Source: Inia geoffrensis
Lineage: Eukaryota > Chordata > Mammalia > Artiodactyla > Iniidae
NCBI GenBank assembly: GCA_036417435.1
Contig: CM070904.1
Coordinates: 20,814,835-20,878,834, forward strand
Direction: 5' to 3'
DNA length: 64,000 bases
The stretch's first letter is position 1, and each line of letters begins with the position of its first letter. Below the pieces are notes generated by a model. The model saw only the letters and a program-made list of their open reading frames with translations. It was not told the DNA's origin and made no database searches. Below, piece by piece: positions 1 through 64,000 of this stretch. The position numbers and the translations under genes were made by a program.

Positions 1-1180
1 CCTGTATGGGACTCTCTGAGTTTCCTGGACTTGATTAACTCTTTTCTTTCTCATATTAGGGAAGTTTTCAACTATATTCTCTTCCAATACTTTCTCAGTC
101 CCTTTCTTTTTCTCTTCTTCTTCTGGGACCCCTATAATTAAAATGTTGTTGCATTTAGTGTTGTCCTGGGGTGTCTCAGATTGTCCTCAATTCTCTTCAT
201 TTTCTCTTCATTCTTCTATATGACAGTTATTTCCACTATTTTATCTTCTGGGTCACTTATCCATTCTTCTGCCTCAGTTATTCTGGTATTGTTTCCTTCT
301 GGAATTTTTTTAATTCCACTGTTGTGTTGTTTATCATTGTTTCCTTTTTTTTCTGGGTTCTTGTTAAACGTTTCTTGTATCTTCTCCATTCTAGTTCCAA
401 GATTTGGGATCATCTTTACTATCATTACTCTGAATTCTTTTTCAGGTAGACTGCCTATTTTCTCTTCATTTGTTTGGTATGGTGTGTTTTTACCTTGCTC
501 CTTCATCGGCTGTGTGTTTCTCTGTCTTCCCATTTTGCTAAACTTACTGTGTTTCGGGCTTCCTTTTTGCAGGCTGCTTGTTCGTAGTGTCCCGTTGTTT
601 TTGGTGTCTGCCTCCAGTGGCAAAGTTTGGTTCAGTGGGTTGTGTAAGCTCCGTGGTGGAGGGTACTCGTGCCTGTGTTCTGGTGGGTTGGCCTGGATCT
701 TGTCTTTCTGGTGGGCAGGTCCGCATCCGGTTGTGTGTTTTGGGGGTGTCTGTGACCTTATTATGATCTTAGGCAGCCTCTCTGATAATGAGTGGGGCTG
801 TGTTCCTGTCTTGCTAGTTGTTTGCCATAGGGTGTCCACCACAGGAGCTTGTTGGCCTTTGAGGGGAGCTGGGTTTTAGAATTGAGATGGAGATCGCTGG
901 GAGAGCTTTCGCCTTTTGATATTTCATGGCACCGGAGGTCTCTGGTACACCAATATTCTGAACTTGGCTCTCCCACCTCAGAGGCACAGGTCTGACACCT
1001 GGCTGGAGCACCAAGACCCTTCAGCTGCATGGCTGGAGGTGAGAGCAAGAGGTAGCTTTCGTACATCTCAAAACCACCAACGGGATTCACTGACCATTTT
1101 CTCTCCAGATGTGAAGGAAACAACATTCAGTCTTTGGCTAGTCAGCCACTTTGGTCGCCAGCCTCCAAGATGGCCCTAAT
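1..1180 (-). mobile_element. L1 LINE, 5' end (5'UTR plus decayed ORF1 start), cut by window edge
   Basis: On the reverse strand, an ATG at 533-531 opens an ORF1p-like N-terminus (starts MGRQRNTQ). It is followed by the charged, coiled-coil-type stretch typical of artiodactyl/cetacean L1 ORF1p (for example EEWISDPEDKIVEI). The frame stops at 216, and other frames then carry further ORF1-like pieces (QETQRVP near position 1), so ORF1 is frameshifted. Upstream of the ATG, about 534-1180 is GC-richer and ends with a CCATCTTGG-like motif typical of L1 5' ends, so this copy keeps most of its 5'UTR. ORF1p is an RNA-binding chaperone for retrotransposition; this copy cannot make it. The remainder of the element lies before position 1. 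Confidence 0.8.
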
Positions 1181-1474
1181 CATCCTCTAAGTATCTCCTA
1201 ACCTTCATGCACCTGTGAGGCCCCTCGCACTTGATAATGTTTGAGTGTTTAACTATTAAGACATTGCAGAAAAGACAAAGTGCAGCTTCCAAAGGTGGGT
1301 CACAAAAGACATCACAGCTTCTGATTTGTTTTCTGCTAGATCACTCATCCTGGGGTAGGCCAGATGCCATGTCATGAGGACACTCAAGCAGCCCTAAGGA
1401 GAGATCCATGTGGCAAGAAACTCAGGCCCCCAACTGCAGCCACATTAGTAAGTCATCTCATAAATCAAAAGATT
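1181..1474. other. Anonymous DNA, no gene seen
   Basis: Short spacer between the L1 5' end and the next SINE. No open frame, splice-flanked exon or recognised repeat was found. Confidence 0.5.
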
Positions 1475-1810
1475 TAATTTATTATTTTTTTCATTGCATT
1501 GGGTCTTCGTTGCTCCACAGGGCTTTCTCTAGTTGTGTCGAGCGGGGGTTATTCATCATTGTGGTACATGGTCTTCTCCTTGCGGTGGCTTCTCTTATTG
1601 TGGAGTATGGGCTCTAGGTGCATGGGCTTCAGTAGTTGTGTCATCAGGCTCAATAGTTGTGGCTTGTGGGTCCTAGAGCACAGGGTCAGTAGTTGTGGCA
1701 CATGGGCTTAGTTGCTCTGCAGCATGTGGGATCTTCCCAGACCAGGGTTCGAACCCCTGTCCCCTGCATTTGCAGACAAATTCTTATCCACTGCGCCACC
1801 AGAGAAGTCC
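1475..1810 (-). mobile_element. CHR-type SINE (long form), antisense
   Basis: The tRNA-related head is at the right end, read on the reverse strand (GGACTTCTCTGGTGGCGCAG), with the B-box-like segment around 1745-1760 (GGTTCGAACCC on the + strand). The left end is T-rich, as expected for an antisense A tail. The body contains the repeated 'agtagttgtggc' phrases of the long cetartiodactyl SINE. It would have been transcribed by Pol III and mobilised by L1. Confidence 0.85.
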
Positions 1811-2234
1811 AGTGTGCTCCTTTTTAAACCTAGTCTGTTTTCTTTATTTTCTCTCTTAACTATTCTGTATTAAATTAAGAAAATAATACTCCTTTCTACC
1901 CCTCCTCTTTGAGTATTATATATGAAGTATGTCTTATTTATTAATCTTAAATTTTCAGCTTACTTTTAAGTAGTAATCACAATGTCAAGTGTTTAATATC
2001 TTTCACTTCCACCTTGAAAAGCATGGCTATGAAAGTGCTAATATAATTACCTTCCCTAGTCTATATTTTTCACTTTTTGTTATATATAAAAAACAACTAA
2101 AAACATGCACGGTTTGTAAGAAAATGGCAAATTTCAGAAAATTCAGAATCTGAATACACTCTATACCTAGCTTCTAGATAAAGACACAGAAAATTTCCAG
2201 ACACTCAGAGGCCCCCTTGCCCCATTCTAGTGGC
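1811..2234. other. AT-rich anonymous DNA
   Basis: AT-rich spacer with many short stops in all frames and no recognised element. Confidence 0.4.
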
Positions 2235-2611
2235 TCCCCTTAAGGTTTACAATTGTTCTGGTATGTAACAAAAAGATCACTTTACCTGTATTTTGCATTT
2301 TATATAAATGTTATGACACAGTATAAACACTTTTGGACAGGGCTTTTTTATTCCTTATGTTGTTTGTGAACATACCTATATGGTTGCCTGTTGTGATCAT
2401 GTATTGACACTGTTGCATAGGATTCCATAGTGTAAACATTTAACTACTAAGTAATTTATCCCAGTGTGTATTAAAATATGAGTGATTTTTAGTTTGTGTC
2501 TGTTGAGAATAGCACTGGTATATAAATTCTAGAACTTGAGCTTTGGTGGTATGTGTATAAATTATTGTTCAGTATACATGTAGTAGTAAAATTTTCGAGT
2601 CATAGCTTTCA
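2235..2611 (-). mobile_element. Old L1 3'UTR/ORF2-end fragment, antisense (left part)
   Basis: Diverged from L1M-type 3' ends but follows their order on the + strand: '...ggattccatagtgtaaacattt...', then a 'gagaatagcactggtata' phrase. It resumes after the SINE at 2625-2842, so the SINE inserted into this older copy. Confidence 0.55.
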
Positions 2612-2858
2612 TGTGTTTATCTTTCTTTTTTTTTTTTTTTTTTTTTTTTTGCGGTATGCGGGCCTCTCACTGTTCTGACCTGTCGCGTTGTGGAGCACAG
2701 GCTCTGCACGTGCAGGCTCAGAGGCCATGGCTCACCGGCCTAGCCGTGCCACGGCATGTGGGATCTTCCAGGACCGGGGCACGAACCCGTGTTCCCTGCA
2801 TCGGCAGGTGGACTCTCAACCAGTGTGCCACCAGGGAAGCCCTTGTGTGTTTATCTTT
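2612..2858 (-). mobile_element. CHR-2-like SINE with 13-bp target-site duplication, antisense
   Basis: A T-run (antisense A tail) is followed by the CHR body and, at the right end, the reverse complement of the tRNA-related head ('ccaccagggaagccc' ending at 2842). The 13-bp direct repeat TGTGTTTATCTTT lies at 2612-2624 and 2846-2858 and marks an L1-mediated insertion. The body from about 2650 to 2842 contains the 'gcgggcctctcactgtt' and 'ggagcacaggctc' phrases diagnostic of cetacean CHR SINEs. Confidence 0.9.
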
Positions 2859-3340
2859 TTAGATACTTCTAAATATTTTCAAAACATTTGTATGAATTTT
2901 TATGTTCAGCAGCAGTGAATGAGATTCAAGAATTACACTCTTGTCAAACCTGATAATACCTGTCGTTTTCATTTGAACTTTCTGGTTCGTGAGTGATAAT
3001 TCCAAGGATTGCTTTTGTTTCATTTAATTGACTACCAAGAAGCCAATCATCTTTTGATATGTTTACTTAGCATTCTGTACTCTCTTTTTGGAAATATCTT
3101 TTGGTATATTTTCCCCATTTTTGCTCTTACATTATCTTCTTATTGAAGACTTTTTTTTAAAACATCTTAAGACTTCTTATTTAGGAGCTTTTTATATATG
3201 CTAGATACGAGTTCTTCTTTCTGTCACTCCTCTTTCTTTAGATGATTGTCAGTTTTTAATGTTAATAACATCTAATTTGTTATTTTCCTCTTTATTTACT
3301 TACTTAGTCGTATTTCTATTTATTTATGTAACCTTCTTAT
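2859..3340 (-). mobile_element. Old L1 3'-end fragment, antisense (right part)
   Basis: Continues the L1 interrupted by the SINE. The stretch around 3100-3220 follows the L1 3'-end order ('...ttttccccatttttgctctt...', '...ggagctttttatatatgctagatacgagttc...'). Strongly diverged; boundaries approximate. Confidence 0.5.
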
Positions 3341-5526
3341 CTGTAGCAGAGCACATTATTCTAAACCAGAAAGATGTGTTCGTTTCTTCAATAAATATAA
3401 TTATTAAGCATTAAATTTAAGTTTACTTTGTAAACTAAATATGTTGTATCATAGTGAAAATTAATTTTCTCTCGGACAGCTGAAAGGTTACATTTATTCA
3501 TAAAATGTTGTATTCAACTTTCATTTGCTCCTACCTCTGATTGATTCAAAGAAGTAAACATCACTTCATCCATTGATCTGACTTTTCTCTCATGTCTTAT
3601 GGTCATTCTCACCAATTCTTCTTACCTCCTGAAACCTTTAGCAATCCCATTATAACCCCAAAGGCAAAAACCTTCCTTGGGCCTTTTTCCTCAGAAGATT
3701 GATTATTCCCACATTTTAAATGGGAGAGTGCAGGAAGTTAGGAGAAAATGCCACAGGGTGCCTCTCTTTTTTTTTCCACACCTTTTATCAGCCTCTGCTT
3801 GAACTCTGTTCAAAGATATTTGTACAACACATTGATGGAAGATGCCAGTTGTTTCTCTCCCTGGGGAAAAAGACAGATTAAGTACCTGACAAATAAAATA
3901 AAGACAGTGTCTTGCTCTGTTCAAATGTTGGACAGGATTGTTTGCATCCTACTTTAAAAGTTTCAGGTGACTGAAGCTTAAGATTCCTAAGCTTTAATCC
4001 ATACTTACAGGTGCACAGCATCCAACAGGACTACTTTACATCACCCCATGAGACTTTTGTGTGCAAGTGGAACAGATAAAAATATAAAACTATTGCTGTC
4101 TGTTTGTGTCATTAAAATGATTTTTTGTCTCATTTAAAATATTTTTTGTAAAATCCAAAAACGTGACAGGCTAAAATATTGGAATTTCAAATATGGTAAA
4201 ATCAAAGACCCTTCAAATTTCTTTCCAGTATTGGTGATGATAGGTGCCATGCAAGATATGACTTCATTAAACAGAATAGGTAAGATTCCTTCATAGCACT
4301 GATTGGAGAATACGAAAATAATCCCTGGAAAAATTTGGACATTCGCCAGTTCTCCAGTATTGGGTAAGATGGTAGTAAGGACCCCTCATTGTCCTATATG
4401 TGAATGCAGATCAATTGTGAGAGGTGGGGATAAAACAAGCAGCCTAAATATCCTTTATGTTTGTTTGTCGTACTACTAGTAGAAAGAGGAAGTGTCAACA
4501 CATCACCATGGTTGATATAGGAAATAAGCTGCTTGAAACTACACAGAAATGTACCTGTTTGTATTTTCTGTGAAGTTACCCTCTCTTTTGGTGTGCCGTG
4601 ATACCTCCCTCAACTTATGTACCAACTCCAGCAGCATTAAGCAGAAATCCAAAGAAATCTATTCTTTGGAATTATGAGGAAGGAAAGAGTCTAAAATTTT
4701 ATGGCATGTTTTATACAAATATACACATCACTGTCTTTTTCTATATGATGCCACGCGTGGAAGGTCAGGAGGTTCAGGGGATTCTGGAAGCACCAAGGTC
4801 TGTGGGGTTCATCACGGGTGCATTCATGGGCAAGAAAAGAGAAGAGCCTTACCTTGCTCACTTTCTCAAGGCTAGTAGCTACAAAAACAAGAGGACAGCA
4901 GACATCTTAGGGAGAAGAGCCAACATTAAATGAAATGTCCTAATTACTCTAGGCAACCTCTCATGATAGCCTCCCATAGCTCCTCGAATCACTATATACT
5001 TGCACAAGGGCTAGTGTAATATTACTGGAGCATGTGACTCCAGATTAACCTTATTGTTGTGGAAAAAATAAAAACAGGTTCAACTGTTAGGGCTTGAAAA
5101 GGTTTCACAGTGTGAGGGAATCTACTGTAACAATGTGGACAGAACCCTTTGGATGATTTCATCATGTTTTTATTTTTATATTTTGCTGCTTCAGAATCTT
5201 GCGTAGTGATTGGTGTGTTCCATGATGCATTCCCCCTTCTTATAAGTTGTAGGTGGAATACCCCATTAGGAAGAAATGCACGTAAGGAAAGTTAGTGAGT
5301 CAAACTCCTCTGCCCTCTGTCAGCAGTGGGTGCAAAACGATAGAGACCAAGTGCTTTCATCCTTTGATGTACAAAGTTTTCACTATATGAATGATTTTTT
5401 TTGTTTGTTTGTTTGCAGGTCAGGAGCCTTGGTCTCAATATCCCTGTTTAAAAAGTGTTATCACATGTCTGCCAGGAAGAATAGCTGAGAACACTGGAAA
5501 AAGCTGAGAGTTATCCTTAACAATTA
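3341..5526. other. Anonymous DNA, no gene seen
   Basis: About 2.2 kb with no convincing exon or element. The longest open stretch (about 111 codons at 4598-4933) shows no family resemblance, and I see no splice-site or codon-usage support. A short GTTT tandem run lies at about 5400-5417. Confidence 0.4.
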
Positions 5527-5878
5527 AGGGTTTCTCAGCAACATGGATGGACTTAGAGATTGTTATACTGAGTGAAGCAAGTCAGACACAGAAAGACAGA
5601 TATCATATGATATTGCTTACATGCGGAATCTAAAAAAAAAGATAGAAAATAACTTACTTACAAAACAGAAGTAGAGTCATGGATATAGAAAATAAACTTA
5701 TGGTTACCAGGGGGTAAGTGATGGAGGGATAAATTGGGAGAATGGGACTGACATATTCACACTACTATATATAAAATAGATAAGTATTGGTATGGACCTG
5801 CTGTATAGCACAGGGAACTCTAGTCAGTGCTGTGTACTGGCCTGTATGGGAAAAGAATCTTTAAAAAAAAACCAAGGA
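5527..5878 (+). mobile_element. L1 3'-end fragment, sense
   Basis: Matches the order of the cetartiodactyl L1 3'UTR in sense: 'gagtgaagcaagtcagacacagaaagaca', 'tatggttaccaggggg', then 'ggacctgctgtatagcacagggaactct', ending in an A-rich tail near 5860-5875. It is 5'-truncated. This is the opposite orientation to the L1-like part of the satellite further on. Confidence 0.85.
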
Positions 5879-6004
5879 TTTCAAGATTATATAATAAATA
5901 TATATGTGCAAAACCTTTAACATGAAAGGGGAAATAAATTAACCGTGTGGTCCCTATTATGCTATAACTATTTTGTGCCTCTGTTTTCAAATTTTGAAAA
6001 CCAG

Positions 6005-6210
6005 CTCCCTTGTTGATGGTATTAGGAGGTGGGGCTTTTGGGAGGTGATTAGGTCATGAGGCCAGAGACCTCCAATATGGGATTAGTGACCTAATAAACG
6101 TAGCACACAAAAGATCTTATGCCCATAACATCATTTAACTGCAGAACCAAAAACCCACATTGTATACCAGAAATTTGACCCTCACCAGGCACTAAGTCAG
6201 ACGGCAAGTT
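6005..6210 (+). mobile_element. MaLR (MST/MLT1-type) LTR fragment
   Basis: Follows the mammalian MaLR LTR order in sense: 'gatggtattaggaggtgggg', 'gggaggtgattaggtcatgagg', 'gggattagtg', then 'ccctcaccaggcacta'. It is cut off by the SINE at 6211, and the rest of the LTR is not found on the other side, where satellite begins. Confidence 0.7.
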
Positions 6211-6493
6211 GTTTTTTTAATTAATTAATTGGTTGCCTTGGGTTTGGTTGCGGTGCGCAGGCTACTCATTGGGTGGCTTCTCGTTGCCGAACACGCACTG
6301 GTTTGCGGGCTTCAGTAGTTGTGGCACGTGGGCTCAGTAGTTGTGGCTTGCCAGCTTGAGAATGCTGGCTCAGTATTTGTGGCGCACGGGCATAGTGGCT
6401 CTGCGGCATGTGGGATCTTTTCGGACCAGGACGCGAACCTGTTTCCCCTGATTGGCTGGTGAATTCTTAACCACTGTGCCACCAGGGAAGCCC
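6211..6493 (-). mobile_element. CHR-type SINE (long form), antisense
   Basis: A T-rich/TTAA run at the left is followed by the long SINE body ('cagtagttgtggcacgtgggctc') and the antisense tRNA-like head ending 'ccaccagggaagcccta'. It sits exactly between the MaLR LTR fragment and the first satellite sequence, so it may have sealed or post-dated that junction. Confidence 0.85.
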
Positions 6494-7056
6494 TAAATGT
6501 GTGACTCCATTTCTCTTCTTTAATTAGTTCATGTGTAGCCATTTTTAGATTCCACCTCTTAATGATATCTTATGATAAGTCTCTTTTTCTGTCTGACTTA
6601 TGTCACTTAGAATGATCATCCCTAAGTCCACCCGAGTTGCTGCAGCTGGCCTTATTTCATTGATTTCGTGGCTGATTAACTTTCCACTGTACATAAGTAC
6701 CACATCTTCTTTATCCGTTTTTCCTTCCAGGTACAATTAGGTTGTATCCAAGTGGAGGCTCTTGTAAACAGAGATGCACTAAAAGTTGGGTTCCCTGTGT
6801 CCTGTGAAATTTTGTTTTTCCCAAGATATGCGCCCATGAGTGGAAGTGCCATATGCTCTGTAGCTCCTTTTTTTAGATTTTTTAGGAGACACAATACATT
6901 CCTCCAGATTTGCCATTGGAAATTTACGTTCCTAGCGTCAGTGAAACAGGGCTCCCTTTTCTCCATGCCCTGTCCTGCTTTTCTGGTTTAGGCACTTTGT
7001 GATGATGGCCGATCTGACTGATACGAAGTGTTGATTTTCATTGTCTGCCTGTTTGG

Positions 7057-7127
7057 TTGGCAAAAAAGGGCGTATGCATTTTTCCTGAATATATTCAGAA
7101 AAAACGCATACGCCCTTTCTGGCCAAA
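7057..7127. repeat. Satellite palindrome copy P1
   Basis: Inverted repeat centred at 7091/7092 on GAATATATTC, with arms of about 35 bp holding GGGCGTATGC and its complement GCATACGCCC. A few mismatches and a one-base arm difference. Confidence 0.85.
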
Positions 7128-8775
7128 TGGATCATTGGCGTAGTTCAGCCGCTTTTCATGTGCTTTAACTGCGGGTCCAATCTACCTCTTGAAATCCCGT
7201 TCCTGCAATTCTGCCTTACATTCAAATCCTTTTTCGTGACTTACCTCAAGGCATTTTTCCATGTTAGGTATCTTTTACAATGCTGCAGGATTGTGAATTG
7301 CAGTGCCCCTGACCTCCATTTTTCAACTTGTTTCTTTGGGAACTGGCCACCAAACAGCAGGATTGCTTCAAGCCCTATTCTGGCTCCGAGGACAAGCTGA
7401 GCCTTTGGTCAATTCCTCTTTCTCATTGGAAATTAGAGTGACATGTGCCTGTCCAAACACCTAGGCTTTGCCTCTCATTGTTCCCCCTGTTCCAGTTCAT
7501 CCTGCGGACAAATTCCAAAGTGTGCAAAAGAGGGTGTTGAAGGTGCTGACTTCCCCAAGTGGGGCGATTGCCAGGAAAGAGGCTGGAGGTGGGAACCCGA
7601 CCAGTAGGAGATGAGGAGATGAGGCGGTTTTCTCAAACTCTTCCGATCCCATGGTGTACCATCCTCTGGGTGTCCCATGCATGTTTTAGCTGTACGAAGG
7701 GTGGCCTGCATCTGGAGATTTGGGACCCATGGAATCAGGACCAGGCAGCATTACTCTAAAGGGGCTGCATTTGCTGACTCATGCTCACCAAGCCTCTCAG
7801 CCCCATGAATGTCCAGCCTTAGGTCCCATCCAGCTGTGTGTTTAGATATGCCCAATCCAGCTTGCATCCCAGCCTGTGAGCGAATTCTGTAGGAATTTAT
7901 CTCTTTCTCAGTGTCTCTTTTTAAAATTTATTTCTATAAGGTGGTGTAGCTGATTTTCAGTGCTGTGTTTCTTGCTGCTGTACATACACTTGATTAACTT
8001 ACAGAGAGACATCGATAAATTCTTTTTCAGATTCTTACCAGTCGTATATAATCTTTTCCAGTGTGTAGAGTCCAGTCCTTTGAGCTTTAGAATAAGTCTT
8101 GTTGATTCCCTATTTGGTCTATGGAACGGTATCTGCTCATTTCAAACTCCTGGTTTATGCCTCACCTCAACTGACATTTGCACTCTAGCAATCATAAGTG
8201 TGTTTTCTAAATGTGTGATTCTGTGTCTCTCTTGTCATTTAGTTCATGTGTAGCAATGTTGATATTCCACCTATAACTGATATCTTATGATAAGTCTCTT
8301 TTTCTGTCTGACTTATGTCACTGAGAATGATCGTACCTAAGTACACCTGAGTTGCTGCAACTGGCCTTATTTCATGGCTGAGTTATATTCCATTGTACAT
8401 AAGTATCACATCTTCGTTATCCATGTTTTCCTTCCAAGGAGATTTCGGTTGTATCCAAGTCGAGGCTCTTGTAAACAAACCAGCACTAAACGTTGTGGTG
8501 CCTGTGTCCTATCGAGTGTTGCTTTTCCCAAGATATACGCCCATGAGTGGAAGTGCCGTATGCTCTGCAGCTTTGTTTCTGAGATTTTTGGGGGAAACAC
8601 AATACACTTCTCCAGAGTGCCAGTAAGAATTTACCGTTCCACAATCACCGTGAAAGAGCTCCCTTTTATCCATGCCCTATGCTGCATTTCTGGTTTTTAC
8701 ACTTTGTGAGGATGGCCTTCGGAGTGATGTGAAGTGATATCTCTTCGTAGTGTTGATTTGCACTGCGTGCCTCTT

Positions 8776-8849
8776 TGGTCGTCAAGAAGGCGCATATGCG
8801 TTTTTCCTGAATATGTTCAGGAAAAATGCATACGCCCATTTTGGCCAAT
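8776..8849. repeat. Satellite palindrome copy P2
   Basis: Centred at about 8813. Arms contain GCGCATATGCG and the partner ATGCATACGCCC. More diverged than the others, but still foldable along most of its length. Confidence 0.8.
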
Positions 8850-10411
8850 GGTATCGTTGAAGAAGTTCTATCTGTTTCCATTTGCTTTCATGGGGAGTGC
8901 AATCTTCCTCTTGAAAACCCCTTCCTGCAATTCTGCCTTGTTTTCTTGTCCTTTTTCGTGACTTACCTAAAGGCATTTTTTCCAGGATTGCTTCCAGCCC
9001 TATTCTGGTTTTGGTGGCAAGCTGAGCCTTTGGTCAATTCCTCTTCCTGATTGGAAATTAGAGTGGCATGTCTCTGTTCAGATACCCCGGGCTTGTCTCT
9101 CATGGTTCCCCCTCTTCCCCTTCATCCTCCAGACAAATTCCAAACTGTGAGAAACAGGATGTTGAAGGTGCTGACCTCCCCTGGTGAGTAGATTGTTAGA
9201 AAAGAGGCTGGAGCTGGGACCCGAGCACCAGGAGATGAGGAGATGAGGTGACTTCTCCAAGCTCTTCCCGATCAGACGATGTACCATCCTCTGTGTGTCC
9301 CATGCATATAGTAGCTCTAGGAAGGTTCCCCTGCACCTGGAGATTTGGGACCCTTGGAATGGGGCCAGGCAGTATTATTCTAAAGGTGCTGCATTTGCTG
9401 GCCCATCCTCACCACTTTTCTCACTCCACGAGTGTCCATCCTTAAGTCCCATCTCTCTGTGGGTCTAGATGTAGTCAATCCAGGTTGCATCAGAGACCCT
9501 GAAGGAATTCTGTAGGAATTTCTCTCTCTCACTGTCTTTTTTTAAAAAATTTTGTAATTTATTTTTATAATGGGGTACAGCTGGTTTTCAGTGTTGTGTT
9601 TCTTGTTGCTGTACATCTTCTTGATTCACTTACTGAGAGACCTCAATAAATTCTTTTTTAGATCCTTACCAGTCGTATATATACTTTTCCGGTGACTAGA
9701 GTGTTGTGAGCCCAGTTCTTTGAGCTATACAGTAGGTCCTGTCGATTAGCTATTTGGTTGGGAACCATATCTGTGCTAATTTCAACCTCATGGTTTATGC
9801 CTTACCCCACCCCACTTTTCACCTTTAGCAGCCATAAGTGTGGTTTCTAAGTGTGTGACTGTTTCTGTTTTGTAATTTAGTTCATGTGTAGCCATTTTAA
9901 GATTCCACCTGTAAGTGATATCTCATGATAAGTCTCTTTTTTCTGTCTGACTTAGGTCATTTAGAGTGATCATACCTAAGTCCACACGAGTTGCTCCAAC
10001 TGGCCATATTTCATTGATTACCTGGATGAGGTATATTCCATTGTCTGTAAGTACCACTTCTTCTTTACCCATTTTTCTTCCCCAAGGACATTTATGTTGT
10101 ATCCAGTTGGAGGCTCTTGTAAACAGAGCAGCACTAAACTTTGGGGTGCTTGTGTCCTGTAGTGTTTTGGTTTTCACAGGATATACATGCATGAGTGCAA
10201 GTGTCGTATGCTCTGTATCTCTGTTTTTTAAATTTTGTAGGAAACACAGTACACTTCTGAAGCCTGGCCGTTGGCAATTTACATTCCCACCATCAGTGTA
10301 GCAGGGTTCCATTTTCTCCAAGCCCTGTCCTGCATTTCTGGTTTTTACACTTTGTGAGGATAGCCCTTCTGACTGATTCGAATTGATACATCTTTGTAGT
10401 GTTGATTTGCA

Positions 10412-10432
10412 TGGCCAGCCCTTTTTGGCCAA
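10412..10432. repeat. Satellite palindrome copy P3, collapsed to its outer ends
   Basis: Where the full palindrome should lie, only TGGCCAGCCCTTTTTGGCCA remains: the first few bases of the left arm joined to the outer end of the right arm. This looks like a deletion of the hairpin core. Confidence 0.7.
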
Positions 10433-10835
10433 CTGCGTTATTGGTGAAGTTCAGCCGCTTTTTCATGTGCTTTAATGGCTAGTTCAATCTACCTCTTGAA
10501 ATTCCTTTCCTGCAATTCTGCCTTTCATTAAAATCCTTTTCCATGTCTTACCTGAAGACATTTTTCGATGATAGGTATCATTTTAAACCCTGCAGGTTTG
10601 TGAATTGCAGTGCTCCTGACCTCCATTTTTCAACTTGCTTCTTTGAGATCTAGCAACAAAACAGCAGGATTGCTTCAAGCCCTATTCTGGTTCGGGGGCA
10701 AGGTGAACCTTTGGTTAATTCCTCTTACTAAATGGAAATTAAAGTGGCATTTTCCTGTCGAAACACCTAGGGCTTGTCTCTCATGGTTCTCCCCCTTCCC
10801 CTTCATCCTCCGGACAATTATTTAAGAACTAATTT

Positions 10836-13380
10836 TTATAATGGGGTTTAGCGGATTGTCACTGCTGTGTTTATGCTGCTCTACACACACTTGATTCTCT
10901 TTTGGAGACATATCAGTACATAGGTTTTAAGATTCTGAGTAGTCAGGTATATTCCTATGCATTGAATACGGGGTGCTGAGTCCATTTCTTTGAGCAAGGA
11001 GTAGGTTCTGTCTATTATATATTTGGCTTATGGAACGGTATCTGTGCTAATTTCAATCTCTGGTGGTATGCAGCACCCCAACTCACCTTTCCCCTGAAGC
11101 ACGCATATGTTTGTTTTCTAAATGTGAGACTCTGTTCTGTTTTGTAATCCTGTTCCTATGTAGCCAAGTTTACCTTCCCTCTGTTAGTGATATCTTATGA
11201 TATCCTAAGTTTCTTTCTCTGTGCGATTTATTTCACTTAGAATCATCGTTCCTAAATCCACTCATTATGCTGCTACGGGCCTGATGACATTGATTTCATT
11301 CCTGAGTGACATTCCATTGTACGTAAGTACCACAACTTCCTTATCCATTTTTCTCTTTCTGGGATATTTAAGTGGTACCGTAGTCGAGGTTCTTGTAAAC
11401 AGAGCAGCCCCAAAGGTTGGGGTGGCTGTATCTTTTTCCATTTAATTTCCCTAAGCTATAGGAGCACACGTGGAAGTGCCCTAGGCTCTGTAGCTTTGGT
11501 TTTTCGATATTTCAGGAAACACCATTCACTTTTCCAGAGTGGCTGTTGGCAATTTACATCCCGTCCATCAGCCTAACAAGGCTCCCTGATCTCCGTGGCC
11601 TGCCCGGCCTTTATGGTTTTTACACGTTTTTCAGATGTCTCTTTTGACCAGTGGGAAGACAGACTCCATTTTAGTGCGGATTTCAATTACAGGCTTGATT
11701 GGTTGGTCAAAAAGGGCGTATGCGTTTTTTCCTGAATATATTCAGGAAAAAAACGCATACGCCGTTTTTGGCCAAGTGCATCATTGTGGACGTTCTGCCT
11801 CGTTTCCTCTGCTTTATATGCAATTCCAATCTACCTCCTGAAATCGCTTCCTACAATTTTGCCTCGCTTTCAAGTCCTCTTCGCAGCCTTACTTCAATAT
11901 ATTTTTGAACGATAGTTGTCCTTGATAACTCTGCAGGTTTGTAAAATGCAGTGCCCCTGAGCTCCTTTTTTCAACTCGCTTTCTGGTGAGCTGGCCGCCA
12001 AACCGCGGGATTGCTTCAGGCGCTGTGCTGGTTCCAGCTCGTCACGCTGAGGCTTTGCTTAATTCTTATTCTCGGTGGGAAATTCAGAGTTAAATGTGCC
12101 CGTCCAAACACCTACAGCTAGTCTCCCTTTGGTTCTCCCTATTCCTGTTCATCCTCTGCAGAATTTGCAAACTCTGCCCAACAGGAGGTCAAGGGCCCTG
12201 ACTCTCCAAGTGGGGAGATTGTTAGTAAAGCGTCTGGAATGGCGAATCCGAGTACCAGGGGACGAAAACTGAGATGCGTTTTAGAAACGTTGCCCGATCA
12301 TGCGGTGGAGCATCCCCTCGGTTACCCATGCATGTTTTACCTGAATGAAGAATCCCTTCAACCTGGAGAGTTGGGGCCCTTTGAGTGGCTAGCATGCAGT
12401 ATTATGTCAAAGCGTCTGCATTTGCTCACCGAACTTCATCAATCCTCTCAGCCCCAAGTGCCCAGCCTTATGTCTCACCCAGCTGTGGGTGTAGATGTGG
12501 GAAATCCAGGTTTCATCACAAGCCCTGAACGAATTATTTAAGAATTTTCTGTCTTTCACTGTCTTTGTATTTTGTTTGGGAAATAAATTTTTATAATGAG
12601 GTTTAGCGGATTGTCACTGCTGTGTTTATGCCGATCTACACACACTTGATTCTCTTACGGAGACATATCAGTACATAGGTTTTAAGATTCTGAGTAGTCA
12701 GGTATATTCCTATGCGTTGAATATGGGGTGCTGAGTCTATTTCTTTGAGCAAGGAGTAGGTTCTGTCTATTATATATTTGGCTTATGGAATGGTATCTGT
12801 GCTAATTTCAATCTCTGGTGGTATGCAGCACCCCAACTCACCTTTCCCCTGAAGCACGCATATGTTTGTTTTCTAAATGTGAGACTCTGTTCTGTTTTGT
12901 AATCCTGTTCCTATGTAGCCAAGTTTACCTTCCCTCTGTTAGTGATATGTTATGATATCCTAAGTTTGTTTCTCTGTGTGATTTATTTCACTTAGAATCA
13001 TCGTTCCTAAATCCACTCATTATGCTGCTACGGGCCTGATGACATTGATTTCATTCCTGAGTGACATTCCATTGTACGTAAGTACCACAACTTCCTTATC
13101 CATTTTTCTCTTTCTGGGATATTTAAGTGGTACCGTAGTCGAGGTTCTTGTAAACAGAGCAGCCCCAAAGGTTGGGGTGGCTGTATCTTTTTCCATTTAA
13201 TTTCCCTAAGCTATAGGAGCACACGTGGAAGTGCCCTAGGCTCTGTAGCTTTGGTTTTTCGATATTTCAGGAAACACCATTCACTTTTCCAGAGTGGCTG
13301 TTGGCAATTTACATCCCGCCCATCAGCCTAACAAGGCTCCCTGATCTCCGTGGCCTGTCCTGCCTTTCTGGTTTTTACAC
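10836..13380. repeat. Nearly identical adjacent satellite monomers, 1755-bp offset
   Basis: Sequence from about 10836 to 11625 recurs from about 12591 to 13380 with only scattered mismatches; for example GCGGATTGTC is at 10851 and again at 12606. The other visible monomers are far more diverged from one another, so this pair was duplicated or homogenised recently. Confidence 0.8.
11703..11775. repeat. Satellite palindrome copy P4
   Basis: Nearly perfect inverted repeat centred at 11738/11739. Differences are a one-base A-run expansion on the right side, one substitution in the right arm (GCCG for GCCC) and GGTCAA for GGCCAA on the left. Confidence 0.9.
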
Positions 13381-13457
13381 TTTTTTCAGATGTCTCTTTT
13401 GACCGGTGGGAAGAGAGACTCCATTGTAGTGCGGATTTCCATTGCAGGCTTGCTTGG

Positions 13458-13529
13458 TTGGCCAAAAAGGGCGTATGCTTTTTTTCCTGAATATATTCAG
13501 AAAAAAATTCATATGCCCTTTTTGGCCAA
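13458..13529. repeat. Satellite palindrome copy P5
   Basis: Centred at 13493/13494, exactly 1755 bp from P4. The left arm is nearly canonical; the right arm has substitutions (ATTCATATGCCC). Confidence 0.88.
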
Positions 13530-15192
13530 CTGCTTCCTTGTCGAAATTCTCCCGCCGTTCATGTGCTGTAAAGAAAAGTCCAATCTATCTCTTGAAATCT
13601 GTTTCCTGAATTTCTTTCTTGCTTTCAGATCCTCTTCGTTGCCTTACCTCAACATATTTTTGGACGTTAGTTTTCATTTATAAATCTGCAGGTTTGTGAA
13701 TTACAGTGACCCTGATCTCCATTTTTTAAGTTTTCTTGTGAGCTGGCCTCAAACCCGCAGGATTGCTTCAGGACTTATTTTGGCTCCGGGGAGTCAGGCT
13801 GAGCTTTTTTTTAATTCTTATTCTTAATGGGAAATTAGAGTGACATGTCCCCTTCCAAACCCCTACAACTATTCTCTCATTGGTTCACCCTCTTCCCGTT
13901 CATCCTCCTCACAATTTGCATAATGTGTGAAACAGAAGTTTACATGTGCTGATTCTCGAAGTGCGGAGATTCTAAGTAGCGTGGCTGGAATGGTGCACAG
14001 GAGCACCACGAGAGGATAAATGAGATGCATTTTAGACACATCTCCCGATCACATGGTGTACAGCCCTCTGGGTTTTCCATGCATGTTTTAGCTGTAGGAA
14101 GATCCCTTGAACCTGCAGATTTGGAACCCATTGAATGGGTACCAGGTAGTATTACTTTAAAGGGTGTGCATTTCCTCATCCAACCTCACATTTCTCTTAG
14201 CGCGAACAGTTTCCAGCCTTATGTCTCATCCTGCTGTGGGTCTAGAGGTGTTCAATCCATGTTGCATCACTGCCCCTGAGGAAAAGTTGTAAGAGGTTTT
14301 CTCTGTCTCTCTGTCGTTTATTTTTTTCAATTTATTATTACATTGGTTACAGCTGATTTTCAAAGCTCTGTTTCTTGCCGCTGTACATCCACTTGATTCA
14401 CGTACAGAGAGACATCAATAAATTCTTTTTCAGATTCTTACCAGTCGTATATATTCTTTTCCGGTGACTTGAGTGTGCTGAGTGCAGTTTTTTAGCTACC
14501 GTGTAGGCCTTGTTGATTATCAATTTGGTATTTGGAATGGTATCTTTGCTAATTTCAACCTCCTAGATAATGCCTCACCCCTCCCCACCTTTCCCGCTTA
14601 GCAGCCTTATGCATATTTTCTACATATTTGACTATGTTTTTCTTTTGTAATTTATTTCATGTGTACCATTTGGGATTCAACTTTTAAGTGATATCTTATG
14701 ATATGTGTCTTTTTCTTTTTGAATCATGTCACTTAGAATGATCATACGTAACTCCTCCGGAGTTGTTGCAACTGGCCATATTTCATTGATTTCCAGGCTG
14801 AGTAATATTCCACTCTACATAAGTACCACATCTCTATCCATTTTTTCCCCCCAGAGACATTTAAGTTATATCCTAGTCGGGGATCTTTTAAACAGAGAGG
14901 CGGTAAACATTGGGGTGCCTGTGTCCTCTCGATTTTTTTTTTCCCAAGATATACGCCCATGAGTGCAAGTGTCCTATGCTCTGTAGCTCATTTTTTAGGT
15001 GTTTTAGTAAACACAATACACTTCTCCAGAGTGGCCGTTGCCAATATACATGTTCACTATAAGCCTCACAGGGCTCCCTTTTCTCCTCGCCCTGTCCTGC
15101 ATTTCTGGTGTTTACACTTTATGAGGACGGCTCTTCTGACTGATGCGAAGTGTTATCTTTTGTAGTATTGATTTTCAGTGCCCACCTGTTTG

Positions 15193-15265
15193 GTTGGCAA
15201 AAAAAGGTTTATGCCCTTTTCTTGAATATATTCAGAAAAAAACACATACACCCTTTTTGGTCAAA
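15193..15265. repeat. Satellite palindrome copy P6
   Basis: Centred at 15228/15229. It keeps the TTGAATATATTCA core and outer ends, but both arms have independent substitutions in the GGGCGTATGC segment. Confidence 0.8.
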
Positions 15266-15905
15266 TGCAGTGTTGGCAATGTTCAGCGCCTTTTCTTGTG
15301 CTTAATGGCGAGTCTTTTCTACCTCTTCAAATCCCTTTCCTGCCATTCTCCCTTGCTTACAAGTCCTTTTCTGTGACTTTCCTCAAGACATTTTCCAGTG
15401 ACAGATATTTTCAACTATGCAGTTTCGTGAATTTTAGTGCCCCTGAGTTCCATTTTTCAACTTGTGTTTATGGGAACTGACCACAAAGCAGCGGGATTTC
15501 CTCAAGCCCTATTCTGTTTCCATGGGCAATCCTAGCCTTTGGTCAATTCGTCTTCCTGATTGGAAATTACAGTGACATGTGCCTGTCCGAACACCTAGGA
15601 CTTGTCTCTCTTTGTTCCTCATCCTTCCGCTTCATCCTCTTGACAAGTTCCAAACTGTGTGCAACAGGATGTTGACGGTGCTGACATCCCCAAGTGGGAA
15701 GATTGTTAGTAAAGACGCTGGAGGGGTGAACCCGAGCACCAGGAGATGAGGAGATGAGATGCCTTTTCCAAACTCTTCCCGTTCAGACTGTGTAACATCT
15801 TCTGGTTGTGACAGGCATGTTTTAGCAGTAGGAAGGGTCCCGTTCATGTAAGGAGAACACCAGGGCTTTTTCCAAATCAGTGTCTTCCCGAACCCCAAAC
15901 TGGGG

Positions 15906-16029
15906 AATTTTTTAAGCTACGGCTACACGTATGTTCATTAAGGCCCTTGGGAAGTAGGCAGAGTCTGAACTTTAGATGACTGAAGTCTTCAGGGTCAGAA
16001 GCACTCACCATAGGCTTCCCTTAGGTTAC
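15906..16029. other. Spacer after satellite array
   Basis: Short non-satellite stretch; nothing recognised. Confidence 0.4.
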
Positions 16030-16255
16030 ATTTTAACTGCCATTGATAGATGATGTCAATAAAAATATCTATTCTTTTTCAGATTATTTCCCCTTATAGG
16101 TTATTGCAAAATATTGAGTGTAGTTCCCTGTGCTATACAGTAGTTCCTTGTTGATGATGTTTTTATACATAGCAGTGTGTATGTGTTAATCCTAAACTGT
16201 TAATTTATCCCTCCTCCCACCTTTCCCCTTTGGTAATAATAAATTATAAGATTTT
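16030..16255 (-). mobile_element. L1 3'UTR fragment, antisense
   Basis: Much closer to the standard cetartiodactyl L1 3'UTR than the satellite is: 'ttattgcaaaatattgagtgtagttccctgtgctatacagtag', then 'ccctcctcccacctttcccctttggtaa'. It is a truncated interspersed copy, useful as a local yardstick for how diverged the L1-like half of the satellite is. Confidence 0.8.
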
Positions 16256-17399
16256 ATACTTCTCAGAAATGGGGGAGTTGAAAGAGAGGTAGCATTTTCA
16301 ATGGAAAAGCATTTAAAACAAGATTGAAGTTTTAACCAAGATTATTAGATGTACATCCTTGGAAAGAAATCACTTCATTTCTCTAATATTGACCTGACAA
16401 ATAAGACAAACCTTTTCACTGAACTTGCTTATAATAAAGTGATGGAAGTGTTAGAAACATCTTATTTTACCTGAGCCTTATACACTGTTCTATGTTAATT
16501 ACAGTTTGGCTCACACATCTGTTCACTGAAGTTACAATGTTCTCAATTTCTGTTACTGATCCTCCAGAGTGGGCCCCAACAAGAGTCCCCCTGCCCAGTG
16601 TCATTGGAGCCAACAGATCGAGACTGAGTTTGGGTCAGAAGCAAAGGAAACTTTATATTTTGATCAGAGAATGGAGAGGTGAGAGCATGCACTACCCTGC
16701 GGGCTGTGGGCTGGGCTGCTGTATAGAGATCCTGTCAGAGTCAGTGGGAGGGAGGGGGCAGAGCTCTCGAGGGCCGGGTTGGCTGCAGCTCAGGCTCTAT
16801 GTTGCGGTGTCTGCATGGGGCCCCGTGAACTGAGGTGTCGACCCAGCCATTCTGCACTAGGAAATCGGGTCTGAAGTGCCGGGTGTGGGACCTCTGCATG
16901 CGGGACCGTACGAGCACGTGAAATTAGACAAAGCACAAAGGATGAAAACGGTTAGACTTTACTTTATTGCCCAGATTCTATTTTAATGGGCTTTGCCGGT
17001 GACAAACCCCTCCCCTGCCTTTTGTCCCGTTCCTCATTCTTGGAGGGCTGAGGGTGCAAACCCCTCTTCTGTAACTACTGAGTGCTGAGTTGGGAGCCCT
17101 CATACCTGGGGGCGAGGGGCAGAACTTCTCCCCAGCAGCCTCCAGGTGACGTTGATTGTCCCCAGGCCTCCTGCCTCACTGCTCGTCCGCCTGAGCACCA
17201 GCATTGGAAGCGCTGTAGATTCTAATGCCCTTTAAGGGTCCAGGAAAGAGATGTGCAGAGACGCTGGGGGGGCCGGTTTTACCCCGCCCAACATGTGTTC
17301 GGCCACCTTAGGCTGATGGTTTCTGCCAGCCTAGATGCCCTGACCAGTAGTCTGCGCTTTCTTCAATTAGGCCCCTGAATTAACGTACAAACAGCACCA
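16256..17399. other. Anonymous DNA, possibly 3' part of the neighbouring ERV
   Basis: No gene seen. From about 16550 the base composition becomes more GC-rich. On the reverse strand there is an AATAAAGTAAAGTCT stretch (about 16953-16967) that could be a retroviral polyadenylation region. LTR ends (TG...CA with direct repeats) were not found, so membership of the ERV at 17400-18790 is only a possibility. Confidence 0.3.
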
Positions 17400-18790
17400 G
17401 GTGTCAGAGCCCTTCCCGCTCAACTCCCAGATAGTCCAGAGTCGGTGGTAATCCAGGACCATGACGGCCACTGAGTCAACAGCTTTTTGAAGTAGCCAGG
17501 AGTCCAGCCGGTCTCATTGGCCACCGTCACTGCGGTGTCTGTGGGCTTTTCTATGGTGACAGCGTGATATATGGTTCCAACACCAAGCTTATTAGCTCCC
17601 CTCTGGGTGCAGTAATTCCTGAAAGCAGTAGTCTATTCTTTTGGGACACACACTTGTTGTTTTCTGAGAGAAACTCCAGGTCAGCTGATGGTCACTCGAG
17701 TCGTCATGGGGCCCCGTTGCCCCCGTTTGTCTCTCTGGAGGTTGGAGTTGGAGGGCCTCCTCACTCAAGGTCAGTGTGCCCATGGAGCGAACCCTGCAAC
17801 TTCAGGGCATGGTGGGTGGTTAGGATCACCACGTGGGGTCCTTTTCCCTTAGGAGGGAGGTGGCCTTGCTGGCTGCTGATTTCCAGGTTTTTAGATACTG
17901 CCAGTATCCTGGCCAGATGTGGCGGTGGGCCAAGCTCCTTGGTGACCGTAGTTTATCCTACCTAGATGGCATTCTTGCGTTGTTCCATTTCAAGTGGTCC
18001 CAGTTTTTGCGCTAATACTCCAATGGCGATTCACCTTTCACCGGGAATGTAAAGGTCAAAGGGTTTAGCTAAATTAGGGAGTTCCAGGGCAAGTGTCTGA
18101 ATTGACTGCTCTTTCCATTCTTGAAAGGCCACTTCTGCATTCTATTCAAAAAGATCATCATCTTTTCCTTTCAGTCTTTCATATAGAGGCCCAGCTATTA
18201 GACTGTAGTTAGGGATCCAGATGCAGCAAACCCCGACCTCCCCAGGAACCCCTAAGCTGTCTTCTAGTTTTAGAAGGGGTAAGGCTGCAAATAGTTTCTT
18301 CCCTTTCCTGGGATGAGCTTCTCCAACCTTCTGTGAGAATGAAGCCCAGGCAGGTCACCTTAGTCTGTGATATTTGAGCTTTTTCTTGGACACCTTCTAT
18401 CCTTTATTGGCTTGGTAGTTCAGAGGCCTCCTTAGTAGGGCTGGTGATCAGAATATCATCTGCATATTGAAGGAGGGTTTCCTTTTCCAGAGGTAGAACT
18501 TTTAGGTTTTTAGCTAAGCTTTCCCCAAAGCTGGTTTGGGAATTTTTGAACCCTTGGGGCAAGACGGCCCAGCAGTATTGTTTTTGTTGTATGTTGAGTC
18601 CTGCCACTCACAAGCCAAAATATCTTGTGACTCTGGGACTAATAGAATACAAAGGAAGGCATCATTGAGCCTAATACAGAATACCATGTCCTGGTGGATG
18701 GTAGAATGACCAGCAGGGTGTAGGAATTAGGAACTACTGGAGGTATATCTTCGGTGGCTTCACTGACTATCCTGACATCCTTTACCAGGT
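17400..18790 (-). pseudogene. Decayed ERV1/gammaretrovirus-like pol fragment (reverse transcriptase and connection region)
   Basis: Reading the reverse strand from 18790 downward, the order of a class I retroviral pol is recognisable. First comes the segment before the RT palm (proline/asparagine-rich, near 18780-18720), then an open block at 18607-18404 with an LPQGF motif and the catalytic YADD motif in the sequence LLQYADDILI. The thumb/connection-like region follows towards about 17700. It is broken by several stops and frameshifts, and no protease, integrase or envelope region could be identified. The pol upstream end stops abruptly at about 18790, where a tandem repeat begins. The family normally copies viral RNA to DNA; this relic cannot be functional. 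Class I is favoured because of the LPQGF and QYADD context. Confidence 0.75.
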
Positions 18791-19010
18791 CCCCAGCAGC
18801 CCACGGGGCTCTCGTGGTCAGACCAATCCCAGGATATGGAGCTCACCTGGGCAGGTATCCCACCCCCAGCCCAGCCCATGGGGCTCTCGTGGTCAGGCTC
18901 CTCCCAGGATATGGGTCTCACCGGGGCAGGTCCCCAGCAGCCCACGGGGCTCTCATGGTCAGGCCCCTCCCAGGATACAGAGCTACCCTTGCAGGTACCC
19001 TGGCAGGGCT
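18788..19010. repeat. Three-copy tandem repeat, 66-75 bp unit
   Basis: GGGGCTCTCGTGGTCAG-type cores begin at 18805, 18880 and 18946, each followed by 'ccc(a/t)cccaggata' and preceded by 'cagcccacg' or 'cagcccatg'. Spacing is 75 then 66 bp. It begins exactly where recognisable pol sequence ends. Confidence 0.8.
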
Positions 19011-20339
19011 GGGCACACAGGAACCATGCACATAGCCCTCATCGCAAAGCACCCCCAGCTCACCTGTCGCTCAGAGCTGACACAGAGCACCTCACAACAG
19101 GACTTGAACTAACAAACAGCAGCTCCAACAGGTCTGTGACCCTGAGCATCACTCTGTGCAGCCTCCCTCCACCTGGTCTTCCAGAGACTTCCACTGCACC
19201 CGGGGCACCAGGCTTCTGTCTGCACCCACCACCCACCCCTCCTCTCCCTGACTCCTGGGTTCCTCTCATTAGGAAAGGGTTTTCTTGAAGTTGTCTCCCA
19301 CTCATGGGCCAGATAAATGATTAGAAAACAAGCCAGAGCTGCAGCCCCTTGTCTATCCTGACTCTCAGGAGCCCACACCTGTTCCTTGGACCTGGCCGGT
19401 TCAGCAAGTTCCATTTTCTGCAACTGTGAGCCCCTGAGGGGTGATGATTGGCTGACCTGGGCAGCCTGACCCTGCCGGCCAGCCCTCCCCGGGTGTGCCT
19501 GGGTTGAGATCAATATAAACACCACTCCAGGCAGCAAGAGCCCCTGCAGCTGTGCCTGACGCCATATTCTCTGCCCTGTCAGCAGTCTCGGGTCTGGGCT
19601 GGTGGGAGGGAGTGAGAGGCCATGGCTTTTTGGGTGGCCTAGTGTGAGTGGGGCTCTGCTGGACTTTCTGTAGGAGTTGCCAGGCTGCCACCTGCTAAAG
19701 AAGAGGATGTGTCACCCATAACTGCCGCTGGAATTTATCCCTGGGCAGAGGTGAGGAAGGAAAAAAGCAGTGGGGCCTGGGACAGGAGGGGTATCTCAGG
19801 CAGGGAAATGGAAAGCTTCCAGAAGAGCGCCGGGGGCCAGGACCATCCTGGCTGGCCTGCAGGCACCAAGTCGGACGGCGTGCTGTCGCTCGTGTGGCTC
19901 CACGGCCCTTCTTCTAGGCTTTCAAATCCTTGTACATATTCAGGTGTTTTACCTGGGAAGGGTGGGAACAGTTCAGCAGCAGCTGGCCCGGGGCTCAGCT
20001 CACTTTTACTCACAGACGCCTCGGCAGGGTGCCCCAGTTTTGCAATGAGGACGCTTGTTGCGTGGGGGCTGCTGGCTGAATGGGAGACGATCCCCAACTC
20101 TGACCAACTTTAGAATTTTTTACAACTGGAGCAAGTGAAATGATACGGTTTTCCTCTGTGTAACTGGTGGGTTCTGTTTTTGTTTTTGTTTTTTTTCCTT
20201 TTTTTCATTTTTGGTTCAAGGTAGATTTTATTCCTCTTTTTTGTATTTCCAGATAAAAGCATGGAAATAATTTATTCATATAAATGTATGTGAAGGGAAG
20301 AACTTTTTTTTTCTGTTTTCCTTTTTCCAATTGTATTTT
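19011..20339. other. GC-rich anonymous DNA with a promoter-like patch
   Basis: No exon could be supported; open frames of 80-140 codons here fit GC-rich composition and occur on both strands. At 19447-19453 there is an inverted CCAAT (GATTGG) and at about 19511-19518 an ATATAAA box, followed by GC-rich sequence. The spacing resembles an LTR U3 or a Pol II promoter, but nothing downstream confirms either. A T-rich stretch runs from about 20170 to 20340. Confidence 0.3.
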
Positions 20340-21052
20340 TTTTTAATTTTGAATTTTATTTTATTTTTTTATACAGCAGGTTCTTATTGGTTATCTATTT
20401 TATACATATAACTGTATACATTCCAATCCCGATCTCTCAACTCCTCCCACCACCACCCACCACGACTTTCCCTCCTTGGTGTCCATACGTTTGTTCTCTG
20501 TTCATCTGTACATCTGTTGCTCTGTTTCTGCCCTGCAACCCGGTTCATCTGTACCATTTTTCTAGGTTCCACATATATGCATTAATATATAATATTTGTT
20601 TTTCTCTTTCTGACTTACTTTACTCTGTATGACAGTCTCTAGATCCATCGACGTCTCTACAAATGACCCAATTTCATTACTTTTTACGGCTGAGTAATAT
20701 TCCATTTTATATATGTACCACATCTTTATGCATTCGTCTGTCTGTGGGCATTTACGTTGAATCCATTACCTGGCTATTTTAAATAGTCATGCAATGAACA
20801 TTGTGGTGAATGTTTCTTTTTCGTTTATGGTATTGCTGGGTATATGCCAGGTAGTGGGATTACTGGGTCATATGGTAATTCAATTGTTAGTTTTCTAAGG
20901 AACCTCCATACTATTCTCCATAGAGACTGTATCAATTTACATTCCCAACAATAGTGGAAGAGGGTTCCTTTTCTCCACAGCCATTCCAGCATCTGTTGTT
21001 TGTATAATTTTTGTTGATGCCCATCCTAACAGGTGTGAGGTGATACCTCATT
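20340..21052 (-). mobile_element. L1 3' end, antisense
   Basis: Well-preserved antisense L1 3' end: 'ttatacagcaggttcttattggttatctatttt', 'ggctgagtaatattccatttt', 'ccatactattctccatagagactgtatcaatttaca', ending at 'aggtgtgaggtgatacctca'. It stops in the middle of L1 and continues directly into satellite sequence. Confidence 0.9.
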
Positions 21053-22166
21053 CTTGAGTCTCTTTCGTTGAGCAAGGAGTAGGTCTTGTCTATTACATAT
21101 TTGAAACGGTATCTGTGCTAATTTCAGTCTCTGGTATTATGCAGCACCCCAACTCACCTTTCCGCATAAGCAAGCATAAGTTTGTTTTCTAAATGTGAGA
21201 CTCTGTTCTGTTTTTTAATGCAGTTCATGTATAGCCAAGTTTACATTCCCTCTATTAGTGATATCTTATGATAAGTTTCTTTTTCTGTGTGACTTATTTC
21301 ACTTACAATCATCACACCTAAATCCACTCATTACACTGCTATGGGCCTGATGACATTGATTTCATTGCTGAGTGATGTTCCATTGTAAATAAGTACCAAA
21401 ACTTCTTTATCCATTTTCCTCTTTTTGGGATATTTAAGGTGTATCACACTTGAGGTTCTTGTAAACAGAGCAGCCCCAAACTTTGGGGTGGCTGTATCTT
21501 TTTCCTTTTAATTTTCCTAAGCTATAGGGCCATAAGTGGAAGCGCCCTGGGCTCTGTAGCTTTGTTTCTTAGATGTTTCCGGAAACACCATTCCCTTCTC
21601 CAGAGTGGCTGTTGGCAATTTACATCCCTCCCATCAGCATAACAAGGCTACCTGATCTCCATGGCCTGTCCTGCCTTTCTGGTTTTTACACTTTTTTCAG
21701 ATGTCTCTTGACCGGTGGGAAGAGAGACTTCATTGTAGTGCGGATTTCCATTGCACACTTGCTTGGTTGGCCAAAAAGGGCGTATGCGTTTTTTCCTGAA
21801 TATATTCAGGAAAAAACGCATACGCCCTTTTTGGCCAAGTGCATCATTGTCGACGTTCTGCCTCTTTTCCTATGCTTTAAATGCAATTCCAATCTACCTC
21901 CTGAAATCTGTTTCCTGCAATTGTGCCTCGCTTTCAAGTCCTCTGCGCAGCCTTACTTCAATATATTTTTGGACGATAGTTGTCCTTTATAACTCTGCAG
22001 GTTTCTGAAATGCAGTGCCCCTGAGCTCCTTTTTTCAACTCGCTTTCTTGTGAGCTGGCTGCAAAATTGCAGGATTGCTTCAGGCCCTATTCTGTTTCCG
22101 GCATGGCACGCTGAGTCTTCTGTTAATATTTTTTCCTGGTGGGAAATTAGAGTTAATTGTGCCCAT
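21053..22166. repeat. Partial satellite monomer
   Basis: Begins inside the L1-like half at 'ctttcgttgagcaaggagtaggtcttgtc' (the same phrase is at about 28764) and runs through the palindrome into the unknown-origin half up to 'gtgcccatc' at about 22168. It belongs to the same class as the units at 10.85-13.7 kb and 28.6-30.5 kb. Confidence 0.85.
21767..21838. repeat. Perfect 72-bp palindrome (satellite copy P7)
   Basis: Both 36-base arms are exact reverse complements with no loop, centred at 21802/21803 on GAATATATTC. The outer ends are TTGGCCAAAAAGGGCG and its complement. Every other copy in the window has at least one mismatch. The outer arm resembles mariner hairpin MITE ends. Confidence 0.97.
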
Positions 22167-22372
22167 CATGAGAGTACATCTTCATGACCTTGGATTTGAT
22201 CATGATTTCTTAGATCTACCAAAAGCACAAGCAACAAAAGACAAAATAGATGAATTGGACTTCCTCAGAATGAAAAACAGTTGTTTATAAAAGGAGCAAG
22301 GAATAAGATAATCCACAATTCAAAATGGCCCAAGATGTTTGCAAACCATGTATCTGATAAAGGACTGTAGCC
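22167..22372 (+). mobile_element. L1 ORF2 3'-region scrap, sense
   Basis: Sense fragment with the late-ORF2 order: 'gatcatgatttcttagat', 'caaaagcacaagcaacaaaagacaaaatag', 'ttggacttcctcagaatgaaaaac', 'tgtatctgataaaggactgtagcc'. It carries internal deletions and starts exactly where the satellite is interrupted. Confidence 0.8.
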
Positions 22373-23479
22373 CACCAGCCAAGCCCCCGGTGGTCCAGTG
22401 GAGTGTCTGTATGGCCCCTCCCATCCTCGGTGATCAGGGGATTTCAGGCCCCACAGCACCCTAGGGGTGGGCATGGGTCATCCTCAGCACCCTCAGGGAG
22501 TGAGTGCTGGATGGTTTTGAGCCCAGAGGCCCTTCCATTACTGCCCTGAAAGACTGAAGGCTTCAGCATTCCTCCAGAAGGACACAGAGTATGTGCAAGT
22601 CTTTGAGAACCAAGAGAACAGTCTTCACTTTTCTGAAAGGGCATCTTATTATTTCACAGCATGACCATTTTCAATCTGGCTCTCAGGGATGCCCTCCCAC
22701 TTCCCTGATTTCTCTGAGAGTGGCCATGGGGGTTTGGCTGTCCCCAGTGCCCACACCAGGTGACAAGGCCAGTGGGGCCAGACCCTGGTGGTCCTTAGCT
22801 TCGCTGGAGACTAACCCAGACTCTCAGCCTGTGATTGAACGTACACGCCCCTGCTTCTCCCCGTCACCAATTCTCATCTCCTCCTCTGTCTCTCTTCCTC
22901 TTGCCTTTCAGTCTCAGATTTACCTGACGGCCAGCACTCACAGCTCCCACAGAGCCCAGAGATTTCTCCTGGAAGGAAAGGTTCTGGAAAATCAGAGGGA
23001 TAAATAAAGGATGCAGCTGATTCCCACCTTGTGCTGATGCCCAAGAGGGTGAGGAGAGTGAGTGTTTTCTCATGAGAATTTTAAATCCTCCAAATAATAG
23101 ATCATTGGGGGGGGGGCATCCAGTGTTGTCCTGCTCGTTCTAAGAATGTCATTCCTGGATTTTAATGTGGTAAATAATTTGTATTATAAATGTGCAGAGG
23201 GGGGGGATATCCATTTTAAAATGTTAGAGGTAACTCCAAGGGATTTACAACAAAGAAGGACACAGAACCCTGTATCCAGACACTGGCTGAGAGGTTCCTA
23301 CCGTGAGCCACAGTCCCCTGGAGGGCGGAATGGCCACGACTCTCCTTCCGCAGGTGAGCCTAAACAGACGCATACCATGTGGGACCACTGTATCGCAGAA
23401 TCTTAGAGTGGCCGATGGCAGGCAGCTGGCTAGAGATGCGGACAAGAGAAAACTTCCCAGCAGCCTGGGACAATGCCGG
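22373..23479. other. Anonymous DNA
   Basis: About 1.1 kb of moderately GC-rich sequence with no recognised repeat, and no open frame I could tie to a family. A homopolymer of about ten G lies near 23107-23117. Confidence 0.4.
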
Positions 23480-26400
23480 GGTGAGGCCTTAGGAAGGGCC
23501 AGTGTCAGAGCCTCAGAGATAACTTGAAGAGAGTTCAGGCTGTTACGGACATCGTCAGAGATGCACTTAGGGACATATTCAGGGCCTTACTTATGGACAG
23601 GATCAGGGCATTATTTAGTGACAGCTTAGACTATAAGGGACAGCATCAGGGCCTAAGTTAGGGACAGTGTCAGTGCTTCACTTAGAGATAACGTGAGAGC
23701 CTTAGTTAGACAGAGTTCAGGCTGTTACTTAGGGATATCTTCAGGGCTTTAGAGCCAGCATCATGGCCATAATTAGAACCAGTGTAAGGGCATTAGTTAG
23801 GGCCAAAACTAGGGTGTTAGTTAGGGAAAGAGTCGGGTCATTAGTTACAGACAGTGTCAGGGCTTTAGGTAGGGACAGCGGCAAGTCCTTAGTTAAGAAG
23901 AGTTTTGGGGCCTCACTTAGGGGCAGCGTCAGGATGTTAGTTAGGGAGAGTCAGGACATTAGAATTTCAGACTCTGAGGTAGAGACAGCATCAGGGCATT
24001 AGTTAGGGACAGCGTCAGAGACTTACCTAGGGACATATTCAGGGCCTTAATTATGGACAGGACCAGGGTAATACAGAGGAACACCTAAGGGTATTAGGGA
24101 CATCTTCAGGGCCTCAATTAGTGATAGCATCAGGGTATTAGTTAGGGAAAGAGTCAGGCCATTATTATAGATACAATGCCTTATGTAGAGAGAGCATTAG
24201 GGCCTTAGTTAAGGACAGCGTCAGAGACATACTTAGGGACATATTCAGGGCCTTCGTTATGGACAGGATCAGGACGTTATTGAGAGATACATGAGGGTAT
24301 TAGGGACAGCATCAGGGTGTTAGGGAAAGAGTCAGCCGTTATTATAGACAGTGACAGTGCCTCAGGTAGAGACAACATCACAGCCTTAGTTAGGAAGAGG
24401 GTCAGGGCCTTGGTGAGGGACAGGGTCAGGCCAACAGTGAGGGACATCTAAGGCTATTAGGGACATTGTCAAGGCCTTAGATTGGGCCAGCATCAGGGCT
24501 GTAGTATCGACCAGTGTCAGAGCATTAATGAGGGACAAAATTAGGGTGTTAATTAGGGAAAGAATCAGGTCATTAGTTACAGACAGTTTTAGGGCTTCAG
24601 GTAGAATCGGCATCAAGGCCTTAGTTAGGAAGAGCATCAAGGCCTCAGTTAGGTTCAGCATCAGGATGTTAGTTACAGCCAGCAACAGGGCCTTAGTTAG
24701 GGACAGTGTTGTCAGGCCCTCAGAGATCACTTGAGGGCCTTCATAAGAGACAGTGTAGGCCGTTAGCTAGGGACACTTCAGAGACTTTCTTAGGGATGTA
24801 TTCAGGGCCTTAGTAACAGAATCAGGGTGTTATTTTGTGACTGCTTAGGCACTAAGGGACAACATCAAAGCCTAAGTTAGGGTGTCAGCGTCTTGGGGAT
24901 AGTGTTAGGGACTTTGTAAGTTATAGCTTAGGCCATGAGCTAGGGACAGTGTCAGGGGCTAATTAAGGGCAGTGTCAGAGTCTTAATGAGGGACATCTTC
25001 AAGGCCTTAGTTATGGACAGGATCAGGTCCATACTTGGGACCAGTGTCAGGCCGTTATTTAGGGGCAGTGTCACAGCCTTCTGTAGAGACAGCATCAAGG
25101 CCCTTAGGAAGAGGGTCAGGGCCTTAGGACAGGGTCAGAGACGTCCTCAGTCACATATTCAGGGCCTTAGTAATGGACAGGATCAGGACCCCAGTGAGGG
25201 ACATCTAAGTCTATTAGGGACATCGTCAGGGCCTTAGATAGGGTCAGCATCAGGGCCGTAGTTAGGACCAGTGTCAGGGCATTATTTAGGGACAAAATTA
25301 AGATGTTAGTTAAGGAAAAAGTCAGGAAATTAGTTACAGACAGTGTCAGCTTCTCAGGTAGAGACTTCAAGGTCTCAGAGAGAGCATCAGCATCTCAGGT
25401 AGGGGATGCATCAGGCCATTACTTACAGACAGTGTCAAGGCCTTAATTAGGGAGAGTGTCAGAGCCTCAGAGAGAAACTTGAGGGCCTTAGTAAGAGACA
25501 CGTCAGGCTGTTCGTTAGGAACATCATCAGGGTGTTAGTTTAGGACAGGGTCAGGGTATTAGTGAAAGACAGCTCAGGCAATTAGGCACACCGTCAGGGC
25601 CTTGGGTAGGGGCAGCGTCAGGGAGTAGTTGGGGAAAGAGTGAGGCCGTTAGGTAAAGACAGACTCAGGGCCTTAGTTAGAGACAGTGTCAGCTTCTTCG
25701 TTAGGGACACTGTCATGGCCTCAGTGAAAGATAACTTGAGCGTCGTAGAGATAGTGCCAGGGCCTTAGTTATGGACATCTTTAGGGCCTCAGTTAGAGGT
25801 AATTTGAGGGCCTTAGTAAGAGACATTTTGGGTCATTAGTGACATCGTCTGGACCTTAGTGCCGTCTTCAGTACATCATTTATTGGCCGCATCAGGGCAT
25901 TAATGAGGGACAGCTCAAGTTATTAGGGACCATGTCAGGGTCTTAGTTAGGGAATGTGTCAGGAACTTTGTTAGAGAAAGAGTGAGGCCAGTAGTTAAAG
26001 ACGGACTCAAGGCCTTAGTCAGAGACAGCCTCAGTCCTTAATTAGGGAGAGAGTCAGGGCCTCAGTTAAAGATAAGTTGAGGGCCTTTGTTAAGGACAGC
26101 CTCCATGCCTCAGTTAGAGACGGGCTCATGGCCTCGGGACTAAATTCAGGGCCTTAGTTCGGGACAGCATCAGGGATTTAGTTAGCATAAGAGACTCGAC
26201 ATTAGCTAAAGACAAGGTTAGGTTAAGGTCTAGGAATAGCGCCAGGAAATGACATAGGGATAGTGTCAAGACCATAGCTACTTAGAGCATCAGTGCCTAA
26301 TTTAGGACCAGTGTCAGGGCTTCAGGAAGGGACAACGTCAGAGCCTGAATTAGGGAGAGCGACAGGGCCTGAGTGAGGCCTGGAGTCAGGGCCTTAGCTG

Positions 26401-28080
26401 GGGGCAGTGTCAGGGCATGTCTAAGGAGCAGCATAAGGGCCTTGGTAGGAGCAGCCTAAGGGGTTTGTTAAACACATTATCAGGGCCTCTGTTAGAGACA
26501 GCCTCACCGACTCACTTAGGGACAGCGTCAAGGCTTACTTTGGGACAGTTTCAGGATCTTAATAAAACATGAGCCAGGATATAATGATCTCAGGATACTG
26601 TCAGGACTTTAGATATTGACGGCAGCAGGGCCTTAGATAGGGACAGTGTCAAGGCCTCAGATAAGACTAGCACCTGTGTCTCTCTTATGTACCGTGTCAG
26701 GGCCTGGGTTAGGAATAGTGTTAGGGCCATAGTTAGGGACAGTGTCAGGGCCGGATTTAGGATGAGCATCTGGGCCTTAGTTAGGGACAGTGTCATGGCT
26801 TTGGGACTAAATTCAGGGCCTGAGGTATTCACAGCATAAGGGCTTCAGTTAGCATAAGAGGCAGGAAAGTTGCTAGGGACAGGGTTAGTGTAAAGTTTCG
26901 GGATCGTGTCAGGAAATGATCTAGGGAAACTGTCAAGACCTTACTCACTGAGAGTATCAGGGCCTTATTTAGAACCAGTATCAAGGATTCAGGTAGGGAC
27001 AGCGTCAGTGCCTGACTTAGGGAGAGCGATAGGGCCTGAGTGAGGCCTAGCATCAGGCCCTTAGCTGGGGACAGTGTCAGGGCATGATGTAGCAGTATCA
27101 TCAGGCCCTTTGTTGGATCAGCATTAGGGTCTTAGTTAAAGACATGATCAGGGCCTGAGGTAGTCACAGCGTCAAGGCCTCAGTTAGGCATAGCGTCAGG
27201 GCCTGAGTTAGGCACAGCCTCAGGACTTCACTTAGGGACAGAGACAGGGCTTTCTTAGGGACAGTGTCAGGACCTAGGTTATAAATGGGTCAGGATAATA
27301 GCTCAGGATAGTGTCCGGAATTTAGGTATTGCCAGCAGCAGGGCCTGTATTAGGGACAGATTCCAGGCCTTAGTTAGAGACAGTGTCAGGGCCCTAGTTA
27401 GGCCTAGTCTGCGGCCTTAGTTAGGGAGAGCATTAGGGCTTCTGTGAGGATAAGAGGCAGGAAGTTAGCTTGGGACACAGTCAGCTTCCAGTCCAGGGAT
27501 AGTGTCAGGAAATGAGCTAGGGGTAGCGTGAAGACCTTAGTTATTGAGAACATCAGGGCCTTAGTTATGACCAGTGTCAGCGCCTTAATCAGGACCAGTG
27601 TCAGGGCTTGATGTAGGTCTAGCATCAGAGCCTAAATAATGTACGGCAAGAGGGCCTAAGTGAGGCCTATCTTTAGGGCCTGAGTTAGGGACAGTGTCAG
27701 GGCATGACTTAGGAGTAGTATAAGGGCCTCTGTAGGATCAGCATTAGGGTCTTGGTTAAAGACATTCTCAGGGACAGCCTCAGGGCCTCACTTAGGGACA
27801 GCATCAGGGTTTACTTTGGGACAGTTTCAGGACCTTGGTAAGACATGGGTCTGGATATTAGCTCAGGATAATGTCAGGACTTTAGATATTGATGGCAGCA
27901 GGGCCTTAGTTAGACACAGTGTCAGGGCCTGCGTTAGGACTAGGATCTGGGCCTCTACTAGATACCGTGTCAGGGCCTAAGGTAGAAATAGTGTTAGGGC
28001 TTTAGTGAGGGACAGTTCTGGGCCAGATTTAGTAGGAGCATCTAGGCCTCCGTTAGGAACAGTGTCACGGCCTTCGGACT
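23480..28080. repeat. Degenerate 24-bp minisatellite, about 4.6 kb
   Basis: Variations of a 24-base unit with core GGGACAGTGTCAGGGCC followed by TTAGTTA recur almost throughout. Copies are diverged, with frequent short insertions and deletions that create longer spacings (for example 'gggacatattcagggcctta' variants). Because 24 is divisible by 3, long frames appear on both strands; on the reverse strand they read as eight-residue repeats of the type ALTLSLTK. The array is bounded by anonymous DNA on the left and by satellite on the right at about 28080. Confidence 0.9.
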
Positions 28081-30572
28081 TGGTTAATTCTTCTTCCTGG
28101 AGGGAAATTAGAGTAAAATGTGCCCGTCCAAACACCTACAGCTAGTCTCCCATTGGTTCTCCCTATTCCTGTTCATCCTCTGCAGAAATTGCAAACTGCC
28201 CAACAGGAGGTCAAGGGCCCTGACTCTCCAAGTGGGGAGATTGTTAGTAAAGCGTCTGGAATGGCGAATCCGAGTAGCAGGGGACGAAAACTGAGATGCG
28301 TTTTAGAAACGTTGCCCGATCACGCGGTGGACCATCCTCTCGGTTTCCCATGCATGATTTACCTGAAGGAAGAATCCCTTCAACCTGGAGAGTTGGGGCC
28401 CTTTGAGTGGCTAGCATGCAGTATTATGTCAAAGCGTCCGCATTTGCTCACCGAACCCCATCAATCCTCTCAGCCCCAAGCGTCCAGCCTTATGTCTCAC
28501 CCAGCTGTGGGTGTAGATGTGGGAAATCCAGGTTTCATCACAAGCCCTGAACGAATTATTTAAGAATTTCTGCCTATTTCACTGTCTTTGTGTTTTGTTT
28601 TGGAAATTTATTTTTATAATGGGGCTTAGCTGATTGTCACTGCTGTGTTTATGCCGCTCTACACACACTTGATTCTCTTATGGAGCCATATAAATACATA
28701 GGTTTTAAGATTCTGAGTAGTCAGGTATATTCCTGTGTGTTGAATACGGGGTGCTGAGTCCATTTCGTTGAGCAAGGAGTAGGTCTTGTCTATTACATAT
28801 TTGGCTTATGGAACGGTATCTGTGCTAATTTCAATCTCTGGTTGTATGCAGCACCCCAACTCACTTTTCCCCTTAAGCAAGCATATGTCTGTTTTCTAAA
28901 TGTGAGACTCTCTTCTGTTTTGTAATCCAGTTCATGTGTAGCCAAGTTTACATTCCCTCTGTTAGAGATATGATAAGTTTCTTTCTCTGTGCGATTTATT
29001 TCACTTAGAACCATCGTTCCTAAATCCACTCATAATGCTGCTATGGACCTGATGACTTTGATTTAATTGCTGAATGATATTCCATTGTACGTATGTACCA
29101 CAACTTCTTTATCCATTTTTTCCCTTTCTGGGATAATTAAGTTGTACCTTAAACGAGGTTCTTGTACGCAGAGCAGCCCATAATTTGGGATGGCTGTGTC
29201 TTTTTAATTTTCCTAAGCTATAGGAACATAAGTGGAAGTGCCCTAGGCTCTGTATCTTTGTTTTTTAGATGTTTCAAGAAAAACCATACACTACTCCAGA
29301 GTGGCTGGTGGCAATTTACATCCCGCCCATCAGCATAACAAGGCTCCCTGTTCTCCTTGGCCTGTACTGCCTTTCTGGTTTTTACACTTGTTTCAGGTGA
29401 CCCTTTTGACCGGTGGGAACTGAGACTTCTTATTAGTGCCGATTTGCATTGCCCACTTGCTTGTTTGGGCAAAAGGGCGTATGCGTTTCTTCCTGAATGT
29501 ATTCAGGAAAAAACGCATACGCCCTTTTTGGCCAAGTGCATCATTGTCGACGTTCTGCCTCTTCTCCTATGCTTTAAATGCAATTCCAATCTACCTCCTG
29601 AAATCTGTTTCCTGCAATTGTGCCTCGCTTTCAAGTCCTCTTCGCAGCCTTACCTCAATATATTTTTGGACGATAGTTGTCCTTGATAACTCTGAAGATT
29701 TGTGCATTGCAGTGGCCCTGAGCTCCTTTTTTCAACTCGTTTTTTATGAGCTGGCTGCCAAACGGCGGGAATGCTTCAGGCCCTATTCTGGTTCCTGGGC
29801 GGCAGGCTGAGCCCTTCGTAAATTCTTCTTCCTGATGGGAAATTAGAGTGACATGTGCCCGTACAAACACCTACAGCTGGTTTCTCATTGGTTCCCCCTA
29901 TTCCTGTTCATCCTCCGCACAGATTGTAAACTGTGCGAAACCGGAGGTTAAAGGCGTTGACTCTCCAAGTGGGGAGAATGTTAGTAAAGCGGCTGGAATG
30001 CAGAACCCGAGGACCAGGAGAGGAAAAATGGGGTGTGTTTTAGAAACATTTCCTGGTAACTCAGTGTTTCATCCTCTGTGTTTCCCATGCATGGTTTAAC
30101 TGTGGGGAGATTCCTTTAAACCTGGTGAGTTGGGACCCATGGAATGGGTAGCACGCAGTATTGCTCTAAAGGGTCTGCATTTGCTCACCCAACCTCACCA
30201 ATCCTCTCAGCCACAAGTGTCCAGCCTTATGTCTCATCCAGATTTGGGTGTAGATGTGGTCAATCCAGGTTGAGTCACAGCCCCTGAATGAATTTTGTAG
30301 GAATTTCTCTCTTTTTCGCTGTCTGTGTGTTTTGTTTTTGAAATTTATTTTTATAATGGGGTTTAGCTGATTTTCACTGCTGTGTTTTTGCCGCTCTACA
30401 CACACTTGCTTCCCTATGGAGATATATCAATACATAGATTTTACGATTCTTACTAGTCAGATATATTCCTCTGCGGTGAATAGGGGGTGTTGAGTGCAGT
30501 TCGTTGTGCAAGGAGTAGGACTTGTCTATTATATATTTAGATTATGGAATAATATCTGTGGTAATGCACGTG
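28081..30572. repeat. Satellite monomers (about 1.4 units), last block
   Basis: It starts in the unknown-origin half at 'ttaattcttcttcctgg' and goes through an L1-like half (28600-29460), palindrome P8, a second unknown-origin half, and the start of another L1-like half that is cut at about 30572 by a SINE. The block 28105-28620 is nearly identical to 12060-12590, about 16 kb away. Confidence 0.85.
29463..29535. repeat. Satellite palindrome copy P8
   Basis: Centred at about 29499. The right arm is canonical (ends GCATACGCCCTTTTTGGCCAA minus its first base). The left arm has a few substitutions: TTGGGCAAAAGGGCG and a GTATTC core. Confidence 0.88.
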
Positions 30573-30765
30573 TTGTGGAGCACTGACTCTAGGTGCACCG
30601 GCTACAGTAGTTGTGGCCTTCAGACTCAGTAGTTGTGGTGCATGGGCATAGCTGCTCCACCATACGGATCTTCCCTGACCAGGATCTTCCCTGACCAGGG
30701 CTCGAACCCATGTCCCCTAGTGTTGGCAGGCGAATTCTTAACCATTGCATCACCAGGGAAGTCCC
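30573..30765 (-). mobile_element. CHR-type SINE, antisense, 3'-truncated
   Basis: Only the head-proximal part is present, ending 'catcaccagggaagtccc'. A direct duplication of the phrase 'gatcttccctgaccagg' lies at about 30667-30700 inside it. Confidence 0.8.
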
Positions 30766-30922
30766 AGAATCACAGTCTCCCTTTTAATATACATTAAGCC
30801 CAAAGATCGATGGAAAATTGTTACAGAAAATAAGACAATAAAATATTGTAAGGACTATAACAGAAGCATGTAGTACACAGTTCATATAGACACGTTCCAA
30901 GCAGTTACAAAGTATATGAAAA
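30766..30922. other. Anonymous spacer
   Basis: Nothing recognised. Confidence 0.4.
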
Positions 30923-31160
30923 GGGAGGCTGCAATTTTATTTTATTTTTTATTATTTTTTTAACATCTTTATTGGAGTATAATTGCTTTACAGTGATGTG
31001 TTATTTTCTGCTTTATAACAAAGGGAATCAATTATACATATGTATATGTTCCCATATTTCTTCCCTCTTGCATCTCCCACCCTCCCTATCCCACCCCTCT
31101 AGGTGGTCACAAAGCACCAAGCTGCCCTCCCTGTGCTATGCAGCTGAGGGAGGCTGCAGT
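30923..31160 (-). mobile_element. 5'-truncated L1 insertion with target-site duplication, antisense
   Basis: Antisense poly(A) (T-rich) at 30936-30960 is followed by L1 3'UTR ('taacatctttattggagtataattgctttacagtg') to about 31147. The direct repeat GGGAGGCTGCA lies at 30923-30933 and again at 31148-31158, continuing (A/G)TTTTA with one mismatch. A textbook short L1 insertion. Confidence 0.9.
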
Positions 31161-32149
31161 TTTAAAAGAATGAGATAAATTATACACACAAACTCCCAAT
31201 ATTTCCTGAAACATTGCAATCTGAAACCCTATTGTAGGAAGCAGAAGATTCCAGGAGACATTCTACAAAAGAAGCACTCTAAACACTGTGTTTGGATAAG
31301 GAATTCTGGAAGGAAGTTATCCTCATCCAAGGAGAGAAGGTTCCTATACTTGGTAACATCACATCCCTGTAAGATTCCCACTGATCTTGGTCCAGGCATT
31401 CTCACTCCTCTTGAGAGACATCTATGGCCATATCCTGGAATGTCAGCAGTCCCTGAAATTAAAGGTATACATGCCATGTGGCCACAGGAAGAGTTCATAA
31501 TGTGACCCAAGAAGAAAACAACAAGTTAAGAGAACTTGTTTTAATTTAGAAGAGTGTCTTGAATTATCCACTAATATATATTTTTATTTATTTATATATT
31601 TACAAAGTAACTTTCTCTACCTTATTTCTAACTACAAGAAAACAGTGTGGCATGTGATCCACAAAATCAGTATAGAGACTATACGTATCTGGAAAAGAAA
31701 TGATGAAATGATGGTTTCAACACAGGCATATGCATTTTTGAGTGTTTTATTTATATCAAACTGGATAAAATGTGTGTATTTCTCAGACACAAAAGATACG
31801 TCGTGGTAAGAATGTATCTTTCAGCTATTCATGGGTACACAAGTACACTGGGAGATTGTAAAAGTTCTGATTGTGATTCAGTAGGTCCGGTGGGCCTGAG
31901 CTCTATTCTTTGAACAAGCTCACTTTTAAATAGTGATGCCACAGTCTATGATTCATTAACCACAATTGGGAATAGCAGAGACATAAGAAGGAAAGGTAAA
32001 AATTCATAGTTAACTTTGAACTTAAAGTGTTTTATGGATTTTACACCTGTAATAGAATAGTAAGCACAGCAGCAACAATCATCTGTGAGTATTTACTATA
32101 AACCGTGTATCTTCCTAACATTTTTGTGTAGGATTCCAGGATAAAGGCC
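31161..32149. other. Anonymous DNA
   Basis: About 1 kb with no recognised repeat or supported exon. A short AT-rich stretch lies at about 31575-31605. Confidence 0.4.
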
Positions 32150-32850
32150 TGGGCTGCGGTCACCGTGGGCTGGGATCCCAGGCCGGGCCGGCCCTCCAGG
32201 ACCCCGTTTGGGGCCCTACGCTCCTGAGGGCTCCAACCCCCCCGCCCGCCCCCTCCCTCCCAGAAGGCCTCGGGGAAGAGGGGTCCCACCCCCTAAGCCC
32301 AGAACGGAGTCCACGTTTCCTCAGAGCTGGAAGTCCCGCAGCTCGGGGTCTCTTCCCTCTGCCGTCACGGAACTGGCCCGGAGCCCGAGGGGCGGGTGGC
32401 CGCACTGAGGCTGCCGGCACTGGAGGGGCCCCGGCGGCCGAAGCCGCGACAGTCGTGCAGACGGCGGGCCCGTAAGTGGGCGCCGACGCTCCGCCTGGTC
32501 CAATGCCCAGGCCGCAGTGCAAGACCAGCTTCTGAGGGGCAGGAGTTCGCTGTCACCCGCCGCTGCTGTGCAGAAAGAGCGGCCCCCAGCGTCTGGTCCC
32601 GGGGAACTTCTGTCCCTCCTCTCGACCCTGTCCTTGGCCTGGCTCGCAGGGCCTGGGGGGCGTGGGGAGGGGGTCGGCCTGAGCGTCCTGAGGGAAAACG
32701 GGGCAAGGGAGGTGCAGGGTCCGTAAATATCCCCTACTCCCGACTGTGGTGAAAGCGGCTGAAAACTCCTCCCGAGGCTCGCAGTCCCCTTATTCAGCAG
32801 AGTCCCTCTGCGCCCCTTCGTCCCTGAGCTAAAGTACCGGTGGGCGGGGG
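32150..32850. promoter_or_regulatory. CpG island, possible promoter/first exon
   Basis: About 700 bp, clearly GC- and CpG-rich in an otherwise AT-rich neighbourhood, with a GC box-like GGGGCGGG at about 32390. A strong splice-donor consensus CCC|GTAAGT lies at 32470-32475 (+ strand), which would suit a non-coding or short first exon. Open frames of 60-120 codons occur on both strands, as expected from the composition, and none resembles a known protein. I cannot name the gene it would serve. LRRC37 copy A, 12.8 kb downstream, has its own promoter-like region. Confidence 0.6.
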
Positions 32851-32890
32851 GTGGGGCGGGGGGTGGGGGGGAGGGGACAGGGCAGGGGAC
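32841..32890 (+). other. G-run tract with quadruplex potential
   Basis: Successive runs of three to seven G separated by one or two bases (GGGCGGGGGGTGGGGCGGGG and on), at the 3' edge of the CpG island. Confidence 0.8.
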
Positions 32891-33960
32891 TGACGCAGGT
32901 AATGGGGAACATCAAAAGGTGATTGTTGGCTAAGGAAAACCTGCTCTCCCAACGTGAGGAATGTAGTGCTTTTGTTTGTATGAGAAGATGCCACAGTCTG
33001 GGCTCACTGAAATCCTTCCTTTGATGTGCACCCTCAGCTCTCTGGGGCCTGCGTTCTGTATTTGCATATCCTGAGTTCCTCAGGGCCGGTGGCTCACACT
33101 GGAGGGCTGCAAGTGCTGATGACTGTGAAATCCTTTCTTTACTGAGATGGCAAGAAATATTCCATTTCTCACAGGCTTGAGAGGCAGACAGTGAAAAAGT
33201 GTCAGAGAATCTCACTCAGCATGTTCTTTGGTTTACATATAGATAATATTTATACTTAACTGTGCTAATAGAGGTTCTCAAGTCCCATCAACTTGTACTA
33301 CTGCCCTCTAGGTATTCATTTCATCAATATTCATAAGATCAATTCCTATAGATTTGACTTAATCCATTTAAATAGTATAATGATTTTTAAAGGAAACATA
33401 ATAGAAATAACAACAAAACCCTTACCACTAAAGGCTGGGTCTGCAACAACCTAAATAAATGTTCCATTGTTAAAATATTGAAAGATGTATTTCAAGAAAT
33501 AACAAAAATAACAAATAATAAGGTCAGCAGAATGTTGAAATGTTCTATCTTTATCATTAAAGTGGCAGAATATCATATATTAGTAGGCACTGGGGGCAGA
33601 AGATGCCTGATTTTATATCTTTGTCATGTTTGTACAGTTGTTTCAACAAGTAACGTAAAGACAGAATGGAAAAACAAGGAGGTTTGTGCCTGAGATCATG
33701 TTGATGTGAAACCGGGGATGGCCACCTTGTGCCAGGTGAGTTAAGTTTAGCTGGCAGGTAGACCGCAGAGCTCCTGAGACGCAAGGGTTGTAATTTTTCT
33801 GCTGGGTGCCCCTTAGGTTCTGTGACTTGACTGATTGTGACTCATGTTTCGGGAAATACCTGGTCACAGGAAAAGGGTGGGAATAGAGTGATTTGGGTTG
33901 CAGCTAACATCATTCATCACGGCTCAGGGCCTGAATGAATTTTAAAGGAACAGGATAACA
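32891..33960. other. Anonymous DNA
   Basis: No recognised repeat or exon in about 1.1 kb. Confidence 0.4.
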
Positions 33961-33964
33961 AATG

Positions 33965-34110
33965 CTTCTCATGGAGTCAGAGAATGTGAGGGCTGGACAA
34001 TCCCACGAAATGAGGAGCACACGTCCCATTTTCCAGATGAGAAAACAGACGCCCAGCAAGGTTAAATCCCTCACCCAAGTTGCACCCGTCTCTCCTCCCC
34101 ACTACATGGT
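33965..34110 (-). mobile_element. MIR-like SINE, antisense
   Basis: Contains 'ccattttccagatgagaaaacagacgcccagcaaggttaaatccctcacccaagt', which is the antisense core of an old MIR-type element. Confidence 0.6.
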
Positions 34111-34324
34111 CCATGAAAGCAGGACGCTTCCTGTCGTGATCACTGCTGAAACCCAAAAAGGGCAAGGTATCTAGCAGCTTCTCCAAAAATTTTGGTTGAC
34201 TGTAGGAACAATGTTTTCTCTTTCTTTCTCACACTTATTCAGGATTGTGCCATGAACTCCCCAGGTTGCAATGTAATTCGATAAATGTAAATATTAATTG
34301 AGTTTTGTTGTGATGAGGACTTAG

Positions 34325-34500
34325 GCTTTGAAGGTAACAGACTTGGTTCAGCTCCTGGTTCTGCCACTCAATAGCTGTTTGGCTTTGGGAAAATTACTAA
34401 ACATCTCTGAGCTTATTTCCTCCTTTGTAAAGTGGGGATAAATATATCTGAGCCAGCAGAGAACTTGCATGAGAGATGTGCACTAAATATTGGTCTTTCT
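34325..34500 (+). mobile_element. MIR SINE, sense
   Basis: Sense MIR order: 'tcctggttctgccactcaatagctgtttggctttgggaaaattactaaacatctctgagc...' followed by 'cctttgtaaagtggggataa'. Confidence 0.8.
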
Positions 34501-34569
34501 CACTGTCCCACACCATCTCTCTGTTCTTCCCAGAGAAGTTGTACAGAAGGATAAAGCACTTTTGAAAAA

Positions 34570-34856
34570 TAATTAATTAATTAATTAAATTTTGGCTGCG
34601 TTGGGTCTTCCTTGCTACACGCGGGAGTTCTCTAGTTGCAGCAAGCGGGGGCTACTCCTTGTTGCGGTGCGTGGGCTTCTCATTGCGGTGGCTTCTCTTG
34701 ATGCACTTGTTGTGGAGCACTGACCCTAGGTGCACCGGCTACAGTAGTTGTGGCCTGCTGCTCTGCAGCATGTGGGAACTTCCCTGACCTGGGCTTGAAC
34801 CCAAGTCCCCTGCATTGGCAGGCAGTTTCTTAACCACTGAGCCACTGGGGAAATCT
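34570..34856 (-). mobile_element. CHR-type SINE (long form), antisense
   Basis: Begins with an AATTAATT-rich tail; the body contains 'gttgcggtgcgtgggcttctcattgcggtggcttctc', and the head at the right end reads 'ttaaccactgagccactgggga'. Confidence 0.85.
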
Positions 34857-37181
34857 GATATAGTATTTTATAAAGAGGGGTTTTAATTTATTTCAGATAC
34901 TGTATATTTTTCTTGTATAAAAGATTTTTCCACTACAGAAACTTTAACACGCAATACCACTACAAATGCAATATTTTATGGGTTAGATATTATCAGTAAT
35001 TTTATAACTAATTAGGCAAAGGCCAAAGCACTAGGTACTGGGAAGTAAGAAGACTCAAATCTTGGGTGCCCCCCCGTGCCAATTTCAAGAGCAGCGTGTG
35101 TTTTCAAATCCATATTTCATCTGGTCTCTGTTTCTCATCAGTCGTCTGTGTCTGCCTTTCTCAAGAAGGCTCAGACCCTCCACTTTCACACCATCCCAGC
35201 TGGCTGTGCCCGAGGTCCCATCCTGTACCCTCTGCATGCATGGGTGTGCCTGCTCTCCCTGTGCATCAACAGCTTTGCCAGGGAGCTTCTGTATTGTGCA
35301 CTGCTTGCTGTACCCCAGAGTACCTAGACCCTTCTGGTACATGAAGTACACTCTCATCACCATGAGTGCACGCCCATCCCCTTACCTTATATCCTGCCTC
35401 TAAGCCAGTCTTGGGGGTGACTACAGTGTGCGTTCAGCTATGTGAGCTGCTGGAATCAAAGTGAAGTTCCCAACTTTAGAAGCTGCAGGCTTGAGGGGCA
35501 CACAGTGATTTAAAGTCGGGTCACCTGGCTTAAAGGGGGGGGCTGATTGATTTAAAGCCATGGCAGCTGACTTAAACCCTGCTTCCCTCAGCTGCAGGAC
35601 GAGACCAACTTTGGGGGTGTGTGGGTTCGCTCCAAGCCAGCACTGCTGTTCAGGAAGAGCTTCCAGTAGCACCTTAGTGCAGGGGGACTTGGTGCCTTGT
35701 CTTGCCCCTGCCCTCAGAGGGGGGCCACCTGCTCTTCTGGAGGAGAATCTGGGAGGGGGGAGTGCAGAGGTGGCACCCCTTGTCTGATGGCAGGGAAGGA
35801 GGGGCGGGGCTGTGTGGTGTCCTGGGCCTGGACTCATCAGGTCGACTCAGCCTCTCAGCCTCCTCACCCTCCCCCACACAGCCCACAAGAGCCTCCAATA
35901 ATATGTAATTGTGCCTTAGGTTCTCGGTCTTCAAACTCATACCCAGGCTCCCAGGTCCCTTGATTCAGCTGATTCCTCTGTGCTCTTTCTTCTATTAGAT
36001 ACAGCCCCAGAGGGAGGGGTTGGGGGATGGGACTGGAGGGACCCGGGCAGCACTGGCCTCAGCTGACTAAAGAGAGCCGGAGCCTGTACTCCCACATATG
36101 TGTGAGGACCCTTAAGGTGGAATCGAGTGGGCCAGTTAGAGGCAGTCCTTGCTGCCTCAAGTGAGTATGGAACACCGTCAGGTGGGGAGCACGCTGAGCC
36201 CTGAGAAGTACTGTTAGGAGGATGTGTTCCTCCCTCGGCTTCAAGGACGTGGGTGGGCTTCAGGGCTCCGGTTCCCCCCAGGCCTCCAGGTCCGACTGCA
36301 CCCCAGCGGCCTTGCAGACCTGTCTTCCTGTCCCAGAACTTCTCAGGCTCCAGGAAGAATCCAGACTGCAGAGATGGTGCCTGAGCCTTCCAGCTTAAGA
36401 AGTGCTGTCCCTGGGGACCCAACAGTGGAGGGAGGAAGGGTGAAGGGAGTAGGGGTGTGGGGTAGGGAGGGGTGGCTGCCCTGGGAAATGTTGAGAGAAA
36501 AATATTGCACCCCACACACCCTGCCACCTGCAACTGAGCCATTGATGACATAGGATCTCAGGGCCGTTTAGTCAGAGATGCCTATGTTTCTTTACTCCTG
36601 TGTTCAAAACTATGCAAAACCAACTCTTCATCCACTTGCTGCTTTGCCAGGACTTCTAAAGTACTGTTCTTTTGAAGCACTCGTTCTCTAAACTGCAGTT
36701 TGGAGCTGTCCCGGCTATTTAAAAGTGTTCTCCTTAAACTGAGACTAAATCCTACTCTTTTGGAAAAACGACCTTCACTTCAGAGGAGGTCGTCTTTTCT
36801 GCCCATTCCTTCTTTCTACTTCCCTCTAAATCACCCCTGTGTTCAAAGAGCTTGGTGATTTATTTTTTGCTTGATGTCAAAAAGAAACCTTCCCCATGCA
36901 CCCCAAAAAGCTTTCATGGAACATAGGCGTTTCAAAACCATGACAGTGTTTTGCAGTTAGTATACACTGGGTAGACTGCCTAGCAACCCCTCCAAGAGCC
37001 AGCGGTGAGCGACAACTTTACTTGATTGGATGTCCTTCAAGTTTAGGAAGGTCCCGTTCTTATGCCCCAGCAGATAAGACAGAGCCCTGGGTCGCTGTGG
37101 CTGCGATTAGATAGCTTCTGATGATTTTATTTCCCTTACTGAGCTGCTGCTTCTAGGTTAAATTCATTTTATTACCTGTCC
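34857..37181. other. Anonymous DNA, no gene supported
   Basis: About 2.3 kb. The 35.4-36.5 kb part is GC-richer and holds overlapping open frames on both strands (up to about 200 codons at 36551-35937 reverse). They start and end without splice or promoter context, and their residue make-up is what GC-rich DNA gives by chance. I call nothing here. Confidence 0.4.
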
Positions 37182-37392
37182 TTTTTTTTTTTTTTTTTTT
37201 TGTGGTAAGCAGGCCTCTCACTGTTGTGGTCTCTCCCGTTGTGGAGCACAGGCTGCGGACGCGCAGGCTCAGCGGCCATGGCTCACGGGCCTAGCCACTC
37301 CGTGGCGTGTGGGATCCTCCCCGACCGGGGCATGAACCCGTGTCCCCCGCATTGCAGGTGGACTCTCAACCACTGCGCCACCAGGGAAGCCC
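37182..37392 (-). mobile_element. CHR-2-like SINE, antisense
   Basis: A T-run of about 20 is followed by the CHR body ('aagcaggcctctcactgttgtgg', 'ggagcacaggctgcggacgcg') and the antisense head ending 'gcgccaccagggaagccct'. Confidence 0.9.
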
Positions 37393-38799
37393 TACCCGTG
37401 CATTTTTAAAGAAAGACTGACAGAGTCACTGTAATAGGTCAGGAGTCTGTGCTCAGGTTTGTTCAAAGGTACTCACAGGGAGGAAGGTGGATAAAAATAG
37501 GTGGATAAAATAGGAGGGTTGGAAAGTACAGCCAGGACAACTGTGTTCACCGTGCGTACTAATAAAGGCCAGAATCTCCTCATTTATCTGTGGTGGGAAG
37601 TTCTGATGGTTTCACAGGATCCAGCTCAAATCATATTCAAACTAGGGGGCTTCGCAGAGGGCGCTGAAGCACCGGAAGAGCCCACCTGCACTCCCACTTT
37701 GGCACTCCAGGATCAGAGTTGGGTTTGGAGATGGGGTTGCTGTAACCCCAAGGAGGTGAGCAGAGAGGAGGAGTTGATTACCGGTCTCCTCTGACTCTCT
37801 GGCCCAAATTCCCTGCCTTCACAGGGGGGACAGTTTCGTTTTCAGCAACTGAGGGGTCACTTCCAGGCTGATGCGGTTGCCCAGTGGTCTGACAGCCTGA
37901 CAGGCTGACTGCGGTGTGACCACCCTTTGTTTCTCCAGAATCCGTACATCAGGAGGTGCATGGTTGCGGGAGTCCATTCACCACCCTCCCCCAAGGGGGA
38001 TGGCACATTCCCTGGCTGTACCCTATGATCACCAGGTACTTGAAATGACTGCAAGTTTTTTGACTTCAAGGAAAAGCTCACATAACCGCTTCTGCCTCAT
38101 AATGTGTGGGATTTACTATAATGGTAGGAAATTATAAAGAACAGGTAGAAAACTCACCTGTTGGTCTCCATGTAGGAGTTTATTTTACACGAATCCTTCC
38201 TGCATGAGTACATAGCAGAGGTTTATTTTTGTTCCTGTGTGTGTAGTTGTGGCAGAGGATGTAGGTATGGTGATTTCAAGCCCTCAAAGAAATATTCTCA
38301 GAACTCTCAAGAGTTTTCCTGATTGGAACGGAAAGAGACCTGGAAAAGGAGGAAAAGAAAAGGAGGAGGGAGAACGAACGACTGTTTCTTAGTAAATTCA
38401 CCTTCCTGGTTGATTGTTCTGTCTTCTCATTTCTTTTAACTTCTAAGGATGTCTAATGAAAAAATGTAGAAAGGCTGATTTTTATGCTTTAAAAGATTTT
38501 ACATCACAAAGAAACTAGAAGTGGCTAACAGAACTTATTCAAGTCAATGTGACGTAGGGACTTTGATATTAAATTTGTATACTCAAGTGGGTTAATCCAA
38601 ATTTTCCTTTTTGAGTGAATATTTGTAACATATTTTTGTAGATAATAATTTATGCTAGATATACAAAATGGTGAGAATGGGTACCATTTTTCACCACTTA
38701 AATGAATAGATCGTACACTTTAAATAACAATGTGTCTTACATGTTGTTTCTTAATTCATTGATTTCCAAAACTTGTGTTTAATTGATTTCTATCTAATA
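37393..38799. other. Anonymous DNA
   Basis: No recognised repeat or exon in about 1.4 kb. Confidence 0.4.
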
Positions 38800-39495
38800 A
38801 CCAGTGTCTCCCCTTTATTGTTTCTTTATATTTTATTGCTCTATAGTTAATTTTCATTATTATGTTAGTTTCAGAGGTAAAACAGAGTGATTCATAAATG
38901 TTTAGCTTGTTCTCCGTTTATACTTATTTTAAAAGAGTGGCTCTATTCCCCATGCTATACTGTACGTCACTGTAGATTATTTTTTTTATACATAGTGGAT
39001 TCTTTCTTAGAATATCCTACCAATATTTTGCTCCTGCACCTCCTTGTCTCTCCCTGCTGGTAACCACTAGTCTCTTCTTTAATCTGTGAGTCTGTTCTTT
39101 TGTTGTTGTTGTATTCAATTTTTTAGATGCCATGTGTAAGTGATAACCTACCAGGCTTGATTTCTCTGCGGCTTATTTTACTAAGCATAATTACCTCCAA
39201 GTCCATCCATGTTCTCGCAAATGGCAAAATTTCATGTTTTGCTGAAGTCATCATAAAAAATCTTTTTTATCCCCTGACCTATTGATGAACACTTAGTTTG
39301 ACTCTATATCTTGTCTATGGCAAATAACACTGTTATGAACATTGGTGTGCAGTTATTTTTTTGAAATAGTGTTTTTGTCGTCTTCTTATATACCCAAGAG
39401 TGAAATTGCTGGATATTATGGTAGTTCTATTTTTAGTTTTTTGTGGAACCTCCATTCTGCTTTCCACAGTAGCTGGACTACTTCACATTCACATC
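38800..39495 (-). mobile_element. L1 3' end, antisense (left part)
   Basis: Antisense L1 3'UTR/ORF2 end: 'ccccatgctatactgtacgtcactg', 'ctgctggtaaccactagtctcttc', 'ggatattatggtagttctatttttagttttttgtggaacctcc'. Interrupted by the SINE at 39511 and resumed after it. Confidence 0.85.
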
Positions 39496-39727
39496 AAGAG
39501 TGTACAAGAGGGCTTCCCTGGTGGCGCAGTGGTTGAGAGTCCGCCTGCCGATGCAGGGGACACGGGTTCGTACCCCGGTCCGCGAAGATCCCACATGCCG
39601 CGGAGCGGCTGGGCCCGTGAGCCATGGCTGCTGAGCCTGCGCATCCGGAGCCTGTGCTCCGCAACGGGAGGGGCCACAGCAGTGAGAGGCCCGCGTAAAG
39701 CCAAAAATAAAAAAGAGTGTACAAGAG
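39496..39727 (+). mobile_element. CHR-2 SINE, sense, with 15-bp target-site duplication
   Basis: Nearly intact: it starts GGCTTCCCTGGTGGCGCAGT at 39511 and ends '...gtgagaggcccgcgtaaagccaaaaataaa' by 39712. The perfect direct repeat AAGAGTGTACAAGAG lies at 39496-39510 and 39713-39727. It interrupts an older L1. Low divergence makes it the best single indicator of cetacean origin in the window. Confidence 0.95.
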
Positions 39728-41490
39728 CTTCCCTTTCTCCACATCCTCACTAACCTTTGTTATTTGTGACCTTTTTGATGACAGCTATTCTGAAAAGACT
39801 GAAGTGATATATCTCATTGTTTTGATTTGCATTTTATTGCTGATTAGCGATGTTTAGGATCTTTGTGAGTTCTGGCTGTCTCTCTGTATTTTTTCCTTGG
39901 AAAAAAATGTCTAAGTCTTATCATTTTGTATAAAAAAATTTTGTGTGTTGTTCTGATATTGAGTTGTATATGCTGTTTCTGTAGTTTAGATATGAACCCT
40001 TGCTTGGTCATCTTTTTGGTATTAACCTCTTATGTGCAAATATTGTCTCTACTTCAGCAGGTGGTCTTTTCATTTTGCCTTTGGTTTCCTTTGCTGTGCA
40101 AAATCATTTAAGTGAAGTGAAGTCCCATTTGTTTATTTTTGCTTTTGTTTCATTTGCCTTTGTAGACTGAACCTAAAACTGTTGCTATCATTTATGTTGA
40201 AGAATGTTCTGTATTTTCCTCTAGGGTGTTTATGGTCCTACTTTTAGGTCTTTTTTTCAGTTTTGCGTTTATTTTATATATGGTGTGCTAAAATACTCTA
40301 AGTTTATTCTTTTCCATGTAGCTGACCAGTTTTCCCAGTACCACTTATTGAAGAGACAGTTTTTTCTCCATATTGCCTGCTTTGTCATAAATCAATTAAA
40401 TATAAGTGTGTGGGCTTCTTTCTGGGATCTCTATTCTATTCCAGTGATCTTTGTGTCTCTTTTTGCTCTGGGCCAGTTCTCTTTGATTACTCTCGCTTTG
40501 TAGTATAGTCTGAAGTCAAGGTGCACGATGCCTTCAGCTCTGTTCTTTCTCAAGATTGTTTGGCTATTTGGGGTCTTTGTGTTTCTATAGAAATTTTAAA
40601 ATTAGTTTTTCAAGTTCTGTGAAAATTCTTTGGTATTCTGATAGGGATTTCATTAAATCTGTAGATTGTCTTTGGTAGTATGGTTATTTTAACAGTATTA
40701 ATTCTTCCAGTCCATGCACCGGCTATATTTTCCCATCTTTTTCTGTTGCCTTCAACTTCTTTCACCAATGGGTGATAGATTTCTGAGTACATGTCTTTTA
40801 CCTGCTTAGGTGTGTTTGTTCCTAGGTTTCTTATTATTTTTGGTGTGATTGCATATCGTATTGTTTTCTTAATTTTTTTTTTTCTGACAGCTTTGAGTTT
40901 TGTTTTTTCTTCTTTTTCTAATTCCTTCAGGTGTAATGTTAAGTTGTTTATTTGATATTTTTCTTGTTTCCTAAGAATAAGCTTGTATCACTATAACTTC
41001 CCCCTGTGAACTGTGTGGCTGTGTCCCATAGATTTTGGGTCATTGTGTGTTCATTTTCATTTGTCTTGGGAATTTTTAGAATCCCTCTTTAATTTCTTCA
41101 GTGTTCCTTTCTTACCCTTTTATTCCCTTCATCTGTGATATGAGGACTATCTTTAATGTTATGTTTGGATTTCTTTCAGTTGTGTGTGTATTTGTGTGTG
41201 TGTGTGATTATTTAACTTGCTGAGCTCTGAATTTCACATGGACACTAACAACACTGCATTGTTACTCTGCTCCCCCACAGTTACTGAATTTGACCTTGTA
41301 TTTTACATCTACTTGTTTCCTGTGTCCCTTAACTTCTTATTGTGAATATACATGATTTTATTACTGTTTTCTTTCATCCTTCCTATTAGCTGTGTACATG
41401 GTTGATTTACTGCCTTTGTTGAATGTTGGCCTTATCCGATGAGGTTTTTCCTTTAGTAAGTTTCCTTTCCTAATTTTTATGTTTCAGTCG
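39728..41490 (-). mobile_element. L1 (ORF2 end to mid ORF2), antisense (right part)
   Basis: Continues the interrupted L1: 'ttgatgacagctattctgaaaagac', 'tgcaaaatcatttaagtgaagtgaagtcccatttgtt', then ORF2-antisense phrases such as 'ggctatttggggtctttgtg' and 'gattgtctttggtagtatgg'. A (TG)n-like tract lies at 41183-41205. Many stops on the reverse strand; no functional ORF2. Confidence 0.8.
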
Positions 41491-41815
41491 CCCCTCAGAA
41501 AGCTATGACAGATGCATTCCAGAAATTGCTGATTGTGGTTTTAGGTAAGACCTTTTAGAGTGTCGTTGAAGTGCTTCAGTTTCAGTGAGCAAATAAACTT
41601 ATTTGAAAAGTTAATTGCATGAAAATAATGGTTATCTAAAACATTACATATTCTTTCATTCACAGTATGTTTTGATAACAGTCTTAAATTTGTTCTTTGT
41701 GGCATTTCTGAGAAGAACGACAGCAAATAATATTGTCCCCATTGTTTAGATGTAGAATGACTGGCCTCCGTTCATACAGAAAGTATTTGATCCACTTCTT
41801 CCTCAGTTGCTTGCT
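41491..41815. other. Anonymous DNA
   Basis: Nothing recognised. Confidence 0.35.
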
Positions 41816-42110
41816 TATCATACAGAATAGTGTAGTGATCATAAGCCTTGGACACCTGTGTTTGAGTCCTAACATTATCTCTTAGATTTTGTTCTTGTTG
41901 TTGTTGCTATTTTAGTTTTTTCTAGCCAGAGACATTTAAAGGTATTTAATATCTCTAAGCTGCAATTTCTTTTTCTGCATATAGGTTTAGTAATTCAGCT
42001 TACCATCAAATGGGGGATATTGTAAGAGTAAATGAGATGATGAGTGTAAAAAGCTTAGAATTATGCCTGAGACATAGTAAGCAGACAAAATATATTGACT
42101 ATTATTTTTA
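41816..42110 (+). mobile_element. MIR SINE, sense, diverged
   Basis: Sense order: 'gtgtagtgatcataagccttggacacctgtgtttgagtcc', then 'caaatgggggatattgtaagagtaaatgagatgatgagtg' and 'gcctgagacatagtaagca'. Confidence 0.75.
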
Positions 42111-45100
42111 TCATTGTTTTCTTCTTGAAGAGTTTATTAGACTATCTTTTTGGAATCAGTTTAATTTCCGTTTTCATTTCTGATGTATTGGGCGAATATG
42201 ATTCTTATATAATAACTGGCTATGTTTTTGTGAGCCTTGAAACTGGTCATGCTATTGAATACCGTTGATTGTGTTCCCTATCCAGTTATACAGCAGTGAG
42301 AATGTCACAGGCTGTGCCCGAAGGAAACTTTATGATTAATAGATTCCCAGAACAGAATTGCTCCCCTACTTCACAGCCCTGCAGGCCGAGAGACTGAGAA
42401 ATCCTAGCTAAGCTGTCAGAGACCTTATTGGCTTGTAAGAGTTGACCCTGGATTGGTCTTGGCCTTCCAGCCTGGTCAGTCCTTCCAGTGAAATTTGACT
42501 TCCCTCATCATCAGGCAGAATCTCCATCAGCTGTCAACTCTGGGTAACAACCTTTAAGAACCAAACTAAATGCCTGGGTTGTTTGTGCCTAATATGCCAA
42601 GGTACTCTTTATATGTACACAAAATCCTTTAGACCAAAAAGCCTGGTGGCTCTAGCTTTCCTTGAGGAAAGCTGTATTGTCCAAAGGGTACATGGGCCAG
42701 TTTCTGCCAGTAGAGAGTTCAAATGCTCTCTGTCTCTGTCTCTGTCTCCAAAGCTTTGTTCATTGTATCTGGTAGAATTTTCGTCCGAAGGAGTAGCCAC
42801 TTTCCTTGCTTCTAGTAGGAAGTATCTGTTATAGTCCAGTGGTATCTCTCCCAGGTTTGAACTCACTTTGACCCCCACCTAATGCCTTCCTATTTAATTG
42901 TATTGTGATTGAACATTTTTGTTTCCCCAGCTTTTAATTTCTATGTCCTTATTTCTAAGATCATAAATTTTTTGAACCAAAGTTGATACTTCTTGTATGT
43001 CTTCACGAATAATTATAATAAAAACTGAAGTGTCAGATGAGGGAACTTCTAGGAAAATGCTCTTATTTTCTGTTTTTGGAAGTCAAAATAATGTCTAATT
43101 ATTCAATGCTACCATTGTATATAGGAAGTTTTAGAACAAGAAATTGATCTAGGAAGTTTTAGCACAAGAAATTGATCTGAATTGATCCTTGTTAACTTTA
43201 TTACAGAAAGTGGTAAAACAGCTGTGGCATATAGACCCTGTGAAGAGGTCACAGATGCCAAAACTGAAGACAAACTACAGGATTTAATTCAAGTATGTGG
43301 AGATAAAAGCTCAAGGGGTACACAGCCAGTGTAGCCATAATGCAAAACAACCAGCAGGATTTGGAAGACTTCACCATATCTACTGACTTCTGTCTTCCTT
43401 AGGAAAACGTTAAATTGATTTTGAGGCAAGGAATTTCTAGGACTTTTCCAAGTCCTGGGCCTTCTCTCTGGCCTCTTATTTGAAGTTTGGAGAGCAGGAT
43501 TGAGGGCCACCAGTGTACATCTACAGTTGTGGACACAGGAGAAGACACCGACCTTTTAGAGCTCCCCTCAAATAGAATTGCAGGGATTTGGGAACAAAGT
43601 AACTATGGTCTTAAGTGTGATTATGCTGCACTGTTTAAAAACTATTCATACCTTTCAAGTAAAGTATATTACACAGATCTCAGCATCTCATATATATCTT
43701 GTGTTAAATATTTTGCCAAAGAACCTTTCTGTAAAACAGTTATATGGATGCCTCGAATTAGGGATTAAGTTGTCAATGTAATTTCTGAAAGAAAGCATTA
43801 ATGTACTGCATATAGGATTTTTATTTAAATGGAGCAAAAATGTGTTTCATGTCATTGAGAGCTTAATTTTTGGCTAGATTTCTGATTATTTAACTCACCA
43901 ATGTTGCAAAGTTTGTTTTGAAGGGAAGAAAGTAGAGAAAGAAAAGGTGGTTATGTTCTGAAAAAGGAAAAAAAAAATTGAAAGTTTTTTCCTGTACAAA
44001 ATAATTATTTTAATTCAATTTAAATCAGTCAAGGGAACTTGAAACGTATCCATATTTGGGCTTTAAGAAGTCTAGCTTCTTATGAAACGTGAGAGGAAAG
44101 GGTTCTGTATTGATACTAAAGGTTTTGGAAACCTGATTATAACAACAGATCCACTCCTAAATGAGGCCAATCTTGGAATCAATTCCATTTAGAAACCATC
44201 ATGTGCTAGGCACTGGAAATAAGGCGAAGCTCCTTCTCTCTTGGAGTTTAGGTGTTAAGGGTGTACCAGACAATTAACAAGGAGTAGAATTAAATAGATT
44301 ATGAAAAGGACTGTGAAGAAATTAAACTGGGTGCTAGTTACAGTATTTCAAGAACATTACTTAACATGCTGACTTTAACATTCTAAGTGTCCTCTCCATA
44401 TGTTCACACAGGGTAGACCTCTCAAAAGTGACACACTAGTTTTTTCTAGGTTAATGTCTCTGTTGGGACAAGGTGGGATGGGGGAAGTTTTCACATGCTA
44501 ATGTAAAGGGCCATTCACGTGGTTTTAGACTCTCTTCCCCAGAATGAATTGCTCACCTGCCTCAAACCCCTCCTACAGAAGTTCTGGAGTCATCCCTGAT
44601 TCAGTGGTGACCCCTAATAATAGGGTGGTGTATGAATAATGAGACGTGAATGCTGAGTTTGGAGGAAATGGCAACATTTTCAAATAATTGTAAGGTGTGT
44701 TCCCCTCCCGCCACCCTAACTGGTGCTCATTTTGCAGGTCAGCTACTTTTCATGTCAGCCGTGTGGCCAAAGGGAGCAAGAATGTCTCTCAGACTTCAGC
44801 TTTGAGGAGGAAGAGTTCAGATTGCCAGAAGTGGACTAGCTCTATTGAATTTCCCAGAATGCCAGGTCCTTTGCTTTCCACGGGAAGCTCTGCATCCTTC
44901 CCTCCCCCCTCCACTCCTGGGCTGCTGGAGTTTGGGGCCACTCGGGTCTGCAGCCCAAATCCCGCCTCATTGTTTGGGGCCACGGAGGGCAGGGCAGGGT
45001 TGGGAAGAGGGCCCGGCAGGAGGTAATTGTCGCCATTGCAAGGGGAAGGATGGCTTGCGCCCTGGGGACTCTGGGGAAAAGGCCCAGTCTGGTGGCGCGG

Positions 45101-45139
45101 ATTGGATCTCCGCACAAGCCTAATAACTGTGGCGTAACT
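42111..45139. other. Anonymous DNA upstream of LRRC37 copy A
   Basis: About 3 kb with no supported exon. A short (TCTCTG)n run lies at 42726-42750. A 28-bp perfect-but-one tandem duplication sits at 43123-43178. From about 44700 the GC content rises towards the promoter region at 45140. Confidence 0.4.
43123..43178. repeat. 28-bp tandem duplication
   Basis: AGGAAGTTTTAG followed by (A/C)ACAAGAAATTGATCT occurs twice back to back, with one mismatch. Confidence 0.9.
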
Positions 45140-45302
45140 AAAGACGTCATAAATACCGAGTGGGACGTTAGGCGGGGGCGGGGCGCGCAGTTGCTAACGT
45201 GAGCACTCACGTTGGCGCCGGCATAGCAGTTCAGCTAGGACGCAGGATGTGGCTCCGGCTCCTCACTGGCCTGGGTCACTGCCCCTGGAGCCGCAGCCTG
45301 TT
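45140..45302 (+). promoter_or_regulatory. LRRC37 copy A upstream region: CRE-like site, GC box, short palindrome
   Basis: In the 160 bp before the exon-1 ATG there is a CRE-like GACGTCAT at 45143-45150, a GC box GGGGGCGGGG at 45174-45183, and a palindrome with 8-bp arms AACGTGAG/CTCACGTT at 45196-45213. No TATA box is evident. A CpG-rich, CRE-containing promoter suits a testis-expressed family such as LRRC37, since CREM acts in germ cells; that link is inference. The exon behind it is broken, so transcripts from here would be non-coding or truncated. Confidence 0.55.
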
Positions 45303-46119
45303 ATGTCCCGGCTGCGCCATTGGTTGCCACAGCTCTTCCTCACATGGCAAGGACGGTGGCTTCTAGTCCAGGCAGTTCAGCTTCCGGAGTGGGCCCTGGG
45401 CCCCGTCCAGGTGACCCCCGACACCCCGCGGCTGACAGAGGCTCGGTTTTCACAGGCCTCAGACCCTCCTCCAAATTGTCCCATGCCTTTACACCCCTGG
45501 CAGAAGCCGTGGGATTTAATTACTTAACATACTTGTCTCCAGTCCAGATGTTGGCCCCTCCTCATCAGGAGTTGACTGAGACTGAGGTTCCATACCCGGA
45601 CACGGATTCGGTTGGAGAGCTGCCTACAGGGCCAGATCAGTTTGCTGTTCCACGTCAGGATCTGTATAACAAGCAAACCCAACATCAGTAGCTCCCAGAG
45701 GCAGTTCCAATGCTAGACTGGGATCAGAATCAGCCCTTGGTTTTCCTCGACACAAAAGTAAGACTAAACACATAGGTCTAGACGAGGCTGAAGGTCACCA
45801 ATCATCTGAAATACTTGTTCCACCTCTAGGTAGTAACAGCTCAAAACCAATGAAGTTTATAGTTTCACCCTCAAACCTGAAGAAAGATCTAGTTCAGCAT
45901 CAACGGCTTGACAAAATTATTGTTGGAAGTATAGGCCACTTTCAAAAAAACACTCAGGGTCTAGACCAACAGTTGCAGGGTGATTATTTAGATCCCAGTA
46001 TGGATGCCATTTACCCTGAGGAGAGCCAACCTAGGGATTTTGGGGGGAGCCCAGATGAACCTACGGAAACCCCTGAGGAAGTTGACATTTCTGATCCCAG
46101 CAGGATGGCCCAGTGCTAA
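45303..46119 (+). pseudogene. LRRC37-family pseudogene (copy A), 5' part of exon 1
   Basis: LRRC37 proteins are large single-pass membrane proteins with a signal peptide, proline-rich repeats, leucine-rich repeats and a short tail. They are testis-enriched and of uncertain function. The family's characteristic start is seen at ATG 45303 (MSRLRHWLPQLF..., then a hydrophobic stretch and PEWALGPVQ), a likely signal peptide of about 25-30 residues. The frame shifts at about 45480, continuing with GFNYL...TETEVPYPDTDS...GELP. It meets a TAG at 45689-45691 inside the NKQTQHQ/LPEAVPMLDWDQNQ region. It shifts again near 45770 to the frame carrying SSKPMKFIVSPSNLKKDL...DKIIVGSI, and ends at EEVDISDPSRM. 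The proline-rich repeats that should follow are absent. Two frameshifts plus a stop make it a pseudogene. The ATG choice follows family similarity; a GTG-led extension upstream is not meaningful. Confidence 0.88.
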
Positions 46120-47167
<1,048 letters not shown>

Positions 47168-47287
47168 TAAAATTAATTTAAGATTAAAATTAATGATGTA
47201 ATTTCATTATTTTAATTTATTCATTCAGAGTTCCAGCTCCCTAAGTTTCTAAGACCTACCCCCTTGGTAAGAATCAGAGTCTTGGTT

Positions 47288-47336
47288 ACATTATTAAGCT
47301 AATAGTTGCTCAGTTACATTGTTAGCTTAATAATGT
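47288..47336. repeat. Perfect 15-bp inverted repeat, 19-nt loop
   Basis: ACATTATTAAGCTAA at 47288-47302 is the exact reverse complement of 47322-47336. It lies in the intron after the cysteine-rich exon. Confidence 0.95.
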
Positions 47337-47915
47337 TACTGATCCACATACATAAAGGGACAAGAGAAAGGAATAGAAGCAGGAAGGGAATTAACATTAA
47401 TGGCCACATATCCTATGCTGTGCTCTCTGCAAATGAGAACTTATTGATATAGTGCATTACAGTTTGTAAACTGATTTTATATACATTAGGTCTCAAGTGC
47501 CATTTGTCTTATAAGACAGGTGTAAATATATTTTTGTTTATTTTGTTTGTTTCTGCAATTTTATAAAGAGTACAAGTGATGCTGTTTTATGTCCTATTTG
47601 GAGCCTGAGATTTCTGGTTCCATAACCAGAAGCTGCTACCTAACCCTTCTAATGGAATGGAGAGCTAGCTTATTCTTAGACTGTCCAGCTCTGAACTTGC
47701 TCTGAATGTCAAACTTTTCTATCCACAAAACATTCAGGTGCTTTCAGCTATTTTTCTATATATTAGATTTATTGGCACTAACTTGGTGACTTCCAAAATG
47801 TGCTTTCATGCCCATGTAGCTTGAATACAGGTCTGTATCACTGATCTAGAGCACATCATAAATAATAACACTTTGCTACTTATATAAAGACAATATTGCT
47901 GATTTTTCAACACAA

Positions 47916-48034
47916 TTTTTTTTTTTGTCTGTGGCACACACCTTGTGGGATCTTAGCTCCACAACCAGGGATTGAACCCTGGCCACAGCAGGGAAAGTGC
48001 CAGGCCCTAACCACTAGACCACCAGGGAACTCCC
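47916..48034 (-). mobile_element. tRNA-derived SINE (Bov-tA/CHR-related short form), antisense
   Basis: T-run, then 'tgtctgtggcacacaccttgtgggatcttagctcc', 'ggattgaaccctgg' and the end 'ccactagaccaccagggaactccc'. Short, head-dominated form. Confidence 0.85.
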
Positions 48035-49140
48035 CTCCCCAAATTATTTTACTAGTTGTATTACTCCCTTCTCCCCCAGAAGTGGGCAGAAAAGGCATTT
48101 TTAATTTCCTTTTACAGGTGAGGAGAAACAAGATCAGAGGTGTTAAGTGCTATGACCCTAGTGCCCCAATTTCCTCTCCCCAGTTTGGGGCTCTCTGCAA
48201 GCCCATGCTCCTCCTTTCTCATGACCCTCCCCTCCTCCTTTGACCCTCAAGAAAAATACTTTTAATCCTTTTGGAAGAGAAGCCCAGCTACACAATGGTA
48301 CACATCACCTTCACACAGTCAGAAGCCTTGGATGGTTCCCCAAGTAAAGCTGGAAATATTAGAAGTAAAATGAAATGAAAGCAAAGAAGCCATCTGACAG
48401 AAGTTGCTTTTTCCCTTCTGCATTTTGGACCTCAAGTATTATTCCATTGATTTGTTGAACATTCCACATTGGCATACAATTGGGCAAATCTCTTAACTTA
48501 TACCCCAGATCCCTGCCCAAGTTTTAGCAAAGAGCTCAGGCGGACATAGTGTTGTTTTTTTGTTTTTTGTTTTTTTCTGTATAGAGCCTTCTGTTATGAG
48601 GGCTGGGATATATGGAAGCAGGGACTGAGCAAAGGACTCGGTGGGTGCGTGGAGAAGGAAATGTCCAGATGACGACCTGTTAACGGCGGTTGTTGCCGTG
48701 GTCATCTGTGATAGTAGCAAGGACACCAGCACACTAAAGAGGTGGATAGAGGAAGCCTCACACTCCTCTGCCTCTGAGGAAGGATAGGATGGGGTATATA
48801 AATTTGAGGAGCCACAGTAGATCTGCAGAGAGTCCAGCTGAGTAGGGGAATATTTGTCTTCCAGCCTTGGATTTTCTTCAGTACTGTCCCCTGGGAACCA
48901 GTGGAGTAATCCTGATTATAGTTAGTATATTTCACGCTACAGAATTTTCTGAGTAGGTAGCCACTTTTTCAAGAGAAATCTTTTTCGCATTTTGTTGTTG
49001 CCAGTCATAGGCTTAAGTGTGTGTTTCCTTTTCTCCTAAGTGGCACTCAAACGTTGAGTGATTCCTAATTTATTTGGCTGTGGACTGACTAAAAGCTGTC
49101 CCATCAGTCTTCAATGATCAAAAACAGTTATTTTTGACAG
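48035..49140. other. LRRC37 copy A intron
   Basis: No element recognised between the SINE and the large exon. A TTTTTTG-type T-rich patch lies at 48550-48580. The 3' end carries a usable acceptor, TTTTTGACAG, ending at 49140. Confidence 0.6.
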
Positions 49141-50976
<1,836 letters not shown>

Positions 50977-51353
50977 TAGGACATGCCATTGACGTGCCCA
51001 AGCAGGAATGCCATGGGCTCCTAGTCTGTATCTTATCTTCAGCCATGAAACTGGCTAAGACAGTGATCTCCCACTTTGCTCGTTTAGAGAGTATGCCACT
51101 ATTCCTAGGGTAGACGAGAAAAGGCATAACACAAGATAAATAATGTGGGGTTAAATAACTTGTAGAAGAAAATCTTAATGATAAGATTAATAACATTAAA
51201 TTTGGCTTGTTCTTATAGAAGCTACTCGCCTGAAAGGATTGGGTTTTATAGTATTTTAAGAATAGTTAACTATCATTTAGAAATGATTAAAAATAGTTAG
51301 CTTTCATCCCTTCCATCTCCTTGTGTTTCAAAAATTGTTATTTATTTTTTTAG

Positions 51354-51497
<144 letters not shown>

Positions 51498-51600
51498 TGA
51501 GAATCAAAGCCACCTTTCCTCCCCCTACTACTTGATTCTTCTCTTTAATCATGAGGACTGAATACACTTTGTTCTTTTACTGAAAAGTATATTCCCAGGA

Positions 51601-51850
51601 TTTTTGTTTGTTTGTTTGTGCTTTTGTTTGTTTTTTTGTCTGCGTTGTGTCTTCGTTGTCGTGCACAGGCTTCTCATTGTGCTGGCTACTCTTGTTGTGG
51701 AGTACGGGCTCGAGGCACGCGGGCTCAGGAATTGTGGCTCACGGACTTAGTTGCTACGCAGCATGTGGGAACTTCCCAGACCAGGGATCAAACCCGCATC
51801 CCCTTCGCTGGCAGGCGGATTCTTAACCACTGTGCCACCAGGGAAGTCCC
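51601..51850 (-). mobile_element. CHR-type SINE (long form), antisense, in LRRC37 intron
   Basis: A GTTT-rich tail is followed by 'gcgttgtgtcttcgttgtcgtgcacaggcttctc' and the antisense head ending 'gccaccagggaagtccc' at 51850. A short direct repeat AGGATTTTT flanks it (about 51597 and 51855). Confidence 0.85.
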
Positions 51851-52213
51851 CACAGGATTTTTAAAGGAACCCCACTCCCAGGAGATCTCTATGGAATTGG
51901 ATCCACGGTAACAAGCCATTGGACTATGTTGACAAGTGAAGTTTATAAGAAGGCCAGATTTGACATGATAGTAAAATTTCTTCAACACAAAAAACTATGC
52001 TGCATTGATATACTCACCAGTCACTCTCATTGTACTGTTGATTCCTTTACTTGTTGGCTGAAATGATGAGAGATATAGGATCTTCATACTCATGGAGCTA
52101 TCAGTCACCCTGGGAGGGCTAAAAGGATATGCCTAAAAGATAAAAGTGTGATCTTGTCAATTCCTTAGGTTTACTTAGCAGCTTTCTTCTCCAGTGTATT
52201 AGGAATTGTGTAG

Positions 52214-52327
52214 ATATGTTCCATTAAAGCATTTCAAGTAAAATCCTGCAGCAGGCTCCTATAAATATGACATACATTAGGGTAGGCTGCTGCAGGATTT
52301 TACTTGAAATGTTTTAATGGAACATAT
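52214..52327. repeat. 114-bp hairpin: 41-bp arms with one mismatch, 32-nt loop
   Basis: The left arm 52214-52254 begins ATATGTTCCATTAAAG; the right arm 52287-52327 ends with its complement. They differ at one position (C versus T in the middle). It lies in the intron of LRRC37 copy A. No named element recognised. Confidence 0.95.
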
Positions 52328-52429
52328 TCCTGAAGCTAGCCTGTTTACCTTTTGTTCAGTTACATAATGGTTTATTACTTTTCCCAACAGGCAGTTGCTA
52401 ACATTAAAAGAGTGACTTTAATAAGCTGA

Positions 52430-53567
52430 CAATCTTGATTCTACCCTACCAATCCAACCTACTTTATTGACCTTTTCTCTTGTAATGGCAGCCCCCCATT
52501 CCAGCCAAAGCAGCTCCTCACTATACGCTAGTTACACCATACCCATTCCTACTTTTGTCTGTGCCTTTTCCCATCGAAAATTCCTTTATTTTGCTTTGCC
52601 TGTGAAAGTCCTATGAATCTCTCAAAAACCAACTCAAGTTCAGATATCTTTCTTCATAAAGACTTCCCTGAATACTCCAGCCCTCCTGATCCTTGTCCTG
52701 TGAGGTTTGTCACCAGTTCTTAAGGGCCATAGCAAAGCAGTCCCCTCCCCTCAGAACTCACAAAAGTGGTAAGCAGTTTTTAAAAAGGCAGCCCCCCAGG
52801 AGAGAAACACCAAGGTTAGCACATCGTGGAGCTGAGCAGACATGTGTAAGTGCCAATGGCTTCCTGGCCTGTCAGACTTGAATAAAACCTGACATGATGT
52901 ACTAACTTCTCAAGAGAAATGTGTCTATCTGCAGGAGGGTTGGTCAGTAGTGAAAGCAAAGAAAAGGTGAGGAGAGACCAACATGGGCAGTGCCCATCCT
53001 CACATTGCCCAAGAGTAGAGATGGCACCTTAGGCAGCATAACTGAAGAGTCAGGCCCACCAGCCAGGCTGTGCCTGTTGAGGAGCTGGATGGATCCAGCT
53101 ACCTCAGGCCTTCCCATTAAATTCTCGATTCAGCTGATTCCTTTTCTAATTCTGTTCTCACCAAGTAGCCTTCGATTGTGTGACTGTGCTTGAGTGTGCC
53201 ACGGAGGCCTGTCTCCACAGAAGGTCATTCACTGACTGTGCAGACACGGTTTCCCTGTGTGTACAACAGATGTATTTCTCATTGTCAAGTAATAATTTGA
53301 CATTCTGATTTTTGATCAATCCTGTGATATTGATAAAGTGAGACTGCCACAACAGGAAGACATGAGTTCTCTCTTGGTGAGGAAGAGAATGATTTCTGAG
53401 CCTCGGAGGCTGGGGACTAGCATGGGGTCAGCTTGCTAGTCATTGGCCATTGCCCAGACTGTACCCTCTACATCTCCAGGTGGCATATGGCCTTTTGCTT
53501 TTCTATAATTTCTGTAAAGTCCCCTTTTTAGTGTTTTTAACTTCTATGCAGTTTAACCTTGCATATG
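52430..53567. other. LRRC37 intronic DNA, nothing recognised
   Basis: About 1.1 kb without a supported exon or repeat. Confidence 0.4.
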
Positions 53568-53662
53568 TTTTGTTTTGTTTTGATTTCACCTGCGAGATCT
53601 TAGTTCCCCAAGTAGGGATTAAACCTGTACCCTCGGCAGTGAAAGTGAGGAGTCCTAACCAT
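53568..53662 (-). mobile_element. tRNA-derived SINE fragment (short form), antisense, diverged
   Basis: GTTTT-rich run, then 'cctgcgagatcttagttccccaagtagggattaaacctgtaccctcggcagtg' and 'gagtcctaacca'. Older than the CHR-2 copies. Confidence 0.7.
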
Positions 53663-54119
53663 TTTTTCCTCTCCCCACTTATATGATAAGCTTCTTGAGG
53701 ACAGGGGCCATGCAGTGCTCTTCCTATGGTAGACAATAATGGTGTTCAACGGAAGAGAGATGAGGCATTATGTCAATTCCACAGTGAGGAATAATGCAGC
53801 CGAATATTTATTTGAAGTAGCATAGAGTCCAGCAATAGACCCATGTTTTCCTAAGGCTTTTGAAATGTCATGTTTTAATATTCGAATCAGTGGGGGAAAA
53901 ATGAATTAATGGTGATAGGATAGCTGCCTAACTATTTGGGGGGTAAATAATAGCAGATCCCCATTTTTCATCTTAAATAAACATATTTCCATAAATGTGA
54001 AGAAAGACCACATCAAGGTATTAGAAGAAAGTAAAAGCAATAGTTTTATAATCTTATGGTGGGAAAGAGCCTTCAGAGCCTGATGCCACAAGCAGAGCCT
54101 TTGATATATTTCACCATCT

Positions 54120-54335
54120 TGTCTGTGACACCAGCTTAGCACAGATTCATGCCAAGCGTAAGAGGAAGAGTTTTCCATATGTTGTCTGATTTAATGCCCA
54201 CAGTCCTGTAAGGATGATATAACTATCCCTCCTTCATAGATGAAGGAGATCAATGTAAGGCCCCAGTGGCCAAACCAAAAGCAGAAGCCAGTTTCACCCG
54301 ACTGCAAAGCTTGTGCTCCCTACTCCACTCTTTTG
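54120..54335 (-). mobile_element. MIR SINE, antisense
   Basis: Antisense MIR order: 'tgatttaatgcccacagtcctgtaaggatgatat', 'ctccttcatagatgaagg', 'cccgactgcaaagcttgtgctccctactccac'. Confidence 0.7.
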
Positions 54336-54421
54336 TCTTGTCTCCTTAGAGACAAAAAGAACTGGAAAGATTCGAAACATTAAAATTCAATGAAAGCCAG
54401 TATTTCTTTACTATAAGGAGA

Positions 54422-54556
54422 TTTTTGTTTGTTTGTTTGGGCATGGCGCGGCTTGACCATGCTGTGCAGCTTGCGGGATCTTAGAGCAGGGATTGAACCT
54501 CGGGCCACAGCAGTGAAAAGGACAAGACCTAACCACTGGACCATCAGGGAACTCCC
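54422..54556 (-). mobile_element. tRNA-derived SINE (short form), antisense
   Basis: GTTT-rich run, then 'gggcatggcgcggcttg', 'gcttgcgggatcttag', 'gattgaacctcggg' and the end 'ccactggaccatcagggaactccc'. Confidence 0.85.
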
Positions 54557-54734
54557 AAGAGTTTTATAAGTCAACAAGAAGAAGACAAACAGTCCAGGGA
54601 AAAAGGGGGCAAGGGCTGTGAAGAGTAGGATGTGTGTTGACAGTCAGCCACCATATCTGCCCGACCTCTCCTCATGGCTCGTGTGTGGTGCGTTTTGTTA
54701 GCCAGGCCTTTGTCACTTCATGACGTAAAAATAA

Positions 54735-55700
54735 TCCATAATATTTTCTTCAAGTACTTTAATAATCTGTCTAGAATTTGTTGTATTGGTTTTTTCGTGT
54801 GGTTGACGTAGGGGATCTAACATTTTCCCCCTATATGCAGATCTAATTGTTTTCAAACCTTTCACTGAATGGTTTAGTCTTTGTTCCCTGGTCTAATATA
54901 CTATCTTTTTCTGGACCCTATTCTGTGATCCAGTTATCTTGTCCTGTACCAGTACCAATATCACACTGCTTAATTCCAGTTGCTCTATAACATATGTTAT
55001 ATCTGGTAGGGCAAGATCCTACTCTTTGACCTTCTTTTTCATACATTTCATAATTATTCTTACATATGTTCTCTACCAAATGTCTGCTGGTCAGGTTTTA
55101 TTTAAAAATTATTTTGGCTATAAATGGATTGCATTGAATTTGGAGGTTACTGTGAGGAGAATTGACCTCTTTACAACCTTCTAGGAGGATGGTATCTCAT
55201 ACCATGTAAGTACATCTTCTTAATGTCCTTCAGAAAAGTTTTAATATTTTCATCACATAGGTCTTACAAATTTTTGGTTAAGTTTATTCCTAGGTACTTT
55301 ATGCATTTCTATTGATATGGTAAATGGGATGTTTCTTCTGTTTCTTAGTTAGTTATTTGTGTTATATGGGAAAGCTATTGAGGCTTATATGTGGATCTCT
55401 TGATTTTGTATGGAGCCATCTTATTCATGTTGCTTCCAATAAAATTTCGGTTGATTCTTTTGGTCTTTTTTGGTCCCTCATTTCATGTGCAAATATTTTT
55501 GTCTCTTCCTTTCCAATACTTCATTTTTCTTATCATACTGATTAAGACCTCCTCCACAATGATCAATAGTAGCAGAAATCATGGGTATCCTGCTCTTGGT
55601 TTTGACTTTAAAACAATGCTTAGGCTTCTGCTAGATGCTTTTATTTTCTTTTCCTACTTCTAAGAGTTTTTCTTAGGAATTATGTGTTGAACGTTATCTA
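54735..55700 (-). mobile_element. Old L1 ORF2 fragment, antisense
   Basis: Follows the antisense ORF2 order: 'cctggtctaatatactatc', 'cttaattccagttgctctataac', 'ttggctataaatggattgcattgaatttgg', 'ttttggttaagtttattcctaggtactttatgcattt', 'atcatgggtatcctgctcttggttttgac'. Many stops. Confidence 0.75.
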
Positions 55701-57336
55701 AAACAGTCAGTAAAATATATCGCCTGCTGCACTCAAGTCCCTATGTTAGGTACTGTGGAAGAGTCAAAGGATTATTAAACAGGGTAGAATTCCTTTCCTT
55801 AAAAAAGTTATCATCTCACTGGGTAGATAAGATTTAAAGTAGAAAGGAATGAATAAGGATTTGGAAATAGTTGTAATGGCTAATCATGATCACGTTTTCT
55901 TTCAAAATGGATTTATTCTCATAGAATTGCAAAAGAGGAGGATAGAAAAAGAAGCAGATGGTAAATATTAGTTTTGAAAGCAGAATTTTACAACTAGAGG
56001 AGAACTTAGAACTCATCTATTTCAGTTTCCTGACCAAAGGCAGGAAGAATGTTTAATTACCCTAATGGTTTACCCTAATTTATTTATTAGCAGAATTAGC
56101 TCCCCAGCCCAAGCTGACTTAGAACAGGACTGGCACCGATTCATCTGCTTTCACTAGTCCTTTAAGGAAAGAGCGTGGACGGGGAGAGGTTTTGGTTGTA
56201 CTTGTTCCTCCTGGCCTGATGCCGGGTTCCTAGGCACCAGGCCAGGCCAGAGGCCTTCTAGGAGGCTCCGGGGTAGGGAAGGCCACATGGTTGGGGATGT
56301 AGGGGCTGGCCTCACTCAAAGCTGACAAAAGGTAGAACATATGAGTCCCTTTTGTAATTGGGCAAGGAAACTTCGCTTCTCATCCTACTGTTTTTTATGC
56401 CCCTACTCTCTATTCCCTTTATCCAAACCTCATAGAACTTTAACCGGGAGAAACTTTAGACAGTCGTTTATCTCTTCCATTTGTAATAAGGAAATGGAGA
56501 AGGAGAAAGGGAAAACATTTTGCCCCATTGTCATACTGCTAGTGATTATCAAAAAGAAGAGGGTCCCTTTCCACTGAGGACTTCTCTATTGATCGCACTG
56601 TGCTTGGGCTGTGAGCTACGTTTTATGTCACAATTCAGTATTGCACATACTATATGGACATAAGTAGTTTCTGAAAGAAACTTATTGTGCACTCTGATTT
56701 TTTTCTCTTCTATTTGTATTCAAAAAGAGTATTTTGTGTTTCACTGCTGGTCCTGGCCTTTAAACTGATCCCACAATTCACTGACACCTCAGTGACAGCC
56801 TGCAGTATGAAAGTCAGAGAGGAATACATAACTTTGCTCATTGGTTTCAGGGGTTTACTTGGTGTGATTCAACTTATAGGATAGAGCAGCCAGGAAAATA
56901 AAAGCACCTTCTCCCCACACCCACACCCCCAGCAAATGCTGCATGTGCAACTATGTCCAAAGTGGACTGGTGTGAAACGCATCTAGAGAGTAACGTGTTT
57001 CTGCCCAGCGCCATTGTGCAGTGTTTTCTCTGCACGATGGCACTTGGCCAAGGACCAAAAAAGGTGAGTGGGGCTGAAAATCCTGCCTATACTCCATGCT
57101 AGTCTACATGTAAAGGTCTCCCCAGAGACACTAGGGAGCCATTTTGGACAGACACAGAGAACTTCTGGAAGGCCAGCATGCATGCAATGATTTTCAAGAT
57201 CCCGGGCCTGTTGTGATTTTGCTCATTGTGATTATGGACTGAGGTACCCATTTAGTCCTAATAAGACCAGAGATAACACACTGTGTTAGAGATGAAAAAT
57301 GACATGTAACACTAACTGTGTGTGTTTTCCTCCAAG
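55701..57336. other. LRRC37 intronic DNA
   Basis: About 1.6 kb with no supported exon or clearly recognised repeat, although 55980-56110 has a faint MIR-like look. Confidence 0.4.
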
Positions 57337-57391
57337 GGGCTTTTTTCGATTTCTGCTGTGTAAGAGAAGCTCAGGGGAAAGTGAGATTCAG
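57337..57391 (+). pseudogene. LRRC37 copy A, first cytoplasmic-tail exon
   Basis: Acceptor CCTCCAAG ending at 57336, donor CAG|GTAAGT at 57392. It reads GFFRFLLCKRSSGESEIQ from 57338, which matches the basic, cysteine-containing tail just inside the membrane in LRRC37. The family frame begins one base after the acceptor, whereas the transmembrane exon ends in phase 0. Either the exon gained a base (in the GGGG or TTTTTT run) or the frame is lost here. Confidence 0.8.
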
Positions 57392-57471
57392 GTAAGTTTG
57401 AGGAGGGGAAAGTACTGTGGCCAGAGAAAGCAGGGGAGATGCAGAATTAATATTTCCCTTTCTGTTTCTAG

Positions 57472-57599
57472 GAGGGCTCTTTCCGGAGAAGGCGGCCACT
57501 TTGACATAGGGATACGTAAAGGCCTCTCAACGCCACACGCAAGGAAAATATGGCACAAAAGCTACACGACAGGGAGTCTTCTGAGGAGGATGAGATATT
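57472..57599 (+). pseudogene. LRRC37 copy A, last exon (tail end)
   Basis: Acceptor TTTCTAG ending at 57471. In frame it reads EGSFRRRRPL and then a TGA at 57502, where the family continues. Downstream in the same frame are a TAA and then the diagnostic C-terminal segment MAQKLHDRESSEEDEIF (57550-57600). Beyond that point the sequence is not tail or 3'UTR but the proline-rich repeats of another LRRC37 exon 1, in a different frame. Confidence 0.85.
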
Positions 57600-58198
57600 T
57601 CTCCATCCCAGCAGAAGGCCCGAACTCGTCATCCAGAGCTCACTGAGGAGGCTGAATCTTTACCCCAGGAGACCCCTGCTCAGCATCCAAGGACCCCTGA
57701 GGAGGTTGAATCTTTTTCACCCCAGGCAGAGGCCCAGACTCAGCATCCAGAGCCCACTGAAGAGGTTGAACCACCTCCACTTCAGCAGGAGGCTCCATCT
57801 CAGCCTTCAGAGGCCCCTGAGGAACTAGAAACTCCAAGTCCTCATGAGGCCCTCGCTCGGCCTTTGGAGACACTTAAGGAGATTGTAGTTCGACCAGTAG
57901 CACATCATGGGGTAAATGAAGCTCAGCAGTCAAACTTGTACAATTTCTCTATTAAACCTATGGATCTGGCACTTACCATAACTCCACAGGTCACTAAATA
58001 GGTTGATCCTTCTCCAGTCCAGCAAGAGACCCCACCTCAGCCTCCAAAGAGCCATGTGGAGGTTGAACCTCCAACAGTCCAGCAGGAGGCACCATCTCAG
58101 CCTCCAGAGAGCCCTGAGGAGGTGAACCTTCTCTACTCCATCAAGACGCCCCAACTCAGGCTCCAGGTCTCCCTACTGAGTATGTACATGAAATTCCA

Positions 58199-59188
58199 GT
58201 GAGTGAAGAGGTAGCATCTCTACCTGGCATTCAGCATCACGCTCATTCCAACTTGCCCAGTGATACACTTCAACCTCGGGATTTGGAACTTACCATCACT
58301 CCAGAGCCCACTACGGAAGCTGAATTTCCTACAGCTCAGCAGGAGGCCCTGACTCCTCCTCTTGAGCATCCTGTGGGGACACAATCTTCTCCAAGCCAAC
58401 AAGAGACCTCAGGTAAGCCTCCAGAGCCTCCTGGAGAGGTTGAGCCTTCAAGGGAGCAGGAGCAACCAGCTCAGCCTCCTGAGCCTCCTGGGGAATGTGA
58501 ATCTTCTCCAACCCAGCAGGAGCCCACAGGTCAGCCCCCAGGGCCTCTTGTGGAAGCTGAGCCTTCTCCAAGTGAACAGGATCAACTGACTCTGCCTTCT
58601 GAGACAACAGAGCCTCCTGATGAGGTGAAAACAACAACCCAGCAGGACATTCCAGCTCAGCTTTCAGAGTCTTTTGGAGAACCTGAAACCTCTGCAACCA
58701 AGGAGAAAACCTCAGCTCAGTATCCAGAGACCCCTAATGAGGCAGAACCTTCTGCAACCCAGCAGGAGATCCCAGCTCTGTCTCCAGCAGAGATAGAAAC
58801 TTCTGCAGCCCTGCAGAGGCAACCAGCTCAGCCCCCAGAGCCTTCTTCAGGGGAGGTGGAACCTTCTCCGACTCAACAGGAACAGCCAGCTCAACCTCCA
58901 GATCATCATGAAATGACAGTTTCACCTCCAAGTCACCCTCATGCTCAGCATTCAGACTTATCCAGTGTCATTGTCAAACATGCAGATGTGCAGCTTACCA
59001 TAACAAAAGAACCCACTCCAGAGGTGGGACCTTCTCCAAATCAGCGCAAGCCTTCAGCTCAGCCCTCAGTGCCCCTTACTAATGCAGAATTGGCTACAAT
59101 GCAACATGAGGCCCCCACACTGCTTTCACAGCCACCTGAGGAGGTTGAACTTTTGCCAGTTCAACAAGAGGATCCAGCCGAGCTCTAG
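58199..59188 (+). other. Longest open block in copy B (about 330 codons of proline-rich repeats)
   Basis: A single open frame within the decaying exon, containing about eight to ten proline/glutamine/glutamate-rich units and then a VIVKHADVQLTITKEP unit. No cysteines, no hydrophobic segment; predicted disordered and extracellular in the parent protein. The nominal ATG at its start is not a real start codon; the frame simply opens after a frameshift at about 58120. Confidence 0.8.
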
Positions 59189-61565
59189 AAGACAGTACAC
59201 ATAATAAACCTTCAGTACAAGAGGAGACCCCAGCTCAGTATCCAGAGCATCGTGGGGAAGAGGTTATACCTGCCACAAGCCAGCAGTAGACTCCACATCA
59301 GCTTTCCAAGGCTCCTGATGTTGTACCTTCTCCACCTCAACAGGAAGGCACAGCTCAGCATCCAGTCTCTTGGTGAGGTGGAATCCTCTCCAACTCAGTC
59401 TCCAGAGCTCTCTAATGTGACTGTAGTTTTCTCTCCAGAGCATCCTGTGACAACAGTTTCTCCTCTAGGTCAGGATCAAGCTCAGCTTCTGTAGTGGCCC
59501 GATGTCACGGTTAAACCTGTGGATCTTGCACTTATCGTAACTCCTGCGTTCACTAATGAGGTTGAAACTTCTCCACCCCAACAAGAAACCTCGGCTCAGT
59601 CTACAGTGTCCCCTGAGCAGTTGGAACCATTGTCAGTCCAGCAAGAATTTTCCGATCAGCAGCCAGCCCCCTCTGAGAATGTTGAACCTTCTCCAGTTCA
59701 GCAGGGAGCCCCAACTCAACCTGAAGAGCTTCCTGAGGAAACTGACCCTTCCCTAATCCAGCAGGAGAGCTCAGCTCAACATCCAAAGCCCACTGAGTGG
59801 GTTGGACCTTCTCCAGTCCAGCATCAGCACCCAATTCAGCCTCCAGGGGCCTCTACATAACATGCAGCTCAACCTTCAGTACATAATGAAGTGACATTCT
59901 CACCTCTAGGTCCAGGTGAAGTTGAACATCCAGTGTTGCTTCATATTACAGTTAAACCCGTGGATCCTGCAGTTGTCTTAACGCTAGAGCCCAGTAAGAG
60001 GTTGAACATCCTCCAGTGCAGCAGGGGGACCCTACTCAGACTCCAGATCCCCCTGGAGGGATAGAGCTTTCTTTAATCCAGGATGAGGCCCCAGCTCAGT
60101 CTCCGGTTCCCCAGGGGCACTCAGCTATATGTCCGTAGCCCCCTAAGGAGGTGGTACCTTCTCCCACAGAGCAGGAGCTTCAGGCTCATTCATCAGAACT
60201 CCCTGCAAAGGTGGAACTATTTCCAGTCCCCCAAGGGACACTCCTCACCTTCCACAGTCCCCTGAGAACATGGAATCTTCTCCAGGACAACAGGCGTTCC
60301 CAGGCCTACCTCTGGAACCCCTTAAAGAGACAGAACCTTCTCCAGCTGAGCAGGAGACCCCATCACAGCCTCCAGCGCCACCTAAGGAGGTTGTAGCACA
60401 AACTCCAGTGCATTATGAGATGACAATTCCAACACTAGGACAGGATCAAGCTCAGCATTTAAACTTGCCCAGAGTCACAGTTAATCCTTTGGACCAGGGT
60501 CTTCCCACAGCTCCAGAACCTACAACGGAGGCTGAATATTCTGCAGCCCTGCAGCAGACTGCAGTTCCTCCAACATAGCCCGAGGTGACATTTCCAAATG
60601 CAGAGCAAGTTCAGGCTCATCATCCTACCTTGACAGAGGTCACAATTCAACCTTTGGACCTTGAACTGACCATAAGGCCACAACCCACTAAGGAGGATGA
60701 ACCTTCTCCAACCATGCAGGATAACTTAACACAGCCTCCAGAACCACCTAAGGAGGTTTTTGTAGCTCAGCTTCCAGTATATCAGAACCCAATAGTTCCA
60801 ACACCAGATCAAGATCACACTGAGCATCCAGCATCACCCAGTGTCACAGTTCAACCTTTAGACCAGGGGCTTATCACAACTCCAGAACCTACTATGGAGG
60901 TGAACATTCCACACCCCTGCAGGAGACTATAGTTCCTCCAACATACCACGAGGTGACACTTCCAAATCCAGAGCAAGTTCAGGCTCAGCATCCAACCTTG
61001 ACTGAGGTCACAGTTCAACCTTTGGACCTGGAACTTATGTTAACTCTGGAATCCAGCTTGGAGGTTGAACCTTCTCCAACCATGCAGCAGACCCAAGATC
61101 AGCCTCCAGAGCTCATGAAGGAAGTTGTAGCTCAGTCTCCATTGTATCCCGAGGTGCCAGTTCCAGCCCCAGATCAGGATCATGCTGAGCATCGAACATC
61201 ACCCAGTATCACAGTTAAACCTTTGGACCTGGAGATTAACAAAACTCAGGCACCTACTACGGAGTCTGAACATTCTATAGCCTGGAAGCAGACTACAGCT
61301 CCCCCTCCAAAACACCCTGACATGACACTTGCACAGCCAAACCTGACAACTCACAATTCAACCTATGGATATGGAACTTACCATTACTGAGGGATGCAAT
61401 ATGGGGACTGTACCTTCTCCAATCATGCAGGAGACCACAACTCAGCCTGCAGAGGCACCTCAGGATGTAGTACTTGAATCTCCATTCCAGCAGGAGGTGA
61501 CAGTTCCAACTTGAAGTAAGGATCAAGGTCAGTGTTCAACACCATGCAGCGTCACAGTACATCAT

Positions 61566-61984
61566 GTGGACCTAGAGCAAACCACAATTCCAGAACCCAC
61601 TATGGATGCTGGACATTCTACATCCCTAGAGCAGACTACAGCTCCCCTTCCAAAACACGCTGAGGTGATACTTGCACAGCCAAATCTGACTCAAGTCACA
61701 GTTCCACCTGTGGGCCTGGGAGTTAACGTATCTCTGCAACCAAAGGCATCTGAGACAGTTCTTTTCCCTTCGACTCAGTATTCAGTATCCACAGGTCTTC
61801 CTGGTGTAAAATATACCCCAGAAAAGAAGCAGCCAGAACAGAATGCCACCACAAACATCAGCATATGTAATCTCTGTGCCTGCAAAAATGAGACGCTGTC
61901 ATGTGTTGGTCTTAGCCCAAAGCAGAAGCTCCATAGAGCGCCTGAGCCAGAGCCTAACGCCTACAACGGCACCTTCTCCATCAT
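61566..61984 (+). other. Copy B exon-1 3' end with LRRNT-like cysteine cap
   Basis: Open frame to the splice donor at 61985; the apparent TAA at 61986-61988 is inside the intron donor GTAAGA. It encodes a last PEPT-type repeat, a linker, then CNLCACKNETLSC, the N-terminal cap that precedes the leucine-rich repeats in LRRC37 proteins. The best-preserved part of copy B. Confidence 0.85.
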
Positions 61985-62309
61985 GTAAGATTCGCCTCTC
62001 CTCATTTGTTCTCTGCATCCTGCCTGATATGGCAGCCTTTCTTCAGGTCTTCTGGGTCCTCCTTTTCTCCCCAATTCACATTGACTGACTTTCTGTTTAC
62101 ACCTTTTGTTTGTCAATGATTCCTTATCTTCATTCTCCTTCTTACTATTTTTCCCTCTCCTCCAGTCTTTTACTTTTAATTGCCCTTATTTTTTCCTTCT
62201 CCATTTTTTACCCCATTATTTAATGCCTTAACATCTACTCTTCTCCGAACTTTATTCCATCCTCTTTACAGCAACATGTCCCTCTCCCCATCTCATTTGT
62301 GGTAATACA
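61985..62309. other. Start of copy B intron
   Basis: Pyrimidine-rich intron sequence with no further exon recognised. Confidence 0.5.
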
Positions 62310-62575
62310 GCAAAGTGGTTAAGAGTAGAGATTCTGGAGCCAGACTACCTGGGTTTGAGCCCAGGTCTGTCATTTATTAGCTTTATGACTCAATTTCCTC
62401 ATCTGTAAAATGGGGATTATGGTAGTCATCATGTCATAGTATGACTCCTATGACTCCTAAATCTCCCAATGACTCCAATCTCATTGGGAGATTTAGATGA
62501 GTTAATATAAGTAAAGCTCTTCTGTCAGTGCCTAGCATATATTTTAGTGTTAGCTATTATTATTATTCCATCCCT
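62310..62575 (+). mobile_element. MIR SINE, sense, with an internal hairpin
   Basis: Sense order: 'aaagtggttaagagtagagattctggagccagactacctgggtttgagccc', 'caatttcctcatctgtaaaatggggatta', 'gatgagttaatataagtaaagctcttctgtcagtgcctagca'. In the middle, where MIR normally reads straight through, an extra inverted repeat sits at 62457-62496. Confidence 0.9.
62457..62496. repeat. Perfect 16-bp inverted repeat, 8-nt loop, inside MIR
   Basis: CTAAATCTCCCAATGA at 62457-62472 is the exact complement of 62481-62496. Three short TGACTCC copies lie at about 62442-62476. Confidence 0.95.
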
Positions 62576-64000
62576 CAGTTATATCTAGAACTCATCTTTG
62601 TACCCTGTCTTTCTCTATGTAGCACCCATTTTGTGCCCAACCCAGGGCCAAATACTCTGGGAACCACAGAAGTATATGGCATTGTCTCCAGAACATGACA
62701 ATGACAAGTGGGAAGAAAGGGGATATGCCTTAAAAGGGAGGTAATATATAATTAAGTATTAAGAGAAATACAGATAGGTGCTGTAATTCACCAGAACCTG
62801 TAATCACAGGGTTGAGGAGGTCAAAGAAGGCTGCATGGATAACCTAAATCTTTAGCTGGAACTTAAAGATTAGCTGTGATTTGTCAGAAAAATAAGAGGC
62901 AGTACAGTCTATGCAAAAGTGTGACTGCAGGGATGATCAGAATTTTATAGATTAGTCTGGCTGAAAATAATTGGGTTAGGCAACAATGAAAGGTAGGATT
63001 ATAAAATACCTTGGCTGTCGGCAATGGGTGTTTGAAAGTTATGCTCTAAGATATGGGGAGCCACTGCAAGTTTTCAAGCAAGAGAGACAAATGATTAATA
63101 TAAGAGGCTTATTTTAGATTTCATATGTAGAGGGATCTAGAGAGGAATGCTTGATTCAGGGAGACCAAATAGAACGCTTTAGCAAAATCTAGGAGTAAAG
63201 TGAGAAGGGGCCGAATTAGAGTGGTTGTGTTGGAAGTAGAAAGAAAAACCTGAGAGTACTACAGAGGAAAAACTGATAAGATGTAGTAATTGACTAGAGT
63301 TGGGGGATTGTGGTAGAGGAAAGAGAAAACTCACATGTGTTGATGGGCAGAATGATGGTGGTATAACGGGTGGAAATACAGCAGTTGGGAAGCAGAGTCA
63401 GTTTGAGGGAGATGAGTTCAGTCTTAGGCATCTTTTATTGGTGAGTATAAAGCAAGCAGAAGGCTCTGTTTGAGTGAAAATGTCCCTCAGGCAGATGGGC
63501 AGACAGGTTTCCGTTTTGACTTCTTTCTGACTCCAGTGAAAAATGTGCATATAAACTGAATTGTTACATTGTTGCTGAGGGAAGAGGACAAAGCTAAAGT
63601 GAAAGATTCAAAGTCATCCACTGAGTTAGTGGTTGAAACTGAACCTCAGGCATTTAACAGCTTGTCTTAAACATGTCTAATTCATGGATATGTTCTCACT
63701 GTTTAAAAAAAGAAATGTCACAGAAGTGTATAGGATCAAATGCGAAAATTGCACCCCACCTTCCCTACCACCAATAAGGTAACTCCTGTTACTGTTTTGA
63801 TGTGTGTCCTTCCTTCCGATCTCTTTCCTTTGCATTTTGTTCCCCTAATGAGGTAATAACTTTATTCCTTGCTCAGTGACTTGTGCTTTTCCCTATGCAA
63901 TATGTTGAAGATATATTTTCGTATTACTCCCTATAACTTCTAATTGCCTGTATCCTTCTAACACACGGAGAGATTCTGAGGGGACGGAGCCAAAGCCTTG
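62576..64000. other. Copy B intron; old interspersed repeat suspected, no exon
   Basis: No LRR exon recognised. The stretch at about 62740-63450 ('gaggaggtcaaagaaggctgcatgg', 'gatggggagccactgcaagttttcaagcaagagag'-type phrases) looks like a diverged interspersed repeat of a kind I cannot name. The last 350 bp are anonymous. Confidence 0.35.

What the first reader, a model, noticed from the sequence alone, without database searches (positions are those of the whole stretch)
6494..15905. Satellite monomer is a mosaic of antisense L1 3' end, hairpin and unknown DNA
Each 1.72-1.76 kb unit begins with about 850-900 bp that tracks, phrase by phrase, the antisense L1 3' end, far more diverged than the ordinary L1 copies at 16030 and 20340. 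It then has a palindrome of about 72 bp and about 750 bp with no recognised origin. This suggests the satellite arose from one locus where an L1 3' end sat beside a hairpin element and was then amplified. If it is the common cetacean satellite, the L1 ancestry dates its birth after that L1 subfamily. I do not know whether this composition is already described.
Basis: partly seen in the sequence, partly recalled or inferred. Interest (0 to 1): 0.75.

Follow-up and report, generated by a model that had tools for sequence, protein, structure and literature searches.

The report
Old L1-derived whale satellite with hairpin
A decayed tandem repeat in what looks like whale DNA is built from the tail end of a jumping gene (L1) with a small hairpin probably nested inside it; an L1 origin of a whale satellite was published in 1998, so the core of the finding is known and only the nesting and decay details may be new.

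Summary
The L1 observation holds. The window carries about 13 kb of a ~1.75-kb tandem repeat: the reported array (6,494-15,856) and two further pieces (21,054-22,167; 28,077-30,565). About 875 bp of each unit is antisense L1 3' end: a satellite profile hits L1s in the window at up to E=1.8e-55, and the reverse-strand consensus matches human L1 ORF2p 1153-1273 at E=3.9e-6. The idea is not new: Kapitonov, Holmquist and Jurka (1998), seen only as cited, derived the common cetacean satellite from the L1 3' end. That this array is that satellite is likely but untested; no reference sequence or cetacean genome could be reached.

Correction: L1 similarity resumes in register for about 95 bp beyond the hairpin in 3 of 4 type-A units and in none of 4 type-B units (recalled L1 letters). 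The hairpin therefore probably inserted into the L1; it resembles mariner-type hairpins. About 600-700 bp remains unidentified.

Units form two families (A and B, 70-75% identical to each other) with patchy homogenisation: an old, decaying array. The hairpin is the stretch best conserved between A and B (85% against 72%): suggestive of past constraint, not proof.

The parts
6494..7050 (-). L1-derived part of unit 1 (antisense), left end cut by a SINE
7057..7126 (.). hairpin, unit 1
7127..7225 (-). stretch where L1 similarity resumes, unit 1 (right end approximate)
   Evidence: 8 of 2000 shuffles as good
7226..7916 (.). unidentified remainder, unit 1
   Evidence: no other window match, no Pfam match of the consensus remainder
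7917..8782 (-). L1-derived part, unit 2
8783..8848 (.). hairpin, unit 2
8849..9546 (.). post-hairpin stretch and remainder, unit 2 (shortened); L1 resumption not significant here
9547..10415 (-). L1-derived part, unit 3
10416..10432 (.). remnant of the hairpin, unit 3 (rest deleted)
10433..10530 (-). stretch where L1 similarity resumes, unit 3 (right end approximate)
   Evidence: 0 of 2000 shuffles as good
10531..10817 (.). truncated remainder, unit 3
10821..11702 (-). L1-derived part, unit 4 (family B); 10,904-11,602 is 99% identical to the next unit
11703..11775 (.). hairpin, unit 4
11776..12571 (.). post-hairpin stretch and remainder, unit 4
12572..13457 (-). L1-derived part, unit 5 (family B)
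13458..13530 (.). hairpin, unit 5; an old lineage switch in this unit falls near it
13531..14319 (.). post-hairpin stretch and remainder, unit 5 (75% to unit 4)
14320..15193 (-). L1-derived part, unit 6 (family A)
15194..15264 (.). decayed hairpin, unit 6
   Evidence: z=-1.18
15265..15365 (-). stretch where L1 similarity resumes, unit 6 (right end approximate)
   Evidence: 0 of 2000 shuffles as good
15366..15856 (.). truncated remainder, unit 6
21054..22167 (.). isolated satellite piece (family B) with a perfect 72-nt palindrome at 21,767-21,838
28077..30565 (.). satellite piece of about 1.4 units (family B), hairpin at 29,465-29,535

Best explanation
This is a degenerate array of an L1-derived cetacean satellite, most likely the common cetacean satellite. 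The unit arose where a 5'-truncated L1 3' end lay in ordinary DNA. A mariner-type hairpin element inserted into that L1, and a segment of about 1.75 kb (L1, hairpin and flanking DNA) was amplified in tandem. Unequal exchange and gene conversion spread and patchily homogenised units into at least two families. The units here are no longer kept alike and are decaying. Shown: L1 ancestry, the hairpin, the family structure, one homogenised tract. Partly shown: hairpin nested in the L1. Inferred: mariner origin, single-locus birth, identity with the published satellite, no present function.
For: L1 DNA match. Match to human L1 ORF2p 1153-1273, E=3.9e-6. The tail end of the consensus, with a T-rich run, matches the L1 end at 30,935-31,170 (1 of 1000 shuffles as good). 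L1 resumes in register after the hairpin in 3 of 4 A units (0, 0 and 8 of 2000 shuffles). Hairpin arms match bovine small-RNA arms printed in PMC7653039 and PMC6203363 at 17 of 21 and 17 of 23 nt; no non-satellite position of about 102,000 reaches that. Families A and B. A 99% tract of about 700 bp between two units that are 75% identical in their last 820 bp. L1 origin of the cetacean satellite in print.
Against: No published satellite sequence and no cetacean genome could be reached: the genome search was unanswered nine times and the pattern scans found nothing. Four other L1 ends of the window match the tail weakly (40, 272, 326, 275 of 1000 shuffles as good). The resumption past the hairpin rests on recalled L1 letters; the fourth A unit and all 4 B units show no signal (251-739 of 2000), a human-protein test failed (584 of 2000), phmmer gave no hit, unanchored alignment gave 32 to 788 of 1000 in nine rows, and the window's own decayed L1 gave 60 of 500. 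The mir-548 match is below Rfam's threshold and a control hairpin scores as high with unrelated families.
Confidence: 0.75

Rival explanations
1. It is a different L1-derived satellite, independent of the common cetacean satellite, born from a similar L1 end.
For: No sequence of the published satellite was available; the hairpin is not mentioned in the passages I read.
Against: Unit length of about 1.75 kb (published length recalled) and L1 3' composition agree with the published satellite as cited.
Confidence: 0.15
2. It is a local segmental duplication of one L1-bearing locus, low in copy number, and not a satellite.
For: Only about 13 kb is seen, diverged and interrupted, in a window with an LRRC37-like gene; genome-wide copy number could not be measured.
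Against: Three separate places in the window carry the repeat in different phases, and several units are head to tail.
Confidence: 0.1
3. The hairpin is not a mariner-type element but a fold-back palindrome made when the tandem array formed, at the junction of the L1 with other DNA.
For: Any strong hairpin matches many miRNA families; L1 resumption after it is not seen in the B units.
Against: L1 resumption in 3 of 4 A units; similarity of the arms to bovine hairpin arms.
Confidence: 0.2

Closest known systems
Common cetacean satellite (Kapitonov, Holmquist and Jurka 1998; original not held, seen only as cited)
   Same: Satellite monomer similar to the 3'-terminal part of mammalian L1 (passages in PMC9659126 and PMC6947457); unit length about 1.75 kb (recalled)
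   Different: Units here are diverged, truncated and interrupted; the hairpin is not mentioned in the passages I read; no sequence was available to compare
mir-548 (Rfam RF01061), which I recall to derive from the mariner hairpin MADE1
   Same: Lowest E-value (2e-10) of 4227 Rfam families for the hairpin at 21,760-21,843, sharing GGTTGG and AAAAG at matching places; not among the 48 matches of a control hairpin
   Different: 52.9 bits, below the gathering score of 90; the control hairpin reaches 58.7 bits with another family
Bovine miR-2284/2285-type hairpins (mariner origin recalled, not verified)
   Same: Arms printed in PMC7653039 and PMC6203363 match 17 of 21 and 17 of 23 nt without gaps; PMC3962357 ties such an arm to the miR-2284/2285 family
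   Different: 4 of 21 and 6 of 23 positions differ; no cetacean copy outside the satellite was available
Other transposon-derived satellites: Tetris in Drosophila virilis (PMC4079207, listing only) and mariner in Messor ant satellite DNA (table row in PMC9659126)
   Same: Satellite built from transposable-element parts
   Different: Here an L1 end and a hairpin element would be combined in one mammalian unit

Membership tests
L1-derived satellite | Unit contains L1 sequence beyond chance | tested here: met
   E=1.8e-55 to an L1 in the window; ORF2p match E=3.9e-6
L1-derived satellite | Tandem head-to-tail arrangement | tested here: met
   Colinear self-matches with unit spacings of about 1.64-1.76 kb
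Common cetacean satellite | L1 3'-terminal part in the monomer | tested here: met
   feature as described
Common cetacean satellite | Sequence alignment with the published satellite | not testable with these tools
   No reference sequence held; original paper not held
Common cetacean satellite | High copy number in cetacean genomes | not testable with these tools
   The genome search unanswered
Common cetacean satellite | Host is a cetacean | tested here: inconclusive
   SINEs of the window look like the CHR type of cetaceans and relatives; recalled, no species assignment was possible
mariner-type hairpin element | Terminal inverted repeats related to known mariner ends | tested here: inconclusive
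   17 of 21 and 17 of 23 nt to bovine hairpin arms from papers; mir-548 lowest E-value but below threshold; control hairpin reaches similar scores with other families
mariner-type hairpin element | Insertion at TA with duplication of TA | tested here: inconclusive
   Ungapped match to a recalled L1 plus mariner-end junction: 22-27 of 36 nt on the left in 7 units, 20-27 of 35 on the right in 8 units; part of this is the hairpin itself, no shuffle control was run, and TA is not preserved
Centromeric satellite with CENP-B box | CENP-B box | tested here: not met
   At up to 1 mismatch 7 matches in the window, none inside the satellite pieces

The most novel reading that the evidence does not exclude
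While the satellite was alive, the nested transposon hairpin was its constrained or actively conserved core, and the hairpin began to decay only when the array died. Between families A and B it is 85.1% identical against 72.0% (sd 3.4) elsewhere, with 0 of 1432 non-overlapping same-size windows as high; within A it is merely average (81.0 against 79.9%). It has 2 of 70 A/B fixed differences against 207 of 1545 elsewhere, yet ordinary variation within A (19 of 70 against 304 of 1037). One old switch between unit lineages also falls at it.
Probability: 0.13. Interest if true: 0.6.

Novelty: new member of a known kind. Interest (0 to 1): 0.3.

Why it matters
The core claim, L1 ancestry of a cetacean satellite, is in print. 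What the window may add is a readable fossil of such a satellite: two families, a homogenised tract, and a nested hairpin that is better conserved between the families than anything else in the unit. If the hairpin proves to be a conserved part of living arrays, it becomes a concrete candidate for how a transposon-born repeat is kept uniform or recognised in heterochromatin.

Tried and rejected
Tried without result: pattern scans of viral contigs for the satellite, L1 and the hairpin (0 matches each) and of genome contigs for the hairpin and L1 (0 each); distant BLAST of one L1 copy against plasmids and phages (no match); six-frame Pfam scan of the consensus remainder (none); Rfam at gathering scores on the whole window (none); CENP-B box (none in the satellite).

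Failed tests of the nested-hairpin claim: human ORF2p against the stretch after the hairpin (584 of 2000 shuffles as good); phmmer of that stretch (no hit); the window's own long L1 at 39-41 kb against that stretch (60 of 500 as good; that copy is itself decayed there); unanchored local alignment with recalled L1 (nine rows, 32 to 788 of 1000 as good). Only the anchored test is positive: 4 of 9 rows (three A units and the consensus).

Rejected: that homogenised tracts regularly end at the hairpin. The R3/R4 switch at 936 and the R4/R7 switch at 958 share one unit (R4) and may be one event; the R4/R6 switch is at 840, the 99% tract ends about 100 bp before the hairpin, R3/R6 switches near 1,204, and family A shows no switch in 6 pairs. 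In the permutation check R3/R4, R4/R7 and R3/R6 exceed 300 permutations; R3/R7, R6/R7 and R3/R8 do not, and R4/R6 was not in it. The cuts inside R3/R4 that bound the 99% tract had no permutation test of their own. Rejected: compensatory evolution of the arms; 2 pairs changed on both sides and 1 compensated in 6 units.
Full report
What is there. Self-comparison of the window shows a tandem repeat of about 1.75 kb at 6,494-15,856 and two further pieces, 21,054-22,167 and 28,077-30,565, that the finding did not include. Tandem Repeats Finder does not list it because its longest period is 500. Eleven pieces were aligned; the consensus is 1,745 bp, 43% G+C. The longer units fall into family A (starting at 6,494, 8,208, 9,848 and 14,621; 76.8-81.3% identical) and family B (11,119, 12,874, 21,190 and 28,897; 81.1-89.0%); A-B pairs are 70.0-75.0%. 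Three short tails match the 11,119 unit at 88.8-95.0% and the 12,874 unit at only 66.4-72.3%. That the host is a cetacean rests on recalled SINE features; it was not tested.

L1 part. A profile of the satellite, rotated to begin at the L1 tail, gives five hits in four L1 copies of the window, the best with E=1.8e-55 at 20,374-21,052; the weakest is 11.6 bits, and the best in 20 Markov sequences of 49,950 bp is 4.6 bits. An independent test needs no L1 DNA: the reverse-strand translation of the consensus matches human L1 ORF2p residues 1153-1273 of 1274, E=3.9e-6 for the whole sequence (3.9e-5 for the stretch itself). So the unit contains the very end of ORF2 followed by the 3' UTR. The tail end of the consensus, with a T-rich run, matches the L1 end at 30,935-31,170 (1 of 1000 shuffles as good), while four other L1 ends of the window match it weakly (40, 272, 326, 275 of 1000). 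Satellite and L1 copies are 59-70% identical, and the L1 copies are 60-70% identical to each other. The satellite is therefore not clearly more diverged than the L1s of this window.

Hairpin. Seven of eight units that span the site keep a palindrome of about 72 nt; the copy at 21,767-21,838 is perfect. As single-stranded DNA 6 of 7 fold 5.6 to 15 standard deviations better than shuffles; the copy at 15,194 does not. The unit at 9,848 keeps about 17 nt of it. The arms match bovine small-RNA arms printed in PMC7653039 (listed there as bta-miR-AB-156) and PMC6203363 (listed under bta-miR-2285l and bta-miR-2421) (passages) at 17 of 21, 17 of 23 and 17 of 23 nt; the best of about 102,000 non-satellite positions reaches 15, 15 and 16. 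PMC3962357 assigns such an arm to the miR-2284/2285 family (passage). Among 4227 Rfam families the lowest E-value is mir-548 (2e-10; 52.9 bits, gathering 90); I recall that mir-548 derives from the mariner hairpin MADE1. A control hairpin elsewhere in the window reaches 58.7 bits with an unrelated family, though not with mir-548, so this counts little. A mariner-type origin is likely but not proven.

Is the hairpin inside the L1? ORF2 similarity runs up to the hairpin (score 75 just before it). After it, an anchored global alignment of the next 94 nt to the next 95 nt of L1 is significant in three of four A units (0, 0 and 8 of 2000 shuffles as good) and in the consensus (16 of 2000), not in the fourth A unit (444) nor in the four B units (251 to 739); the following 95 nt show nothing in any of nine rows. 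The L1 letters are recalled, but they align with the window's L1 over 39,800-40,131 and encode a stretch that aligns without gaps to 49 residues of human ORF2p. Protein and unanchored tests of the same stretch failed, as did the window's own decayed L1. I take nesting as probable, about 0.75.

Remainder. About 600-700 bp per unit matches nothing else in the window and no Pfam family in six frames. By inference it is the DNA that flanked the L1 on both sides, joined when the segment became tandem.

Evolution. Units 10,819-12,571 and 12,572-14,319 are 99% identical over about 700 bp (10,904-11,602 in the first) but 75% identical over their last 820 bp (single switch LLR 89.8 against at most 11.1 in 300 permutations), as expected from gene conversion or unequal exchange. 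Family A shows no such tract in 6 pairs. K2P distance without CpG is 0.225 within A, 0.144 within B and 0.316 between. Eight SINE copies of the window lie 0.063-0.153 from their consensus and 0.08-0.39 (mean 0.244) from each other. Half of the A-B distance, 0.158, is at the top of the SINE range: the families are about as old as the older SINE copies here. No date is claimed.

Hairpin conservation. Over all pairs the hairpin window is 85.4% identical against a mean of 77.2% (sd 2.8); 11 of 1569 windows are as high, and the ten shown all overlap it. Between A and B it is 85.1% against 72.0% (sd 3.4, maximum 79.6%; 0 of 1432 non-overlapping windows as high). Within A it is average (81.0 against 79.9%; 3 pairs; 583 of 1260 windows as high) and within B only somewhat above (93.2 against 85.7%; 137 of 1432). 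Fixed A/B differences are 2 of 70 against 207 of 1545 (binomial 0.003; but 51 of 1432 windows are as low, about 0.04 by rank). Variable sites within A are 19 of 70 against 304 of 1037 (p=0.79) and within B 9 of 70 against 370 of 1556 (p=0.04). The consensus hairpin holds 4 CpG (observed/expected 1.33 against 0.23-0.34 in the other parts), but single copies hold 0 to 5. Two readings fit: constraint while the array was alive, or late arrival of the hairpin by transfer between families. Against late transfer, flanking sites are not depleted in A/B differences (15 of 49 at columns 801-850, 4 of 25 and 3 of 25 next to the hairpin, 8 of 50 at 971-1020, with an average of 13%). The units are few and the effect is modest.

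What is known. Reviews state that the common cetacean satellite monomer resembles the 3' end of L1, citing Kapitonov, Holmquist and Jurka 1998 (passages in PMC9659126, PMC6947457, PMC6471113, PMC8909793); 13 held papers contain the phrase of that title (listing). The original is not held, so I cannot say whether it describes the hairpin. Full-text searches combining cetacean satellite with L1, mariner, palindrome, MITE or telomere-to-telomere assemblies (the lists of 16, 31 and 60 were capped at 20 of 44, 12 of 244 and 15 of 33) listed no paper whose title or opening abstract describes a hairpin in this satellite; many older subscription papers are not in the library. The finless porpoise telomere-to-telomere paper (passages of PMC11403816) reports predicted centromere monomers of 99-201 bp, unlike this repeat.

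Verdict. Checking the draft against the calls changed the wording on L1 divergence, SINE yardstick and bovine arms; it did not require a change of the odds.

Noticed in passing
57,594-61,988: Imperfect 60-bp and 368-bp repeats with open stretches encoding proline/glutamate-rich pieces; three of them given to Pfam match LRRC37 (PF15779; E=1.2e-28, 3.2e-7, 4e-8).
   Followed up: partly
about 23,480-28,075: About 4.5 kb of degenerate 24-bp minisatellite (TTAGGGACAG..TCAGGGCC-like) that ends where a satellite piece begins at 28,077.
   Followed up: no
52,214-52,327: A 115-bp inverted repeat, 87% complementary, unrelated to the satellite hairpin; no Rfam family reaches its gathering score.
   Followed up: partly
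21,054: An antisense L1 fragment (20,330-21,054) ends where a satellite piece begins, at non-matching phases of the L1 part (850 against 161), so it is not a homologous junction; no satellite was found on the far side of the L1.
   Followed up: partly
6,248-6,493 and 30,573-30,764: SINE copies abut or nearly abut the satellite at the left edge of the array and at the right edge of the 28-kb piece; by eye no target-site duplication is evident at 6,494.
   Followed up: no
about 39,510-39,728: A SINE inserted in an old L1, with GAGTGTACAAGAG on both sides.
   Followed up: no
PDB 9d2f_J (not in the window): A chain named CFAP61 carries a stretch matching the C-terminal region of L1 ORF2p (E=5.8e-13), as if an exon came from L1.
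   Followed up: no
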